From NCBI RefSeq assembly GCF_900129785.1, contig NZ_FSRC01000002.1, positions 496,001 to 560,000 of the forward strand: a stretch of 64,000 nucleotides of DNA. The letters run 5' to 3'. The notes under the pieces are model-generated. The model was given only the letters and a program-made list of their open reading frames with translations, did no database searches and had not been told where the DNA came from. This document shows, piece after piece, positions 1 through 64,000 of this stretch (position 1 is the first letter of the stretch; each line of letters begins with the position of its first letter). The stretch is from Algoriphagus halophilus (lineage in GTDB: Bacteria > Bacteroidota > Bacteroidia > Cytophagales > Cyclobacteriaceae). A program made the translations under genes and the position numbers.

Positions 1-2
1 TA

Positions 3-260
3 AAGGGAGATGGAAACAAGTATCAATTTCGAGTAAAAGCAAATTCCTATGACCGCCATTCCTATATCGCTGAGTTTACAACCAGCGGAGAATGGGAAAC
101 AATTGAAATTGAACTCACTACTATGTACCCAGCTTTTAGAGGGCGATCACTTTCGATTCCAAACTTCGATAAGGATCAGATTGAAGAGTTAGCATTTTTG
201 ATAGGTAATAAAAAGGAACAAGAATTCCATTTGGAAATAAAGTCTATCCAACTAATCTGA
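3..260 (+). CDS. CIA30-like domain protein, C-terminal end (partial)
   Basis: The reading frame is open from the window edge to a TGA at 258-260 and gives about 85 residues. The segment has the pattern of the CIA30 (complex I intermediate-associated protein 30) domain: an F-x-x-G-E-W step, a Y-P-A-F-R-G-R box near the middle, then an I-x-x-L-A-F-L-I-G strand and a final short strand. In bacteria this galactose-binding-like fold occurs in stand-alone proteins of about 170-190 residues with no proven role. The start lies outside the window. The family call is from motif pattern only. Confidence 0.6.
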   Translation, partial: KGDGNKYQFRVKANSYDRHSYIAEFTTSGEWETIEIELTTMYPAFRGRSLSIPNFDKDQIEELAFLIGNKKEQEFHLEIKSIQLI

Positions 261-379
261 TTTTTTGATCGATTTTGATTGTAAAAAAAGGTAGATCTAC
301 TCTTGAATCTCAAGACTTAGGTGGAGATTACTTGTTAGATAACTACTAAAACCCGTCGATTAACATTAATTTGCCTTGA

Positions 380-387
380 TACTTTTG
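380..387 (+). promoter_or_regulatory. Possible Bacteroidota -7 promoter element upstream of rlmF
   Basis: TACTTTTG matches the Bacteroidota -7 consensus TAnnTTTG and lies 12 bases before the TTG start of rlmF. No convincing TTG -33 box is seen at about 20 bases upstream. If used, the transcript would have almost no leader. Weak evidence. Confidence 0.25.
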
Positions 388-399
388 AAGTAGATTGAA

Positions 400-1353
400 T
401 TGAAAAAACAAGAAAAGACCAAATCCGAACTTCACCCACGAAATACCCATCGGGAACGCTACGATTTCCCTGAATTGATTCATTCCCTTCCTTCCTTAAA
501 GCAATATGTCTCGGAAAATAAATACGGAGATCTCAGTATTGATTTTGCCAACCCTAAAGCAGTAAAGGAACTCAACAAAGCTTTACTAAAGCATTTCTAC
601 CAGATTTCAAATTGGGATATCCCAGAAGGATACCTTTGCCCTCCGATCCCAGGAAGGGCAGACTATATTCATAATGTGGCTGATTTATTAGCACAGTACA
701 ATGCCGATACTATTCCAGAAAAAGTTCAAGTGCTGGATATTGGAACTGGAGCAAACTGTATTTATCCCATCTTGGGCAATGCGATTTATGACTGGTCCTT
801 TGTAGGAACTGACATTAACACCCAGGCTCTTCAGGCAGCTCAAAAAAACCTGGATTCCAATCCGAAACTCCAGCAAGAAATCACCCTTCGTTATCAGGAA
901 AACTCTGCCCTGATTTTAAAAGGAATTATCCGATCTGATGATGTATTCGATATTTCCATTTGCAACCCCCCTTTTCACGAATCTCAGGCCGAAGCTGAAG
1001 CAGGAAGTAGAAGAAAAGTGAAAAACTTAAAAGGCAAGGTAGCAAAAAAAATACCTCTCAATTTCGGAGGACAAAGCAATGAATTATGGTGTGAAGGAGG
1101 AGAGCTCACGTTTATTAAAACCATGATCAAGGAAAGTGTGGAATACAAATACAATTGCTTTTGGTTTACCAGCTTGGTCAGCAAAGAAGAACATCTCAAA
1201 GAACTAATCCTAGCTTTGAAAAAAGCTAGAGTATCGGAAAGAAGAATCATTGATATGGCCCAGGGAAATAAGAAAAGCAGGATTTTGGCTTGGACCTTTC
1301 TGAATCCAGAAAAGCAGGAAGGTTGGAGAAAAAGACGATGGGGGAGTAAATGA
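400..1353 (+). CDS. rlmF: 23S rRNA (adenine(1618)-N(6))-methyltransferase RlmF
   Basis: This 317-residue cytoplasmic enzyme would methylate N6 of A1618 in 23S rRNA using S-adenosylmethionine. The start shows the family signature L-H-P-R-N-x-H and Y-D-F at residues 11-24. The SAM-binding strand V-L-D-I-G-T-G-A-N lies near 110-120, and the N6-adenine methyltransferase motif N-P-P-F-H near 197. Length is normal. The start is TTG at 400: an in-frame TAG lies 9 bases upstream and no in-frame ATG occurs in the N-terminal third. The last ~30 codons occur again as a diverged in-frame copy at 2573-2668, so the present 3' end may have been acquired by recombination. The TGA sits 4 bases before the next reading frame. 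Confidence 0.93.
   Translation: MKKQEKTKSELHPRNTHRERYDFPELIHSLPSLKQYVSENKYGDLSIDFANPKAVKELNKALLKHFYQISNWDIPEGYLCPPIPGRADYIHNVADLLAQYNADTIPEKVQVLDIGTGANCIYPILGNAIYDWSFVGTDINTQALQAAQKNLDSNPKLQQEITLRYQENSALILKGIIRSDDVFDISICNPPFHESQAEAEAGSRRKVKNLKGKVAKKIPLNFGGQSNELWCEGGELTFIKTMIKESVEYKYNCFWFTSLVSKEEHLKELILALKKARVSERRIIDMAQGNKKSRILAWTFLNPEKQEGWRKRRWGSK
1261..1353 (+). repeat. Direct repeat copy 1: 3' end of rlmF
   Basis: This stretch encodes Q-G-N-K-K-S-R-I-L-A-W-T-F to the stop. It matches 2576-2668 along its whole length with many third-position differences. The two copies bracket 1.2 kb holding a broken DUF4221-like gene and a lipoprotein gene. Confidence 0.75.
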
Positions 1354-1357
1354 GTAA

Positions 1358-2145
1358 GTGTTTTCAAAAAAAGAAAGTATAAGGGTTTTAGACCCGGAGA
1401 ATAAAGCTAATTACATTGCTTCCACAAATGAAACTCCATTTTTATTTTCCAATAATTCTTTATGGGGAACTCAGCCCAATTTCAAAGACATATATAAGAC
1501 CACTGAAGAAGAAGTAAAAAAATCCAAACCATTTTTTAAAGTAGAACTTTCGGGAAAAGAAGATAATATTAAATGGTTAGACATCAATAGACCAACTGAT
1601 GAATGGTCAAATGGAAAAAAAAGTCCTGATCTTAATTGGGCTGAAAATGGTGACTCTATTATTGTTTCTCCCCATATGGATCATCGGTTATGGATAATTT
1701 CTAAAAAGGGTGAAAAATTACTAAAATATAAAGAAGCAAAGGCAAACAAAATCAATAGTTTTCGGATTATTGAAGGCTACCCAATAGGAGACGAAGAAAT
1801 AATTAAAACTCTAAAAAATGGACGATACGAAATATTGCTTTATGATAAGTTTAGAAAAGTATATTACCGCTTCTTTTACCCAGGAATTGACTCCAGAAAA
1901 TTTAACCTCTCTCCAAGACAACAACTCTCAAATAACCCAAAAATTGGTATACTGATTTTAGATAATAAATTAGATATAATTGGAGAATATACATTTGGGA
2001 CAAACTACATTGAAAGTTGGAACTACTTCGTAGGACGAAAAGGATTGTATGTATCAACAAAAAATCCTAATAGGGGGGGGATTTTGATGAAAATTTACTC
2101 CGTTATGATATCATTCAGTTTGAGGGGCTAAACTATGAAGATTAG
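1358..2145 (+). pseudogene. DUF4221-like beta-propeller gene, 5'-truncated and frameshifted
   Basis: The frame from GTG 1358 gives about 240 residues of propeller-like sequence: repeated strands with W-x-x-S-K-K-G-E and I-L-I-L-D-N-K-L-D, and a Y-D-K-F-R-K-V-Y-Y-R-F-F segment like that of DUF4221 family proteins. Two defects show. First, there is no signal peptide or lipobox and an in-frame TAA lies just before the GTG, so the N-terminal third is missing. Second, a run of eight Gs at 2073-2080 throws the frame off: the annotated frame ends in an unrelated tail at 2131, while the frame after a one-base correction continues D-F-D-E-N-L-L-R-Y-D-I-I-Q-F and ends at 2145, overlapping the next gene. 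DUF4221 proteins are Bacteroidota lipoproteins of unknown function. The family name is a moderate-confidence call; the frameshift is clear. Confidence 0.55.
2073..2080 (+). other. G8 homopolymer at the frameshift point
   Basis: Eight consecutive Gs. A run of six or nine would join the upstream propeller frame to the downstream frame ending at 2145. The tract could be a slippage (phase-variation) site, a decay mutation or a sequencing error. Confidence 0.7.
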
Positions 2146-2557
2146 AAAAATAATAATTTTTTGTAGTCTACTTTTAATTTGGAGTTGTGCAAAAACGACC
2201 AAATCTTCAGTATCTGAAACTATGTCATTTCCTGAACCCAAGGAATGGATTCTAGTTATTAACCCCGAAGGTTGCAAAACCTGTTTAGATCATTTATACC
2301 ATGAACTAAGTGAGCTAAACATTTCAAAAGGTGCAATCCTAATCATTGCCAAAAATAACAAGTCAATGAGATTAAATCCATTATTTGAAAAATCCCCTGT
2401 ACCCGTATACTTGGATGAAAAAAACAAATTAATTGATAAAGGTTTTGTTGACTTTCAAGATCAATTATTAATAGTAAGCAATGAAGGTGCATTGCACTTT
2501 GATATTTTGGAATTTGAATCTTTATTGGCAAAATTAAAACAGTTGAGAGATTCTTGA
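2135..2557 (+). CDS. Small putative lipoprotein with CxxC motif
   Basis: 140 residues. An N-terminal K-I-R-K, a hydrophobic stretch and L-I-W-S-C form an SPII lipobox with the Cys at about residue 18, so the protein is probably an outer- or inner-membrane lipoprotein. The sequence W-I-L-V-I-N-P-E-G-C-K-T-C near residues 38-50, followed by alternating strands and helices, resembles a thioredoxin-like fold with a C-K-T-C pair, but I do not recognise a named family. It starts inside the restored frame of the DUF4221-like gene (11-base overlap), so the two were probably co-transcribed and arrived together. It ends just before the remnant of the second rlmF 3' end. Confidence 0.6.
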   Translation: MKIRKIIIFCSLLLIWSCAKTTKSSVSETMSFPEPKEWILVINPEGCKTCLDHLYHELSELNISKGAILIIAKNNKSMRLNPLFEKSPVPVYLDEKNKLIDKGFVDFQDQLLIVSNEGALHFDILEFESLLAKLKQLRDS

Positions 2558-2560
2558 ACA

Positions 2561-2668
2561 ATTCTCCAAAAGACTCATGGCAATAAAAAAAGCAGAATTC
2601 TGGCTTGGACATTTTTATCTCCCGAAAAGCAGGAAAACTGGAGGAGGATGAAATGGAACAAAGGCTAG
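2561..2668 (+). pseudogene. Orphan second copy of the rlmF 3' end
   Basis: In the frame ending at TAG 2666-2668 the sequence reads H-G-N-K-K-S-R-I-L-A-W-T-F-L-S-P-E-K-Q-E-N-W-R-R and stops where RlmF stops. It has no start of its own. Differences from the live copy (1261-1353) are mostly synonymous, so it comes from a true RlmF homologue and not from a very recent duplication. It probably marks the original 3' end displaced when the 1.2 kb segment was gained. Confidence 0.75.
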
Positions 2669-2672
2669 ACTC

Positions 2673-2710
2673 AAAAAAAAGCGACATGAATTATCAAGTC
2701 GCTTTTTTTT
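2673..2710. terminator. Bidirectional rho-independent terminator
   Basis: An A8 run, the stem GCGAC, a short loop and the stem GTCGC, then a T8 run. TGA/TCA can pair inside the loop after an A-A mismatch. The A and T runs make it work in both directions, for the plus-strand rlmF region and the minus-strand osmC gene. Confidence 0.85.
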
Positions 2711-2752
2711 CATTTTATGGATATGGGACACACCCTTACCCAGTTAATTACC

Positions 2753-3166
2753 TTAAGAATTAAGGGTACTCTCCACAGAGATTTCCATATTCAAGGCTCT
2801 GGAAATTGGACAATTTGCTTCAGCATCTTTTACCAATTCATCAAACTTTTCTTGTGTCACGTCATCCACTGTTGCCTTCAGCACCAGATGGGATTTCTTA
2901 AGTGTACCCTCCTCAAAAGTGATATTGGAAGTAACATCCAGCTCAGTAGCAGTAAAGCCTGCTTCCTGTAGATTAAAACTTAATTTCATGGCAAAACAAC
3001 CAGCGTGAGCAGCAGCCACCAACTCTTCCGGGTTGGTACCTACCCCATCTTCAAAACGTGATTTAAAAGAATATTGTGTTTTGTCTAAAACTGTGCTTGC
3101 CGTAGTCAAATGACCTTTTCCGTCTTTTCCGGATCCTTGCCAAACGGCCGTTGCTTTTCTAATCAT
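2753..3166 (-). CDS. OsmC family peroxiredoxin
   Basis: 137 residues from the ATG at 3166, which gives the family's usual start M-I-R-K-A; a longer frame to 3220 exists but adds 18 atypical residues. The OsmC-like fold reduces organic hydroperoxides with two cysteines. The first lies in A-H-A-G-C-F-A-M and the second in A-N-C-P-I-S-R, the positions expected for the redox pair. The T-N-P-E-E-L-V-A-A-A-H box is also typical. Cytoplasmic. It lies 87 bases downstream of the last exopolysaccharide glycosyltransferase gene on the same strand and ends facing rlmF across the bidirectional terminator. Confidence 0.93.
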   Translation of the reverse strand: MIRKATAVWQGSGKDGKGHLTTASTVLDKTQYSFKSRFEDGVGTNPEELVAAAHAGCFAMKLSFNLQEAGFTATELDVTSNITFEEGTLKKSHLVLKATVDDVTQEKFDELVKDAEANCPISRALNMEISVESTLNS

Positions 3167-3253
3167 GGTTTTATTTTTAGGGTTAAAAGTATGCTTATAT
3201 AAACCAAAGTTAGAGATCAAAGTTCAGAATTAATCCATTCTCTTTGATCCAAA

Positions 3254-4429
3254 TTAATTATCCACCCCTTCCAGTTTTCTTTTTTCAGTGGAAACTTTTT
3301 CGATTTTAAAACCAGCCAATTCTTCAAATACTTCCAGGTATTGATCTGTGACATGATCCCAATTATATTTTTTCACCAATCCCTCTCGAGCGGTCTTCCG
3401 AAAATAATCCATACGTTCTTGGCTGTTTTCTGCAGCCTCGACAATGTCCTTCACAGAGTCCACTGATTTTTTGAAATACCAGCCATGTTTTCCCTCTTGA
3501 AGCATTTCCTGGTTGAAAGGAGTATCCAATGCTAAGATCGCACACCCATACCCTAAGGCTTTCAGCATCGCAGGATTAGTCCCACCATATTCGTGTCCAT
3601 GGAAATAGGCATAACAATGGGTGTACCAAGCAGCTAAATCAATAGGATCGGTGACGTAACCCAAAAACAACAAGCGATCATCTTCAATATTTTTCAAAAC
3701 TTGAGCATAATCATCCAAGTAAGGAACATCACCCACTATCACCAACTTTCTTTTTGAATCAGAATTCAAAAATCCCTGAATAATTAAATCAGCATTATTA
3801 TCTGGCACCAGTCTACCCACAATCAGAAAGTAATCTTGAGGCTCTATTCCCCATTTCATTACCGGTGAAGGTTCCACTTCCTCTTTTGGATTAGCACCGT
3901 AGGCAATCACTTTAGATTCGGCATTAAATAATTCCTTATATACCCGTTGCATTTCATCCGAATCATTGATAATTCGATCATAATATTTGGTCGCCATTTT
4001 GGAGGCCCAAAAAAAATACTTAGATCCTAGTCCTCTCCATTTAGGCCGTAGCCATTCCAAACCATCTACATTAATCAAGGTAGCTTTTCGGAAAAATCTA
4101 GAAATCAACCCAAAAGGGCCATTTCCACTATTGACTACAAAAATCACATCTACATCCGATAGACAGGCATGGATCATAGAGAAAAAAGTATGAGATAGTT
4201 GTGTAAAATACTTTGACTCAATCGCTGGAGTATAGATGCATTCAATTCCATTGACATACCTAGGTTTCTCTACAAACAAGGCCTTATGGTTGTAAACTCG
4301 AACATGTACGCCTTTCAAAACCAACCTTTCTCCCAGCTCTTTCACCATGGTATCATATCCCCCGTAAACGTAAGGATATCCTTTGGCACCCATGATTGCT
4401 ACTTTTAGTTTTCGTTGAGATGCCTCCAT
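3254..4429 (-). CDS. GT4 glycosyltransferase with DUF1972 N-terminal domain
   Basis: 391 residues. The N-terminal Rossmann half begins with V-A-I-M-G-A-K-G-Y-P and Y-G-G-Y-D-T-M-V, the DUF1972 signature of rhamnosyltransferase-like GT4 enzymes. The C-terminal half has the donor-binding strand L-I-V-G-R-L-V-P-D-N-N and a late H-E-Y-G-G-T-N-P-A-M-L-K-A-L segment replacing the classical E-x7-E motif. It probably adds one sugar to the lipid-linked repeat unit at the inner face of the membrane. Donor and acceptor cannot be told from sequence. It is the last gene of the minus-strand polysaccharide cluster; its ATG lies 25 bases inside the preceding gene, which suggests translational coupling. Confidence 0.85.
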   Translation of the reverse strand: MEASQRKLKVAIMGAKGYPYVYGGYDTMVKELGERLVLKGVHVRVYNHKALFVEKPRYVNGIECIYTPAIESKYFTQLSHTFFSMIHACLSDVDVIFVVNSGNGPFGLISRFFRKATLINVDGLEWLRPKWRGLGSKYFFWASKMATKYYDRIINDSDEMQRVYKELFNAESKVIAYGANPKEEVEPSPVMKWGIEPQDYFLIVGRLVPDNNADLIIQGFLNSDSKRKLVIVGDVPYLDDYAQVLKNIEDDRLLFLGYVTDPIDLAAWYTHCYAYFHGHEYGGTNPAMLKALGYGCAILALDTPFNQEMLQEGKHGWYFKKSVDSVKDIVEAAENSQERMDYFRKTAREGLVKKYNWDHVTDQYLEVFEELAGFKIEKVSTEKRKLEGVDN

Positions 4430-5565
4430 AGGTGTTTTTGCATTTTTTCCTTAAATGTATTCAAATTATATTCAATCAACACTTTACTTCTTCCAGCTTC
4501 ACCAAAGCTTTTAATTTTTTCTTTATCCAATATCAGCGTTTTTAAAGCTTCCACTCCCTTTTCCACATCCCCAATCGGAATCAAAAATCCGCTTTTACCA
4601 GGTTCAACCATTTCCTCTGCTCCTCCAGATTGCGTAGCGATTACTGGCTTGGCAGAAGCCATTGCCTCCAAGATTACTGTGGGAAAAGAATCAGGTAATA
4701 TAGATGGCAACATAAAAATATCCGTTGCTGCTAAAACTTCCGGAATATCCTTCCGAAACCCTAAATCACTAACGGATTCTTGCAATCCATTGTCCCTAAT
4801 TACGGATTTTATTTCTTCTTGGATTGATTCATATCCAGGAAAAGGATCACCCACTAAAACAAAATGACATTGTGGATAAGTCTGCAATATACGCTTTGCA
4901 ATTTCTAAAAAGAAAAGTTGACCCTTTCCAGGGTTAATCCTCCCCACCATGGTGATCACCAATTTATCCTCTGGCAAGCCTAAATCTGCTTTGGGATCTG
5001 AATAGGAAGCCATGTACTCCTCATATGGAATTCCATTGTGAATCACCTCTGGTTTGGCCATTTTCAGCTTGGTATCCCAATGATTTTTCACCGCCTCCGA
5101 AACCACAATCGGATATGGGGTACTGGAATCCAACATCTTTGCCAGCAACTTCACCAGTGGACCAGGACCCAAGACTATTTCATGAATATGCCAAATGTGA
5201 GCAAGTTTATTTTTCTTGGCCCAATATGCTCCAACGATTACTGCAAGGGTATTGGAATACACTAATTCAAATTGAAACTCCTGATGTAGTTGATCCAAAA
5301 ACTGGTAAGCTTTGTAATTTTTTGAAAATCGGTTGACCAAGCCTTTCGCATTCACATACTTCCTTCGTAAAATCCCAAGATTTTGAACTTTTACGATAAA
5401 GCCTTCAGACTCCATTAATTCACCAAGAGGACCTTCTCCAGTCATGACCACTACCGGATTCAATCCTTGATCTCTGTAAATCCTCAATACCTGGAGCAAG
5501 ATTTTGCCAGAACCATACAGCTCTGAACTACTTTGAAGAAAAAGTACGTTTCTCCTCTTACCCAT
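4405..5565 (-). CDS. GT4 family glycosyltransferase
   Basis: 386 residues, GT-B fold. The N-terminal half has the S-S-S-E-L-Y-G-S-G-K loop and the H-I-W-H-I-H-E segment. The Glycos_transf_1 half has V-I-H-N-G-I-P, M-V-G-R-I-N-P-G-K-G-Q and P-D-S-F-P-T-V-I-L-E-A-M-A, the last carrying the conserved E-x7-E-type donor site. It is expected to act as a retaining transferase on the growing polyprenyl-linked repeat unit. It overlaps the upstream methyltransferase gene by 8 bases and the downstream GT4 by 25, so the three form one translational unit. Confidence 0.88.
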   Translation of the reverse strand: MGKRRNVLFLQSSSELYGSGKILLQVLRIYRDQGLNPVVVMTGEGPLGELMESEGFIVKVQNLGILRRKYVNAKGLVNRFSKNYKAYQFLDQLHQEFQFELVYSNTLAVIVGAYWAKKNKLAHIWHIHEIVLGPGPLVKLLAKMLDSSTPYPIVVSEAVKNHWDTKLKMAKPEVIHNGIPYEEYMASYSDPKADLGLPEDKLVITMVGRINPGKGQLFFLEIAKRILQTYPQCHFVLVGDPFPGYESIQEEIKSVIRDNGLQESVSDLGFRKDIPEVLAATDIFMLPSILPDSFPTVILEAMASAKPVIATQSGGAEEMVEPGKSGFLIPIGDVEKGVEALKTLILDKEKIKSFGEAGRSKVLIEYNLNTFKEKMQKHLWRHLNEN

Positions 5566-6457
5566 TCTTCTTAAAATAAACTCCCACTATACCAGATTTC
5601 CCAAAAGCGGAAGCAAGAGACTCCAACAAAAAAGCGACAGGTGTCAACAAGGCAACACCCACTATTAATCCAACTGTCTTCTTCTTTTTTAATGCCAAAA
5701 TCAAATGGTCTTTATATCCAAATAAGCTGAATAAAGCTTGAAGCATTCCTAATACTCCCAAATGAATGGAAAAGGATTTTCCTCCTACTTTCTTGTATCC
5801 AACATCCTCAAACTGTTTCACCAATACCGATTCCGTCCAGTGGTTTAAATGTTTGGGAATATCCCAATGTAACCACTTGGTTCCTGCAATGTTTGCCTGC
5901 CAAGAATCAGTCCTTGGAACTTCAATATACAATAGACCCGTTTCAGCCAAATTCGATTCAATCAACTCCTTAACCATTGAAATAGGGGCTGGGAGATGCT
6001 CTAGGACATGGTTAAGCGTAATCAAATCAAATGGTTGACCAGTAACTTTTCCATGAGAATAAAACTCTTGTATCACTTCCACTTGATACTTATCCACAGC
6101 AAAAACCGCTCTATCTCTGGCAGTTTCAATACCAATACCATTCCAACCTAACTTTTTGGCCTCTGCTAAAAATTGCCCTTTTCCACATCCAAAGTCCAAC
6201 AACTTATTTTGAGCTGGCTTAAGTAAATGTTTTGCTTTGTTTAAGACTATTCGAGCTTCACGAAAAATCAGCTTTTCAAATACAGATTGTCTATTATCCA
6301 CCACTGCATATACTTCATCTTCATAGAGTGCATCTGAATCTAATTCGTCAGAAATAAAAGTCCACTTTACCCGACAATTAGGGCAATTAATAATTGAAAA
6401 TTCCTCTGGTGATGAATTAGGTTCTTGGTTGCAGACTGGACATGCAATTTGCCTCAT
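5558..6457 (-). CDS. Class I SAM methyltransferase with N-terminal zinc ribbon
   Basis: 299 residues. A zinc ribbon at residues 1-31 has C-P-V-C and C-P-N-C pairs. A methyltransferase domain follows, with L-L-D-F-G-C-G-K-G-Q-F-L (motif I, about 87-98) and I-T-L-N-H-V-L-E-H-L (about 146-155), the Methyltransf_11/23 pattern. A hydrophobic stretch near 255-285 may anchor it to the membrane. Its position among glycosyltransferases points to methylation of a sugar in the polysaccharide repeat unit. It overlaps the preceding GT4 gene by 4 bases (ATGA) and the next by 8. The substrate is an inference. Confidence 0.85.
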   Translation of the reverse strand: MRQIACPVCNQEPNSSPEEFSIINCPNCRVKWTFISDELDSDALYEDEVYAVVDNRQSVFEKLIFREARIVLNKAKHLLKPAQNKLLDFGCGKGQFLAEAKKLGWNGIGIETARDRAVFAVDKYQVEVIQEFYSHGKVTGQPFDLITLNHVLEHLPAPISMVKELIESNLAETGLLYIEVPRTDSWQANIAGTKWLHWDIPKHLNHWTESVLVKQFEDVGYKKVGGKSFSIHLGVLGMLQALFSLFGYKDHLILALKKKKTVGLIVGVALLTPVAFLLESLASAFGKSGIVGVYFKKNG

Positions 6458-7584
6458 ATTCTAGGGGCAGCATTCAAAATCAAATGCTGAAAAGCTTCTA
6501 TAAAATGTTGAGGGGAAAACTCTTTGCTTCGTTGAAGACCTTTTTTGACCAATTCTTCCCGAAATGCCTTTTCCCGGCCCAAAAGTATCATTTTTTCTGC
6601 CAAATCTGATAAATCACCGGTCTTGAATGCAATTCCCGCTGATCCACTTACTTCCATTAAGGCCTCCTGATCTGAATGTATGACCGGAATGCCCTCTCGC
6701 ATCGCCTCTAGAATCGGTATTCCAAAACCCTCATTTTCAGAAGGAAAAACATAGGCAAAAGCATGTTGATATAAACTCCTGATCTGGGCATCTGAGATAT
6801 ATCCCGGCAAAATCACACGATCTTCCAACCCTTTTTCAAGAATAAGTCTTTCTATCAAAGGATAATCATTCATTTGGACACTTTGCCCAGGTCCTCCAGC
6901 AAGCACCAATTTGAATGCTTCTTCCTGACTTTTCAAAAATGCCTCAAATGCTTCTACCAAAAGCGGTAAATTCTTTCGCTTATCAAAAGTCCCTACATGC
7001 AGAAAATAAGGAGTTCGGTCCAATGAGTATTTTTTAATCAGAAGCTGATCCACTTCCTTACTTATACTTTTGGGACTTTGGTAAATCACATCGATCGGAA
7101 GACTATTACCCAAATACTTGATCAAAGCCTGTTTAGAGTATTCCGTGGTCGTGATAATTTTTGTATCCTCTTTTAGTCCCTTTCGGATTAAGCTTAGAAA
7201 ATACTTCCTCCACCAAAGCGGGTAATTTTGGGGCATCTGCCAAAAAAAAGCATCATGAATGACAGTAAGTCGTTTGCAAGGTAAACTGGCAGCAGGTGAA
7301 ACAAAATCAGGACAGATTAAGATATCCGGTTGAACCTTCTTGACTAAATCAGGAAGTTGAAACTCTTTCCACCGAAAGTAATCCAAATGATAATTCAGAC
7401 GCTGAAATTTGGATTCAGGATTTTTAAAAGTCTGATCAGCAGCCTGGGATTTTGGATCATGGGAAAATATCCATTCTATTTCAGGATGCGGAAAGTCCAA
7501 TGCAGCTTGGGCCAATTCCATCATGTAGGTCTTGATGCCTGTAGTAGCTACATTAAGATATTGTAAGTCTAAAAGTACTTTCAA
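6454..7584 (-). CDS. GT4 family glycosyltransferase
   Basis: 376 residues. The start M-K-V-L-L-D-L-Q-Y-L-N with T-T-G-I-K-T-Y is the usual N-terminus of GT4 mannosyl- or rhamnosyltransferase-like enzymes. Further motifs are V-I-H-D-A-F-F near residue 110, F-L-H-V-G-T-F-D-K-R-K-N near 198 and P-S-E-N-E-G-F-G-I-P-I-L-E-A-M near 282, the E-x7-E donor site. It would be a cytoplasmic-face transferase of the repeat unit. Its stop overlaps the ATG of the methyltransferase gene. A 158-base spacer separates it from the Wzy gene upstream; a small doubtful reading frame lies there. Confidence 0.9.
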   Translation of the reverse strand: MKVLLDLQYLNVATTGIKTYMMELAQAALDFPHPEIEWIFSHDPKSQAADQTFKNPESKFQRLNYHLDYFRWKEFQLPDLVKKVQPDILICPDFVSPAASLPCKRLTVIHDAFFWQMPQNYPLWWRKYFLSLIRKGLKEDTKIITTTEYSKQALIKYLGNSLPIDVIYQSPKSISKEVDQLLIKKYSLDRTPYFLHVGTFDKRKNLPLLVEAFEAFLKSQEEAFKLVLAGGPGQSVQMNDYPLIERLILEKGLEDRVILPGYISDAQIRSLYQHAFAYVFPSENEGFGIPILEAMREGIPVIHSDQEALMEVSGSAGIAFKTGDLSDLAEKMILLGREKAFREELVKKGLQRSKEFSPQHFIEAFQHLILNAAPRI

Positions 7585-7750
7585 AGGATTGATTTTGACT
7601 CGAATTTAGAGATTTTGGAGGAAAAATAGTTGGGGATACTTTGAGCATGTACTTAGTAGTCTCATATCCATTCTGAATAAAGCAATAAACCGACCAAGGA
7701 GAATACTTGCACACACTCCCATTCAAAATTGTAAAATCTATTTTATCCAA
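7553..7750 (-). CDS. Doubtful 65-residue ORF between wzy-like and GT4 genes
   Basis: The frame starts with TTG overlapping the stop of the Wzy-like gene and runs 31 bases into the following GT4 gene. It fills the only real gap in an otherwise tightly packed part of the operon. The product is polar with several Cys and Tyr, has no membrane segment and matches no family I know. It could be a small coupled protein, the remnant of a lost gene, or chance. Confidence 0.25.
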   Translation of the reverse strand: MDKIDFTILNGSVCKYSPWSVYCFIQNGYETTKYMLKVSPTIFPPKSLNSSQNQSFESTFRLTIS

Positions 7751-9146
7751 GCATCATTCTTTGCTCCACTTTTAATCTGCTGTAGGCATGAACTGAATAC
7801 CCTGCCATCCACCAAGTAGTCCAGGCAACATAGGTATACATTTCAGCATTGGCGGTAAAAAGAGGTAATAACAAGCCTACTTTCACAGCTGCTGCTACAA
7901 ATGCTATCCGGGCATCCATGGTATTATCAGATCGATAGAAAACACGTAAACTCAATATAACAGAGGACGTTAGTGTCAAGATGTATAAAATCATGCCCAA
8001 CCATCCTAATTGTACCCCATAAATTAAAAACTGATTTTCCCCTCCTACACGAAGTTCATCTGAGACACTACCAGCATTCCCACTCATCGCCAGTCCAATT
8101 CCAAAAGGGTTTCCTATCATGGAATCCAATGCCAATAACCATTCTACCACGTGGCCAATACTGGAAGTATTTTCAAATGTTAAGGTATCCACCACAAAAA
8201 AGTAAAAGTCATCAGAAGCGAAGAAGATCACATAGACTCCAAAGGCTAACAAACTTAAAAATCCAGCGGCAATCAACTTATACAATCCAAACACCAAAGC
8301 CAAGAAGAAAATCATCACGAAGAAGGCTCCAAATGCAGCTCGAGAAGCTGAAAACACCAGACTTCCCAAAGAGCAAATCATTACTAAGATGTACAACCAA
8401 TTATATTCCTTTTTACTGGTCAAAAACCAAATTAAGCCGGCAGCAAACCCCATCAGCACGGAGCTGGCCATTTCCAATGGATCTGAAAAAAAACTCGCCA
8501 AACGCTTGGTCACGGCCTGAGTTTCAAATGTCCAAGTCAATCCAAAATTTCCAGTTGGATCAATATCATTGATAGCATGATTGTACAGCGCATATCCCGT
8601 GTATTGTTGCAAATGGGCATTCAGCAGATAATTTTCAAACAAATTGACTAGGAAAGCCCCGATGGCGATGACAAAAATCATCTGAAATAAACCTCGAATC
8701 TCATCCTGGTTGAAGGTGGTATTCCTCCCCAAAAAGTAGACAATTCCGGGAATCAGCATCCCCTTAAAATAAAGGGCTTTATTAATAAAAGAGGCTTGTC
8801 CCAAAGGAAGAACTAAATAAATACTTCCCAGAGCCAAAAACGCCATCATAAACCAATCTACCGATTGTAATCGAAAAGGGTATTCGAAGATATTCTTTCG
8901 AAAAAATATAAAGGAGAATAAAGCTAAAAGTACGATTGCTTCTTTCAACACCTGAAAAACTCCCACTAATGAACTGGAGCCAGTAGTCAAATACACCAAA
9001 CTCAAGGTGGTAATATAAAAAGGAAGCAATCCGATTAGGAAATAAATAAAGTATTGCCAATTTCCTTTAAACGCAATTTCCTGAACCACCCAGAATAAAC
9101 CCGCAGCGACTACAAAGACAATTAAAATAAAAAGAATCAAGGCCAT
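7743..9146 (-). CDS. O-antigen polymerase/ligase family protein (Wzy-like)
   Basis: 467 residues with about 11-12 hydrophobic segments across the whole length. The segment V-F-S-A-S-R-A-A-F-G-A-F near residues 265-276 followed by a helix matches the Wzy_C (O-antigen ligase/polymerase) signature, and a large polar loop lies between residues about 315 and 385. It would polymerise flipped repeat units on the periplasmic face, or ligate them. Between a Wzx flippase and Wzz/Wza proteins, the polymerase role is more likely. It overlaps the preceding GT2 gene by 10 bases. Its start codon lies within that gene. Confidence 0.85.
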   Translation of the reverse strand: MALILFILIVFVVAAGLFWVVQEIAFKGNWQYFIYFLIGLLPFYITTLSLVYLTTGSSSLVGVFQVLKEAIVLLALFSFIFFRKNIFEYPFRLQSVDWFMMAFLALGSIYLVLPLGQASFINKALYFKGMLIPGIVYFLGRNTTFNQDEIRGLFQMIFVIAIGAFLVNLFENYLLNAHLQQYTGYALYNHAINDIDPTGNFGLTWTFETQAVTKRLASFFSDPLEMASSVLMGFAAGLIWFLTSKKEYNWLYILVMICSLGSLVFSASRAAFGAFFVMIFFLALVFGLYKLIAAGFLSLLAFGVYVIFFASDDFYFFVVDTLTFENTSSIGHVVEWLLALDSMIGNPFGIGLAMSGNAGSVSDELRVGGENQFLIYGVQLGWLGMILYILTLTSSVILSLRVFYRSDNTMDARIAFVAAAVKVGLLLPLFTANAEMYTYVAWTTWWMAGYSVHAYSRLKVEQRMMLG

Positions 9147-10072
9147 TGCAATGGATTTTGTAATGGAAAATTTAAGCCATCTCTGATCCCTCTTGCCACA
9201 GATTTTAATTTCTGAAACCTACCCCGAATAAAAAAATACCCCATCCATAATGAGAACCTACTGAAATGATAGGCAAAAGCAAAAGGTTTCTCCCATCCAG
9301 AACAGGCACTTCTTAGTAGGAATAACTGGTTTCTTACATGCAGATAGAACACTCGGGCACTCAACGTACCTTCCGAATGCTTTTTTTTGGAAGAAGCCCC
9401 AGCTTCATGATAAATTTTTGCTTTGGAGGCCAGCGCAATCCCATATCCATTTTCTCGAAATCGTAAGGACCATTCTACATCTTCAAAATACGCAAAATAC
9501 CCCTCATTCAGTAATCCAACTTTCAATAATGCTTCCCTTGTCACCAGCATACAGCATCCTGTAGCCCAATCCAAAGGACGATCAGCAACGTAGGCATTCG
9601 ATAAAAATTTCCTGTCACCTAAGGTAATTGCCCTACCCAGAAAGGAATTCCATTTCCCCCCTGCACTCCAGATTTGTTCTTTTTCGTGAAGAAAACAGAT
9701 CAAGGGTTGAACCATTCCCAACTTGGAATTAGACTGAAACCTTCGAATCATTTCTCCCAAAAAATCAGCTTCTACCTCCGTATCATTATTCAACAACATG
9801 ATATGAGTGTATCCATCTTCTAAAGCTTTCCTGATTCCTACATTATTGCCACCTGTGAATCCCAGGTTCTGCTCGTTTTGTATCAAAAGGATATCCGGAA
9901 ATACTGCTTTCAGACGGCTTCCTTCCTGATTATCTGACGCATTATCTACTACAATGATTTTGTAATCAGGAAATTCAAGATGTTGAAGCGATTGCAAACA
10001 GGCTTCGGTAAACTCAAACCCATTCCAGTTTACTAATACAATAGCTACCGAAGGTTCAGGTATAAAAGCCAT
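9137..10072 (-). CDS. GT2 family glycosyltransferase
   Basis: 311 residues, GT-A fold. Landmarks are V-A-I-V-L-V-N-W-N-G near residue 10, I-I-V-V-D-N-A-S-D near 38, N-L-G-F-T-G-G-N-N-V-G near 70, and L-L-N-N-D-T-E-V near 95 carrying the metal- and nucleotide-binding acidic motif. These fit WbbL-type inverting rhamnosyl-like transferases. A C-terminal hydrophobic/basic part may contact the membrane. It overlaps the flippase gene by 17 bases and the Wzy-like gene by 10, so it belongs to the same translational chain. Confidence 0.9.
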   Translation of the reverse strand: MAFIPEPSVAIVLVNWNGFEFTEACLQSLQHLEFPDYKIIVVDNASDNQEGSRLKAVFPDILLIQNEQNLGFTGGNNVGIRKALEDGYTHIMLLNNDTEVEADFLGEMIRRFQSNSKLGMVQPLICFLHEKEQIWSAGGKWNSFLGRAITLGDRKFLSNAYVADRPLDWATGCCMLVTREALLKVGLLNEGYFAYFEDVEWSLRFRENGYGIALASKAKIYHEAGASSKKKHSEGTLSARVFYLHVRNQLFLLRSACSGWEKPFAFAYHFSRFSLWMGYFFIRGRFQKLKSVARGIRDGLNFPLQNPLQWP

Positions 10073-11345
10073 GGATCAGTTTTCTATTATTTTGATACAA
10101 CAACACCATGCAAATTAAAAAGACAATTACCTCCGTTGAAATAATGGCAATACACACCCCTACTCCCCCCATCATAGAGGTCAAAATAGTAGCCGCTACA
10201 ATCATGTACAAACACATCATCCAAGAGGCTTTAAACAATAGATTTTTGAGATCAGCTACCAACATCATGATTACATTGGCAATGTTAAGGCAAGCCAAGA
10301 ATGGAACCAAGGCCAACAATTGAAGATACGTAACTGATTCAATCAACTCAGATCTTGAAAGTACTTGAATTGTCCAAGGAGCCGTCAAATAGGTTGCACC
10401 TGCCAAAAATGCTCCAAAAGCGAGTACCCTGAAATAAACACTTCTCAAAAATTTATAAAATCCGGCCTCATCACTTTTATATAATTTGGCTGCATTCGGG
10501 TAAATCGCCTGTATGATCAATGCAGGAAACATTCTCAAAACCATCACCACACGTTCTGCCAAAGAGTACATCCCCAAGGTCTCCGCCACGGAGAAGAAAC
10601 TTAGAATTATCAATCCTCCATTAATTGAAATATGGCTAGCCAGATTACTAAAGAATAATAGAATATTATCTTTTAAGCTTTTTCGGATCGCTGAAAACTC
10701 AGGTCGATACACTCTGATCCCCATAAAAGTGTGGATATAAAAGAGCAATAAAATATTGATGGATAAACCGAAGAATCCCATCATAAAATTCACCCACCTG
10801 CTTTGACCTGGGTTGTGAATAAATAAGACGATCCCCATCAAGAATAGCAGTTTACTAAAAATATTGGCAATACTGATCAACTTCATTTTCTCCATCCCTT
10901 GGAAAAACCAAAGGGGGAGGGTGGCCTCGGAAAACAACATTAAAGAGGAAAAAACCAAAATCATCTGGTACTCTTTGAATAAGTTCAGTCCAAATACCGA
11001 AATCAGAATGATTAACGTGGCGATTGTTGCCAATAAGATTTTGGCAGAAAATACATTGGATACCAAATGAGATAAAGCCGTCTTATCCCCTTGATTGATC
11101 GCAACTTCACGTGGGGCACTTAGATTGTACCCAAAGCCTACCAAAATATTCAACAAGATAATTACCGCAAGCGAAAGGTTTACCAACCCAAATTGATCGA
11201 CCCCAATACTTTGTATAAGTAAAGGCATGCTAATAATGGAAATCAGTACATTGGAAGATTGAATAATCGCCAAAAACAAAAAATTTTGAATGGATTTGTT
11301 CCTGATAATATTGCCAATCGGAAGGAGTAATAATTTTTCAAACAT
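10056..11345 (-). CDS. Polysaccharide flippase (Wzx/MOP superfamily)
   Basis: 429 residues with about 12 predicted membrane helices. The N-terminus N-F-L-F-L-A-I-I-Q-S-S-N followed by P-L-L-I-Q-S-I-G-V-D-Q-F-G-L matches the start of the polysaccharide biosynthesis/Wzx family. It is expected to move the lipid-linked repeat unit across the inner membrane for Wzy polymerisation. It lies 13 bases downstream of the Wzz-like gene and overlaps the GT2 gene that follows by 17 bases. Substrate specificity cannot be read from sequence. Confidence 0.88.
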   Translation of the reverse strand: MFEKLLLLPIGNIIRNKSIQNFLFLAIIQSSNVLISIISMPLLIQSIGVDQFGLVNLSLAVIILLNILVGFGYNLSAPREVAINQGDKTALSHLVSNVFSAKILLATIATLIILISVFGLNLFKEYQMILVFSSLMLFSEATLPLWFFQGMEKMKLISIANIFSKLLFLMGIVLFIHNPGQSRWVNFMMGFFGLSINILLLFYIHTFMGIRVYRPEFSAIRKSLKDNILLFFSNLASHISINGGLIILSFFSVAETLGMYSLAERVVMVLRMFPALIIQAIYPNAAKLYKSDEAGFYKFLRSVYFRVLAFGAFLAGATYLTAPWTIQVLSRSELIESVTYLQLLALVPFLACLNIANVIMMLVADLKNLLFKASWMMCLYMIVAATILTSMMGGVGVCIAIISTEVIVFLICMVLLYQNNRKLIHGFYT

Positions 11346-11358
11346 GCCAGCTTTTCAT

Positions 11359-12426
11359 TTAGCTTTCCTGCACATGCTTGTGATACAATCGGCGGAAATA
11401 CACCACCAATAGGGTCAACATCCCAACAATTGCACATCCAAAAAACATTCCTTTAACCAATCGTATCTCCGTTCGCTCCAACGGCAATCTTGGTGAATCA
11501 ATAATTTGTATTAAGGGAGAATTATTACGGTGATTTACTTTTGCAATCTCCAAATTCTTTACGATTTCCTCATAAACAGCCCCAGTTGCCTGGACATCAA
11601 TTTGCCTCTTTTTACTTTCTATGGTGGCTGAACTCAACAATGGGTTCGCATTGGGAACTTTATCAGTGGCAGTGGCATAAGCACCAATACTTTCATCCAA
11701 AATAGCTCTCACAGAATCTGCCTGAGATTGTAAAATGGCTAAGTTCTCACTGGTCTTCTTTGTTTTTGTCTCTTTGTAAAACTCATTGACATTTTCTACC
11801 AAGCGCTCATTGAATACTTTAGCATACAATTCATCCTTTGAAGATACCGTTACCTGAATAATACTCAACTTCCGATCGGGCTTGGTTACACTCAGTTGAT
11901 TTTCGCGAATAAGCTTCGCTACTTCTTTGACGACTGAATCCTGAGATACTGTAAAGTCCTCCCGGTTAATAGAAAAATCCATGGACGGAATATCTACTTT
12001 TGACGCCCATTTTTTATCAATCTCTTCAAATGCTATAAAACGGTCTATTAGGAGTTCATTTTCATTGAATGGACTAAGTAAGGCCTCGTCTAGCATTCTA
12101 TCCGAGCGGTACAGTTCCATGATATTATCTCCCTGAAACAAACCACTAGTGCTTCCCAAGGAGCCTAAATTTACTCCTACCAAGGAGGCCAATCCAGACA
12201 TTTGCCCCATGCTAGCTGCATCTCCTTCTTCTAATACAAAAGAGGTACTGGCATTGAAAATCGGTTTTTTAAAAATGGAAACCAGAGCTCCAAGTACCAT
12301 CCCAATAATCCCTGCTAGGATCAAAATTTTCCACTGTGAAAGGAAATAAGCGATCCAACTGGAAAAGTTTTGAAAAACTTCCTTCAATGTAAATTGATTT
12401 TCCGAAAAGTGCTTTCCTCCTGCCAT
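11359..12426 (-). CDS. Wzz/GumC-type chain-length determinant protein
   Basis: 355 residues. Two membrane helices at about 33-52 and 322-342 bracket a long periplasmic, partly coiled-coil domain, the Wzz architecture. The start of that domain carries F-N-A-S-T-S-F-V-L-E-E-G-D. No C-terminal tyrosine-kinase domain is present, so it is a stand-alone chain-length or co-polymerase subunit. Its ATG overlaps the TAA of the SLBB exporter gene (TAATG), indicating tight coupling. It is expected to set polymer length and connect Wzy to the outer-membrane exporter. Confidence 0.88.
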   Translation of the reverse strand: MAGGKHFSENQFTLKEVFQNFSSWIAYFLSQWKILILAGIIGMVLGALVSIFKKPIFNASTSFVLEEGDAASMGQMSGLASLVGVNLGSLGSTSGLFQGDNIMELYRSDRMLDEALLSPFNENELLIDRFIAFEEIDKKWASKVDIPSMDFSINREDFTVSQDSVVKEVAKLIRENQLSVTKPDRKLSIIQVTVSSKDELYAKVFNERLVENVNEFYKETKTKKTSENLAILQSQADSVRAILDESIGAYATATDKVPNANPLLSSATIESKKRQIDVQATGAVYEEIVKNLEIAKVNHRNNSPLIQIIDSPRLPLERTEIRLVKGMFFGCAIVGMLTLLVVYFRRLYHKHVQES

Positions 12427-15014
12427 TACCAGTTAATTTGGGATACGACCAATGCCAAGGTAGCCAAGCCAGTGGTGATTCCTACAATCTCACCTAAACG
12501 CAATGGAATCTTTGGGCCTTTGGTAGGTACAATTACTTCAGCTCCTGGCTCTACTGGAGGATAATTTCTGATTCCGAAGAATCCTTTGGTTCTTTTTACA
12601 GCCCCATTGGCATAAACCACATAGGTTTGCTTTTTATTGGCCCTTCTTTCAAATCCTCCTGCACCATTGATGTAATGCTTCAAACTTCTATTGGATTCAT
12701 GTCTTAAAGTCGTTGGATACACCACATCCCCTCGCATTCTAACCGTTTGCAATAGTTTGGGTACGGATAAAATATCACCTTCTTCCAGTAATAGGTCATC
12801 TTCGGAACCTGGGTTATTTACAATTGCTTCCAAATCAATAGCAACCGCTTCTGTTTCTTTGATTTTGACTGCAAATCCAGGGGTTTCCGAAGCAATTTGA
12901 TCCAAGGATTCTTTTTTATTTTGAGCTAACTGGGTATCAACTGGGGAGTCTTTCTCTTTAGGTAAGTCTTTGAATAATCGTTCCAAAAGTTGTTCCTGTG
13001 CTTCGGAATTATTCGGATCAGCTAACAATTGAAGTTTCAAATTCTCCAAATTCCTCTGTCTTCTTAATTGCTCGGATTCGGTATTGAAAAATTCGGTTCT
13101 TCGGATCAAGGTAGCTCCTTTAGAATACGCAAATTGGTTGAGTCCTCCAGCCCTTTTCACCAAATCGGAAATTCGTTCTTCACTGGTTTGAATGGCAAAA
13201 ATACCCGGCGAATTGACTTGACCTTCCACTGCCACCAACTTCTGCATATTAAAATTTGCCCTTTTTCTTACAATCACCTGATCATAGGGCTGTAGTACTT
13301 CTCCATCTAAATTGAAAGACAAATCAGCATTGACCTGGACAGGGATAATTTCAGACAAAGTTCCTAAATCTGCATCTTCCAGCCTTCTTGCTATTTCAAT
13401 ATCATTAGTATTGGCTGATTCCTGGAGTCCCCCAGCCATGATTATCAACTCCTCCACTTTCATCTCAGAGGAATAAGGGAAAATTCCTGGCCGCTTTACT
13501 TCCCCAAGAATCTGAACATATTTTTCGTTATTGATATCATAAATACTGGCAATTCTAACCACGTCTTCACGCTGCAAAGGAATATCAGAAGCTGTTCCAT
13601 CCAAAATAGATTGGAGATTTACCTGCACCATTTCCGTACTAAGATCATCTTTGGTTCGAAGGATACTTGCCTGCTGTGTATAGGCATCTCCTCTGAGCCC
13701 TTCGGCATTCTTTATCAATTGAGAAAGGGTCAGCCCATCGGTCAAAGCAAAAGTACCTTCTCTATAAACCGCCCCTTTGATTTGAACTCGATTGGAATAC
13801 CTGTTTAAAATTCGCTGAACTGTGATCTCATCTCCACCTTTCAAGGGGAACATGTTAAACTGGCTTTGATATAAGTCCGAAACTGATCGTTGATTCCCGG
13901 TAATTCTGGAAATGGCTACCCGATCTTTAAATGCTTCATCCGTAAATCCTCCAGCATATTGAAGTAAATCCTCAAAGGTGTCCTCATGGGCGATTTCAAA
14001 GGTCATAGGACGCTTTACCTCTCCTTTGATTTTTGCTCTGGAAATAAATGGAGAAACCAATATCACATCTTGATCTTGTAGCTGTTTATCCAAGTCAGCC
14101 GTCCCTTTGATCAACAAATCGTAGACATCGATCTCCGCAATCTGTTTATTGTTTCTTACCAATTTGATGGCACGCATGGTACCATTTGCATTTGGCCCTC
14201 CTGCTGCATACAACGCATTGAAAACTGTAGAAAATGCACTTAAAGTGAAAGTGCCTGGGAGTCTTACCTCACCCAAAATATGTACTTTGATCGTACGAAC
14301 ATCACCCAAGGTGACGTTCAAAAAAGTAGATGGATTACTTCCAGTTAACCCGGTATAATACCTGGAAACCCTATTTTTAATAATGCCAGTGGCCTCTTCA
14401 ATACTTTTTCCTGAAACAGATACCGGCCCAATATTATCCAATAGCACAAACCCATCAGGGTTTACTGTTGCCTCATAATACTGCTCAGATTCGCCATAAA
14501 TATCTACATACAACAAATCCCCTGGGCCCAAAATATAACTGCTTGGCGTTGCTTGGTTCAAACTTGGCTCAAAGCTCAAGTTTCTCTTCTTATTATAAAA
14601 AAGGGAGGTTCCAAAAATTTGATTCTCGGGGTCGATCTCCTCCATTTCCGCTTGAGGCTGAAAAATCCCTCCAGCAATCAAATCAAAGTCAGCTTGCTTT
14701 CTCGGATCTCTTTTGGAGGCTTCCGAGGACCTTTTGAGACCTCGTTCTCCCAAATCCAATTTGGCAATACGAGCTTTTAACTTCGTCACTTCCATGGTAG
14801 GCATTCCCCTTAACTCTGCCATTTCCAAAAATTCCTCAATGGAAAGGCCTGCTTGTGCGGACCTGTTCAATAACTCCTGAATTTCGGCATCGCTCATATC
14901 ATCCACCTGTATTTTGGTGAAATCACTGTTTTGCTGAGCAATTACCTGTGGAGTTGCCAATCCTAGGGAGGCAAGTAAGGCAAAAAAGTACCAAAATCTT
15001 TTCTTTAAAATCAT
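12426..15014 (-). CDS. Polysaccharide export outer-membrane protein with multiple SLBB domains (Wza-like)
   Basis: 862 residues with a signal peptide (cleavage near I-A-Q-Q, residues 24-27) and no lipobox. A short helical part comes first. A Poly_export domain starts near residue 155 (Y-I-L-G-P-G-D-L-L-Y-V-D-I-Y-G-E). At least five SLBB-type repeats follow, each with the pattern I-x-G-E-V-x-x-P-G-x-F; A-G-G motifs recur near 270, 355, 530, 620 and 785. One hydrophobic helix lies at the C-terminus. E. coli Wza has about 380 residues; long multi-SLBB forms are common in Bacteroidota. It probably forms the outer-membrane and periplasmic conduit for the polymer. Confidence 0.92.
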   Translation of the reverse strand: MILKKRFWYFFALLASLGLATPQVIAQQNSDFTKIQVDDMSDAEIQELLNRSAQAGLSIEEFLEMAELRGMPTMEVTKLKARIAKLDLGERGLKRSSEASKRDPRKQADFDLIAGGIFQPQAEMEEIDPENQIFGTSLFYNKKRNLSFEPSLNQATPSSYILGPGDLLYVDIYGESEQYYEATVNPDGFVLLDNIGPVSVSGKSIEEATGIIKNRVSRYYTGLTGSNPSTFLNVTLGDVRTIKVHILGEVRLPGTFTLSAFSTVFNALYAAGGPNANGTMRAIKLVRNNKQIAEIDVYDLLIKGTADLDKQLQDQDVILVSPFISRAKIKGEVKRPMTFEIAHEDTFEDLLQYAGGFTDEAFKDRVAISRITGNQRSVSDLYQSQFNMFPLKGGDEITVQRILNRYSNRVQIKGAVYREGTFALTDGLTLSQLIKNAEGLRGDAYTQQASILRTKDDLSTEMVQVNLQSILDGTASDIPLQREDVVRIASIYDINNEKYVQILGEVKRPGIFPYSSEMKVEELIIMAGGLQESANTNDIEIARRLEDADLGTLSEIIPVQVNADLSFNLDGEVLQPYDQVIVRKRANFNMQKLVAVEGQVNSPGIFAIQTSEERISDLVKRAGGLNQFAYSKGATLIRRTEFFNTESEQLRRQRNLENLKLQLLADPNNSEAQEQLLERLFKDLPKEKDSPVDTQLAQNKKESLDQIASETPGFAVKIKETEAVAIDLEAIVNNPGSEDDLLLEEGDILSVPKLLQTVRMRGDVVYPTTLRHESNRSLKHYINGAGGFERRANKKQTYVVYANGAVKRTKGFFGIRNYPPVEPGAEVIVPTKGPKIPLRLGEIVGITTGLATLALVVSQINW

Positions 15015-15097
15015 GTTATAGGCTAGCTGTACCGATCAACTTGGGTGTACGTCGAACAAATATTGACATTAAAAATCCGTGAATTTCTTATTTCTAC

Positions 15098-15105
15098 CAA
15101 ATATA
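15098..15105 (-). promoter_or_regulatory. Possible -7 element upstream of the SLBB exporter gene
   Basis: On the minus strand the bases read TATATTTG, matching TAnnTTTG, 84 bases before the exporter ATG and inside the 129-base gap after the radical SAM gene. No clear -33 TTG is present at the right distance. If real, the exporter-to-GT4 block would have its own promoter. Confidence 0.25.
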
Positions 15106-15143
15106 GTTCCAAAAACCTACTTTCTAGTATTCCTGATTTCAGG

Positions 15144-16148
15144 CTATTCGGTGCAATTTTGACAGATATCAATCTGGGAACGATCCGCAAGTAATTGATT
15201 CCTAAAAAGTTGATAAGCTGGAGATTTCCAAACATCCAATAAAGGTTGTTTTTTCAATTCTCCCATGACATGATTTGCATCTTTATCAAAACAACAAGGG
15301 ACTACTTTACCATCCCAAGTAACCACAGCTCCTTGCCACATCCGCCAACACTTGTTTTCCAACTTCTTTTTGAGTTTCCATTTCCCATCATTACTGGGCA
15401 CATACCTAGAATATCCCAGATCAGAAGGAATCAACTCAGAACCATTTTCAAAGTCATAAATCTGGGTAGTTTTCAACTGCAATTCATCTACCCTCACCTC
15501 CTGGGCCCATTGCTTTAATTTAGGAAGTTGATGTTCATTTTGCCCAGTCACCAAAAACTGAAGTACAATCCTAGGATACATCGAATTTGATTTCTCTCTT
15601 TCTCCTATTAGAAGGCTTAGTCCTTCTTTGACTTTTTCCAAATCACCTCCTACCCGATATTGTTCGTAAACTTCTTGCGTGATTCCATCCATGGAAACAA
15701 TCAATTGCTTGAGCCCACTTTTCAAAATTTCCTGTACGGTCTCCTCTTTCAAATAATGCGCATTGGTAGAAGTTGAAGTAAAAATCTTTTGAGAGTCAGC
15801 AAATTTGACCATTTCTAAAAATCTTGGATTTAAGAATGGTTCTCCTTGAAAATATAGATGTAGCCAGCTAAGATGGGCTTTGGATTGAAGGATGACTTTT
15901 TCAAACAACTGATCCTGGAGCATCCCCGTAGGACGGGAAAAAGATCTTAACCCTGAAGGACACTCCGGGCATCTGAGGTTACAGCTGGTCGTTGGTTCAA
16001 TGGATAAGGTAGTGGGTAATCCCCATAGAATCGGCCTTCCTATGATTCTGGAAATTTGAAATGAAATTCGCAGCAAGAAATAATTCCAAACTTTCCAAAA
16101 AGTCAGGTAGTTGAGAAATGCTTTTGCTGTAATCCATTTGTTTTTCAC
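15144..16148 (-). CDS. Radical SAM/SPASM domain protein
   Basis: 334 residues. The radical SAM cluster C-N-L-R-C-P-E-C (C-x3-C-x2-C) lies near residues 56-63, directly after S-I-E-P-T-T-S. The C-terminal part has spaced cysteines, C-W-R-M-W, V-P-C-C-F-D and C-Q-N-C near the end, typical of a SPASM domain binding extra iron-sulfur clusters. Such proteins often sit at the head of polysaccharide loci in Bacteroidota, but the substrate is unknown. It could modify a sugar or a peptide. It is the most upstream minus-strand gene of the locus and diverges from gldB, 106 bases away. Confidence 0.88.
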   Translation of the reverse strand: MKNKWITAKAFLNYLTFWKVWNYFLLRISFQISRIIGRPILWGLPTTLSIEPTTSCNLRCPECPSGLRSFSRPTGMLQDQLFEKVILQSKAHLSWLHLYFQGEPFLNPRFLEMVKFADSQKIFTSTSTNAHYLKEETVQEILKSGLKQLIVSMDGITQEVYEQYRVGGDLEKVKEGLSLLIGEREKSNSMYPRIVLQFLVTGQNEHQLPKLKQWAQEVRVDELQLKTTQIYDFENGSELIPSDLGYSRYVPSNDGKWKLKKKLENKCWRMWQGAVVTWDGKVVPCCFDKDANHVMGELKKQPLLDVWKSPAYQLFRNQLLADRSQIDICQNCTE

Positions 16149-16227
16149 CTTAGCAAGTAAATCAAATGCTTTGTCGCTACAAAGTGTATTTCTTTGAATT
16201 AATAAAAAGTACTTCCGATCGTTTACT

Positions 16228-16235
16228 TACTTTTG
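16228..16235 (+). promoter_or_regulatory. Possible -7 element upstream of gldB
   Basis: TACTTTTG (TAnnTTTG consensus) lies 19 bases before the gldB ATG. No good -33 box is visible at the expected distance. It is the best promoter candidate in the divergent gap between the radical SAM gene and gldB. Confidence 0.35.
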
Positions 16236-16254
16236 AAAGTCAAAACCATCATTC

Positions 16255-17259
16255 ATGAAGCTTCTAAGATTTTCGATTTACGTATTCTTGTTAATCATCG
16301 CCTTTTCCTGTGGGAAAAAGGAAGTAGCATGTGAACTTGACTCTGAGATATTAGATCAAGACTTAACCCTTGAAATTGTCCGGTTAGAAGATGAATTCTT
16401 CACAGCTGAGTCGAAAGAAGATTTTGAATTTCTACTTGAAAAATACCCGGATTTTGCGGAAGGATATTTAGGAAAAAGTCTCTATTCAAGTCCTGATTCT
16501 TTGATTTCAGAACTACTCGCCATTCATCAGGATTCTGCAATGAATGTGCTTTATGATTCCGTAAAAGTGGAATTTCAAGATATTTCCGAGATACAGAAAG
16601 ACCTAGAAAATGCCTTCAAAGCCATCAAATATTACTTCCCCGAGTTTCGGGTTCCTAAAGTTTATACCTTTTTAAGTGGCTTCAATTCAGATTTGATTCT
16701 TACTGAGGACATGATTGTGATTGGATTGGATTATTATTTACCCATCACTCACACATTTCAGCCGGACTTACCACGATACATGGCCGAGCGTTATGCTCGT
16801 CCCTACATCGTACCTATGATTGTCACGGCCATTTCATCTCAATTCAATGAAATCAATCCACAGGACAATACCATGCTGGCAGAGATGATCTATTATGGCA
16901 AAGCCTATCATTTTACCAAAGCCATTATGCCCTGTACTTCAGACCAATTTATTATTGGGTATACCGAGGATGAAATTGCTGAATGCTATGCTAATGAGGA
17001 ATACATTTGGGCTCATTTTGTAGAAAATGAACTCCTGTACGAAACCAATCCTTTTGAAATCACCAAATACTTGGGAGAAGCCCCATTTACAGATGCCATC
17101 AGCACCAAAGCCCCAGGTCGGTTAGGAAGATGGTTAGGATGGAACATCGTGGATGATTATCAGTTTAACCAAGATGTAACCATAACGGAATTGATGGATA
17201 ACCCAGATGCAGAGGAGATTTTTAGGCAGTCAGGATATAGGCCTCGTTCCCAAAATTAG
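16255..17259 (+). CDS. gldB: Gliding motility lipoprotein GldB
   Basis: 334 residues with an SPII signal: a hydrophobic helix then I-A-F-S-C-G, Cys near residue 19. The body shows the GldB pattern: D-L-E-N-A-F-K-A-I-K-Y-Y-F-P-E-F near 120-140, then a DUF2268-like part with L-A-E-M-I-Y-Y-G-K-A-Y-H near 208-220 and a C-terminal T-K-A-P-G-R-L-G-R-W-L-G-W. GldB is a membrane lipoprotein needed for gliding and type IX secretion in Flavobacterium; in other Bacteroidota it is conserved even without visible gliding. Its last 38 bases overlap convergently with the glycosyltransferase gene on the other strand. Confidence 0.9.
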   Translation: MKLLRFSIYVFLLIIAFSCGKKEVACELDSEILDQDLTLEIVRLEDEFFTAESKEDFEFLLEKYPDFAEGYLGKSLYSSPDSLISELLAIHQDSAMNVLYDSVKVEFQDISEIQKDLENAFKAIKYYFPEFRVPKVYTFLSGFNSDLILTEDMIVIGLDYYLPITHTFQPDLPRYMAERYARPYIVPMIVTAISSQFNEINPQDNTMLAEMIYYGKAYHFTKAIMPCTSDQFIIGYTEDEIAECYANEEYIWAHFVENELLYETNPFEITKYLGEAPFTDAISTKAPGRLGRWLGWNIVDDYQFNQDVTITELMDNPDAEEIFRQSGYRPRSQN

Positions 17260-18445
17260 CGGGGAATTTACTAGGGTCAATCACCTGTAAGACCTTTGAA
17301 ACGGCCAAATCCTTAGAAAAATACCGTTCGGCCAAGGTTCTGGAGTTCTGTTTCATCTGCAGCAAAAGTGCCGAGTTTTCTTCCAGCTTTTCCAATTTCA
17401 AAAAACTCTCTTCCAGTTTTCCGGGAAGAAATGACACCCCCAATTTATTCTGTTTTGAAAGCTGATAAACCCAGCCTTTGTGGTTGACCAAAATTGCATT
17501 TCCTGCGGCAATGGCATCGAAAAACTTATTGGGGCTATTGGTTTTTAATACAGGTAAATGTGCAAAGGAAATCCAGGCAAAATCAGCAAGGGATAAAACC
17601 TCCTTCACCTTCTCCTTAGAGCCAAAAGGTATAAATTTAACATTTTTCAACCCATTTGATTCCGCAGTTTTCTTTAATGCTATCTCCAAACTTCCTGTTC
17701 CCATGATCAAAAATTGCCAGTTCTTCTTTTTGAACTGAGCATACTTTGCCAAATCCAACAGTTCTTCCACTGCATTCACTTGGCCCAAAGCCCCAGTATA
17801 GGCAATCGTTATAGCATCTGAAAGCCCATATTTATTCAGAATGGTAGTATTCTTTTGCTCTGGTTTGAAAAGTTGAATGTCGGAGAAATTTGGAATCAGA
17901 AACACTTCAGAGGTAGGACTCACTAGCCTGAGATGACTTGCAATCCCAGGAGATAGCGCCACCAATTTCAAGGCATTCCTATAAATTTTCTTCTCCAATC
18001 TGCGGAAGTAGTTGATCAGGAATCTGCTCTTAAGCGCTCCCACCTCAATAGGTGCTTGCGGCCAAAGATCCCTAATTTCAAAAATATAGGGAATTGCCAT
18101 TTTTCGCTTGGCCCAAAGTCCGATCCACCCAGTAGTCAAAGGAGTGGAAGTAATGTAGAGAAGATCAGGTCTACTCAGCTTTTTTAAAAGCTTTTTTGCC
18201 TGGACACTAAACTCATAAAATGCTTTGCTTCGCTTAAAAAATCCAAATTTTTGATCATAGGCAACTGGCAAATAATGCACCTTTATCCCATCTATCCATC
18301 GCTGATCGTAGTCCTTTTGCTTTCCAGCTGTAATTATTTCTACATTGATCCCAGCATCCACCATACCTTTGGCCAGATGGTAGGACCGAACAGCTCCCCC
18401 TTCGCTTGGAGTCCGAAAATACTGATGGATATAGATGACTTTCAT
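17222..18445 (-). CDS. WbuB-like GT4 glycosyltransferase
   Basis: 407 residues. The start M-K-V-I-Y-I-H-Q-Y-F with P-S-E-G-G-A-V-R-S-Y is the WbuB-type GT4 (Glyco_trans_4_4) N-terminus. I-F-E-I-R-D-L-W-P near residue 132 and I-A-Y-T-G-A-L-G near 222 follow, with D-F-A-W-I-S-F-A near 290 and F-D-A-I-A-A-G in the donor-site region. WbuB transfers an N-acetylfucosamine-type sugar in E. coli; here the sugar is unknown. The start overlaps the end of asnB by 4 bases. The pair probably serves the same polysaccharide, with gldB inserted between them and the main locus. Confidence 0.87.
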   Translation of the reverse strand: MKVIYIHQYFRTPSEGGAVRSYHLAKGMVDAGINVEIITAGKQKDYDQRWIDGIKVHYLPVAYDQKFGFFKRSKAFYEFSVQAKKLLKKLSRPDLLYITSTPLTTGWIGLWAKRKMAIPYIFEIRDLWPQAPIEVGALKSRFLINYFRRLEKKIYRNALKLVALSPGIASHLRLVSPTSEVFLIPNFSDIQLFKPEQKNTTILNKYGLSDAITIAYTGALGQVNAVEELLDLAKYAQFKKKNWQFLIMGTGSLEIALKKTAESNGLKNVKFIPFGSKEKVKEVLSLADFAWISFAHLPVLKTNSPNKFFDAIAAGNAILVNHKGWVYQLSKQNKLGVSFLPGKLEESFLKLEKLEENSALLLQMKQNSRTLAERYFSKDLAVSKVLQVIDPSKFPANFGNEAYILTA

Positions 18446-20217
18446 AGCTTTTTTAATTCAATCCATTCTGCCAACAAAAAGATATTGTATAAGATCAAAA
18501 AATGCGATTTGGCGGCAGGTGCTGGATTTTGAACCATCTCTCTAATAGGGGAGGGAATATATTCACCATATGATTTTTCAAATAATTCCAATCGGTTGAA
18601 TACCATTTTTGAAAACGATCCTTCCTCTGCAAACCACTCTTGCAAAGGTAAACCAAACCCAAATTTTCCCCTTTTAGTAACCATTTCCAAACCTGCTTCA
18701 ATCAGCAGCTCCTTGATCCAAACTTTCCCTTTCATTACGGATTCTTCCTTTATTTCATTCCAAAATGCAAGCATGCTTCCGGAAAGGTAAGGGGCTCTCC
18801 CTTCCAGGCTATGCGCCATCAATGCCTGGTCATGGATTTTGAGCACATCCTGCACTAAATAAACTTGTCTGTCAAAATCTAATGCCCTTTTATATGGACT
18901 CAATTTTGAGTTGAAAACCCGGTCATATTCTGAAGCTAGATCATCGGAAATAGGCTCTAGAGCAGTAAAATTAAGAAAAGTTTTAGATGGGTTATTTTCT
19001 AACGAGTTTAGAAATTTCTTTGTCTTCCTTCCCATAGGCAAATAGTTCAACCAGGGCTGAAGCATCATCAATAAATTTTGATTTTTTAGGTAAAAATCAA
19101 ATGCTCCATGTCTGGAATACCCCCCCCATAGTTCATCGGCTCCGGCTCCAGAAATTAACACTTTTACCTTTTTTTTGGCTTCTTTTCCGATCAGCCAAGT
19201 CAAGAATCCCCCAGAATCACCAATTGGAAAATCCAATGACATCAGATATGCCTCCCAATTATCCCAAAATACCTGCTGGTCCACATGGATCAGATGATGC
19301 TCCATAGGGATCCTCTTGGTCAATGCGATGGCAGCATCTCCGTCAGCATATTTTTTTCTGTATTTCTTTTCGACCTGAATGGTATAAGCTGGTAAGGATG
19401 TGCCGGATAGTTCATACCAAATCGAATACAACAAACTGCTATCCATTCCTCCGCTTAGCATGATTCCCACAGGAACATCCGCTTGAAATTGTGTGGTGAC
19501 CGCTTGAGATAAAATACTCTTGAATTCCTTTTTAGTAAACTCCTGAGCTTTTGATTTAGCAATGGGGATGTTGTCCCATCTAAATGTAGAATGCTGCTGG
19601 ATATGGCTATACCTGGCAGGCTTCCATTCTTTTACACCTTTAAAAAAAGTCTTACCCGGGATAGGGGTCCTCAAAAAACTATAATTCTCTATTTGTTTTT
19701 TGTCCAGCTTTGGCTCTGAAAGTTTTGCTATGCCACTTGCTACCGAGGAAATGATCAATCTATCTTGATTCTGGGAGTAATAGAGTGGCTTTTCTCCATT
19801 TGGATCTCTCGCCACTAAAATTGAATTATCTTTTAGGTCTACAAAGATCAAGGCAAACATCCCCTCTAGCTTTTCTAGTCCCTTGACGCCAAAAACCTGA
19901 ATCCAATTGATCAGAACTTCAGTATCGCAATTGGTGGAGAACTCAATCCCCATCTTTTCCAATAAGCTACGAAGTGTTTTATGATTATATATTTCACCAT
20001 TCCAGACCAACAAAGTCTTTCCGTCACTAGACCAAAAGGGCTGATCCGCCTCTGGACCTGGATGTAAGATCTTGAGTCTATTTGCTCCTACCCACATTCC
20101 TGGCCAAGGACTGAGCGCCACTTCCTGATCTGGACCCCGGTAGGCACCTTCGCCCATCAGGCTTTGAATAGCAGCTTTATTTGATCCCTTCCCCCAATAA
20201 AGATGAATCCCACACAT
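18442..20217 (-). CDS. asnB: Asparagine synthase (glutamine-hydrolysing), AsnB type
   Basis: 591 residues. Cys2 directly after the start Met (M-C-G-I-H) is the N-terminal glutaminase nucleophile, with Y-R-G-P-D near 26-31 and N-G-E-I-Y-N-H near 72. The synthetase half has the ATP-binding PP-loop L-S-G-G-M-D-S-S near 250-257. In polysaccharide loci AsnB-like proteins often amidate uronic acids or other carboxyl groups instead of making asparagine, and the coupling to a WbuB-like glycosyltransferase gene (4-base overlap) favours that role. Housekeeping asparagine synthesis is equally possible from sequence alone. Its ATG overlaps the last base of nth. Confidence 0.88.
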   Translation of the reverse strand: MCGIHLYWGKGSNKAAIQSLMGEGAYRGPDQEVALSPWPGMWVGANRLKILHPGPEADQPFWSSDGKTLLVWNGEIYNHKTLRSLLEKMGIEFSTNCDTEVLINWIQVFGVKGLEKLEGMFALIFVDLKDNSILVARDPNGEKPLYYSQNQDRLIISSVASGIAKLSEPKLDKKQIENYSFLRTPIPGKTFFKGVKEWKPARYSHIQQHSTFRWDNIPIAKSKAQEFTKKEFKSILSQAVTTQFQADVPVGIMLSGGMDSSLLYSIWYELSGTSLPAYTIQVEKKYRKKYADGDAAIALTKRIPMEHHLIHVDQQVFWDNWEAYLMSLDFPIGDSGGFLTWLIGKEAKKKVKVLISGAGADELWGGYSRHGAFDFYLKNQNLLMMLQPWLNYLPMGRKTKKFLNSLENNPSKTFLNFTALEPISDDLASEYDRVFNSKLSPYKRALDFDRQVYLVQDVLKIHDQALMAHSLEGRAPYLSGSMLAFWNEIKEESVMKGKVWIKELLIEAGLEMVTKRGKFGFGLPLQEWFAEEGSFSKMVFNRLELFEKSYGEYIPSPIREMVQNPAPAAKSHFLILYNIFLLAEWIELKKL

Positions 20218-20882
20218 TACTTTTCAGATCTGGTCACAGTGCCGTAATTCTTCTCGAAGTATTTGCAGAGATGGGTAATGGAGCATTCCTCACATTTCGG
20301 TTTCCGAGCCAAGCATGTATACCTTCCATGCAAAATCAACCAGTGATGCGCCACATGCACATATTCTTTTGGAATGTGTCGTATCAGCTGCTTTTCCACT
20401 TCCAAGGGAGTCTTGGCGGTTTGGGAAACTAAGCCTAATCTTTTGGAGACCCGGAAAACATGTGTATCAACGGCCATATTGGGTTGGTTCCAAACTACAG
20501 AAGTAATCACATTTGCAGTTTTCCTGCCCACTCCAGGCAATTTGATCAACTCCGCTACTGTCTCTGGAACTTCCCCTCCAAAGTCCTCCACTAGCATTTT
20601 GCCTAGCCCTAACAAGTGTTTAGTTTTATTATTAGGGTAAGAAACAGATTTGATATAAGGAAACAGCTCGTCAAAATTGGAAGCTGCCAAATATTCCGGT
20701 CCTGGGAAGTCCCTGAAAAGCGCGGGCGTCACCATATTGATTCTCTTATCTGTACACTGAGCAGATAATACCACTGCCACCAGCAATTGAAATGGATTTT
20801 CATAATGCAGCTCAGTTTCAGCCACTGGCATATTTTCAGAAAAGTGTTTTATAAAAGCTTCGTACCGTTCTTTCTTCAGCAT
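20217..20882 (-). CDS. nth: Endonuclease III (DNA glycosylase/AP lyase)
   Basis: 221 residues, the normal length. The helix-hairpin-helix segment L-P-G-V-G-R-K-T-A-N-V carries the catalytic Lys, M-A-V-D-T-H-V holds the catalytic Asp, and the C-terminal cysteines in the C-x6-C-x2-C-x5-C pattern bind a [4Fe-4S] cluster. It removes oxidised pyrimidines in base-excision repair. The gene overlaps asnB by one base, so a repair enzyme heads the short nth-asnB-glycosyltransferase unit. It diverges from the P1 peptidase gene. Confidence 0.95.
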   Translation of the reverse strand: MLKKERYEAFIKHFSENMPVAETELHYENPFQLLVAVVLSAQCTDKRINMVTPALFRDFPGPEYLAASNFDELFPYIKSVSYPNNKTKHLLGLGKMLVEDFGGEVPETVAELIKLPGVGRKTANVITSVVWNQPNMAVDTHVFRVSKRLGLVSQTAKTPLEVEKQLIRHIPKEYVHVAHHWLILHGRYTCLARKPKCEECSITHLCKYFEKNYGTVTRSEK

Positions 20883-20980
20883 GGAATCAAAATTTCTTTG
20901 AGTTTTGAAGATAGTTAAATTGGAAAATTTGAAGTATCAAAGGGAAGAATTTAGTTGAATTTTAAGAAAACTTTATTGGA

Positions 20981-22153
20981 ATGAGGAAAAGAGTCCTGAC
21001 AATTTTATCTTTCATCATGCAACTGAACCGATCCAACTTAGGACTGCCTAAACTATTATTCGCACTATATATGATTTCCATCACTTCAGCTAGTTTTTCA
21101 CAGCAGGGACCACGTGAATTGGGAATTCACTTCGGAATTCTACCTACTGGAACTTACAATGCAATTACAGATGTGCCAGGAATAAAGGTGGGACACCTTA
21201 CCAAAATTGAGGGGAATTCTATACGAACTGGGGTGACCGCAATCCTTCCGCATGGAGGAAATATTTTTCAGCAGAAAGTACCCGCCGCGATTTATGTGGG
21301 AAATGGCTTTGGAAAATTAGCTGGAGTTACTCAAGTACAGGAATTGGGAAACCTAGAAACTCCGATTGTTTTGACCAATACGTTGAGCGTGGCAGCAGGA
21401 ATAGAGGGAACCGTAAAATACAGTTTGAATCTTCCTGGAAACGAACAGGTACAATCTGTGAATGCAGTGGTAGGAGAAACGAATGATGGGTATTTGAATG
21501 ATATCCGAGGAATGCATATTTCAGTAGAAGAAGTTTTAGAAACGATCCAGTCGGCCAAATCTGGTCCTGTAACCCAAGGAAATGTGGGGGCAGGTACCGG
21601 AACCGTTTGTTTTGGATGGAAAGGTGGAATCGGAACTTCCTCTAGAAAACTTCCTGAAAGCTTGGGAGGGTATACTTTGGGTGTATTGGTTCAAACTAAC
21701 TTTGGTGGGAACCTACAGATTGGAGGAATTCCCGTTGGGGAACGATTAGGGAAATACCCATTCAAAGATGCACTGGAAAAATCAGATGGGAGTTGCATGA
21801 TTGTAGTGGCTACTGATGCTCCTTTATCTGATCGGAACTTAGAGCGATTGGCAAAAAGAGCCATGATGGGATTGGCAAAAACTGGAGGAATAGCCTCCAA
21901 TGGTTCGGGAGATTATGTGATTGCTTTCAGTACTGCTGAAGGATTAAGAATCCCTTATTCAGCAAAATCAGGAGAGTTGATGCAAACTGAAACGCTTAGA
22001 AATGACGACATGACTCCACTTTTTTTGGCTGTAATTGAAGCGACGGAAGAAGCCATAATCAATTCACTTTTTGCGGCTGAAACCATGGAAGGGAAAGGTG
22101 GGAAAAAGGTGGAAAAACTACCTACTGAAAAAATCATCGAATGGTATAAATAA
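20981..22153 (+). CDS. P1 family peptidase (DmpA/BapA-like aminopeptidase), exported
   Basis: Up to 390 residues. The fold is that of Ntn-type self-cleaving aminopeptidases: I-T-D-V-P-G-I-K-V-G-H near 62-72, V-G-E-T-N-D-G-Y near 163, and G-G-I-G-T-S-S-R near 215-222, where the conserved serine is the autocatalytic cleavage nucleophile. It probably releases N-terminal residues from small peptides, including beta- or D-amino acid forms in some family members. A hydrophobic segment at 23-40 ending in S-F-S-Q-Q suggests a Sec signal. The first ATG leaves a long n-region and the ATG at residue 13 (21017) is an equally good start. It is followed closely by a DUF3052 gene. Confidence 0.88.
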   Translation: MRKRVLTILSFIMQLNRSNLGLPKLLFALYMISITSASFSQQGPRELGIHFGILPTGTYNAITDVPGIKVGHLTKIEGNSIRTGVTAILPHGGNIFQQKVPAAIYVGNGFGKLAGVTQVQELGNLETPIVLTNTLSVAAGIEGTVKYSLNLPGNEQVQSVNAVVGETNDGYLNDIRGMHISVEEVLETIQSAKSGPVTQGNVGAGTGTVCFGWKGGIGTSSRKLPESLGGYTLGVLVQTNFGGNLQIGGIPVGERLGKYPFKDALEKSDGSCMIVVATDAPLSDRNLERLAKRAMMGLAKTGGIASNGSGDYVIAFSTAEGLRIPYSAKSGELMQTETLRNDDMTPLFLAVIEATEEAIINSLFAAETMEGKGGKKVEKLPTEKIIEWYK

Positions 22154-22164
22154 TTGAAATTGCG

Positions 22165-22581
22165 ATGACAGAAATTGGATATTCAGGAACACCACTAGCT
22201 AAAAAACTTGGAATCAAACCAGGAATGGTGATCCAGGCTCTCTATTCACCAAAGCCCTATATCCAGTTTTTCCATGATTTCCCAAATGAAGTCGTAATCG
22301 AAGAAAATACTCCATTTTCTCCCCAAGTAGATTTGATTCATTTTTTTGTGACAAGTAAAGAAGAGCTGAAAGGTGGTTTCAAGCATGTATTAAAACACTT
22401 AAAAAAAACTGGGGCGGCTTGGGTAAGTTGGCCTAAAAGGACTTCAGGAATTCCTACGGAAGTCGATAAATACCCAATCATGAAATATGGATTGGATGTG
22501 GGGTTGGTAGATGTCAAAGTTGCTGCTATTGATCAGGATTGGAGTGGGCTAAAATTTATGTATCGACTGAAGGATAGGTAG
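22165..22581 (+). CDS. DUF3052 family protein
   Basis: 138 residues, cytoplasmic. Y-S-G-T-P-L-A-K-K-L-G-I-K near residues 5-17, F-F-V-T-S-K-E-E-L near 61-69 and G-A-A-W-V-S-W-P-K-R near 83-92 match DUF3052, a small conserved family without proven function. The C-terminal G-L-V-D-V-K-V-A-A-I-D-x-x-W-S-G-L-K is also typical. It starts 11 bases after the P1 peptidase stop and is probably co-transcribed. Confidence 0.85.
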   Translation: MTEIGYSGTPLAKKLGIKPGMVIQALYSPKPYIQFFHDFPNEVVIEENTPFSPQVDLIHFFVTSKEELKGGFKHVLKHLKKTGAAWVSWPKRTSGIPTEVDKYPIMKYGLDVGLVDVKVAAIDQDWSGLKFMYRLKDR

Positions 22582-22793
22582 TTGGGATTTAGTATTATTC
22601 TTTATCCACCCATTTCATATTGAAATATTTGTAGTTAATAATTTAACTTTTCTAATAAAAACGGTTAACTTTTAAGTCTAGTAACTCCAATTTTTAAAGT
22701 TGTTAGGCCTGTTGTCAGTTTGCACCTTGCTTCCTTTGCAAGCTAACCGATTACTCAACTAGTACTTTTTTCAATTGATAAACAAAAACACTA

Positions 22794-23834
22794 ATGGAAT
22801 CTTCATCAAATCATCCCACACCTGAACATATATTAAAAATTGGATCTGGGTTTATGGCTTGCAAGGCTTTACTTACTGCAGTAAAATTCCAGCTTTTTAC
22901 CAAATTAGCTGCTCATCCCGACCAAACGGCATTGGGATTGAAAAAGCAGTTGGACTTAAAATGTTCTGATCGGCATTTTTATGATTTCATGGATGCATTG
23001 ACCGGTCTGGGCTTTCTTCAAAGAACCGGTTTATTGGAAAATGCCTTGTATGCTAACAGTCCAGACACAGAAGTTTTTCTAGATAAGAATAAACCCACTT
23101 ACATCGGAGGTATTCTGGAAATGATGGATGCCAGATTATATGGGTTTTGGGACAATTTGGATGTGGGATTGAAATCCGGCAAACCTCAAAATGAAGCTGT
23201 TCATGGAGTTAACATTTTTGAGGAGATTTACCAAGATCCTTTCCTTTTAGAAAATTTTGTAAACGGAATGACCGGAGTGCAGCTGGGAAATTTCATGGCA
23301 TTTGCGAAGCAATTTGACTTCTCAAATATCAACACATTGACCGATGCAGGAGGGTCTGCGGGATACCTATCCTTATTGGTAGCGCAAGAAAACCCACATA
23401 TGACCTGCACCAGTTTTGACCTCCCCCCTGTGGGTCCAATTACCAGGTCCACTATCAAAAAATTTCATTTGGAGGACCGGGTGAAAAGTATGGATGGAAA
23501 CTTTTTTGAGGACCCGATACCCAGTGCTGATATGATTGTAATGGGTAATATTCTCCATGATTGGAATGAAGAAGAAAAAATAAGTCTCATGAAAAAAGCA
23601 TACGCATCCTTGCCAGAAGGAGGTGTATTTGTCGCAATCGAAAACATCATCGATCAAGAGAGAAAGCAAAATGTCTTTGGCTTATTGATGAGTTTAAACA
23701 TGCTGATCGAAACAGAAGGAGGATTTGATTATACCTTTAGCGATTTTTGTACTTGGGGAGAAAAAGCGGGCTTCAAATCCTTCAATTTGATGCCATTGGA
23801 AGGACCAGCTAGTGCGGCAATCGCTTACAAATAA
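22794..23834 (+). CDS. SAM-dependent O-methyltransferase (hydroxyindole/acetylserotonin OMT-like)
   Basis: 346 residues. The N-terminal ~100 residues form the winged-helix dimerisation domain (A-L-L-T-A-V-K-F-Q-L-F). The C-terminal domain has the SAM-binding strand T-L-T-D-A-G-G-S-A-G-Y near 180-190 and V-M-G-N-I-L-H-D-W-N near 243-253; the His-Asp pair there is the usual O-methyltransferase family 2 catalytic site. Natural substrates in the family are hydroxyl groups on aromatic or polyketide small molecules. The gene stands alone with 212 bases before it and 237 after. The substrate is unknown. Confidence 0.87.
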   Translation: MESSSNHPTPEHILKIGSGFMACKALLTAVKFQLFTKLAAHPDQTALGLKKQLDLKCSDRHFYDFMDALTGLGFLQRTGLLENALYANSPDTEVFLDKNKPTYIGGILEMMDARLYGFWDNLDVGLKSGKPQNEAVHGVNIFEEIYQDPFLLENFVNGMTGVQLGNFMAFAKQFDFSNINTLTDAGGSAGYLSLLVAQENPHMTCTSFDLPPVGPITRSTIKKFHLEDRVKSMDGNFFEDPIPSADMIVMGNILHDWNEEEKISLMKKAYASLPEGGVFVAIENIIDQERKQNVFGLLMSLNMLIETEGGFDYTFSDFCTWGEKAGFKSFNLMPLEGPASAAIAYK

Positions 23835-23841
23835 TAAAAAT

Positions 23842-23899
23842 GCCAGTTCAAATGATATGGAATCATGATTTAACTAATTCTATCTTAAATTGAACTGGC
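23842..23899 (+). terminator. Inverted repeat after the O-methyltransferase gene
   Basis: GCCAGTTCAA at 23842-23851 pairs perfectly with TTGAACTGGC at 23890-23899 around a 38-base A+T-rich loop, starting 8 bases after the stop. There is no strong T run after it. It is likely a transcript-end or mRNA-stabilising hairpin. Confidence 0.4.
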
Positions 23900-24071
23900 T
23901 CTACATTTTATCTATGAAATTTATATTTTTAGCATATGAATTGCATTTTTTAGTATATTAATAACCCATAGGAGTTTTTCTAATTTGGATTACCATAGTG
24001 CTTTTTAAAACTAGACCAAAAAATCTGTTCCATCCGAAAAAAACGGATACCCCATATTAATTCTCTTTCTG

Positions 24072-24836
24072 ATGAAAGCCAAAGAGTCTATTAGTGCAAT
24101 TTACCCAAACCTGGGTTACTGGCTGATGCTATTTATTTTTGCCACGTTCGCAGGGTTTTATGTCACCTATTTTTCAAAGCTCACCTATACCTTCCCTGGT
24201 ATAGTTCACATCCATTTTGCTTTTATGGGCACCTGGATGGCCATGGCCATTGCCCAACCCTTACTCATCAAATACAAAAAGATTTCTTTACACCGTAAAG
24301 TAGGAAAGTTAAGCTATGTGGTATTGCCTCTCGTGATTATTACCTCCTTACTCATGATCAGGCATAGTTATCAAACCCAATTGAGCCTGATGACAGAAAA
24401 TATAGCCTCAGGTATGGAGTCAATGTCATTGGAGCAGGGTTTAGTTCTACTGGGTTCCTATCAAGCTCTACCCATCGTTTATTTGATCTGGTTGGCCATT
24501 TTTTATACGCTGGCTATTTACAATAAGAAAAGCCCAAGCTTACATGCTCGATACATGATCGCAGCGGTACTCACCTTCGTAGGTCCCACCTTTGATCGCA
24601 TACTATTTTACCTATTTGATATGCCCTTTATTCTTCCGGGCATTCCTGCAGAATATGCTTCTTTCTTTTTAATTGATTTGATTCTTTGCTACCTACTTAT
24701 CAAGGATGTCCGAAAAGAAAAGAACTATATGCCTGTTGCTTTTTCCCTGGGGGTTTACATTCTGTTTCAGGTGCTTTATACGCTGGTGCCAAAGACAGAG
24801 CCATTCTCCAGCCTAGTCAAATTCTTATTTAGTTAA
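24072..24836 (+). CDS. Seven-helix membrane protein of unknown function
   Basis: 254 residues with about seven hydrophobic helices. Histidines sit at likely membrane borders: H-I-H-F-A-F-M-G-T-W near 45-54, L-H-R-K-V-G-K near 73-79 and S-L-H-A-R-Y-M near 155-161. Together these resemble DUF2306-type proteins and could bind haem or metal, but I cannot name the family with certainty. It is followed after 11 bases by the intradiol dioxygenase gene, so the two may work together at the membrane. Confidence 0.7.
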   Translation: MKAKESISAIYPNLGYWLMLFIFATFAGFYVTYFSKLTYTFPGIVHIHFAFMGTWMAMAIAQPLLIKYKKISLHRKVGKLSYVVLPLVIITSLLMIRHSYQTQLSLMTENIASGMESMSLEQGLVLLGSYQALPIVYLIWLAIFYTLAIYNKKSPSLHARYMIAAVLTFVGPTFDRILFYLFDMPFILPGIPAEYASFFLIDLILCYLLIKDVRKEKNYMPVAFSLGVYILFQVLYTLVPKTEPFSSLVKFLFS

Positions 24837-24847
24837 ACCCAAGTAAA

Positions 24848-25726
24848 ATGAAACGAAGAAAATTTATCGAAGCCTCTGCCCTTAGTGTAGTTGCAATCAG
24901 CTCTTTCGGATTTATTCGATTTGACGGTAAAAAATATGTGGGAGATTGTGAAACTACCACAGATATTTTAGGGCCCTTTTATAGACCTGATAGTCCTATG
25001 AGAAGTAATCTGAATATTTCGGGAAGCAAAGGGAAACCCATTCATTTGACAGGTATTATCTTAAATGAGGACTGCACAACTCCTTATGCCAATGCAAAAG
25101 TTGAACTCTGGCATTGTGATCATGAAGGGGTTTATGATAATTCTACACCCGCATACAATTACCGCGGAACTGTGATGACAGATTCAAAGGGCCAATATGC
25201 TTTTGATACCATTTTACCAGTTCCTTATGATGCTGGAGGAGGATTGATCAGACCCGCACATTACCATATGATGGTTACGGCAGCAGGATACCAAACCCTA
25301 GTGACACAACTTTATTTTTCAGGAGATGAAAACATCAAAAAAGATCCATGGGCATCTAATGATGCTGCAAAAAATAGAGTGTTGGAAATATCACCCGATG
25401 GCAGGAATGGAAATATAGTCACATATCATGTAGGGCTTTCCAAAAAATTAAATGTGGAAGAAGCATCCTTGGAAAAACTAACGGGAACGTATACGGCTGA
25501 AAATGGGGATGATTCCCTAGAACTCTTCCAAAAGGAAGGAAGGCTTTGGCAAAAAAATGAGGTCTTTGGAATTGTTTACGATTACTTAGGAAATAATACG
25601 TTCGAGTTCCCTGGCTTACATGATGGCTCCTATAGAAGATTAATATTTCAGAATGGAGTTTTAAAGCAGGAAATGTTTCAACCTGGTTCAGAAGTAAAAT
25701 CACGATCTTTTACCAAAATTTCTTAA
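24848..25726 (+). CDS. Exported intradiol ring-cleavage dioxygenase-like protein with C-terminal extension
   Basis: 292 residues. The N-terminus M-K-R-R-K-F-I-E with a hydrophobic stretch is a Tat-like signal. The core at about 32-200 has the D-I-L-G-P-F-Y-R-P opening, V-E-L-W-H-C-D near 93, and the expected Fe(III) ligands of intradiol dioxygenases: Tyr in G-V-Y-D-N, Tyr in Y-N-Y-R-G, and two His in R-P-A-H-Y-H. Such enzymes cleave catechols between the hydroxyls. The last ~90 residues form an extra beta-rich domain not found in catechol dioxygenases. The gene lies between a 7-TM protein and a DUF3500 gene. Confidence 0.85.
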   Translation: MKRRKFIEASALSVVAISSFGFIRFDGKKYVGDCETTTDILGPFYRPDSPMRSNLNISGSKGKPIHLTGIILNEDCTTPYANAKVELWHCDHEGVYDNSTPAYNYRGTVMTDSKGQYAFDTILPVPYDAGGGLIRPAHYHMMVTAAGYQTLVTQLYFSGDENIKKDPWASNDAAKNRVLEISPDGRNGNIVTYHVGLSKKLNVEEASLEKLTGTYTAENGDDSLELFQKEGRLWQKNEVFGIVYDYLGNNTFEFPGLHDGSYRRLIFQNGVLKQEMFQPGSEVKSRSFTKIS

Positions 25727-25743
25727 AGCAACTTATTTATTAA

Positions 25744-26814
25744 ATGAAAAAATCACTTCTTCTTTTGGTTATTCTGGCAGTTACTGGTTTGGGCCTGAAA
25801 GCTCAAACATCCGAAAAACTTATCCATACTACACAAGACTTTCTAAGCTCCTTAGATCCAGATCAAAAAAGCCAAGTCCTGTTCACCATGGAAGATTCCA
25901 TGAGAACCAAATGGACCAATCTTCCTTTGGGCCTTGCACCAAGAGCAGGCCTTCGCTACGGAGATTTTTCAGAAGAATCGAAAATCAAGTTCCATAAAGT
26001 ATTGAGTGCCATTTTCAGCTCTCAAGGATATCTTAAAACCTTCAGCATCATGCAGGTGGATGATATTTTACATGAATTGTTTGAGATCCAATACAAAGAG
26101 GGAAAGATTCCTGAAAATACCATTCAGATGATCAGAGGACTCAATTGGGATTATGGGAATTATTTTGCGGCAGTGTGGGGAGAGCCCAAAGCGGAAGGCA
26201 CCTGGGGAATAAAGTTTGAGGGACATCATATTTCTATCAACCTGACCATGGTGGATTCAGAATATTCAATGACTCCTCTGTTTTTTGGATCTGATCCAGC
26301 AGTGGTGGAACAAACCCAATATGCTGGGTTAAGACCTTTGAGTAAAGAAGAAGATTATGGGTTTTGGTTTGTGAACCTGCTTAATGATGAACAAAAAGCC
26401 AAAGCTGTATTTGAGGATAAGGTCCCTGGAGATATCATAACCAGTCCAGACCGACCTCAATGGATTTCTGATTTTAGGGGAATCAAAGGCTCTGAACTGA
26501 ATCCCGAGCAGCAGAAAATACTACATTATTTAATTGAGGAATATATCGGAAATCTAGAAACTCAAAAAGCAGAGGAGTATATGGCTATTCTTCATGAAGG
26601 AGGATTGGACCAAGTTTATTTCTCTTGGATCGGAAGTTTAGAACCCATGAAACCACACTATTACCTCATCCATAGCCCAGATTTTATCATTGAATATGAC
26701 AATGTAGGGTTCTTGGATAATGCCAACCACATCCATTCTATCCTAAGACAAAACAACAACGATTTCGGTGCCGATCTTTTGAGAAAGCATCGAATGGAAC
26801 ATAATCACAATTAA
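25744..26814 (+). CDS. Exported DUF3500 family protein
   Basis: 356 residues with a Sec signal peptide ending near L-K-A-Q (residues 18-21). The body shows the DUF3500 pattern: F-L-S-S-L-D-P-D-Q-K near 33, P-R-A-G-L-R-Y-G-D near 67, G-T-W-G-I-K-F-E-G-H-H near 157-167 and Y-F-S-W-I-G near the C-terminal third. The function is unknown; the family is often near oxidative enzymes. It starts 17 bases after the intradiol dioxygenase stop and is probably in the same transcript. Confidence 0.85.
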   Translation: MKKSLLLLVILAVTGLGLKAQTSEKLIHTTQDFLSSLDPDQKSQVLFTMEDSMRTKWTNLPLGLAPRAGLRYGDFSEESKIKFHKVLSAIFSSQGYLKTFSIMQVDDILHELFEIQYKEGKIPENTIQMIRGLNWDYGNYFAAVWGEPKAEGTWGIKFEGHHISINLTMVDSEYSMTPLFFGSDPAVVEQTQYAGLRPLSKEEDYGFWFVNLLNDEQKAKAVFEDKVPGDIITSPDRPQWISDFRGIKGSELNPEQQKILHYLIEEYIGNLETQKAEEYMAILHEGGLDQVYFSWIGSLEPMKPHYYLIHSPDFIIEYDNVGFLDNANHIHSILRQNNNDFGADLLRKHRMEHNHN

Positions 26815-26862
26815 TACCAATAGCCAAAAAGTTCTTTTTACCCATGTACCATTTTATCACCT

Positions 26863-28194
26863 ATGCTAGATCAAACTTCACCAAAAATTGCTGCTACCCT
26901 TGGGATGGAGCGCATTCAGTCTCTCGATGTCATGAGAGGCTTTGTTCTATTTGGTATTCTATTAATGAATATCAACGGATTCGGATTAGCTAAAGCCTAT
27001 AATGACCCAACGGTGGCTGGTGGATATACCGGATATAATCTGTACACCTGGATCACTACCAATATGTTTTTTGAAGGCACCATGCGCGCCTTGTTCTCTC
27101 TTTTATTTGGAGTAGGGATGTTTATTTTTTTGGATAGGCTTTTAAAAAAGGATGCGGGGATCAAAGCCGCAGACATTTACTTCAGGAGGCTCATGTACCT
27201 CTTGGTCTTCGGTCTCATACATGGATACCTCTTACTTTGGGTGGGAGAGATCCTTTATCAATATGCCTTGATGGGTTTCTTGGTCTATTCTTTTAGACAG
27301 ATGGCCCCCAAACGTTTGATTGCAGTGTCTATTTTATTGATTTCCATCGGCACTTTTTGGAATTATATGGATTATAAAGACACTAAGAAGTTTGTGGCAA
27401 ATGTGGAAGAAGTTGCTGTTTACAAAGCTGAGGATAAAGAGCTGACCAAGGAATTGAAAGGCGCTTCAGAGCGATGGGAAAAAAGAGAAAAAGACCGCTC
27501 CCCCGAAGCTATTGCAGAGTATAATGCAGAAATGCACAAGGGATATTTTAGCGTAGTTGCTTTCCTTGCCCCTATCAACTTTGAATTTGACACCGTTTGG
27601 CCTTATCGAGGTGATGTTTGGGATGTCCTGAGTATGATGCTCATTGGGATTGCCCTTTTTCGGTGGAATGTACTTTCAGGTGCCAAGTCCTATAGATTTT
27701 ATGGATCTATGGCACTCATAGGCTATGCCTTAGGCCTTGCCATCAACTATTATGAAGTGAAAAACATTCTGAATGCGGACTTCTCCTTATTGGCTTTTTC
27801 GAAATCCGATATCACTTATTATTGGGGAAGGCTCTTTATCTCATTCGGACATGTGGGTGCCATCATGATTTTCTGTAAATCCGGAATTTTGGCGGGTTTT
27901 CAACAAAGTATGGCAGCCGTAGGAAAAATGGCCTTGACCAATTACATGATGCATTCTGTTATCTGCATGTTTATTTTCACTGGGGTAGGATTTGGAATGT
28001 TCGGTAAACTCCAACGATATGAATTACTCTATGTGGTTTTCAGTATCTGGATTTTTCAGTTAATCCTAAGTCCAATTTGGCTTAAGTATTTCTATTTCGG
28101 CCCTATGGAATGGCTCTGGAGAAGCTTGAGTTATCAGAAAAGACAACTCTTTAAACGACCAAAAATAAGCCCTCCTTCATTGGCAGTACAGTAA
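26863..28194 (+). CDS. DUF418 (YeiB-like) membrane protein
   Basis: 443 residues with about 9-10 membrane helices. The N-terminal R-I-Q-S-L-D-V-M-R-G-F-V-L-F-G-I-L near 17-33 is the acyltransferase-3-like opening of the family. The C-terminal DUF418 part has G-K-M-A-L-T-N-Y-M-M-H-S near 355-366 and a final P-M-E-W-L-W-R near 415. A charged loop lies between residues about 175 and 225. Proteins of this type are thought to be transporters or acyl-transfer related; no substrate is known. It follows the DUF3500 gene by 48 bases. Confidence 0.85.
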   Translation: MLDQTSPKIAATLGMERIQSLDVMRGFVLFGILLMNINGFGLAKAYNDPTVAGGYTGYNLYTWITTNMFFEGTMRALFSLLFGVGMFIFLDRLLKKDAGIKAADIYFRRLMYLLVFGLIHGYLLLWVGEILYQYALMGFLVYSFRQMAPKRLIAVSILLISIGTFWNYMDYKDTKKFVANVEEVAVYKAEDKELTKELKGASERWEKREKDRSPEAIAEYNAEMHKGYFSVVAFLAPINFEFDTVWPYRGDVWDVLSMMLIGIALFRWNVLSGAKSYRFYGSMALIGYALGLAINYYEVKNILNADFSLLAFSKSDITYYWGRLFISFGHVGAIMIFCKSGILAGFQQSMAAVGKMALTNYMMHSVICMFIFTGVGFGMFGKLQRYELLYVVFSIWIFQLILSPIWLKYFYFGPMEWLWRSLSYQKRQLFKRPKISPPSLAVQ

Positions 28195-28347
28195 AAGCCT
28201 AAAGGTTGAAGAAAAAAACATCAGTGATTTCGGAGCTGACATTCAAATAAAACAGCCCATGGATCATGAACACTGAATTTCCAATTCAGAAGTAACTTAT
28301 TGTGGAATTCAGCATAGACTTTGGAAAAAAAATATAAATTATTGAAT

Positions 28348-28361
28348 CTTAAATATTTAAG
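28348..28361. promoter_or_regulatory. 14-bp perfect palindrome upstream of the TPR adenylate cyclase
   Basis: CTTAAATATTTAAG reads the same on both strands and lies 38 bases before the ATG of the cyclase gene. It could be an operator, but an A+T-rich palindrome of this size may also arise by chance. Confidence 0.25.
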
Positions 28362-28399
28362 CTCAAATCTTATGGATTGAGAATGAGAATTTTTTGGCT

Positions 28400-30319
28400 A
28401 TGGCAAAATTTCGGTTTCTATTTATTCTACTTTTCATCATCTCTTTTTCACTGAAAGGACAAGACTTAGATAGCCTCCTTTTAAAGGCTTATTCCTATTA
28501 TTCAGATTATAACTATGAGGAGTCCATCCGATTTGCGGATGAAGCAATTCTTCTTGCAAAAAAAGAAGGAAATGAGTCTGCTTTGCTCATCGGGGAGTTT
28601 TATAAAACGCTGAGCCTTCAAGAACGGGATCCTACTCAATCCGATACAGAATTAATCGAGCGCATGATAGTCCAAATGGATAGTTTAGGTTTAAGGTTAG
28701 AGCAAGCAAGAGCCCATAACTTTCTGGCTAATACCTATGCCCGCTTCGGAGATATAGAAAAAGCGGTTGAAAATCATCAGGCTGCCATGGACATTTATGA
28801 ATCTACTGGCAATTTAACTGGTGTGTCTTCTTCCCATTCGAATCTCAGTTTGCTTTATTATGATCAACATGATTACGAGGAGGCTTTTTATCATGCTAGG
28901 AAGGCGTTGGAAATGGATCTCTCCTTAGGGAATCCAGAAAACATTCAAAGTAGCTATAACAATCTAGCCATCATATTTGAACACACAGGCCCGCTTGATT
29001 CTGCGATTTATTACCATAAATTTTCTTTGGAATATGCAAAAGAGGATGAAAATCCCTATTCCATAGGTTTAGCCCTCAGTAATTTGGGAAATAATTATGC
29101 CAACAAAGGAGACCTTAAGCTAGCCGAAGAAACTTTACTCGAGGCACTACGAATTCGAGATTCTTTAGGCTATTCTCGCGGCCTCGCTTATACTCATAAC
29201 CGACTTGCCAATCTTTATCAAAAGACTGATCAGTTATCAAAAGCTAAATTCCATGCGGATAAATCATTGGAACATGCCCAAAAAGCAAGAGAAGTAAAAG
29301 TACTTCGAATGGCTTATGAACGACTTCAAGAGGTAGCAGAAAAAATGGGGGATTATCGGGCTGAATTAGCTTATTTAAAGGAGGCAACCTTACTCAAGGA
29401 TAGTATCCTGAATGAATCGAATACAAAAAGTATCACCCAGATGATGCTTAATTATGAATTCGAGAAAAAACAAATTCTAGATAGTATCAAAAATGAACAA
29501 GAAAAGCGGGAGCGTGATTTAATTTTCAACGAACGTCTCGAATTAGAAAGAAGCCGTAAGATCATTTTCATGATTTCCGGATTATTCCTTTTCCTTTTAG
29601 TGGTTGGGCTTTTCCTCAGGTACCAATTCATTAAAAAATCAAAAGAAGTTCTTACCAAAGAGAAGGATCGATCAGATAAACTTTTGCTAAACATCCTCCC
29701 TTCAGAAGTAGCTGAGGAACTAAAAGCAAAAGGAAGTTCAGACGCTAGAGACTTTGATCAGGTAACTGTTATTTTCACAGACTTTGCAGACTTCACCAAA
29801 AAAGCCCAACATCTCAGCGCAAAAGAACTTGTCAAAGAATTGAATATTTGCTTCAAAACATTTGATGAGATCATTGTAAACCTCGGTTTAGAAAAGATCA
29901 AAACTATCGGGGATGCCTACATGGCAGCTGGGGGACTCAATTCCAAAGCTGGAGTTAAAGAAGTTGCCTTAGCGGCAATTCAGATGAAGAAATTTATTGA
30001 TGAGCGAAATGCCGACCCAAATATTCCCAAAAAAATCAAATTCGATATGCGATGTGGAATCAATACGGGGCCAGTTGTAGCAGGAATAGTAGGGATCAAG
30101 AAGTTCCAATATGATATCTGGGGTGATACGGTAAATACTGCTCAAAGAATGGAAGCAAATTGTGAAATAAACAGAATAAATATTTCTGAAAACACCTATT
30201 TGCTATTAAAAGAGGATCCACAATTCACTTTTACAGAAAGAGGAGCCCTACCTGTAAAAGGAAAAGGTGATATGAAAATGTGGTATTTGGAATCTTATGA
30301 AAAGGAAATTGATGTATAA
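28400..30319 (+). CDS. TPR-domain class III adenylate cyclase
   Basis: 639 residues from the ATG at 28400; a TTG two codons earlier adds nothing. A signal segment occupies 1-20. Six or so TPR repeats of about 40 residues run from 25 to 330, then a coiled coil, one membrane helix near 386-407, and the cyclase domain near 453-633. Metal-binding Asp461 and Asp505 are present. The two purine-selecting positions are Lys501 (K-T-I-G-D) and Asp572 (Y-D-I-W-G-D), the adenylate pattern, not the Glu/Cys of guanylate cyclases. Asn579 and Arg583 complete the site. The TPR part is probably periplasmic and the cyclase cytoplasmic, so it should convert an external protein contact into cAMP. It overlaps the sulfatase gene. 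Confidence 0.9.
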   Translation: MAKFRFLFILLFIISFSLKGQDLDSLLLKAYSYYSDYNYEESIRFADEAILLAKKEGNESALLIGEFYKTLSLQERDPTQSDTELIERMIVQMDSLGLRLEQARAHNFLANTYARFGDIEKAVENHQAAMDIYESTGNLTGVSSSHSNLSLLYYDQHDYEEAFYHARKALEMDLSLGNPENIQSSYNNLAIIFEHTGPLDSAIYYHKFSLEYAKEDENPYSIGLALSNLGNNYANKGDLKLAEETLLEALRIRDSLGYSRGLAYTHNRLANLYQKTDQLSKAKFHADKSLEHAQKAREVKVLRMAYERLQEVAEKMGDYRAELAYLKEATLLKDSILNESNTKSITQMMLNYEFEKKQILDSIKNEQEKRERDLIFNERLELERSRKIIFMISGLFLFLLVVGLFLRYQFIKKSKEVLTKEKDRSDKLLLNILPSEVAEELKAKGSSDARDFDQVTVIFTDFADFTKKAQHLSAKELVKELNICFKTFDEIIVNLGLEKIKTIGDAYMAAGGLNSKAGVKEVALAAIQMKKFIDERNADPNIPKKIKFDMRCGINTGPVVAGIVGIKKFQYDIWGDTVNTAQRMEANCEINRINISENTYLLLKEDPQFTFTERGALPVKGKGDMKMWYLESYEKEIDV

Positions 30320-31955
30320 AAAAAATCTTGGGCTAGTAGTTCTTATTAGTATATGGTTTTCTGGTTGCACTAATAACCAATTAGAAGAATCAGCAGATTC
30401 TCGCCCTAATATTTTATTAATTGTTGCAGACGATTTGGGTTACGCAGATATGGGAGCATATGGTGGAGATATAGAAACCCCTAACCTTGATGCATTGGCT
30501 GCCAGTGGAATTCGGTTTAGCCGATTTCACACTGCTCCTCTTTGTGCGGTGACCCGGGCCATGTTATTATCAGGTAATAATAACCATATTGCTGGTATGG
30601 GATCACAACAATTACAAACCCAAGTTCCAGGTTACGAAGGTCATCTAACGGATCGAATCATACCATTGCCAGCCTTGCTACGATCCGCAGGTTACCATAC
30701 CTACATGGCAGGAAAATGGCATTTAGGAGATCGATTGGAAGATGGGCCTATGGCTAAAGGATTTGAGCATTCCTTTTCGATCAACGGGGAAGGGGCGGCA
30801 AATCACTATAGTAAATTGGGCATTTTCTCGGAATCTGCAATTACAGGATATACTGAAGATGGAGAAAAAGCTGACTGGAAGGAAGGAGATTATTCCACCG
30901 ATTTTTATACAGACAAACTTATTTCATACATTGATAGACACCGGGAAGATGGAAAGCCTTTTTTCACTTTTGCAGCTTACACCTCACCGCATTGGCCATT
31001 ACAAGTGGATGAAAAATACTGGAAGAAATATGAAGGACGCTATGATGATGGGTATGAATCCTTAAAAGAAAAACGATTTGAAAGCCTTAAGAAAGCTGGA
31101 ATGATTCCTCAAGATGCCGTACTTCCAAAAACCCATCACAGTGTTAAGGCTTGGGATTCTCTTTCTCCAGAGGAGCAAAAAAAGGAGTCCCGTAAGATGG
31201 AGCTATATGCCGGCATGGTAGACAATCTGGATTACAATATTGGAAGATTGATCAGTTATCTAAAAGAAACAGGACAATACGAAAACACGCTGATAGTATT
31301 TATGTCAGACAATGGCGCTGCCGCAGAGGATTTTTATTACCATAATTACTTTGGGCCTTTCATCAAAGAACATTATTCGGATGAATATTCTGAAATGGGA
31401 AAAGTAAACTCTTTTATTTCCTATGGAGCTCAGTGGGCTGAAGCCGGATCTTCCCCTTTCAGATATTTTAAAGGTTTTACTACAGAAGGGGGAATCAACA
31501 CTCCAATGATCATTTCAGGACCAGGAGTAGAAAATAATGGAAAAATCAATGACTCATTCCTGACTTTAATGGATTTTGCACCTACCTTCTATGAGTTGGC
31601 CAATGTACAATACCCAAATGAATGGAAAGGAAAAGTAGTTAAGCCCTTACTTGGCAAATCAATTTTGCCCTTACTCTCAGGAAAATCAGCTACAGTACAT
31701 GATTCTACCTACGTTTTTGGATTAGAGCATCGAGGCTATTCTATGATCAGAAAAGGAGATTGGAAAATAGTTAATATTGATCGGCCTTTTCTCATAGAAA
31801 ATTTCCAGTTGACGAATCTCCAAACTGATCTTGCGGAACAACAAGATTTGAAGGAAATCTACCCAGAGAAATACCAAGAAATGCTTTCCGAGTGGGCACG
31901 CTTTTCCAAAGAAGTTGGAGTCGTTTACCCCACTCCAAGTCCAGAATCAAATTAA
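30312..31955 (+). CDS. Lipoprotein arylsulfatase (formylglycine type, S1 family)
   Basis: 547 residues from ATG 30312, which follows an AAGGAA stretch and gives a compact lipoprotein signal with W-F-S-G-C; an earlier ATG at 30297 adds five residues. Sulfatase landmarks are N-I-L-L-I-V-A-D-D-L-G-Y (metal Asps), the formylglycine site C-A-V-T-R at Cys78 with R82, A-G-K-W-H-L-G-D near 137, and M-S-D-N-G-A near 332. The site has Val where the consensus C-x-P-x-R has Pro. It would remove sulfate esters at the cell envelope. No sulfatase-maturating enzyme gene is in the window. It overlaps the cyclase gene by 8 bases. Confidence 0.88.
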   Translation: MYKKNLGLVVLISIWFSGCTNNQLEESADSRPNILLIVADDLGYADMGAYGGDIETPNLDALAASGIRFSRFHTAPLCAVTRAMLLSGNNNHIAGMGSQQLQTQVPGYEGHLTDRIIPLPALLRSAGYHTYMAGKWHLGDRLEDGPMAKGFEHSFSINGEGAANHYSKLGIFSESAITGYTEDGEKADWKEGDYSTDFYTDKLISYIDRHREDGKPFFTFAAYTSPHWPLQVDEKYWKKYEGRYDDGYESLKEKRFESLKKAGMIPQDAVLPKTHHSVKAWDSLSPEEQKKESRKMELYAGMVDNLDYNIGRLISYLKETGQYENTLIVFMSDNGAAAEDFYYHNYFGPFIKEHYSDEYSEMGKVNSFISYGAQWAEAGSSPFRYFKGFTTEGGINTPMIISGPGVENNGKINDSFLTLMDFAPTFYELANVQYPNEWKGKVVKPLLGKSILPLLSGKSATVHDSTYVFGLEHRGYSMIRKGDWKIVNIDRPFLIENFQLTNLQTDLAEQQDLKEIYPEKYQEMLSEWARFSKEVGVVYPTPSPESN

Positions 31956-31973
31956 ACCACCAGTATATTTTAC

Positions 31974-33671
31974 ATGAAGATTAACCCTTACCTTAATTAT
32001 TTAGCTCTTAGCCTACTTTTAAGCACATTCCTTCCAACTTACCTTTTTGCCCAGACCTATGGTCAAAACGGCATGGTGGTTTCGGACCATTATTTAGCCT
32101 CAGAAGTGGGAGTAGAAATTTTAAAAAAAGGTGGTAATGCCATAGATGCCACAGTGGCCACTGCATTTGCATTGGCAGTAACCCATCCTGAAGCAGGAAA
32201 TATAGGTGGAGGAGGCTTTATCGTCTACCTACCCTCAGATGGAGAAGTGACCACTTTTGATTTTCGGGAAAAAGCTCCATTGGCTGCTAGTCCGACGATG
32301 TTTTTGGGAGAAGACGGCAAAATCAAGGACAATTCCAATCATCGAGGATTATTGTCAGTGGGAGTTCCCGGAACAGTAGCTGGGCTCTATCAAGCTCATC
32401 AAAAATATGGAAAACTGCCTTGGAAAGACTTGGTTGAACCATCTATTAAATTGGCGAAAAAAGGCTTCCCCATGTCCTGGGGTTTATACAAGGCAGCTTT
32501 AAGAATGTCAGAGGGAGATGACTCTTGGGATATTATGAATGATTATTTCCGAAACGCAGATGGCGATGTGGTCGCTCCCGGGGAACTATGGAAGCAACCA
32601 GCATTAGCAAAAACCCTAGAAGAAATCAAAAAGCATGGTAGAGATGGTTTCTATAAGGGGAAAATAGCCGCAGAAATTGAGGCCTACATGCAAGCAAATG
32701 GGGGTATCATCACCCAAGAAGATTTGGCCAAATATGAGGCGGTAGAAAGAAAACCGGTAACAACCAAGTTTAAAGAATTTGAGATTTTCTCTATGCCTCC
32801 CCCGAGTTCGGGTGGGGTGGCATTGATCGAAATGATGAACCTATTGGAAGCAGCCGATATTTCTTCCGTGGAATTTAATTCTACTGCTTATGTGCATTTG
32901 GTAGCCGAAGCCATGAGAAGAGCTTTCGCAGATAGAGCAGAATTTTTAGGGGATCCAGACTTCAATCCCGACATGCCTATTGAAAGGTTAATTTCCAAGG
33001 AATTTGCCAAAGCAAGATTCAAAAACCTGGATTTAAAACATGCTTCGAAAAGTGATTCTTCAAAATTTGGGCAGCTCTATGGAGGTGATCATACTACCCA
33101 TTTTTCAGTGGTAGACAAAGATGGAAATGCTATTTCCATGACTTATACCTTGGAGAATTCTTATGGAGTCAAAATGGGGTCCTCTAAACTCGGATTTATT
33201 TTCAATAATGAGATGGGTGATTTCAATCCCATCCCCGGAGTAACAACTTCCACTGGACTCATTGGCTCCGACCCTAATCTGGTAGCTCCAGAAAAACGCA
33301 TGCTTTCCAGCATGACACCAACGATTGTAGCCAAGGACGGAAAACCTTATTTAGTCATTGGTAGCCCAGGAGGAAGAACCATTATCAACACCGTATTCCA
33401 AACAGTGCTCAATGTATTGGTATATGATATGAGAATAGACCGGGCCATTGAGGCTATGAAAATCCATCATCAATGGTTACCAGATCAAATTCTCTACGAA
33501 AGAAATCTATTATCACCAGACACAAGAAAAGCATTGGAAGATATGGGACATACTTTACGCCCTACTACCAATCTTGGTGTATTGATGGGAATCACATACG
33601 ATTCCAATTTAAAAGTATACATGGGGGCAGCCGATTCTTCAAGTGAAGATGGAGCGGCTAGAGGATATTAA
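31974..33671 (+). CDS. ggt: Gamma-glutamyltransferase
   Basis: 565 residues with a signal peptide (cleavage near L-F-A-Q, residue 27). It is the usual proenzyme of an Ntn hydrolase: G-G-N-A-I-D-A-T near 53, and D-H-T-T-H-F-S-V with Thr374 as the predicted autocleavage nucleophile and new N-terminus of the small subunit. P-E-A-G-N-I-G-G-G-G-F near 72 and S-S-M-T-P-T near 440 are also family motifs. It would hydrolyse glutathione and other gamma-glutamyl compounds in the periplasm. It starts 18 bases after the sulfatase, and two amino-acid permease genes follow, which fits use of the released amino acids. Confidence 0.93.
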   Translation: MKINPYLNYLALSLLLSTFLPTYLFAQTYGQNGMVVSDHYLASEVGVEILKKGGNAIDATVATAFALAVTHPEAGNIGGGGFIVYLPSDGEVTTFDFREKAPLAASPTMFLGEDGKIKDNSNHRGLLSVGVPGTVAGLYQAHQKYGKLPWKDLVEPSIKLAKKGFPMSWGLYKAALRMSEGDDSWDIMNDYFRNADGDVVAPGELWKQPALAKTLEEIKKHGRDGFYKGKIAAEIEAYMQANGGIITQEDLAKYEAVERKPVTTKFKEFEIFSMPPPSSGGVALIEMMNLLEAADISSVEFNSTAYVHLVAEAMRRAFADRAEFLGDPDFNPDMPIERLISKEFAKARFKNLDLKHASKSDSSKFGQLYGGDHTTHFSVVDKDGNAISMTYTLENSYGVKMGSSKLGFIFNNEMGDFNPIPGVTTSTGLIGSDPNLVAPEKRMLSSMTPTIVAKDGKPYLVIGSPGGRTIINTVFQTVLNVLVYDMRIDRAIEAMKIHHQWLPDQILYERNLLSPDTRKALEDMGHTLRPTTNLGVLMGITYDSNLKVYMGAADSSSEDGAARGY

Positions 33672-33674
33672 ATT

Positions 33675-33770
33675 CAGTAGGCAGAAGACAGTCGCAGTAG
33701 GCAGTATTCAGAATAGAATCATCAGGAAAAAATAGCCTTCGACTCCGCTCAGGCTGATATTGGAGATTTA
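33675..33770 (+). repeat. Intergenic repeat-like sequence after ggt
   Basis: CAGTAGGCAG occurs twice (33675-33684 and 33695-33704), followed by CTTCGACTCCGCTCAGG near 33736. This type of dispersed, non-coding motif is common between genes in Bacteroidota. It lies in the 142-base gap between ggt and the first permease. Confidence 0.4.
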
Positions 33771-33813
33771 GAATACAAACAAGGAATTAACCGATAATTA
33801 TTAACAAATACAG

Positions 33814-35112
33814 GTGGAAAAAGAAACAGGTTTAAAAAGAGAAATTGGCGTCTGGGGGCTTTCTGCCAACATTGTCAACATTATAGTAGGGGCAGGGATT
33901 TTTGTCTTGCCAGCCATTGTTGCAGAAATCATGGGTTCCTCGGGAATCATCGTCTACCTTTTCTGTGGATTTTTGATCGCCTTGGTCATGCTTTGCTTCG
34001 CAGAAGCTGGAAGTAAAGTCACCCGATCTGGAGGAGGGTATGCTTATATAGAAACGGCATTCGGTCCTTACCCCGGATTTTTGTCAGCCATTTTTATAGT
34101 AGCGGGCAGTGTGTTTTCTGATGCAGCTGTGGCCAATGCCTTAGTAGAGTTGATCGGCTTAGCTTTTCCGGTTTTTACAGACCCTGTCAATAGATTCCTT
34201 TTAATGTTTGTGTTTTTCTCCAGTTTGGCTTTTCTAAATGTCATTGGAATAAAACAGGGAATCGGCTTGGTCAAAATCAATACGGTTGCAAAACTTACCC
34301 CCATCTTATTACTGATACTCTTTAGTTGGAAAGATGTATCATTTTCCAACCTTTATTGGGAAACAGCTCCCTCCTTTAATCAATTTGGACAGGCCTGTCT
34401 AATATTGTTCTTTGCTTTTCAGGGTGGGGATGCAGGCTTATCAGTTGGAGGTGAAATCAAAAACCCTCAAAAGACCGTTCCAAAAGCAATTTTTACTGGA
34501 ATTCTATTTGTATTAATCCTATATGTCTTAATTCAAACCGTGGCACAAGGCGTCATGGGAGATCAATTACCTGAGTATAAGGAGGCTCCATTAGCGGCAG
34601 TGGCTAACGTGGTTTTTGGACCAATAGGGTATTCTGTTTTATTAGTAGGCGCTGGAATTTCCATGTTCGGTATGTTAAGCGGAGAAATCCTTAATCTTCC
34701 AAGGGTAATTTTTGGACTGGCCAGTGACAAAGTCATACCACTAGATAAGTTGGCATTAATTCACCCAAGGTTTAAAACTCCATACATGGCCATTCTGCTT
34801 TATGCGAGTTTAGGTTTTACGCTGGCCACATTGGGAGGCTTTCGTCAACTAGCGGTTATCGCTTCAGCGAGTATGCTGTTGGTTTATTTTGGAGTTTGTT
34901 TATCTGTTATCTGGTTGAGAAAAAAACAAAAAGCCAAAAAAGGCGATTTCAAAATTCCATTCGGCAATACGGTGCCTATCCTTTCAGCAGGTATTATTCT
35001 TTTTTTCCTTTCCAATTTGACGGGATATGAGAAAACAGGTCTTTTCGTTTTTTTCCTCGCATTGACAGTAATTTATTATATGGTGAAAGCTATTCGAACT
35101 AAAAAATCATGA
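33814..35112 (+). CDS. APC family amino acid permease
   Basis: 432 residues, about 12 membrane helices. The first helix holds I-I-V-G-A-G-I-F-V-L-P (residues 22-32), the unwound substrate-binding motif of APC-superfamily transporters, followed by G-G-G-Y-A-Y-I near 73. The start is GTG at 33814 and gives the expected N-terminus E-T-G-L-K-R-E-I-G; no in-frame ATG precedes it. It resembles cationic or neutral amino-acid exchangers, but the substrate is unknown. It is nearly contiguous with a paralogue downstream. Confidence 0.88.
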   Translation: MEKETGLKREIGVWGLSANIVNIIVGAGIFVLPAIVAEIMGSSGIIVYLFCGFLIALVMLCFAEAGSKVTRSGGGYAYIETAFGPYPGFLSAIFIVAGSVFSDAAVANALVELIGLAFPVFTDPVNRFLLMFVFFSSLAFLNVIGIKQGIGLVKINTVAKLTPILLLILFSWKDVSFSNLYWETAPSFNQFGQACLILFFAFQGGDAGLSVGGEIKNPQKTVPKAIFTGILFVLILYVLIQTVAQGVMGDQLPEYKEAPLAAVANVVFGPIGYSVLLVGAGISMFGMLSGEILNLPRVIFGLASDKVIPLDKLALIHPRFKTPYMAILLYASLGFTLATLGGFRQLAVIASASMLLVYFGVCLSVIWLRKKQKAKKGDFKIPFGNTVPILSAGIILFFLSNLTGYEKTGLFVFFLALTVIYYMVKAIRTKKS

Positions 35113-35116
35113 TTTG

Positions 35117-36433
35117 ATGGGAAACAACCAAACTGGCTTGAAACGTGAGATTGGTATATTGGGCGTAGTCACCAATGTTCTTAGTATCTCAATTGGAAGT
35201 GGAATATTTCTCTTGCCAGCCTTGGTATTTGTTATTTTAGGAAACGGAAGTATTCTAGCTTATATTTTTTGTGGACTGATTTTTTTAGCCCTTGGCTTAT
35301 GCTTCGCGGAAGTAAGTAGTCGAATCTCCGATACAGGAGGGATGTATGTTTACATAGAGCGGGCATTTGGCCCTTTGGCTGGTTTTCTAGCTAATATCAC
35401 CTATTTATTTGGAGTGGCCGTATTGGCATGTGCGGCATTGCTTAATGCCATGGCGGATATTGCCTCCACCTCATTTCCGCTTCTTCAGGAATCCTGGGCA
35501 AGAATCTTATTTTTCGTATTGATTTTGGGTATCATATCCCTGCTTAGTGTACGAGGAATTAAGGACAGTATGGTCTTTGTGAAATTACTGACTTTCACAA
35601 AGGTTTTGGCAATTCTAGCACTGGTGATTTTCGGATTTTCAGCCATCAATATAGAAAACATCATGTGGACTGGATTTCCTGAATTTTCCAAAATTGGAGA
35701 AGCTTCCCTTCTCTTGATATTCGCTTTTCTGGGGGGTGAATTAGCATTAAGTATCGGGGGTGAAATGAAAAACCCAAAGCGAACCGCACCTTTAGGATTC
35801 GTGATTGGAATATTTGGAGTGGTTTTAATTTTCTGTTTAATCCATTTGGCAGTTCAAGGAGTCCTTGGCCAGACTTTGATCGACAATCAGGATGCCCCTC
35901 TTGCAGAATTAGCAAAAAACCTGGCTGGAAATATTGGGTTTATTTTGATACTTATAGTCTCATTTATTGCAGTATGGAGCACCTTTAGCTCCATTTTTTT
36001 ACTTAAAAACCGGATTCTTTATGCTGGGGCTGTAGATGGCCTTTTACCAAAAATATTCGCAAAACTTCATCCCAAATATGGCACGCCTGCTATCGCCATT
36101 CTATTCTTAGCAATATTAGAATTAGTAATTGCAAGCACAGGAACCTTTCGATACTTATTGATTTTAGTCACGGCTAACTCCATCCTTATCTATTTCGGTG
36201 CGATTCTAGCCTTTTTCAAATTTAGATTAATAGATAAAAAAACAGGTCCAGAAGTATTCAAAGTAAAAGGAGGATACTTTATTGGAGTATTTGCCTTGAT
36301 TGCCTTGGCTTGGGTTTTTTCACGATTACCATGGGTGGAGATTCAAGGAGTTTTCATTTCCCTTGTCACCTTAATCCTGATCTATTTTACTCTTAACTAT
36401 CTGAAAATTAAAAGGGAAAAAGAAATTACTTAG
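35117..36433 (+). CDS. APC family amino acid permease (paralogue)
   Basis: 438 residues from the ATG at 35117, 4 bases after the previous stop. About 12 helices, with I-S-I-G-S-G-I-F-L-L-P as the helix-1 binding motif and G-G-M-Y-V-Y-I-E-R-A-F-G in helix 2-3. Its N-terminus (N-Q-T-G-L-K-R-E-I-G) nearly repeats that of the upstream permease, so the pair arose by tandem duplication and then diverged. The helix-1 motifs differ (V-G-A-G versus I-G-S-G), suggesting different substrates. Confidence 0.88.
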   Translation: MGNNQTGLKREIGILGVVTNVLSISIGSGIFLLPALVFVILGNGSILAYIFCGLIFLALGLCFAEVSSRISDTGGMYVYIERAFGPLAGFLANITYLFGVAVLACAALLNAMADIASTSFPLLQESWARILFFVLILGIISLLSVRGIKDSMVFVKLLTFTKVLAILALVIFGFSAINIENIMWTGFPEFSKIGEASLLLIFAFLGGELALSIGGEMKNPKRTAPLGFVIGIFGVVLIFCLIHLAVQGVLGQTLIDNQDAPLAELAKNLAGNIGFILILIVSFIAVWSTFSSIFLLKNRILYAGAVDGLLPKIFAKLHPKYGTPAIAILFLAILELVIASTGTFRYLLILVTANSILIYFGAILAFFKFRLIDKKTGPEVFKVKGGYFIGVFALIALAWVFSRLPWVEIQGVFISLVTLILIYFTLNYLKIKREKEIT

Positions 36434-36450
36434 CTTTTTTCATGAAAACC

Positions 36451-36477
36451 TTGCCTCTGATGACAAAAGTAATTTTG
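36451..36477 (+). promoter_or_regulatory. Possible promoter upstream of the S9 peptidase gene
   Basis: TTG at 36451-36453 and TAATTTTG at 36470-36477 match the Bacteroidota -33/-7 pattern, although the 16-base spacer is short. The -7 element ends 65 bases before the ATG. Confidence 0.4.
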
Positions 36478-36542
36478 TGTTTTTTCCCCCAATCTTGTTC
36501 CAATACTAAAACCCATTCCATTCATCTAAAAATCAACTATAT

Positions 36543-38576
36543 ATGAATATTAAATTTTATCTAATAGTGGTATTAGCGCTTGTATCATCCCTGCCGATAA
36601 ATGCCCAGCAGAAATCAAACTTGGAACTCAAAGACATTTTTGATCTGGAGTATGTAACAAACCCATCCATTTCACCAGATGGTACCAAAGTGGTTTATGT
36701 CAGAAATTTCAAAGACATCATGACTGACAGAGATTATTCCAACCTCTGGATCAGTAATGTTGATGGGACTCAAAATCGCCCATTAACTCAAGGGAATCAT
36801 CGGGACCTAGGCCCAGTTTGGTCTCATGATGGTAACAAAATCGCCTATCGATCCAATCAGCAAGATGAGAAGATGAAGCTTTTTGTCCTCTATTTGGACA
36901 CCCAAGAATCTGTGGCTTTAACCAATTCTGCCAATGCTCCAGGTTCAGCTTCCTGGTCCTATGACAATCGGGAATTGGCTTTCACTCAGTTTGTGCCTAA
37001 AGCCAAAAAATCAATACTGAACATTCCAAATAAGCCTGAAGGGGCTAACTGGAATGAAGTCCCCATCTATATCGATGAGATGAATTACCGCGGTGATGGT
37101 GCGGGATATTTCAAAGCCGGAAATTCTCAGATATTTACAATCGGATTATCAGGCGGAACAGCGAGACAAAGGACTTTTGATGATAACAATTACGGTTCCC
37201 CAATTTGGAGTAAAGATGGAGCAAGCTTGTTTTTTTCTGCCAATCTTCATGAAAATCATGATTTGGAACCTGGCAATTCTGAAATCTACCAACTCGATCT
37301 TCATTCGGGAAATGTCTCCGCATTGACCTCGAGATTTGGGCCAGATAGTGGACCTGCACTTTCTCCTGATGGGACACAGATTGCGTACACAGGATTTGAT
37401 GATTCGTATCAAGGGTATCAGGTTACAAATCTTTATTTAATGAACATGGATGGTTCAGGGGTCAAAAACCTGACTGCAGATCTGGATCGAGATGCTGGAA
37501 ATCCACAATGGGAAGCAAATGGAAAAGGGATCTATTTTCAATATGATGAATTTGGCGATACAAAAATTGGGCATGTAGCGCTTACCGGCAAAATAAGAAC
37601 AGTGGTAGAAGGGCTTGGTGGTTTGGATCTAGGGAGGCCTTACAATGCCGGTGATTTTTCAGTTTCTGACAACGCTAAGTTTGCATTTACCCTGGGAGGC
37701 CCGGAACACCCTTCTGATTTAGCGGTTTGGTCTGATGGGGAAATCAAAAGGATAACAGCTCTAAATGACGATGTGTTCTCCTACCGTAATTTGGGAAAAG
37801 TGGAAGAAATCTGGTGGGAATCATCTTTTGATGGATTGAAAATCCAAGGATGGATCGTAACGCCACCCAATTTTGACCCAAATAAAAAATATCCGTTCAT
37901 TCTGGAAATCCATGGAGGTCCTTTTGCCATGTATGGTCCTGCATTTTCGTATGAAATTCAGCAATATGCCGCTGCAGGTTATGTCGTGCTTTATTCCAAT
38001 CCGAGAGGAAGTACCGGTTACGGGCAGGAATTTGGGAACGCTATTCATCATGATTATCCGAATCATGATTATGAAGATTTGATGTCCGGAGTAGATGCGG
38101 TCATTGAAAAAGGATATATAGACACCGACAACCTCTTTGTCACTGGTGGTAGTGGCGGTGGTTTGCTGACTGCCTGGATTGTAGGAAAAACCGATCGTTT
38201 TAAAGCTGCTGTCGTTGCAAAGCCCGTGATCAACTGGTCCACACATGTCCTATATGCCGATAACCCTGCATTTTTTACGAAATACTGGTTTCCCGGAAAT
38301 CCATGGGAAGAACCTGAAAATTATACCAAGCGCTCCCCGATTACTTTTGTTGGAAATGTCACAACTCCTACCATGCTCCTGACTGGAGAAGCAGATTACC
38401 GAACTCCTATAGCCGAGTCGGAGCAATTCTATGCAGCATTGAAATTACAGGAGGTGGAGACCGCGATGGTACGCATTCCCAATGCCTCCCACGGTTTGGT
38501 CGATAGACCCAGTATGCTCATGAGCAAATCAGCTTCTATTTTAAGTTGGTTCAACCACTACAGAGATCAAAAATAA
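36543..38576 (+). CDS. S9 family prolyl oligopeptidase-like peptidase, exported
   Basis: 677 residues with a signal peptide ending near I-N-A-Q-Q (residues 19-23). Residues about 30-410 form a TolB/WD40-like propeller with repeated S-x-D-G-x-x-I/L-A-Y blades. The alpha/beta hydrolase domain from about 430 has oxyanion-region I-H-G-G-P, the nucleophile Ser537 in G-G-S-G-G-G, Asp618 in G-E-A-D-Y-R-T-P and His650 in N-A-S-H-G, a full triad. It should be a periplasmic or secreted aminoacyl- or dipeptidyl-peptidase. The two genes that follow also encode exported proteins. Confidence 0.93.
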   Translation: MNIKFYLIVVLALVSSLPINAQQKSNLELKDIFDLEYVTNPSISPDGTKVVYVRNFKDIMTDRDYSNLWISNVDGTQNRPLTQGNHRDLGPVWSHDGNKIAYRSNQQDEKMKLFVLYLDTQESVALTNSANAPGSASWSYDNRELAFTQFVPKAKKSILNIPNKPEGANWNEVPIYIDEMNYRGDGAGYFKAGNSQIFTIGLSGGTARQRTFDDNNYGSPIWSKDGASLFFSANLHENHDLEPGNSEIYQLDLHSGNVSALTSRFGPDSGPALSPDGTQIAYTGFDDSYQGYQVTNLYLMNMDGSGVKNLTADLDRDAGNPQWEANGKGIYFQYDEFGDTKIGHVALTGKIRTVVEGLGGLDLGRPYNAGDFSVSDNAKFAFTLGGPEHPSDLAVWSDGEIKRITALNDDVFSYRNLGKVEEIWWESSFDGLKIQGWIVTPPNFDPNKKYPFILEIHGGPFAMYGPAFSYEIQQYAAAGYVVLYSNPRGSTGYGQEFGNAIHHDYPNHDYEDLMSGVDAVIEKGYIDTDNLFVTGGSGGGLLTAWIVGKTDRFKAAVVAKPVINWSTHVLYADNPAFFTKYWFPGNPWEEPENYTKRSPITFVGNVTTPTMLLTGEADYRTPIAESEQFYAALKLQEVETAMVRIPNASHGLVDRPSMLMSKSASILSWFNHYRDQK

Positions 38577-38598
38577 CTTCCCTTCAACTCACATTGCC

Positions 38599-39135
38599 AT
38601 GAAAAAGCTCTTATTCACTTTGATTATTACCTGTTCCGTGATGGCATTCATACATGCCCAAGGAATCGTATATCCAGCCATTCAAGGATATGGAGGCGTC
38701 AACGAAGTCCCCTTTGAAACAATTAAACCAGATCCTACTAAGAAGTATCATTTCGTGATCGAATTTAGCAACAGGATTGAAGACAAAAAAAAGGTATCAG
38801 ATGATTTAGACTATGCTGCCAGAATGTACAATCTGCATATTTATGCAGGCGTACCAAAGGAGAATATCGATCTGGCCTTCGTAGTTTTTTCAGGTTCGAC
38901 GTCTATTGTCCTTTCGAACGAAGAATACAAAAAGCGATTTGGGGTGGAAAATCCAAATAGTGAACTTTTGGACGAGTTTAAAAAACATGGTGTCAGAGTA
39001 ATTGTATGTGGACAATCCATGATGAAACAAAGGCTTGACCCTGCCATGATTTATCCTGGAATAGAAATGGCAGTATCCAGATTTACTGCAACTACTGATT
39101 TGATGAATAAAGGGTACTTATTGTTCAGCCTTTAA
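38599..39135 (+). CDS. Exported DsrE-like family protein
   Basis: 178 residues with a signal peptide (cleavage near I-H-A-Q). The mature part follows the DsrE fold order: Y-H-F-V-I-E-F strand near 50, a helix, D-L-A-F-V-V-F-S-G near 92, and V-R-V-I-V-C-G-Q-S near 132, where the Cys is at the position that carries persulfide in cytoplasmic DsrE/TusD proteins. A periplasmic place is unusual for sulfur relay. The role is unknown. It is 22 bases after the peptidase stop. Confidence 0.75.
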   Translation: MKKLLFTLIITCSVMAFIHAQGIVYPAIQGYGGVNEVPFETIKPDPTKKYHFVIEFSNRIEDKKKVSDDLDYAARMYNLHIYAGVPKENIDLAFVVFSGSTSIVLSNEEYKKRFGVENPNSELLDEFKKHGVRVIVCGQSMMKQRLDPAMIYPGIEMAVSRFTATTDLMNKGYLLFSL

Positions 39136-39144
39136 TCTTATCCT

Positions 39145-39600
39145 ATGCAGCCTTTTATAAAGCCATTTTTAAAGTTTTTCTTAGTCATATTGATGCTTCA
39201 GACTTTCCAAGTATTTGGGCAGCAAGCTGAAATCAATCAAATCCTTACCCAAAGGGAAGCATCCAATCAAGCATTAAGAAATTTTGATGAGGACCTCAAT
39301 AGTACTTTCTTGACTGAGGAGGTATTGATAACTACGGGAGCAGGAACCTTGATATCTGGAAAAGCTAAGCTGATGGAATATATCAAAAATTCAAGCGGCC
39401 CAAGAATGTATTGGGTGAGAACCCCTGATGAAATCAAGGTAAATCCAGAATCCAATTTAGCCTGGGAAACTGGAACTTGGAAAGGGTTTGTAGAGGGATC
39501 AAAGGAATCGGTTGTAGGTGGAAAGTATTCCGCTCAATGGACGAAGGAATCTGGAATTTGGCTGATCCAATCGCAGCTGTTTGTTACACTACCTAATTGA
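39145..39600 (+). CDS. Exported NTF2-like (DUF4440/SnoaL) family protein
   Basis: 151 residues. A signal peptide ends near F-G-Q-Q (residue 27). The rest is one NTF2-like cone: helix I-L-T-Q-R-E-A-S-N-Q-A, I-S-G-K-A-K-L-M-E-Y-I, then strands with A-W-E-T-G-T-W-K-G and Y-S-A-Q-W-T-K-E-S-G-I-W. The fold serves as a small ligand or enzyme scaffold, and no catalytic residues can be assigned. It starts 9 bases after the DsrE-like gene and ends 4 bases before the first of the single-TM protein genes. Confidence 0.8.
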   Translation: MQPFIKPFLKFFLVILMLQTFQVFGQQAEINQILTQREASNQALRNFDEDLNSTFLTEEVLITTGAGTLISGKAKLMEYIKNSSGPRMYWVRTPDEIKVNPESNLAWETGTWKGFVEGSKESVVGGKYSAQWTKESGIWLIQSQLFVTLPN

Positions 39601-39604
39601 CCTG

Positions 39605-40369
39605 ATGATGGGAAAGAATGAAGAGGGAGTAAATAAATCCACTCCCAAAAAACCAAAGGAAAAACGAGGTTGGACCTCCTACCTCAAAGAATTCTTCATG
39701 CTTTTTCTGGCAATATTTTGTGGCTTCCTAGCTGAAAATTACCGGGAATCTCTGAGTGCCCAAAAGATTGAAAAAGAATACATGGTTTCTCTGATGGAAG
39801 ATCTGAAAACAGACACCACTAATCTTAAATCTTATATCTCATCAATGAAAGAAAGGAGCAAAATCATGGATTCTTTAGCAGTGATGATGCTTTCTGATGA
39901 AAGAAATCAATTTGGAAATCAGATATACTTTTTGGCAAGGCAAGTCTTTAACGAAGAGCCATTTATCTACTCTGATGGCACCATCCAACAGCTAAAAAAT
40001 GCCGGAAACCTTCGCCTAATCAAAAAAAGAAACATTGTCGATGAATTACTCAAATATGAAAAGAAAGTAAGGATCCTGGAAGAATGGGACCAAAATGAAA
40101 GCAAAACAAAATCAACATTCCGAGAGATGGGAGGTAAAGTATTTAATTCCAATGACCTTAACGCGACAATGGATGCAACCATGAAATTTGTCCTACCCAC
40201 CACTAATCCCCAGTTGATTACAGATGATTTCAACACCATTAATGAGTTGGCCTTTCAAATTCATTTTATATCCAAAATGTCCTTGGGCAATAGTAATCGA
40301 GCAGAATCCTTACGAAAAAGCGCCAAAGAACTATTGAGCCTTGTACACGAAGAATATAACTTAAATTGA
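39605..40369 (+). CDS. DUF6090-like single-pass membrane protein, E-F-F-M-L-F subtype
   Basis: 254 residues from the ATG at 39605; the frame extends to a TTG at 39581, but that would overlap the previous gene. A basic N-terminus of about 30 residues leads to one membrane helix (S-Y-L-K-E-F-F-M-L-F-L-A-I-F-C-G-F) and then L-A-E-N-Y-R-E-S, after which the chain is helical and probably periplasmic. About 90 residues later, D-G-T-I-Q-Q-L-K-N-A-G-N-L-R-L-I matches a box shared by nearly all paralogues in this block. Function unknown. It is followed directly by a second member of the same subtype. Confidence 0.75.
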   Translation: MMGKNEEGVNKSTPKKPKEKRGWTSYLKEFFMLFLAIFCGFLAENYRESLSAQKIEKEYMVSLMEDLKTDTTNLKSYISSMKERSKIMDSLAVMMLSDERNQFGNQIYFLARQVFNEEPFIYSDGTIQQLKNAGNLRLIKKRNIVDELLKYEKKVRILEEWDQNESKTKSTFREMGGKVFNSNDLNATMDATMKFVLPTTNPQLITDDFNTINELAFQIHFISKMSLGNSNRAESLRKSAKELLSLVHEEYNLN

Positions 40370-40371
40370 CT

Positions 40372-41124
40372 ATGGGAAAGTCCTCAAAAAACCAAGACCC
40401 CACTAGTAAAAGAAGTCAGTTTATTCAACCATTAAGTCTGGATAAAAAGAACTGGGAATCCTATATCAAGGAATTTTTGATGTTATTCCTGGCAATCGTT
40501 CTCGGCTTTTTTGTGGAAAATCTTCGGGAGTCCTATGTGGAGCAGCAAAGTGCCAAAGTACTTACCCAATCGATGCTGGAGGATTTAAAACAGGACAGAA
40601 AAGCATTAAAGGAAGCGATAAGTTTCGCTGAAGAAAAAGACTTGGTGATCGAAAATTTCCTCCAAATGCTTCACACCCCAAAAGAATCTTGGGATACAGT
40701 AGCCATTTATAAAAGTATGACAACAGTTTTCACCACTTTCCCTTTTTCCCCAACAGACGGAACCTACTCCCAAATGAAATCATCTGGAACGCTTCGTTAT
40801 TTTAATCAAATACTGGTCAATCAAATGAATGCCTATGACAACCAACTGAAGAAAACGGTTTTTAGAGATGAAATTGTTGAAAAGGCAGAATGGGAATTAG
40901 TTCCGTTAGCAGGTACTCTGATCAATTTTGAAGTAACTGGAGAATTACGGTTTAACAAACCTATAACCAAAGAAATGTACCTCAAGATTCCCGATAAAAA
41001 CACGTTGGATATTCTTATCAATAATGTCGCCGTTGTTCGGACAATGATGGGGAGATCTCTTCAGGAGTATGAGTCTCAACTTGCTTTGGCAGAGGACCTT
41101 ATTACTGAGCTAGAATCTCGGTAA
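40372..41124 (+). CDS. DUF6090-like single-pass membrane protein, E-F-L-M-L-F subtype
   Basis: 250 residues from ATG 40372, two bases after the preceding stop. Basic N-terminus, one helix (E-S-Y-I-K-E-F-L-M-L-F-L-A-I-V-L-G-F), then F-V-E-N-L-R-E-S and a long helical domain. The shared box reads D-G-T-Y-S-Q-M-K-S-S-G-T-L-R-Y-F. It is clearly a tandem duplicate of its upstream neighbour, but the C-terminal halves now differ strongly. The topology predicted by charge is N-terminus in, C-terminal domain in the periplasm. No catalytic motif is visible. Confidence 0.75.
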   Translation: MGKSSKNQDPTSKRSQFIQPLSLDKKNWESYIKEFLMLFLAIVLGFFVENLRESYVEQQSAKVLTQSMLEDLKQDRKALKEAISFAEEKDLVIENFLQMLHTPKESWDTVAIYKSMTTVFTTFPFSPTDGTYSQMKSSGTLRYFNQILVNQMNAYDNQLKKTVFRDEIVEKAEWELVPLAGTLINFEVTGELRFNKPITKEMYLKIPDKNTLDILINNVAVVRTMMGRSLQEYESQLALAEDLITELESR

Positions 41125-41215
41125 TCTCTGGAAAAATATCGATATTATATTTTTTACTTTATAAACCTTCTGAAAAATTCAGTTGAAATGGATGTAAACA
41201 AAAAATTAGGAAATC

Positions 41216-41407
41216 ATGGGAATGTTTTGGGATTTAATTCAGCAAAGTGAAATAGAAGAACAAAAGGAAAAGGCAGTTTCTATCGAGCAACGTGTATTGT
41301 ACTTAGAGGAAGAGCTTGAAAAGACAAGACTCTTGTTAATAAAAACGCTGCATCTCCTCGAAAAAGAACTCGGGAAAGATATTGATGGGGATGGAAAAGT
41401 AGGCTAA
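41216..41407 (+). CDS. Small coiled-coil protein with DxDxDG tail
   Basis: 63 residues. After M-G-M-F-W-D-L-I-Q-Q the chain is one predicted amphipathic helix of about 40 residues (R-V-L-Y-L-E-E-E-L-E-K-T). It ends in K-D-I-D-G-D-G-K-V-G, which has the spacing of an EF-hand calcium loop, although only half of one. I have the impression that similar short proteins occur in other Bacteroidota, which supports a real gene, but no function is known. It lies 22 bases upstream of the first full DUF6090 gene. Confidence 0.7.
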   Translation: MGMFWDLIQQSEIEEQKEKAVSIEQRVLYLEEELEKTRLLLIKTLHLLEKELGKDIDGDGKVG

Positions 41408-41429
41408 ACCTTTCCGATAATAAAAAACG

Positions 41430-42212
41430 ATGATTTCATTTTTAAGGAAAATCCGCCAGAAACTCCTGAGTCAAAACAGGGTCACCCAATACCTAGCATA
41501 CGCTATAGGAGAAATATTTTTAGTGGTAATCGGAATATTGATTGCCTTGCAGATAAATACTTGGAATCAGCAGCGAATTGAAAATAATGAAGAATTAGAA
41601 ATTCTTTTAGGGCTAAAAGATGAATTTGAAAATAATCTTGAGGAGTTAAACTTTAGTATCACTATCAATACTAAAGTAACTGAGGCCTGTGTGCAACTCA
41701 CCCAATTAATAAGATCCAATTCTATCGCAAATGATTCCGATTTGTTGGATGACCTACTAGTGAGGATTGGTACATTTAATTCTTTTGATGCTCAAACAGG
41801 AGTATCTAGTGAAATCGTGAATTCAGGAAAATTAACCCTACTTAAGAATGATGCCCTTCGCACTCGGATTATTAATTGGCTGACACTCTTAATAGATCAA
41901 GAAGAGGATATTCTTTTTAGATCTGATAATTATACCATGAACATGATGCCTTTTTTAATGAAACATTTCCCTTTAGCAAATGGAGAGCTTACTAAAAAAC
42001 TTCCTTTTGATAAGAAAAAATATCTCCAGAACTACCAGGAAAAATCCCCATTTAAGTTCAATATAGCTAAGGAAGAATATTTAGAGTTTGAGAATCAAAT
42101 TTGGCATCACAAGCATAACAATGATTACGTGTCAATAAACGAATTAAACTTAAAAGACTTTCTAAAAATAACACTCCAGATGATAGAGGAAGAATTGAAT
42201 AAAAAAAAATAG
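41430..42212 (+). CDS. DUF6090 family single-pass membrane protein
   Basis: 260 residues. The family cassette fills residues 1-50: a basic start (M-I-S-F-L-R-K-I-R-Q-K-L-L), R-V-T-Q-Y-L-A-Y-A-I-G-E, the membrane helix I-F-L-V-V-I-G-I-L-I-A-L and Q-I-N-T-W-N-Q. The remaining 210 residues are mostly helical, with the shared box V-N-S-G-K-L-T-L-L-K-N near residue 130. DUF6090 is a Bacteroidota family of unknown role, often found as several paralogues. Positive-inside charge puts the large part in the periplasm. It ends 1 base before the next copy. Confidence 0.85.
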   Translation: MISFLRKIRQKLLSQNRVTQYLAYAIGEIFLVVIGILIALQINTWNQQRIENNEELEILLGLKDEFENNLEELNFSITINTKVTEACVQLTQLIRSNSIANDSDLLDDLLVRIGTFNSFDAQTGVSSEIVNSGKLTLLKNDALRTRIINWLTLLIDQEEDILFRSDNYTMNMMPFLMKHFPLANGELTKKLPFDKKKYLQNYQEKSPFKFNIAKEEYLEFENQIWHHKHNNDYVSINELNLKDFLKITLQMIEEELNKKK

Positions 42213-42213
42213 A

Positions 42214-42353
42214 ATGATTTCATTTTTTAGAAAAATCCGCCAAAAACTCCTAGCTCAAAATAGAGTGACCAGATACCTTGCATATGCTGTAGGAGAAATC
42301 CTTCTCGTGGTGATTGGAATTCTCATTGCCTTACAGGTAAATAACTGGAATGA
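42214..42353 (+). repeat. DUF6090 5' cassette, copy A
   Basis: The first ~140 bases of this gene match the starts of the genes at 43034 and 43769 with few differences, including synonymous sites such as the stretch from AGAGTGACCAG to CTTGCATATGCTGT. Similarity stops abruptly after the W-N-E codons. Confidence 0.75.
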
Positions 42354-42957
42354 AGAAAGAAAGAATAATAAAATACGTGAGGTCTTTCGAAGTTCCCTAA
42401 AGAAAGATCTCCAAGCAGACACTTCCTATCTAAAAGCCACTATTCAAAAACTTCAATTGGAAAGTGAGCAATTAACGCAGTTTAAAAGTCTCATCAATGA
42501 AATAGGGACTGATAAAAATGCTTTGATAGGCTTAATAAATACTAAAATGGTGCCTTTTATTACCCCATTTAGTGGGTTCAATAATAACACTTATCGTTCA
42601 TTTGCCAACTCCGGAAGGCTTGAACTTATAAGTTTGGACCTCCAAGAAGATCTATTTAAACTAAATTCATTTCAAGTAATTGTTGAGCGCGATTCAGAAA
42701 AATATATTGATCTATATTTCAGTAATATCGAGGCTTTTAAACTACCAATTCCGGTCGATATTCAATTATTACAAAATGGACCAGTCACCGATGCAATATG
42801 GAAGGCGACTAATATTGAAACTATTGGAGTCAGATTGAACTCTTGGGGTACTTCCAAAAAGAACTATTATAGAATCATATTGCCATATTTGAATCAAGCA
42901 CAAGAGAGGACAACTCAGATTCTTAAGAAATACTTTTCTGAAGAAAGTCAAAACTAA
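42214..42957 (+). CDS. DUF6090 family single-pass membrane protein
   Basis: 247 residues. The N-terminal cassette (residues 1-47, ending Q-V-N-N-W-N-E) is nearly the same at DNA level as those of the copies at 43034 and 43769. The periplasmic part has its own sequence, with N-N-T-Y-R-S-F-A-N-S-G-R-L-E-L-I near 123-139 as the shared box. No enzyme motif is seen. It is the second of four tandem copies; the following gap is 76 bases. Confidence 0.85.
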   Translation: MISFFRKIRQKLLAQNRVTRYLAYAVGEILLVVIGILIALQVNNWNEERKNNKIREVFRSSLKKDLQADTSYLKATIQKLQLESEQLTQFKSLINEIGTDKNALIGLINTKMVPFITPFSGFNNNTYRSFANSGRLELISLDLQEDLFKLNSFQVIVERDSEKYIDLYFSNIEAFKLPIPVDIQLLQNGPVTDAIWKATNIETIGVRLNSWGTSKKNYYRIILPYLNQAQERTTQILKKYFSEESQN

Positions 42958-43033
42958 TTGGTAAAGGCATGGCTGTGATTCTGATTCTTGAAGAACTTGA
43001 AAAGTTTTAAAAATCTGCATAAAAAAAATTAAG

Positions 43034-43173
43034 ATGATCTCCTTTTTCCGCAAAATCCGTCAAAAACTCTTAAGTCAAAATAGAGTGACCAGGTACCTTG
43101 CATATGCTGTGGGTGAAATTCTTCTCGTGGTGATTGGAATTCTGATTGCCTTGCAGATTAACGAGTGGAACCA
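43034..43173 (+). repeat. DUF6090 5' cassette, copy B
   Basis: Matches copies at 42214 and 43769 closely for about 125 bases, then departs earlier than they do (Q-I-N-E-W-N-Q in place of Q-V-N-N-W-N-E). Confidence 0.75.
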
Positions 43174-43625
43174 ACAACGGATTAATAAGAAAATCTCTTT
43201 ACAACTTCACCAACGACTTCTGGAGGATTTCGAGTTGATAGAAATTCGTACTCAATCTTCTATTGCTGATGCAACTGAGTCTATGGAGCTTATTAGCTTC
43301 GCCCTTTTGTGTTTTGATCAAAAAAGCATTCCCAAGGGAGAAGAAGTAAAATTTGACCTTGCCATTCGACAGTTTTACCGATTTACCTATCCTGCCCTGC
43401 CAATGGCTACCTACGATGAAATGAAAAGTAGTGGGAAACTAGACTTGATTTACAACTTAGAGGTCAGAAACCAGCTGAACGCCTTTATCAGCCTACTTGA
43501 GTCAACCGAATTAATTTTGGGAAATGCAGGGCAATCAATTCAAAACAACCTTATTTATTACGATAAGTACATCAGGTCAGAAACTAATGCACAATCATTG
43601 AATCTTTCATTCTCTTATGACTTTG

Positions 43626-43631
43626 AAAAAA
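43626..43631 (+). other. A6 run at the DUF6090 frameshift
   Basis: Six As in the codons for E-K. With five As the upstream frame would read through to 43772 and restore the family's C-terminus. Confidence 0.65.
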
Positions 43632-43768
43632 TGGCAAGATCTTGAATACCAAAATAAACTATCAAGAGTTGGTGTAAACTGGAGGGCAGTGGCCTTTTTC
43701 AATAAGGGAATTCAAAAACAAGTAGAAAACTTGAGGAACTTGATTGAATCAGAAATAATCAAACTCAA

Positions 43769-43908
43769 ATGATCTCCTTCTTCCGCAAAATCCGTCAAAA
43801 ACTCCTAGCTCAAAATAGAGTGACCAGGTACCTTGCATATGCTGTGGGAGAAATCCTTCTGGTGGTTATTGGAATTCTGATTGCATTACAGGTAAATAAT
43901 TGGAATGA
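43769..43908 (+). repeat. DUF6090 5' cassette, copy C
   Basis: Shares long exact stretches with both copies: the first ~35 bases match 43034 best, and later parts match 42214 (GTAAATAA-TGGAATGAA). This mosaic pattern suggests gene conversion. Confidence 0.7.
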
Positions 43909-44506
43909 AAATAGAAAAGATGCAGAAAAGGAAATTCAATTATTGACAAACCTACAGGTTGAATTTAAAGACAACCTGAAAGACTTGGATTCTATATCAA
44001 TCGAAGTTGAAGAGGTTATATACTCCTTAGAAAAATTATTTGACTCTTTCTCAAGGGAACCCTCGCCTAATTTGAGAGACTCGGTCGATAGGTGGATAGC
44101 TTCGGGCCTTCAATCACCAAATTGGAAACCAAGTCAATATATTCTAAATAGTTTAACCAGTTCGGGGAGTATAACTAACCTAAAAAACGAACGATTAAAA
44201 CTATTACTATATCAATGGTCAAGACAACAAAATGAAATGTTGGAAGTGCAATTGAGGTCAGAGGAGACAGGCGAGGAAATCATCTCTTATGTCAAAGAGT
44301 TTGGATCCTTAAGGAATATCGATACGACCCATTCTGACTTTAAATACGAATCTTCAACATTAGGCAAAAGTAATAGCGGTTTGTTATCAGATGTTAGATT
44401 CGAAAACCTGATCGACGATAAACTGTACATGTACAAATTGACGAAGAAATGGTTAGAAACTGCTAAGAAAACATTGGAACAATTGATTGAAGAGACAAAC
44501 AGTTAG
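43769..44506 (+). CDS. DUF6090 family single-pass membrane protein
   Basis: 245 residues. The cassette at 1-47 is almost identical in protein to the copy at 42214. The rest diverges: coiled-coil-like L-L-T-N-L-Q-V-E-F-K-D-N-L near 58-70 and the shared box Y-I-L-N-S-L-T-S-S-G-S-I-T-N-L near 124-138. The start overlaps the restored stop of the frameshifted copy. It is the last of the four tandem DUF6090 genes and lies 168 bases upstream of the channel-like gene. Confidence 0.85.
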   Translation: MISFFRKIRQKLLAQNRVTRYLAYAVGEILLVVIGILIALQVNNWNENRKDAEKEIQLLTNLQVEFKDNLKDLDSISIEVEEVIYSLEKLFDSFSREPSPNLRDSVDRWIASGLQSPNWKPSQYILNSLTSSGSITNLKNERLKLLLYQWSRQQNEMLEVQLRSEETGEEIISYVKEFGSLRNIDTTHSDFKYESSTLGKSNSGLLSDVRFENLIDDKLYMYKLTKKWLETAKKTLEQLIEETNS

Positions 44507-44674
44507 AGGAATATATTATGATTTGTTTCTTGCTTAATTGTTGGCCTGTATTGAAATAAACTACTTCTATCAAAAGTTTAAATTGTATTTTTTGAAGGGA
44601 AGCCAAATGCATGATTTCCAATAATTTCCTTATCTTCTTGGAAGTTTTTATCAGCCATCACCAGCCCAATCGAA

Positions 44675-46360
44675 TTGAAGAAGTTTACTATTATCTTTCT
44701 ACTTTTTTTTAGCCAAACTGCATTTTGTCAGGAAGGTGCACAATGGAGAACGATCCCATCTCTCACCGATTGGGTTGAAGAAGTCAATAATTGGCCAGAC
44801 GAAATCTACAGGGAGAGAAATCTTAAAATCTTGATTGACCCTATAAAGGACAAGGATTACATTTCCTTTTCAGATAGCGTTGCCTATGAACCGGTTGATT
44901 CCTTCCCCAGGATGACTATAAACAAAAGGATCAATATCTGGGATATTCAGTTTATGGGTGATCCGTACTTGTTCAGTGGTTTATCATTGAAGAATTTACA
45001 TTTCAAAGAACGAGTAGATTTCTTTAGAATAAAAAATGGGAGACTATCCTTTAAAAATTGCGTCTTTGATAATGAACACCAAGTCCGTATCATCAACACG
45101 CTTTTTTATTTGGCTTATTATGATTGTGAATTCAAAGATGAATTTAGAAACAACAATCCTCAAGAGCCATTGGATATCCTCTTTTATAACTGTCGATTTC
45201 ATAAGTCATTTGAGCTTTCCAGTGACCAGGGTATCCCAAATGTTTATATCAAAAATTCAACTTTTGAAGAAATTGTTAGCTTCAATGAAACCAGTAAGTT
45301 TAACACTGTTAGCATTCACCAAAGCACCTTTAAATCTGATCTATTATTAAGTCGCCTTCAAATTGATAATACACTAGAAGTAATAGCTTCCACTATTTCA
45401 TTTATCAATCTGGATGGCAGCAAGCTTCCAACTGAAAACACCTATCTCCCATTCAGTCAAATTAGTCATAAAATTGGAGTTCAGTCCCTCACAGATCAGA
45501 CCTATTTTTTCGCAAACAAAGCTGAGGACTTTTCTTCCAAAACAAACTATGATCACGTAATAGCACAATATGCCAAACTGTTGGCGGTCTATAAATCAAG
45601 ATCGGAAATGGACAGCTATAATGATTGCTATGTAGAGATGAGAAATAAACAAACTGCTTATTCTCAATACCATTATAAAAAAGATAGGTCTTTTGAAAAC
45701 TGGCTGGTTTTTTCGCTCAATCGCTTTTTGAGTGTATTTAGTGATTATGGCACACGTCCATCCAAAGCAATTTTGATTTCTATTTATGTGATCCTAGGAT
45801 TTGCCCTCATCTACCTTTTCTTCCCCAATTCTTGGGATGCACATGGCAAAAACCGAATCTTGGATCGCTACCGCTTTTTCATTAAATACCTTCAGAGAAA
45901 TGCCGGAGTTCACGAGGTTTATCTCGAAGAAAGAAAACAAGACCTAATGGGGTATGAAGAATTCAAAATTCTGATTTCGAATTCGGGAAAATCAATACCG
46001 AGGTTCTTTTCTGCAACAGCTCTCCCTCTTTATCATTGGGCTGTTTCTGGCAAACGAATGACTGCTAAAATCCTAAGTAAATTCGACATTTTAAAAGGGA
46101 CTTGGGAAGATCTTCCTGGAAGCCAAAAAGCTTGGAAGTCATTTCTGCTGACCGGAACTTTTTTGTTAGCCTTGACTTATGATCTGTTGATTAAAGTACT
46201 GAATGCACTCATGCTCTCCATCAATACCTTTACTACACTAGGTTTTGGAGAGATTCCCATCAAGGGATTACCCAGATACCTCGCAATAATCCAGGGGTTT
46301 ATCGGCTGGTTTATGCTGACCATATTCTCTGTTTCATTGATAAGTCAATTATTGAATTGA
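44675..46360 (+). CDS. Exported repeat domain fused to a two-helix K+-channel-like pore
   Basis: 561 residues. TTG start with signal peptide M-K-K-F-T-I-I-F to F-C-Q-E (about residue 19); no ATG lies in-frame before residue 80. Residues 90-250 contain repeated short strands such as L-S-F-K-N-C-V-F, L-F-Y-N-C-R-F and V-Y-I-K-N-S-T-F-E-E, spaced about 20 apart, like pentapeptide or right-handed beta-helix coils. A helix lies near 365-383, a cytoplasmic-like insert to about 485, then helix 489-508, pore helix and filter T-T-L-G-F-G-E (520-526), and helix 536-559, the Ion_trans_2 pattern with F for Y and E for D in the potassium filter. It is probably a potassium or other cation channel with a periplasmic sensor. 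Confidence 0.75.
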   Translation: MKKFTIIFLLFFSQTAFCQEGAQWRTIPSLTDWVEEVNNWPDEIYRERNLKILIDPIKDKDYISFSDSVAYEPVDSFPRMTINKRINIWDIQFMGDPYLFSGLSLKNLHFKERVDFFRIKNGRLSFKNCVFDNEHQVRIINTLFYLAYYDCEFKDEFRNNNPQEPLDILFYNCRFHKSFELSSDQGIPNVYIKNSTFEEIVSFNETSKFNTVSIHQSTFKSDLLLSRLQIDNTLEVIASTISFINLDGSKLPTENTYLPFSQISHKIGVQSLTDQTYFFANKAEDFSSKTNYDHVIAQYAKLLAVYKSRSEMDSYNDCYVEMRNKQTAYSQYHYKKDRSFENWLVFSLNRFLSVFSDYGTRPSKAILISIYVILGFALIYLFFPNSWDAHGKNRILDRYRFFIKYLQRNAGVHEVYLEERKQDLMGYEEFKILISNSGKSIPRFFSATALPLYHWAVSGKRMTAKILSKFDILKGTWEDLPGSQKAWKSFLLTGTFLLALTYDLLIKVLNALMLSINTFTTLGFGEIPIKGLPRYLAIIQGFIGWFMLTIFSVSLISQLLN

Positions 46361-46471
46361 TATGAAATCGAGCATGTCGAATTCAGTAAATACTGTGATG
46401 ATCTCCTAGAGAGATTCCCCACCCAAATGGTGTCAGCCGGGCGGGCATGTGCCATAAAAAATTATAAACAC

Positions 46472-47197
46472 ATGAAAAGATTACTTATCACCCTCAAAGA
46501 AAAATGGCCGGAATACATCCTGGAAATTCTCGTTTTGATCATCGGCATCTTTAGTGCCTTTGAGCTAACAAACTATGGGGAAAACAAAAACCGGCGAAAA
46601 GCAGAACTTGAAATCCTGAAAGGTTGCAAGATAGAACTGATGACCGATCTGGCGGAAATTGATTTAAATATGGGTGAACTCAGAAAAAGCAAGGGCTCAT
46701 TAGACCTAATCCTGGAGGTATTGGAAAATGACGGCACTTACCATGATTCACTTGCATTCCATTTCAATTATTCAATTCTTCCGATGCATTTTGTTCATTC
46801 CACCAGCTCCTTTGAAACTGCAAAATCCAAGGGACTCGACATTATTTCCAATCAGGATATTCGGACTAAGCTGATTTCAATATATGATTCGCAATATGAT
46901 TTTTTCCTACAGGGTGAGGCAGAGGAATTAGCAGAGGTCCAGTATGGGATGAGGCATATCCTGAAGGGAAGGTTTGAAGAAGGTTGGAATTATCCAAATT
47001 CGGATAATACGTTTTCAGGCACCATGGTTCCTATAGACTTTGAATCCCTTAAAAGGGACCAGGAGTACCTTTATTTCATCAAAACCCAGAGAAACCGTAC
47101 CAGATCGTATATCGAGTTCTTTTATACAAATCTTAAGAAATCAGTGGTATCTATGATTCAAGATTTGGAGGAAGAAATCCAAAGACTTGAATCATGA
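46472..47197 (+). CDS. DUF6090-like single-pass membrane protein, K-W-P-E-Y-I-L-E subtype
   Basis: 241 residues from ATG 46472; the open frame upstream to 46427 adds 15 residues of unlikely sequence. N-terminus M-K-R-L-L-I-T-L-K-E-K-W-P-E-Y-I-L-E, one membrane helix (I-L-V-L-I-I-G-I-F-S-A-F-E-L), then N-Y-G-E-N and a helical domain. The shared box is T-S-S-F-E-T-A-K-S-K-G-L-D-I-I-S-N. Its stop overlaps the next ATG (ATGA). With its partner it forms a third subtype of the local family, placed directly after the channel gene. Confidence 0.75.
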   Translation: MKRLLITLKEKWPEYILEILVLIIGIFSAFELTNYGENKNRRKAELEILKGCKIELMTDLAEIDLNMGELRKSKGSLDLILEVLENDGTYHDSLAFHFNYSILPMHFVHSTSSFETAKSKGLDIISNQDIRTKLISIYDSQYDFFLQGEAEELAEVQYGMRHILKGRFEEGWNYPNSDNTFSGTMVPIDFESLKRDQEYLYFIKTQRNRTRSYIEFFYTNLKKSVVSMIQDLEEEIQRLES

Positions 47198-47910
47198 AAA
47201 GAATCTTTACCACACTCAAAGAAAAATGGCCGGAATATATTCTGGAGATACTGGTAATTACCATCGGTATTTTGGGTGCTTTTGCGCTGAATAACTGGAA
47301 TGAGCAGAAAAAAGATAATATCAGAAAAGCCCTACTTCTAAATGCCTTGACTCAAGAGTTCCAATCCAATCTCTCACAATTAAATGAAGTCATTTTCTAT
47401 GATGAATTGGTTTCCAAAAACTCTCTGAGATTATTGCTTTTAGAAGAAAAAGATATGGAGTTGATACCTGAAGATACCATGAGGTTTCTTCTTCAAAATT
47501 CCAGTTGGATTTGGACATTCGATTCTAGATCTGGGGCATTAAGATCTGGCATTTCCTCTGGTAATATTCATTTGATTCAAAATGACAGTTTGGTAAACTT
47601 ATTATTCAGCTGGCAAGATATAGTAAGTGATGCCAATGAAAATGAGTCATGGAGTTTAGATCACCGAATGAACAAAGACTTTGTGATTGAAAAGTATGTT
47701 CCAAAAGTGACCTATAGAAGTTTCAAAAACAAGGAAATGGGGGCAAGCAAGCATCCTGCAAACTATAAAAAACTGATTTTAGACCCTGAATTCGAAACAT
47801 ATATATCAGAACGATATAGTCATATGAACGATGCCCTAAAGGAATTACATCAGGTAAAAGCGTTAAACATTCTTATTTTGCAACTCATTGAAAACGAGTT
47901 AAAAAACTAA
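47194..47910 (+). CDS. DUF6090-like single-pass membrane protein, K-W-P-E-Y-I-L-E subtype
   Basis: 238 residues. The first ~20 residues nearly repeat those of the upstream gene (T-L-K-E-K-W-P-E-Y-I-L-E-I-L) and the DNA is also close there. The helix exit reads F-A-L-N-N-W-N-E-Q, the motif of the standard DUF6090 cassette, which ties this subtype to the family. The box S-G-I-S-S-G-N-I-H-L-I-Q-N lies near 120. The remainder is helical, with no catalytic motif. Overlaps the preceding gene by 4 bases. Confidence 0.78.
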   Translation: MKRIFTTLKEKWPEYILEILVITIGILGAFALNNWNEQKKDNIRKALLLNALTQEFQSNLSQLNEVIFYDELVSKNSLRLLLLEEKDMELIPEDTMRFLLQNSSWIWTFDSRSGALRSGISSGNIHLIQNDSLVNLLFSWQDIVSDANENESWSLDHRMNKDFVIEKYVPKVTYRSFKNKEMGASKHPANYKKLILDPEFETYISERYSHMNDALKELHQVKALNILILQLIENELKN

Positions 47911-47917
47911 CTTAAAA

Positions 47918-48057
47918 ATGATCTCAATTTTTAGAAAAATCCGAGACAAACTCCTGAAGACCAACTTCTCACTACATATTTAGTAAATGCTGTATGGGAA
48001 ATATTTTTGGTTGTTATAGAAACTATGTTAGCGCTTCAAGTCAACAAATGGGTATAG
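47918..48057 (+). pseudogene. Decayed DUF6090 cassette
   Basis: ATG 47918 opens M-I-S-I-F-R-K-I-R-D-K-L-L-K-T-N-F. A frameshift near 47975 moves the match to another frame reading Y-L-V-N-A-V-W-E-I-F-L-V-V-I-E-T-M-L-A-L-Q-V-N-K-W, then TAG at 48055. This is a full DUF6090 N-terminal cassette with a frameshift, several damaging changes in the helix and no C-terminal domain. It lies 7 bases after the preceding paralogue. Confidence 0.8.
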
Positions 48058-48220
48058 AAAACCAATCAAAGAAATAACCGTTTAGGAAACCCCAAAAAGT
48101 CAAAAATAAGTTTCGACTCGGGTTAGAATCTATTTTACCTGCACAGATCAACAAAATCGGATTGACATAAACCTTCTTCGTCATTCCGGGTTGAGCGAAA
48201 CGAAATTCAGAAACCTCATT

Positions 48221-51200
48221 TTAGTTCTTTATCTCAATAATTCTTCCTGGTGTCCATGGAGCTTGATTTGCGTCGAGCTCTGCATTGATGGCCGGTACAT
48301 CAACCTCTACCAGTTGCTTCAGACTTGCAATGACTGGATTCAAATAGTTCTCTGCAATTCGTTTAACCTCTTTAGAAGTAGTGGTGGGATCCGTTAAACT
48401 GGTAGATCCAGAATATATTGCCGTATTCACCCGACTACTTAGCGATGGCGCCTGATCGATTTCTAGCTCTCTTTTGATTGGATCCCCAAACATGGTCAGT
48501 TCAATCTCATCCAATACATTTTCCATGGCATCAATTTTTTCATCCAAAGAGGTGCTTTTCACTACTCTTGCAGCTGCCTGGTAATATTTCAATGCTTCAC
48601 GCAACTGATTATAAGAATTTCTCGCACCATTTGCTGATTTGGAAAGCTCCATCAGTTCCTGATGAAATGCGAGCATCGCTGCAGGATCTGCGATTGGGAC
48701 AATTTGATTATCCAATGTTTTTACCTCGAAGGGTACCGCTTCCGTGAGTGGGGTTATTTCCCCATTGATACTTTTTGCCAGCTCAACAGTATAGGTTCCA
48801 GGCAGTACCATAATTCCTGATGGGAGATCTTTCATGGGATCTGCGAGACTGGTATTTACTTGATCGATGGCAGGATATTTTAAATCCCAGAATACTCGAT
48901 TAATACCTTCTGTTGCACCTCTTCTAATCTCGTTAACTACTTCACCATTCACATCTTTAATGGTAAAAATCAGGAAGGGCTTTTCTTCCTCTTTCTCAGC
49001 CATTAGCTGCTCATAGCTTGGATAATAAACGGTCTCACCAGCTTTCCTTTTCTCATCCTCACTTTTTTTTCGTTCACTTTCTAGCGTAGGGTATTTTTCC
49101 TTTAGAAAATAGGTAAAGGCGGCTCCAAATGGAGGGTTTTCACCCAAGTAGTACGTCTCCCCTTGAAATCCTTTTGGGCCTAACCAAGAGATGGTTTTAC
49201 TTGCAGCGATGGGACTATAAGGTTCATATTGTAAAGCCTCTGAAACAGGGAAAATATGTGCTTCTTTCTCTAAAAGTTCCTTGGACAACTCACGAAGTGC
49301 CGAGTAATCGTCGAGAATATAAAATCCCCTTCCGAATGTACCCAATACCAGGTCCTTTTCTCTATCCTGAATGTTGATATCTCTAACAGCGATGGTGGGT
49401 AGTCCTTTTGACAGTTTTTGCCAATATTGACCTCCATCGAGCGAAGTATAACACCCAAACTCAGTACCAACAAATAATAAGTTTGCAGCTACAGGGTCTT
49501 CTGCAATAGCATAAACGGATCCTTTTTCGGGCAGATTTGCTTTAATGCTTGTCCAGCTTTTTCCCATATCCGTACTTTTCAAAATATAGGGTTTAAAATC
49601 ACCTTGTTTGTGATTATTAAATGCCGCATATACGGTATTCTTATCATGGGCAGAAGCAATGATTTCATTCACATAGGTCATGTCAGGTACGCCTGGAAAT
49701 GAACTGTAACGCGTCCAGCTTTCTCCTCCATTTGCAGACACGTGGATCAATCCATCGTCGGTGCCAGCGTAAAGCAGATTCTCATCAATGGGAGATTCTG
49801 CAATGGCCACAATGCTACCAAAAGGCGTAGTAGATTGATTTTTTGCTACCGCGTCCATAGGCCAAACCTTACCCATTACTTCTAGCTTGTTTCGATCTAT
49901 ACCTCTGGTCAGATCGCCACTCACTTCACGCCAGCTTTCGCCCATATCATCACTTCGATGAACTCGATCAGAAGCATAATACAAGCGTTTGTGATCGTGA
50001 CTGCTCACCAGCAAAGGTGAATCCCAATTCCAATTGTAGGAGTAATCTCCCTCCAAAGGTTGAGGTACTATGTTTTTGGTCTGGCCTGTTTTCCTATCAA
50101 ATCTCGCCAGGTTACCATACTGAGATTGACTGTAAATAATATCTGGGTTTTCGGGATCCACATGTGGTTCAAAACCATCACCCAGTGTTGTCACGAACCA
50201 GTCGCGATTACTAATTCCGGTAGTCTCTGTTGTTTGTGAGGGACCTCCGAAGCTGAAATTATCTTGGGTGCCTCCATAAACATAGTAGAAGGGATAGTCA
50301 GTGCTCACTCCGAGCTTATAAAACTGTGTCACAGGAAGATTTGGGAAGAAACGCCAAGTTTTTCCACGGTCCCAAGACTCATAAACTCCCCCATCATTTC
50401 CATTGAGCAAATAATTGGGATTATTGGGGTCAATCCACAAGGCATGATTATCAATGTGTTTGTTTTTCTCCCCAACTTCCTTGAATGTCTTCCCACCATC
50501 TTCAGAAACAGCCGCATAGGTATTCATCACATAGACCAGGTCGACATCCACTGGATCAGCGATTACCTCTTGGTAATAGTTTCCGCTGGATGAATAGTCA
50601 CTTTGGCGCACCCAGGATTCTCCAAGATCAGTGGATTTGTAAAATCCTCCTTTATCCTCTTGCGCTTCTACCACCGCGTAAATTACGTCTGGATTGGCTG
50701 GTGAAATATCTAGTCCTATTCGCCCTAAATCACCACTCGGAAGTCCTTTGACAATCTTGCGGAAATTCTCCCCTCCGTCTGTGGACTTGTAAACAGAGGA
50801 TTCTGGCCCTCCACTGATGTAGGTAAACACATGGCGTCTTCGTTGATGTGCTACGGCATAAATCACATTAGGATTTCTAGGGTCGAGATGCACCTCATGA
50901 ATGCCTGTATGCTCACTAATATCCAGAATCTTTGTCCAGTTATCACCTCCATCTGTCGTTTTGTACAATCCACGATCACCTCCGGCACTCCAAAGAGGGC
51001 CAGTAGCCGCCACATATACTACATCCGAGTTTCTCGGATCAATAGCAATCATCCCAATATGCTCTGATGCCTTGAGTCCTTTATGCTCCCAGCTTTTTCC
51101 TCCATCCATACTTTTATAGATCCCATCCCCATAAGCTACACTTCGCTGGTTATTGTTTTCTCCTGTTCCAACCCAGATGACGTTATGGTTATTGGGGTCC

Positions 51201-51514
51201 ATCTCTACCACACCAATCGAGTAAGATCCCTCAGAGTCGAATACCGGCTCAAAGTTGAGTCCCTTGTTGGTAGTTTTCCAAACCCCTCCAGCGGCAACAC
51301 CCACATAGAATTCACTTGGATTGTCTGGATTTACAGCAAAATCTGCGATCCTACCCGAAGTAAATGCAGGCCCAATGGATCGGAAGGAAAGGCTATTCCA
51401 ATTGGTTTTATAAATGGCAGGTTTATCATCTTCCTTTTTTTGAGCTACTGCGAAAAAAGCAGAACCGGTAAGTAGTAGAAGCAACAGCGAAAAAGCGATG
51501 GTTTTTTGTAGCAT
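48221..51514 (-). CDS. Large exported BNR/VPS10-type propeller protein
   Basis: 1097 residues with a signal peptide (cleavage near F-A-V-A-Q). From about 45 to 740 run at least ten BNR/Asp-box motifs of the type S-x-D-G-G-x-x-W (for example M-D-G-G-K-S-W, T-D-G-G-D-N-W, T-D-M-G-K-S-W), spaced as in sortilin/VPS10-like ten-bladed propellers. A helical and beta-sandwich C-terminal part follows, with E-I-R-R-G-A-T-E-G-I-N-R-V-F-W-D-L near 885 as seen in other members of this Bacteroidota family. No sialidase catalytic arginine set is evident, so hydrolase activity is not supported. Probably cell surface or periplasm. Faces the DUF6090 block convergently. Confidence 0.85.
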   Translation of the reverse strand: MLQKTIAFSLLLLLLTGSAFFAVAQKKEDDKPAIYKTNWNSLSFRSIGPAFTSGRIADFAVNPDNPSEFYVGVAAGGVWKTTNKGLNFEPVFDSEGSYSIGVVEMDPNNHNVIWVGTGENNNQRSVAYGDGIYKSMDGGKSWEHKGLKASEHIGMIAIDPRNSDVVYVAATGPLWSAGGDRGLYKTTDGGDNWTKILDISEHTGIHEVHLDPRNPNVIYAVAHQRRRHVFTYISGGPESSVYKSTDGGENFRKIVKGLPSGDLGRIGLDISPANPDVIYAVVEAQEDKGGFYKSTDLGESWVRQSDYSSSGNYYQEVIADPVDVDLVYVMNTYAAVSEDGGKTFKEVGEKNKHIDNHALWIDPNNPNYLLNGNDGGVYESWDRGKTWRFFPNLPVTQFYKLGVSTDYPFYYVYGGTQDNFSFGGPSQTTETTGISNRDWFVTTLGDGFEPHVDPENPDIIYSQSQYGNLARFDRKTGQTKNIVPQPLEGDYSYNWNWDSPLLVSSHDHKRLYYASDRVHRSDDMGESWREVSGDLTRGIDRNKLEVMGKVWPMDAVAKNQSTTPFGSIVAIAESPIDENLLYAGTDDGLIHVSANGGESWTRYSSFPGVPDMTYVNEIIASAHDKNTVYAAFNNHKQGDFKPYILKSTDMGKSWTSIKANLPEKGSVYAIAEDPVAANLLFVGTEFGCYTSLDGGQYWQKLSKGLPTIAVRDINIQDREKDLVLGTFGRGFYILDDYSALRELSKELLEKEAHIFPVSEALQYEPYSPIAASKTISWLGPKGFQGETYYLGENPPFGAAFTYFLKEKYPTLESERKKSEDEKRKAGETVYYPSYEQLMAEKEEEKPFLIFTIKDVNGEVVNEIRRGATEGINRVFWDLKYPAIDQVNTSLADPMKDLPSGIMVLPGTYTVELAKSINGEITPLTEAVPFEVKTLDNQIVPIADPAAMLAFHQELMELSKSANGARNSYNQLREALKYYQAAARVVKSTSLDEKIDAMENVLDEIELTMFGDPIKRELEIDQAPSLSSRVNTAIYSGSTSLTDPTTTSKEVKRIAENYLNPVIASLKQLVEVDVPAINAELDANQAPWTPGRIIEIKN

Positions 51515-51769
51515 AAGAAGTTACTTAGGTCAGTAGTATAGAGGAAGTTATAAAAATTCTTAGAAAATAGCAGGTTTCTCTACCCAAAAGGCCATCTTGA
51601 ACCAAATCAAGTTCCAATCAATAGGGAGGGGACATTTCATGTTTGATACTCACAGATCCTCCTAGTGCCTAGGCATTTCCCTGTTTTTTGCCATTCGATA
51701 ATCTGAAGGATAAAAAAACAAATGCTAGAAATGCTTAACTTCAACAAAAGCGAAACTCACCCTAATTGA

Positions 51770-52495
51770 ATGATCTCATTTTTTAGAAAAATCCGCCAAG
51801 AACTTCTAAAAGCAAATACCTTTACTCGGTACCTAGCCTACGCCTTGGGAGAAATACTTCTAGTTGTGATCGGGATATTAATTGCGCTTCAGGTAAATAA
51901 CTGGAATGAAAACAGGAAAGTAGATGCCGCCCAATTTAATCTATTGTCAAATTTCATGGTGGATCTGATGGCCGATTCGGTACTGCTCAAGGATTATGAA
52001 TCTGATTTATCAGCTGTGATGCAAACCCACAAGCAACTCTTTATGTCAGGAAAAGGAATTCTTTCATATTCTGAAATCGAAAATCCACAATTAATCAGAG
52101 GTTCAATTAGGTACCATTCTATTACCCTAAGCAATCATCCAAACATAGGCACCCAAGTAATGGATGATGAAATCATAAATGAAATTCTTGACTACTATCA
52201 ATTCCTAGCAAGAGTTGACAACTCTTATTTACAATATGACAATGTGGTCAAAGAAACAGTCAGGCCTTATTTAGCAAAAAACTTGGCATTAAACCCTGAT
52301 TATCTTTTTGACAATGAGAAAGAAGAAAAATCTCCATTGGATCTAGATCAATTCGCTAAAGTAATTTTACAGGATGATTTTGGACAGGTTCTTTTTGAGG
52401 CAAATCTTAAAGCTGCAGAAACAATGGAGTTCTTTGAAGAACTGGAAAGTAGAAATTTTGCACTCCGTAATTTGATCAAAAAGAAGGTGTCTTGA
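51770..52495 (+). CDS. DUF6090 family single-pass membrane protein, separate copy
   Basis: 241 residues. The cassette is diverged (R-Q-E-L-L-K-A-N-T-F-T-R-Y-L-A-Y-A-L-G-E) but keeps I-L-L-V-V-I-G-I-L-I-A-L-Q-V-N-N-W-N-E. The C-terminal domain lacks the S-S-G-x-L-x-L-I box seen in the other copies; V-M-D-D-E-I-I-N-E-I-L-D-Y-Y stands there instead. It is separated from the main block by the BNR gene on the opposite strand and has a 255-base divergent upstream region. Function unknown. Confidence 0.82.
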   Translation: MISFFRKIRQELLKANTFTRYLAYALGEILLVVIGILIALQVNNWNENRKVDAAQFNLLSNFMVDLMADSVLLKDYESDLSAVMQTHKQLFMSGKGILSYSEIENPQLIRGSIRYHSITLSNHPNIGTQVMDDEIINEILDYYQFLARVDNSYLQYDNVVKETVRPYLAKNLALNPDYLFDNEKEEKSPLDLDQFAKVILQDDFGQVLFEANLKAAETMEFFEELESRNFALRNLIKKKVS

Positions 52496-52552
52496 ATAGA
52501 ATTCTACTTTGATTCAAAGAAAAAGGTCTCCTGAATTAGAAAGTAAATAAAT

Positions 52553-53083
52553 ATGAAAAAGCAATTCCCAATTTATTTATTTATACGAGCTCAGCTATTT
52601 TGGATATTGTTGGCTTTTGCTAGATGCCAGACCAAACCGAATGACCTTCAGCCTTTGACTCGGTTCAATCATGTTTACTTGAGCGTTGCTGATATGGATC
52701 GGAGTATTGCATTCTATACCAATGCATTCGATTTGGAAGTAGCAAAGCATGTCAAAAAACTAAAAAGGACAAACCTTGATGGGGTTTCTACAGAGTCTGA
52801 CATCAATTTGGCCTTTTTCAGATTTCCTGGGCAAGGTTTTGTATTAGAAGTTGGCGAAAACCCTGAATTTAAACCTGAAAACAGTTCGGCAAATTATCTC
52901 CATGTATGCGTCGAAGTGAAAGATATAGAAACAGCAGGAAAGCGTGTGGAAGAAGCAGGTGGAATACTTTCACGACCTTTATCTTTGGTTGAAATAGAGG
53001 GCGTGACAGCCAAAACCATGTTTTTCACAGGACCTGACGGAGAGACCATAGAGCTACTCCAACTTATCTCCGGAGGAATTTAA
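52553..53083 (+). CDS. VOC (glyoxalase/dioxygenase fold) family protein with N-terminal lipobox-like segment
   Basis: 176 residues. After a hydrophobic N-terminus ending F-A-R-C-Q (a possible, somewhat atypical SPII site) comes one vicinal-oxygen-chelate domain: F-N-H-V-Y-L-S-V-A-D-M-D-R-S-I-A-F-Y near 38-55, H-V-C-V-E-V-K-D near 117-124, and F-T-G-P-D-G-E-T-I-E-L-L near the end. The His at the first motif, His117 and Glu near the end can form the VOC metal site. The enzyme class is not determined. It follows the DUF6090 gene by 57 bases and converges on the BNR gene. Confidence 0.83.
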   Translation: MKKQFPIYLFIRAQLFWILLAFARCQTKPNDLQPLTRFNHVYLSVADMDRSIAFYTNAFDLEVAKHVKKLKRTNLDGVSTESDINLAFFRFPGQGFVLEVGENPEFKPENSSANYLHVCVEVKDIETAGKRVEEAGGILSRPLSLVEIEGVTAKTMFFTGPDGETIELLQLISGGI

Positions 53084-53157
53084 CTCCTTAAAAACCTATT
53101 AAGCACTAGCCTAAAACTGTTAGAATATAAATAGTACTCTTCATTAAAATGCTAGAT

Positions 53158-53180
53158 GGGCAGAACAAAACTTTCCGCCC
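53158..53180. terminator. Possible hairpin between convergent VOC and BNR genes
   Basis: GGGCAGAA and TTCCGCCC can pair (8 bp, one A-C mismatch) around a 7-base loop in the 100-base gap between the two convergent genes. No long T run follows in either direction. Confidence 0.35.
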
Positions 53181-53183
53181 AAA

Positions 53184-56100
53184 TTATTCTTTCACCTCCT
53201 TCCAACGCAATTTAATTTTCTCCAAACTCTCTTTTAAAGAGTTCACCGCTCGAATGGTTTGCTGGGTAGGTTGCACATCCGCTGCTTGGATCAGATTCAT
53301 CATAAATAGGAACTTTTGCTGAAGGCCTACCAAAGTTTCATCAGCCGGATCTGTCTCACGGATACTTCCATACATAGTATCTGGATTTCCTACCCTTCCC
53401 ATTCCTCTCAGTGCCAATTGCTCCTCGCTTGGCTTGGAATAAGCATCTATCGCTTCAACAATCCTTTGCAATTCATGGTAACTGTCGTAGCAAGTTTTGC
53501 TCAAATCCGTTTGCATTTGTAATGCCTCTTCCGAAATAGTTACCCGGGGATCCATTTTGATCGTCAATGGTTTTTCAAAGACCTCACCATCCACTGCCAA
53601 TCGTACACGGTAAGTTCCAGGCTTCACAAAAGGTCCTTGGGGTGCACTCGGCGTGTTTTTGTAAACTGCTGCAATTGAAAACTCTCTCTTGGAACCTCTA
53701 GGAGCTTCGTACTTTAAATCCCATATGAATCGATGGTGTCCCTGAGAAACACCTACTTTTTGCTCTGGTCTGATCCAATAGGTAGGATGAGGCAAAGCTG
53801 TGCTGTCTATTTCTTCCGGTTCCTGATCACTTGAAAAGGTCCTAATTACTTGCTCTTGTTCATCTACAATTTCCAATTTGACTTGCTGAGCCGACTGATT
53901 GAGTTGGTAATCCAAAATCGCCCCATCGGGAGGGTTTTGGCCGGTCGGCTCTTCCGGAGGAAGAGGTGTATCTGAAAACATATTCCACCTTACTCGATAT
54001 GTATCAGAAGGAGTAAATAAATAAGCGGACCTTCCTCGGGATTGAGCCATCTCTCTCAATGGAGCAATGTTATCTAATATCCAAGCAGATCGACCATGAG
54101 TTCCTACGACTAAATCATTTTCATGAATCACTATATCTCGAATAGAAGTAGCTGGCATATTATTTCTGAGGGACTGCCAATGTTCCCCATCATCTATTGA
54201 AAAATACACCTCCCGCTCTGTTCCTGCATATAATAACCCTTCTTTGACTGGATCTTCACGGACTACATTCACTGGACCGTTCGGATTCAAGCCATTCGTG
54301 ATTAAGTCCCACGTTTCCCCACCATCTCGCGTCCGATAAATGTAAGGAACCATGTCATCTTTTCGAATGGCATTAATGGCAATATATGCGGTCTTTTCAT
54401 CAAAATGGCTTGCATCTATTTGGGATACCTTGTCCCAAGAACTCATCACAGGAGGAGTAACTTCTTTCCAGTCTTTCCCTCCATTAGTAGTCAAATGTAC
54501 ACGTCCATCATCTGTACCCGCCCAAATAATATCTACATTCAAAGGAGAAGGCCCAAGCGCATAAATCACCCCTTTTCTTGCCATCGTTTCCATTTCAGGA
54601 GTCTTGTAATGGCCTACACTGGACGGAACCTCTGGTTGTTCGTAGGTCAGGTCAGGACTTATTATTTCCCAGCTTTGCCCTTCATTGGTGGTTTTCCATA
54701 ATACATTGGTACCAAAAAGAAGCATCGAATCATCCGCAGGATGGAATAGCAAAGGCATGGTCCTCACAAATCGGTAATCACCTGAACGCAAAGCTTCCGG
54801 AGCTACATTGGTTGATTGGCCTGTTCGCTTATCAAAACGCATCACACGGCCTCCATAAATAATATCAGGATTCTTTGGGTCAGGTGCCACGTAAGCATAT
54901 TCGTCTGCTCCAACACCTATAAATTCCCTAAAACTAATCTGCCCACCGTTTCCCCTACTAGCAACACCGATGGCACCACTTTCTTGCTGACCACCATAAA
55001 CCCAATAAGGAAATGCATTATCAGTAGTGACATGGTAAAGTTGTGTAGTTGGCTGGTTGTACCAAGAACTCCAAGTATGACCCGCATTCACTGTAACCAC
55101 TGCTCCTTGATCTGCCACGAAAAGCATGATATCTGGATTTAATGGATTGATCCAGATTCTATGGTAATCATCTCCTCCCGGTGCACCTTTCAGAGAAGAC
55201 CAGGTTTTCCCACCATCAGCAGAAGTATAAGAGGCAATATTGGCAACGTAAACCCGGTTGGGGTCTTTCGGGTGAACTTTAATTTCTGCAAAATCCCCTC
55301 CTCTACCCCAAAGTCTCCTGTCTTGATGAATCAAAGACCAGCTTTCTCCACCGTCCACACTTTTATAAATCCCTCCATTGTCCCTGGCATCGACAGTAGC
55401 AAACATAATGTTGGAATTACTTGGAGCAATTCCTACCCCAATTCTTCCCAAGCCTTGATCAGCCCCCGGTAGCCCTTTAGTAATCTTTCTCCAAGTTTCG
55501 CCTCCATCTGTACTTTTATAAAGCCCACTATTAGGACCAGAAAATGCTGCATTTTCCCAAGGGCCTTCCTGATGCTCCCACATATCAGCAAACAGAATTG
55601 ATGGGTTATTGGGGTCAAATTCTACCTGAATTGCACCTGTATTCTCATTGATATAGAGTACTTTTTTCCAGGTCTCTCCACCATCCACTGTCTTAAACAC
55701 TCCTCTTTGTTCGTTTGCTCCATAAGGGTGGCCTAATCCTGCGACAAAAACAATGTCAGGATCAGTTGGGTGCACAATTAACCTACCTACTTGCTGTATG
55801 TCATTCAGTCCTATGTGGGTCCAAGTCTTTCCTCCATCAATACTTTTGAAAATACCATCTCCAACCCCTAAATCAGGCCTATGAAGCCCTTCACCACTAC
55901 CGACATATAAAATAGAAGGATCGCTGGGAGCTACCGCAATATCTCCAACAGAGCCCGTAGGAGCCTCATCAAAAATAGGATTCCATGTCCTACCATAATC
56001 ATCTGTTTTCCAAACCCCTCCATTATTTACTCCCATAAAAAACACATTTGGTTGGGAAGGTATCCCCACTCCCCCGACTGTTCTACTAGCCCTAAACGGA

Positions 56101-56219
56101 CCAATCATACGGTATTCAAGGTTTTGATAGTGAGAGGATGAAACTTGCCCAAATATTGGGGAGAGAGAAAAAATAAGTATCCCTACTAATAGAATTCGGA
56201 GTTGTTGAAATTGAAGCAT
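53184..56219 (-). CDS. Large exported BNR/VPS10-type propeller protein (paralogue)
   Basis: 1011 residues from the ATG at 56219, which gives a clean signal peptide (L-L-V-G-I-L-I-F-S-L-S to F-G-Q); a longer frame begins at 56297 but has a poor N-terminus. At least nine Asp-box motifs (S-I-D-G-G-K-T-W, T-V-D-G-G-E-T-W, S-A-D-G-G-K-T-W and similar) build the same sortilin-like propeller as the protein at 48221. The C-terminal part carries Q-G-H-H-R-F-I-W-D-L-K-Y, equivalent to the R-V-F-W-D-L segment of the paralogue. Function unknown; surface or periplasmic. The protein belongs to the same family but is clearly diverged, so this is an old duplication. Confidence 0.85.
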   Translation of the reverse strand: MLQFQQLRILLVGILIFSLSPIFGQVSSSHYQNLEYRMIGPFRASRTVGGVGIPSQPNVFFMGVNNGGVWKTDDYGRTWNPIFDEAPTGSVGDIAVAPSDPSILYVGSGEGLHRPDLGVGDGIFKSIDGGKTWTHIGLNDIQQVGRLIVHPTDPDIVFVAGLGHPYGANEQRGVFKTVDGGETWKKVLYINENTGAIQVEFDPNNPSILFADMWEHQEGPWENAAFSGPNSGLYKSTDGGETWRKITKGLPGADQGLGRIGVGIAPSNSNIMFATVDARDNGGIYKSVDGGESWSLIHQDRRLWGRGGDFAEIKVHPKDPNRVYVANIASYTSADGGKTWSSLKGAPGGDDYHRIWINPLNPDIMLFVADQGAVVTVNAGHTWSSWYNQPTTQLYHVTTDNAFPYWVYGGQQESGAIGVASRGNGGQISFREFIGVGADEYAYVAPDPKNPDIIYGGRVMRFDKRTGQSTNVAPEALRSGDYRFVRTMPLLFHPADDSMLLFGTNVLWKTTNEGQSWEIISPDLTYEQPEVPSSVGHYKTPEMETMARKGVIYALGPSPLNVDIIWAGTDDGRVHLTTNGGKDWKEVTPPVMSSWDKVSQIDASHFDEKTAYIAINAIRKDDMVPYIYRTRDGGETWDLITNGLNPNGPVNVVREDPVKEGLLYAGTEREVYFSIDDGEHWQSLRNNMPATSIRDIVIHENDLVVGTHGRSAWILDNIAPLREMAQSRGRSAYLFTPSDTYRVRWNMFSDTPLPPEEPTGQNPPDGAILDYQLNQSAQQVKLEIVDEQEQVIRTFSSDQEPEEIDSTALPHPTYWIRPEQKVGVSQGHHRFIWDLKYEAPRGSKREFSIAAVYKNTPSAPQGPFVKPGTYRVRLAVDGEVFEKPLTIKMDPRVTISEEALQMQTDLSKTCYDSYHELQRIVEAIDAYSKPSEEQLALRGMGRVGNPDTMYGSIRETDPADETLVGLQQKFLFMMNLIQAADVQPTQQTIRAVNSLKESLEKIKLRWKEVKE

Positions 56220-56587
56220 TTGGCAAAGATTGGTTTTACTTATAAATAGAAAGATAAAAAAACTATGCTTTAGAAAGCGATCTACTAGCCTACTCATGAG
56301 AATGCCTTCCTTTTTTTGAAACTGAAATTCAAGATATCAATATATTTCAAACCTGATTCAGATTAATTCAATAAAAGAAACCTCATCTCCAATGACCAAA
56401 AGCAACCATCTATTCAAATAAACTGATGCTTAATAAATTAAATAATAAGTTGACCTATTTATCAAATAGATTATTTCTATATTTTTTTTATCAGGGATTG
56501 GATAAAATCAAGACCCAAACACTCATTAATTGATCTAAATTCTTACATTGAGATAATAACTTTTTTTTACCAATACTTAGTAAACTG

Positions 56588-58129
56588 ATGAGTCACCGAT
56601 TGACACCTTTGCAAGAGAAAAAGGCCAAGTCCCTAAATTTTTTAAGGAGCAAAAAGGCTTCAAAAAAGATTCCTTCCAGCTATAAATTATCATTGGAAAA
56701 ACTAGCCAAACTGGAAGAGAAACTTCATGGAAAAGTAGTATATCCTTGGTCCAAGGGATATAATAAAGATCGTCAGGAGTTTGATGATTTATACCCTACT
56801 TACCCTAAACTAATTGTCTATTCACTTTCTTTCACGGACATCAGGAAATGCCTGACTTTTGCAAAATCAGAAAATCTTCAGGTGGCTATTAGGTCAAGCG
56901 GGCATAGCTTAGCTTGTTTTTCTGTCTGTGATGGAATGGTGATCGATTTGAGTCTGATGAAGTCTATCCATGTAGACAAAGATCAATTAATTGCCGATGT
57001 AGAATCAGGAGCAAATTTCGGGGATCTCTACCCCAAAATTGAACAATACAACCTTCATACACCTACTGGGGATTGTCCTACGGTATGTCCATCAGGATTT
57101 ATGATGGGAGGAGGTTACAGTATAACCTCCAGAATGTACGGCATGGGATGCGATAATGTAAAGGAGGTCAAAGTAATGCTGGCTGACGGAAAAATTGTCA
57201 TTGCAAACGAAGAAAAAAACAAAGATTTGTTTTGGGCAATTCGAGGAGGAACCGGTGGAAATTTCGGAGTCTTATTAAATACAAAATTGAAGCTCCATCC
57301 CCTTGAAACCATTTTTGGGGTTCAAATGAGATGGCCCATCGAGAAAGACCCTGCTCTTGCAGCCAAGGTTCTATTTACGATTCAGGAATCTTATTTAAAA
57401 CCCGGCAAACTCCCCCAGCTGGGGATTGAAACGATCATTTCAAGTAATGACAATAAGGAGAAAATGGTCTTTTTCTGCGCGACTTGGATAGGATCCGAAA
57501 AAGATTTTATGGATGCTTTAAAGCCATTATTGGATATCTCTGGGTTTTCCATGGATTCCTATCAAGGAAAGTATTCCAAGGTCAACAATCTAGTTTTAGA
57601 AGGCACTCCTGATATACCGGAAGATGTGATGGCATTTAGTAGAAGTACCTATATCGATAAGCCATTAGGCTACAATCACTGGTATGACATTCTTAAATTT
57701 TTCTACAAACATGCGCCAAATCAATACACCATGATTGACATGGAAGCCTATGGTGGAAACGTAAGTCTAATTCCTGAAGATAACTGTGCATTTATTCATA
57801 GAAATGTCACCATGGATTTCTTTACGGAGGCATTTTTCAATAAAGAAACCCATGACAGGGGAGCTAGTGAAAAATGGGTCAATGATCTGTTTGAATTTAT
57901 GAAACCACTAGCAAATGGTCGCTCCTATCAAAACTACCCATACAGGGGACAAGAGGATTTCAGAACTGCCTATTGGGGCAAATATTACAACCAACTAGTT
58001 CAAATTAAGAAAAAATATGATCCAGATAATTTCTTTTGGTATCAACAATCCATTGGGCCTGATTTAATAGAGGATCCAAATCAAGTCACATTATTCGAAA
58101 ATTGCGCTATTGAATATGAAGCTTATTAA
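56588..58129 (+). CDS. BBE-type FAD-linked oxidase, predicted bicovalent flavin
   Basis: 513 residues, no signal peptide. The FAD_binding_4 domain spans about 70-240 and the BBE domain the last ~45 residues (N-F-F-W-Y-Q-Q-S-I-G-P). R-S-S-G-H-S places His106 at the 8-alpha-histidyl site, and G-D-C-P-T-V places Cys163 at the 6-S-cysteinyl site; both are needed for bicovalent FAD in berberine-bridge and sugar oxidases. G-G-G-Y-S-I-T and R-G-G-T-G-G-N-F-G-V are further FAD contacts. Substrates of the family are alcohols, sugars, cannabinoid or alkaloid precursors, oxidised with O2. Substrate unknown here. The cyclase gene starts 14 bases before its end. Confidence 0.88.
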   Translation: MSHRLTPLQEKKAKSLNFLRSKKASKKIPSSYKLSLEKLAKLEEKLHGKVVYPWSKGYNKDRQEFDDLYPTYPKLIVYSLSFTDIRKCLTFAKSENLQVAIRSSGHSLACFSVCDGMVIDLSLMKSIHVDKDQLIADVESGANFGDLYPKIEQYNLHTPTGDCPTVCPSGFMMGGGYSITSRMYGMGCDNVKEVKVMLADGKIVIANEEKNKDLFWAIRGGTGGNFGVLLNTKLKLHPLETIFGVQMRWPIEKDPALAAKVLFTIQESYLKPGKLPQLGIETIISSNDNKEKMVFFCATWIGSEKDFMDALKPLLDISGFSMDSYQGKYSKVNNLVLEGTPDIPEDVMAFSRSTYIDKPLGYNHWYDILKFFYKHAPNQYTMIDMEAYGGNVSLIPEDNCAFIHRNVTMDFFTEAFFNKETHDRGASEKWVNDLFEFMKPLANGRSYQNYPYRGQEDFRTAYWGKYYNQLVQIKKKYDPDNFFWYQQSIGPDLIEDPNQVTLFENCAIEYEAY

Positions 58130-60059
58130 AACAATTCTATCTCTTGTTTTATTCTTTGCTGCTATCAGCTTTTCGATGGCTCAATCCCTTATCAAAATTG
58201 GGGATAATGAAGGCGTGACTTTAGGTCCTCAGCTTGAATATTATGTAGATTCCACAAATTCCTTGGCTATTGAAGACGTTCAAAGTCTTTCTTTTGAACG
58301 AAGCAATGCTAAAATTCTAAACCTTGAAAACCTCAGTTTTGATGCATGGGTCAGGTTTGACCTTGAAAGACAAACAGAGGAGGAAATTTATTTAACCTTA
58401 GACAATGCACTTCTTGAGGAACTTGTGGTATACATCATTTCGGATGGAGTAGTTACCAACCATTTCGAGGGCAGCTTTCTCAAACCCTTCAAAAACCGAC
58501 TTATTCAATCAGAAAATTTCCAATTTAAATTACCGATTGCTTCCGGAAGCAGGAGTTCTATCTATTTAAAAGTACATAGTAAATTCCCTCTTCTCTTACC
58601 AATAGAAGTCTCGACCTATAAAGTCTTTTCCCAGAACAATCAAGAACACAATTTGTTTTGGGGTCTTTATGCCGGTACTATCCTGTTTGCCTTCTTATAT
58701 AACCTATTTGTTTATTTCTCTATTAGGGAAAAAAGATACCTCTATTACCTCTTATATATTCTGGGTTCGGTTATTTTTTACATGGGATTACAGGGTTATT
58801 CCTTCCAGTTTTTATGGCCAAACCACCCTATTCTGAATATTAGATTGGGCTTCTTGATTTGTATCACCAATATCATTATCACGGTGTTTACCATGAATTT
58901 TCTTCGGATCACCAAGAAGCAAAAAGTCATCTACTATATAGGGGTAGGCACCATCATTGCCTATGGGTTGATCTCCATCATGAACTTTACGCCCGCTTAT
59001 CCTGTAGGGCTGGGATTAGCACAATTACTAAGCTTGATCACATGTATTTACTTTATTGTAGTCGCAGTCATTAGCTACTTCCGAGGAATTCAAAGTGCAA
59101 AATACTACCTCATCGGATGGTCAATATTTCTGGTTTTGGTAGTAGTGTATATCCTTACCTTGAATGGGGTTATTTCAGGTAATTTTTTCACCACCCATTC
59201 CATTTTTATTGGTCATATGTCTGAGGTTCTGTTGTTGTCATTTGCGTTAGCAGACCAGATCAACATCCTTAAAAAGGAAAATGAACAGAATCAGAAAAAG
59301 ATCATCGCTCAATTGGAGGAAAATGAAAAGCTTCAATTAAAAGTCAATCTGGAATTGGAGGAAAAAGTATTGCAGAGAACAGCAGAGGTGGTAAAACAGA
59401 AAAATGAAGCAGAATATCAGCGAAAAAGAAGTGATGAATTACTTCTGAATATTTTACCTGCAGAAACTGCTGAAGAATTAAAAAACACGGGAAAAGCCAA
59501 AGCAAAACTTATTTCAGAAGTAACAGTAATTTTTGCTGACATTCAGGATTTTACACACTTATCAGAAAGTATGTCCCCCTCCGATTTGGTCAAAGAAATC
59601 AATGAGTGTTTTTCCGCTTTTGACAAAATCATGGGCAAATACAATGTAGAAAAAATAAAAACCATTGGTGATTCTTACATGGCAGCAGGAGGCTTACCTG
59701 TTCCCAATCAAACTCATGCCAGAGACGTGGTCAAGGCCGGTTTAGAAATTCAGGAATACCTAGCATCCTACAAAGAACGAAAACTCGCTAATGGGGAATC
59801 CCCTTTTGAGATGAGAATTGGAATTCATACAGGTCCAGTAGTGGCAGGTATCGTAGGCATAAAAAAGTTCGCCTATGACATCTGGGGGGATACAGTAAAC
59901 CTAGCCAGTAGAATGGAAAGCTCTGGAGAAATCGGAAGAGTAAATATTTCTGAAGCTACCTATAATTACGTCAAAGAAGATTTTAAATGTACCTATCGAG
60001 GTAAAATAGAGGCCAAAAACAAAGGAATGATCGACATGTATTTTGTCGAAAGATTATAA
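58116..60059 (+). CDS. 7TM-DISM receptor-type class III adenylate cyclase
   Basis: 647 residues from ATG 58116 (a TTG two codons upstream is also in-frame). A signal peptide ends near S-M-A-Q. A periplasmic 7TMR-DISMED2-like beta domain spans about 35-165, seven membrane helices about 183-383, a coiled coil 385-440, and the cyclase domain 463-643. Metal Asp475 and Asp519, purine-selecting Lys515 and Asp588 (Y-D-I-W-G-D) fit an adenylate cyclase. DISMED2 domains are thought to bind carbohydrate-like or other small ligands. Its start overlaps the FAD oxidase gene by 14 bases, so both are translated from one message; it may sense the oxidase's substrate or product. Confidence 0.9.
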   Translation: MKLIKTILSLVLFFAAISFSMAQSLIKIGDNEGVTLGPQLEYYVDSTNSLAIEDVQSLSFERSNAKILNLENLSFDAWVRFDLERQTEEEIYLTLDNALLEELVVYIISDGVVTNHFEGSFLKPFKNRLIQSENFQFKLPIASGSRSSIYLKVHSKFPLLLPIEVSTYKVFSQNNQEHNLFWGLYAGTILFAFLYNLFVYFSIREKRYLYYLLYILGSVIFYMGLQGYSFQFLWPNHPILNIRLGFLICITNIIITVFTMNFLRITKKQKVIYYIGVGTIIAYGLISIMNFTPAYPVGLGLAQLLSLITCIYFIVVAVISYFRGIQSAKYYLIGWSIFLVLVVVYILTLNGVISGNFFTTHSIFIGHMSEVLLLSFALADQINILKKENEQNQKKIIAQLEENEKLQLKVNLELEEKVLQRTAEVVKQKNEAEYQRKRSDELLLNILPAETAEELKNTGKAKAKLISEVTVIFADIQDFTHLSESMSPSDLVKEINECFSAFDKIMGKYNVEKIKTIGDSYMAAGGLPVPNQTHARDVVKAGLEIQEYLASYKERKLANGESPFEMRIGIHTGPVVAGIVGIKKFAYDIWGDTVNLASRMESSGEIGRVNISEATYNYVKEDFKCTYRGKIEAKNKGMIDMYFVERL

Positions 60060-60095
60060 AACACCATGCATCACTAGTAAGAAACTTAAAATTTT

Positions 60096-62261
60096 ATGGG
60101 ACTTTTTGACTTTCCAAGGATTCATTTTAGTGGGAAAATTGACATCAATGTACCTACTATTAATAATTCTTATTATTTCCCTTTAACCATGTATGACCAA
60201 ACAAGGTCGAAAGCTTTTTTGCCCCCAAGGTTATACTTTTCTGATCCTGCTATTCCTGAAAAGGTAAAGCCAACAATTAACCCCAAGATCATCCATGATG
60301 TTGAGAATGGATATTGGTACATAGAAGTCGAGCCTATCAATACGATTGACAAACTACGGGATTGGTGTAGAAACCCATTGGGAAAAGATTCCAAAGCTTT
60401 GGATGTTGCTTATAATCCTTATTATGAAGCGGCTGACAAGGACTTAGGAAAGGTAGAAGGAGCCGATTTGATAGGAAACCCACCTGGCTATTGGAATATG
60501 TATGGGGACATGAGCGTGAAAATGTATGATACAAAAGTGGCTGGTGTCCAAACCTATCAGGGAGGTAAAGTCAATACCTGGACAGAAAACAACCCTTCTC
60601 AAACCAAAGAAATTGGAGAATTACTAACCTGTGCATTTAACCTAGACACGAAACCGGATAGTGGAATTAGTACTGCTGTGATTGCGGAAACCATCTCTAG
60701 CCAAAGCATCTATGCTAATATCTTTTGCTCTTCCGTGAATTTATTCAAAGAAACTGAACCAGATCAAGTATTTCTCCAAGGTAAACCCTTCCGATTTTCA
60801 GCAATGATCTATGGAAGTTGGCGAGTAGTCAATTGGCTTCCAGCCATGGCAGGTTCTGCAAGATGGGTTTCGAGCATTCCTATGGATTCCATCCCAAATT
60901 CAGAACAAAGCAAACTGATCTCATTTTTCGAATCTCAGAATAATTATGACGGCAGACCTTTGAAAGGCGTTTTTGTCAGCTTTTCCACCTTCGAAGTATT
61001 TGAAAATAGATATGATCCAGAACTCTATCAACCCGAAGGAATAATCAAAAATCCTGCACAAGCCACTACAGTAGGAAGTATTTCTCCTTGGTATGAAGAA
61101 GATATGAAATCAGCCGTATCGGGAAGAAATTTGATTGCATTGAATACTCAGCCCATTTTTACCAATACAGGTAACGATGGTAAGATTCCTATTCAATTGA
61201 CGCCAGCAATTGCCTCTAACCGTAAACTTTCTGAAACCTTATCCATTTTCTCTGTGGACATGGGTAATAGTTGGCCGGAATTGATGGACCCTCCATTTCA
61301 GGTTGACAAAGTTCAGCCCGCCAAAAGAGGGGAAGCAACCTTTGAGACTTTGAACTTGGGTACATTAAGCTTTAGAACCGGACCCGATTCATCTTCGGAA
61401 TTTGCTTCAATTCAGGTAGACCCAATGAATAATCCCCTTTCTAAAGTATTTGCTCAGGGCTGTTTATTCGATTTTGTGATCACTGATCCTGCTACTATTG
61501 ACACCATAGAAAACGAGTACATCTATGTGTATGGGTTAATTGACGGCTCAGAAAAACTTGTTTTAAAAGAATCCACCTACATGATCTTAACAGACGAAAA
61601 GGGTCTTTATGGGGAAGAAGGAGACGATCCTGATGAGGGCTATATGTCTTTCTCTGAGCAGAAGCAACCTTGTAGATTAAGGATTTTCCAAAGAGGTAAA
61701 CCGATCGTTCAACCCATAGAGATTTATATCGCTGAATACATTGTTCCGGAGGCGGCCAATGATCCTTTAAAAGGACCGGACAATGTGTGGACTCAGCAGG
61801 TTGCAGACACAGACATCGTTCATTTGGTATCCAATCAAATCAAAATAAAAAACACTGCGGTTTACTACTTTGTGTACAAGGGTCAATATCCGGACGATGT
61901 AATCCCTACATTCACCACTTCCAATTATACCATCATGGATACTGGAAGTTTTGCTACCCTACGGGTTTATCCGAAGAAAGATTACGAAAAATATACCAAT
62001 CCAAACCATCCGGAATATGCACCTCCTACTTTTGAAGTCATGTACGAAGAGGTTTTCAAGCTTTACGATGTGGTGTATCCAATCATGGCGGAAATCCATC
62101 CTTTTACAAAAGAAGCATGGGAGAATGGTATCATGGCAGGCATGGTCAAACAACGTACAAATCCAAGCCTTTGGGACGACGTGTTATATATGGGAAGATC
62201 CAGGGAGTTGAGCAGATCCCAAAGAGAATTGATTCTGGCCTGGGCTAAAAAGTATGAGTAA
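60096..62261 (+). CDS. VioB/RebD N-terminal-domain-like protein without ferritin-like half
   Basis: 721 residues, no signal peptide. The opening G-L-F-D-F-P-R-I-H-F-S-G-K-I followed by N-V-P-T matches the start of VioB and RebD, the haem enzymes that couple two indole-pyruvate imines in violacein and rebeccamycin synthesis. The last ~75 residues (Y-D-V-V-Y-P-I-M, then L-Y-M-G-R-S-R-E-L-S-R-S-Q-R) match the end of their first domain (Y-E-L-V-Y-P-F-M and Y-Y-M-P-S-T-R-E-L). The ferritin-like second half of VioB is missing and the shared domain is longer than usual. VioB homology is from remembered sequences and should be tested. It follows the cyclase gene by 36 bases. No indole-pathway gene is near. 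Confidence 0.65.
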   Translation: MGLFDFPRIHFSGKIDINVPTINNSYYFPLTMYDQTRSKAFLPPRLYFSDPAIPEKVKPTINPKIIHDVENGYWYIEVEPINTIDKLRDWCRNPLGKDSKALDVAYNPYYEAADKDLGKVEGADLIGNPPGYWNMYGDMSVKMYDTKVAGVQTYQGGKVNTWTENNPSQTKEIGELLTCAFNLDTKPDSGISTAVIAETISSQSIYANIFCSSVNLFKETEPDQVFLQGKPFRFSAMIYGSWRVVNWLPAMAGSARWVSSIPMDSIPNSEQSKLISFFESQNNYDGRPLKGVFVSFSTFEVFENRYDPELYQPEGIIKNPAQATTVGSISPWYEEDMKSAVSGRNLIALNTQPIFTNTGNDGKIPIQLTPAIASNRKLSETLSIFSVDMGNSWPELMDPPFQVDKVQPAKRGEATFETLNLGTLSFRTGPDSSSEFASIQVDPMNNPLSKVFAQGCLFDFVITDPATIDTIENEYIYVYGLIDGSEKLVLKESTYMILTDEKGLYGEEGDDPDEGYMSFSEQKQPCRLRIFQRGKPIVQPIEIYIAEYIVPEAANDPLKGPDNVWTQQVADTDIVHLVSNQIKIKNTAVYYFVYKGQYPDDVIPTFTTSNYTIMDTGSFATLRVYPKKDYEKYTNPNHPEYAPPTFEVMYEEVFKLYDVVYPIMAEIHPFTKEAWENGIMAGMVKQRTNPSLWDDVLYMGRSRELSRSQRELILAWAKKYE

Positions 62262-62309
62262 TCCTTTGTTTTCACATACCAAGTTTTTCATCTATTAACC
62301 CTAAAGTTT

Positions 62310-63617
62310 ATGCATACTGATTCTTTAGATTTTCCTTCCTTTTCCATTCGGCTTGAGCCTTTGATCCAACCTGAAAGGATGCCCTTGATACAATCTGGAG
62401 CTTGGGCAGTTTGGGATAATAAATTAATAATTCTTGGAGGTAGAGATGAAGGTTTTCATGGCTTAAATCAATTACAAAAACCCTTCAAACAAAGCCGAGT
62501 CAATCAATCGATTTGGGCGATAGATTTAAGCAGTTTTGAATCTCTTGAATTAAAGTTAGACCTCAAGAATCCTGAATGGGAGCAGCTGTTCTCTTCCAAT
62601 ATGCAATTTGAACAAGATGGAAGCATCCTCTATATCGTAGGAGGATTTGGAGCCCGACATTCCACGGATAAGCAGAGTGATGACACTTTTGATTCCTTGA
62701 TTGCTTTTGACTTACCAAAATTGATGATCGAAATTGAGCGACAAGGAGATCCTTCAAAAGCTGTTGTAGCAAAAGCTTGTAGCCCTCATTTAAAAGTTAC
62801 GGGAGGAGAATTACTGAAAATCGGAGACTTCTTTTATCTCTGTTTTGGACAATGCTTTGAGGGCGTATATGATCCCGGGAAATCTGGTCTTTACACAGGA
62901 GCCATCCGAGTATTTCAACTTAAGGATCAAGAAATAACCTTAGTCCGGGAAATCAAACACGAAAGTTTACACCGAAGGGATTTAAATGCAGTAAAAATTT
63001 ATCAAAATGAAAAAACATTCCTAGCAGGACTTGGAGGAGTATTTGATCCCAAAGGGAACGGGTATTATAATCCCGTTTATTACGACCCTAAAAAGGATGA
63101 ATGTTCAGTTACTGTTGACCCTTTGAAACAGCTTAGCAATCAATACAATTGTGCCAAAGCAAGTATTTTTGACAAAGAATCCAATAGCTGCATTACAGTT
63201 CTATTAGGAGGTATAGGTCAGAACCAATATCATACTGCTGGAAACTCTTGGGAAAATGGAGATAGTGGAGCAAAAATTCCATTTGTGAAAAGCATTACTC
63301 AAATGATCTTTTCAAAAGGTCAGATGTACCAATACATTCAATCCCCTCCACAAGACCCAGAAATGCCAGGACTTCTTGGTGCCAATGCAATATTCATCCC
63401 TTCTTCAGCATTTAAAAACGAAGAATCTCTTATTGATTATAGCCTTTTGAAAAATCAGGTGTCTACAATTGGTCACTTATATGGAGGAATCGAAGCTCAA
63501 AGACCTACTTCCAGTACCATCTACCCCACTCGGGTAAACCAAGTTATATACAAGGTTTTGCTGGAAAAAAATGAAGACAAAAGTTTTCAGACTCTTACGA
63601 GGAGCAGATTAGGATAG
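62310..63617 (+). CDS. Kelch-like beta-propeller protein, no signal peptide
   Basis: 435 residues. Repeated blades contain the Kelch-type strand with double Gly: L-I-I-L-G-G-R near residue 35, I-L-Y-I-V-G-G-F-G near 110, A-G-L-G-G-V-F near 234 and V-L-L-G-G-I-G near 300; about six blades fit the length. No signal peptide or membrane helix, so it is probably cytoplasmic like the VioB-like protein 48 bases upstream. Propellers of this kind act as binding scaffolds or, in galactose-oxidase-like cases, as enzymes, but no copper ligand set is evident. Co-transcription with the three genes before it is likely. No terminator is visible after it. Confidence 0.7.
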   Translation: MHTDSLDFPSFSIRLEPLIQPERMPLIQSGAWAVWDNKLIILGGRDEGFHGLNQLQKPFKQSRVNQSIWAIDLSSFESLELKLDLKNPEWEQLFSSNMQFEQDGSILYIVGGFGARHSTDKQSDDTFDSLIAFDLPKLMIEIERQGDPSKAVVAKACSPHLKVTGGELLKIGDFFYLCFGQCFEGVYDPGKSGLYTGAIRVFQLKDQEITLVREIKHESLHRRDLNAVKIYQNEKTFLAGLGGVFDPKGNGYYNPVYYDPKKDECSVTVDPLKQLSNQYNCAKASIFDKESNSCITVLLGGIGQNQYHTAGNSWENGDSGAKIPFVKSITQMIFSKGQMYQYIQSPPQDPEMPGLLGANAIFIPSSAFKNEESLIDYSLLKNQVSTIGHLYGGIEAQRPTSSTIYPTRVNQVIYKVLLEKNEDKSFQTLTRSRLG

Positions 63618-64000
63618 GTTAGTAAGAAATTAGCATCCCATAGAACGGCGGATCAATACAATAAAGACCTCCCGAGAAAGACTGACACAGCTCAAGTGTA
63701 AATGCATTTTTTTACCTTTCAATTACATTTTTAAAATGTTGTTTTTAAATTATTTTCTGCAATTAATTAAAAATCAATCAGTTCTTAGCGGGTATCAGCA
63801 TTTGATTTTGTATTTTGTTTAAACCAAACAGAATAACACCAACTAGTTAGTAGAAACTAAGCTTTTGAAGGAGTTCAGACCGCTTTCTTTCAGGATTACC
63901 ACTTGTATTAGTATTTGAGTTTAGTAATTGATTTTTAGATCATCAAATCATTTTTCTCAGATCTGGGACATCAATTTCTACCAACTTAAATTTTAATTTT
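63618..64000. other. Right-end non-coding stretch
   Basis: 383 bases, A+T-rich, with no gene that I can support on either strand. A small near-palindrome (ACATTTT-T-AAAATGT) lies at 63725-63739. On the minus strand a frame enters from the window edge and stops at 63943; its 18 codons are too few to call a gene. Confidence 0.6.

Follow-up and report, generated by a model that had tools for sequence, protein, structure and literature searches.

The closest described systems to the gene set reported here are the chromopyrrolic acid or imine-dimer synthases VioB, RebD and StaD, the flavin oxidases EncM, Clz9 and Tcz9, and the 7TMR-DISM receptors. According to a 2021 review, VioB was without a structure and its catalytic properties were largely unknown; it contains heme, and 3hl1 is named as the best template for it (PMC9705886). 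CPA synthases contain heme as well, according to a further paper (PMC10851217). In the texts consulted on VioB, we found no role assigned to the first part of the protein. Among the oxidases, crystals of Tcz9 and Clz9 have a bicovalent flavin (PMC12632287), BBE-like oxidases are described as having a role in natural-product synthesis (PMC11375781), and bulky substrates are said to be favoured by bicovalent flavoproteins (PMC11375781 and PMC6017366). All parts of the set described below are of these or other known kinds; their combination was not found in the open PMC texts searched, which held no paper on such a gene set (a Kelch-DISM pairing lay outside the search) and none that combined 7TMR-DISM, adenylate cyclase and Bacteroidetes.

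The set lies in a 64,000-nucleotide stretch of Algoriphagus halophilus DNA (the window) on contig C2 of a 4.98-Mb genome. Positions 56588-63617 of the window hold four open reading frames (ORFs) on the same strand, of 513, 647, 721 and 435 amino acids: a flavin oxidase (56588..58129, +), a 7TMR-DISM receptor with a predicted adenylate cyclase output (58116..60059, +), a VioB-first-part-like protein that we call VBL (gene 3; 60096..62261, +) and a Kelch-like beta-propeller (gene 4; 62310..63617, +). The oxidase stop codon (58127-58129) lies downstream of the cyclase ATG at 58116, which gives an overlap of 14 bases; the cyclase and VBL genes are 36 bases apart (60060-60095) and the VBL and Kelch genes 48 bases (62262-62309). 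Upstream is an intergenic region (56298..56587, assigned to neither strand) that we presume from its position to be the promoter region of the set, and beyond it a divergent gene (53184-56297, −). No Bacteroidota-type promoter match was found in this region, and promoter and terminator counts were not above those in shuffled sequence. The next ORF downstream starts at window coordinate 64008 (L003 15008). A preliminary description had named the four genes as a bicovalent-type flavin oxidase, a DISM receptor cyclase, a protein with the VioB/RebD first domain only and a Kelch-like propeller, separated by this overlap and these gaps. Reading of the ORFs confirms the coordinates, and the domain, profile and model comparisons that follow bear out the four assignments.

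The first gene encodes a BBE/EncM-type oxidase with a predicted bicovalent FAD. It contains the Pfam domains FAD_binding_4 (PF01565, E 1.3e-25) and BBE (PF08031, E 3.4e-13), and a PDB search placed EncM on top (E 6e-45, aligned in two pieces over 332 of the 513 residues), followed by Tcz9 (9p1o) and Clz9 (9p1p). In an alignment of the best 120 of 1731 oxidase relatives, the window's own sequence included, His106 is present in 116/116 and Cys163 in 119/119 ungapped rows; judged by their position in the motif, these are candidate residues for bicovalent flavin attachment. The translation has a Y-x-N motif (YQN) at its C-terminus.

The receptor starts at ATG 58116 (647 amino acids), with TTG 58110 as a possible alternative (649 amino acids). 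It combines a 7TMR-DISMED2 domain (PF07696, 58224-58613) and a 7TMR-DISM_7TM domain (PF07695, 58650-59258), both above the Pfam cutoff, with a class III cyclase domain (Guanylate_cyc, PF00211, 59502-60050; E 1.8e-58). The cyclase domain carries the motifs EKIKTIGD and YDIWGDTVNLASRM, which the motif rule predicts to be of adenylate type; the output in the window would then be an adenylate cyclase, hence a cAMP signal. DISMED2 is extracellular according to the name and description of its family.

VBL matches one NCBIfam model only, the VioB model TIGR04492, at E 2.1e-6 and 25.8 bits (curated equivalog cutoff, 1250 bits), and has no Pfam match, the ferritin-like domain PF12902 included. All eight further VBL-type proteins compared match TIGR04492 as well, with E-values from 9.8e-5 to 3.5e-10, and it is the only model that they match with E <0.01. 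The best stretches of the VBL-type proteins jointly span positions 1-150 and 240-583 of the 1003 in the model, and none of the stretches shown falls in its later part. Because the homology is weak and restricted to the first part, the score far below the cutoff and the ferritin-like domain lacking, VBL is homologous to VioB's first part but is not itself a VioB. The AlphaFold2 model of VBL is confident (mean pLDDT 91.1, pTM 0.91) and had no clear PDB relative in a structure search; the matches of residues 343-627 to Ig-like domains were of middling strength, and the model showed no active site that could be recognised. With no clear PDB relative, and no invariant His among 75 VBL rows, VBL gives no indication of an activity. 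Close named relatives of gene 3 come from Algoriphagus lutimaris (93%), A. zhangzhouensis (75%) and a Cyclobacteriaceae MAG (75%); the two Algoriphagus species both have the four-gene set.

Gene 4 is Kelch-like. Its best Kelch match by E-value scores 21.2 bits against a Pfam cutoff of 50, and none of the four matches listed reaches its cutoff. It is 51% identical over 415 amino acids to the C-terminal part of P0010, a relative in which VBL and Kelch are fused, and in the model of P0010 the Kelch beta-propeller fold is clear (best Foldseek E 5.3e-10, to KLHDC10 and thiocyanate-forming protein). By a crude hydrophobicity test, 22 proteins among the 29 top Kelch relatives tested (out of 74 matches) start like lipoproteins or exported proteins, whereas no signal peptide was found in the window-type Kelch protein or in any of 70 VBL matches (70/70). 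To fit with an extracellular DISMED2, a small molecule would have to cross the membrane, or else the Kelch part would have moved.

These four genes are, on sequence comparison, a real conserved set. Neither of two outcomes that the preliminary description named as refuting came about: VBL has profile similarity to VioB, and the four genes are neighbours in relatives. They lie in the same order in three named relatives (L006, L007 and L008). The outer neighbours in L006 are those of the window; L007 and L008 have other genes directly beside the set, and ORFs resembling some wider window neighbours lie nearby, so that the region is loosely shared, with its surroundings rearranged and the set itself intact. 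The order is also present in another family (L121, gene 3 at 50% identity), and all four genes occur reordered in L047 (gene 3 at 40%) and in L126, where gene 3 is distant (27%). VBL and Kelch are a single protein in P0010 and in L048, and apparently also in P0007, P0008, P0009 and P0013, which are of like length and align to P0010 at 52-70%. Linkage was further examined by pairing database matches whose longest contigs have exactly equal size, with 400 shifted nulls. At least 22 of 63 close VBL matches pair with one of 119 oxidase matches (null mean 0.2, maximum 2), a lower bound in that the best 120 of 1731 oxidase matches were used; 9 of the 63 pair with one of 73 Kelch matches (null mean 0.1, maximum 2), and five contigs pair with all three. 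One Kelch-oxidase pairing (105,620 bases), checked directly, proved to be the L047 contig. VBL itself is rare among the genomes surveyed: in overlapping genome sets searched with two query alignments, it was found in 5/295 genomes of the family, 14/341 of the order, 9/395 of the class and 5/395 of the phylum, and in 7/222 and 3/150 genomes of the families of G479 and G357.

To define the company that VBL keeps, loci were gathered by gene 3, their neighbours read and the domains scanned, and a single search across the 26 loci served to check the counts. The stretches are mostly 16-20 kb (L039, L048 and L126 are shorter), and absences in L039 and L126, which lie at contig ends, are weak. The commonest company is a sensor gene, by our own count in 23 of the 26 loci. 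In 17 loci a DISM receptor is encoded no further than about 5 kb from VBL; five others (L024-L027 and L049) have a class III cyclase together with a FIST protein (the L024 cyclase has a GAF match under the cutoff), and one (L048) has a Reg_prop-SpoIIE protein. In the remaining three (L040, L123 and L124), neither a DISM nor a cyclase nor a SpoIIE gene was found nearby; L124 does have an ORF resembling a histidine kinase at a distance of 3.4 kb, which we did not include among the sensor genes. Kelch is present in 16 loci, a P359-type protein (no known family) in nine, neither in one (L050) and both in none; a VTT membrane protein is present in seven. The oxidase is near VBL in only seven loci, and we rejected it as a constant member of the core; since it was not found in the other 19, the linkage of VBL to a receptor needs no oxidase. 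We also rejected a constant association of VBL with a cyclase, as kinase and SpoIIE outputs occur beside VBL too.

DISM genes number 1-16 per genome in the 23 genomes counted. The first 17 genomes have 2-16 each (three in the window genome), and in 10 of them one lies within about 5 kb of VBL, against 0.25 expected. The six genomes found later, with 1-9 DISM genes each, serve as a test: in four of the six a DISM gene lies beside VBL, against 0.045 expected (P about 4e-8 if the genomes are independent). The genomes are related and not fully independent, so these chance figures overstate the case. In addition, cyclases were counted in seven genomes chosen once a cyclase beside VBL was already known there; these have 4-9 each, and all seven have one beside VBL.

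To place the VBL-linked receptors among other DISM proteins, we built trees on the sensory halves (DISMED2 plus 7TM), with a background of 49, then 44 rows that came from 60 stretches in the first 17 genomes, covered part of the DISM genes and included none from the six later genomes. The first tree, with 13 VBL partners and 49 others, requires two label changes, and none of 500 shuffles was as clustered (mean 12). The partners form clades of eight (support 95/65) and five (99/99); the long-branch non-partner L059_1464 lies just outside the clade of eight and joins it at 98/94. In the second tree, four later partners were added and L059_1464, L096_1502, L105_1375, L102_633 and L104_499 dropped. 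Its 61 rows (17 partners and 44 others) give partner clades of 10 (100/96) and seven (99/92), and again none of 500 shuffles was as clustered (mean 15.1).

Examination of the outputs shows that each sensory clade is joined to several types. In the clade of 10, the output is a histidine kinase in six receptors, a cyclase in three and a SpoIIE in one; the clade of seven has four cyclases (the window's included), a histidine kinase (L121) and a SpoIIE (L047), and the output of its L126 receptor is cut off by the contig end. Across the 16 rows with an output, its type changes at least four times on the tree. The rest of the locus follows the sensory half: the oxidase and Kelch are present in 7/7 loci of the clade of seven, the clade of 10 has the oxidase in 0/10 loci and a P359-type protein in 9/10, and oxidase presence changes once on the receptor tree. 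The VBL tree, made without the L121-L126 sequences, puts L023 with six loci of family f3 (98/99) and L047 with the window type (100/100). It agrees with the receptor tree for the main groups and disagrees for L050, whose VBL falls, with a long branch, in the FIST-type group (95/96) and whose receptor is placed in the P359-type clade. As far as sequences tell, the sensing half of the receptor is inherited with VBL and a specific partner set, and the intracellular output is exchanged. Sequence comparison thus shows the gene set, the VBL-Kelch fusion, the receptor-VBL linkage, a kept sensor with exchanged outputs, and one clade that tracks the oxidase and Kelch.

Most simply, this can be read as a sensor tuned to something made, bound or used by the module. 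Our preferred and still tentative interpretation, to which we give a little less than an even chance, is a dedicated oxidative module of Bacteroidota that is read by its own 7TMR-DISM receptor with a plug-in output, cAMP here. The preliminary description had suggested an oxidative pathway that has a sensor of its own, which agrees with both the census of VBL loci and the receptor clades. Beyond gene linkage, we infer each step of the mechanism. The cytoplasmic bicovalent oxidase and the VBL-Kelch pair would produce an oxidised small molecule or act on one. In the window, the substrate of the oxidase would be a bulky one, and VBL-Kelch may bind the product or pass it on. The receptor would convert the oxidised product to a cAMP signal; in relatives, a sensory half of this kind is joined to a histidine kinase or to a phosphatase of the SpoIIE type instead. 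This supposes a functional linkage, a ligand that is a product or substrate of the module, a cyclase specific for adenylate, and a receptor that reads the module rather than regulating it. Several observations count against this interpretation: VBL gives no indication of an activity, the oxidase was not found in 19 of the 26 loci, three loci have no DISM, cyclase or SpoIIE gene nearby, the export signals of VBL and of the Kelch relatives point to different compartments, and in the first receptor tree a non-partner row joins a partner clade.

Two other explanations fit the data nearly as well as this module-reading interpretation. Receptor genes commonly adjoin the genes that they control, and the receptor could sense an outside cue through DISMED2 and switch on the oxidase, VBL and Kelch genes through cAMP, a phosphorelay or a phosphatase. 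Interchangeable outputs suit such a regulator as well as they suit a reader. However, a cyclase or SpoIIE output would have no obvious route to the neighbouring genes only, and no regulator gene was seen to recur beside VBL in the neighbourhoods read, in which part of the neighbours were scanned. We regard this explanation as possible and on balance unlikely. The second takes VBL and Kelch to be structural partners of the receptor, for ligand binding or as a scaffold, that make nothing, with the oxidase an occasional extra. The predominance of sensor genes over oxidases around VBL (23 loci to seven) is in its favour, as are the middling Ig-like matches and lack of a recognised active site in the VBL model, and a third place that is filled by either Kelch (16) or a P359-type protein (nine). 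Against it, VBL looks cytoplasmic by sequence whereas DISMED2 is described as extracellular, and L040, L123 and L124 keep VBL and Kelch with no DISM, cyclase or SpoIIE gene; we would not expect this explanation to hold, and still weigh it seriously.

A bolder form of the module-reading interpretation is self-contained chemical signalling of a kind not yet described, in which the oxidase and VBL-Kelch would make or mature a signal for their own DISM receptor, the output is swapped while chemistry and sensor stay together, and the VioB first part would be a general partner in such modules that works elsewhere, in pigment pathways, with a ferritin-like domain. We consider this doubtful.

A pathway like that of violacein or rebeccamycin, in which the oxidase would make an imine or quinone-like product and VBL dimerise it, as VioA/RebO act with VioB/RebD, is very improbable. 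The weak VioB profile homology of VBL and the role of BBE-like oxidases in natural-product synthesis noted above are compatible with it, but VBL falls far short of the VioB cutoff and lacks PF12902, and the ORFs of the 26 VBL loci include no relative of the PF12902 protein that this genome has. In addition, the oxidase belongs with BBE and EncM, a family other than that of VioA. The single PF12902 match in the genome is on a contig other than the window's; this protein matches the ferritin-like structure 3hl1 at E 7e-11 and, weakly, VioB positions 672-833 (E 0.003). It belongs to a split VioB-like pair (L005 8508-11298, −), in which a 560-amino-acid relative of the VioB first part (E 1.1e-9) is followed by the 365-amino-acid PF12902 protein, with no oxidase, Kelch, P359 or VTT relative near it in the 19 kb read. 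Both VBL and the 560-amino-acid protein are relatives of the VioB first part; the latter is the one that adjoins a PF12902 protein. Of the interpretation first offered for this DNA, the conserved unit is supported and the pathway with its own sensor fits the census, and the analogy with VioA/RebO feeding VioB/RebD is not supported. Finally, that the genes are chance neighbours with unrelated functions is scarcely credible: the components are individually common protein types, but the order across families, the fusion, the shared contigs and the two sensory clades argue against it.

The module has implications for each of the systems that it resembles. That the VioB first part occurs by itself in a unit linked to a sensor provides a way into the function of that part; the exchanged outputs on a kept sensory half are a natural experiment in which related input may be read as a cAMP, phosphorelay or phosphatase signal; and the module offers a testable source of ligand for a DISM receptor. 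Compared with VioB, RebD and StaD, VBL is homologous to the N-terminal part, but it is without the ferritin-like part, adjoins another flavin oxidase and is linked to a receptor gene. The window oxidase resembles EncM, Clz9 and Tcz9 in its pair of Pfam domains, its two candidate residues for flavin linkage and its C-terminal Y-x-N, and differs from them in having VBL, Kelch and a DISM receptor as neighbours. Like other 7TMR-DISM receptors, the receptor joins DISMED2 and 7TM domains to a cytoplasmic output; unlike them, it belongs to one of two sensory clades that are dedicated to VBL loci, and in each of these the outputs have been exchanged.

The P359/P321 family takes the place of the Kelch-like propeller at some loci of VBL, the relative of VioB's first part, and was found in nine of the stretches read in relatives (L022, L023, L035–L039, L122 and L125). 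Kelch is present at 0 of these 9 loci. In every one of the nine, the P359/P321 gene lies on the strand opposite to VBL, as at 10589–11668 of L022, and it is duplicated in L023 (two copies, 5136–7231) and L125. A domain scan of one family member found no known domain. Near the VBL-kinase receptor loci of L022 and L035 there is a C39-like cysteine peptidase together with another small ORF (14344–15009 and 14624–15220, respectively); L036–L039 contain ORFs resembling those of this peptidase region.

A FIST protein, a class III cyclase, VBL and Kelch are neighbours in five genomes under one genus label (L024–L027 and L049; 5211–11485 in L024). The VBL of these loci is distant (26–27% identical), and the Kelch looks exported. 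Elsewhere, in L050 (6218–7947), L123 (7376–12543) and L124 (10214–11956), VBL lies next to the gene of a VTT membrane protein and that of an Omp85-like protein; two of these three loci lack a receptor.

Within the window, several ORFs at 41430–44506 and 51770–52495 start MISF(F/L)RKIRQ..., and the one at 51770 matches DUF6090; in both L007 and L008, ORFs resembling this type adjoin the four-gene set. The window also encodes a second class III cyclase at 28394–30319, which carries TPR repeats. Just past the window, positions 311–15000 of the adjoining stretch L004 contain large kinase-like ORFs, together with two FIST-like ORFs and a third of similar look.

The A. halophilus genome also carries, on contig C3, a split VioB-like gene pair (L005, 8508–11298, minus strand), which a glyoxalase-like ORF adjoins. 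Here the VioB-like protein is divided over two genes, encoding a 560-aa relative of the first part and a 365-aa PF12902 protein.
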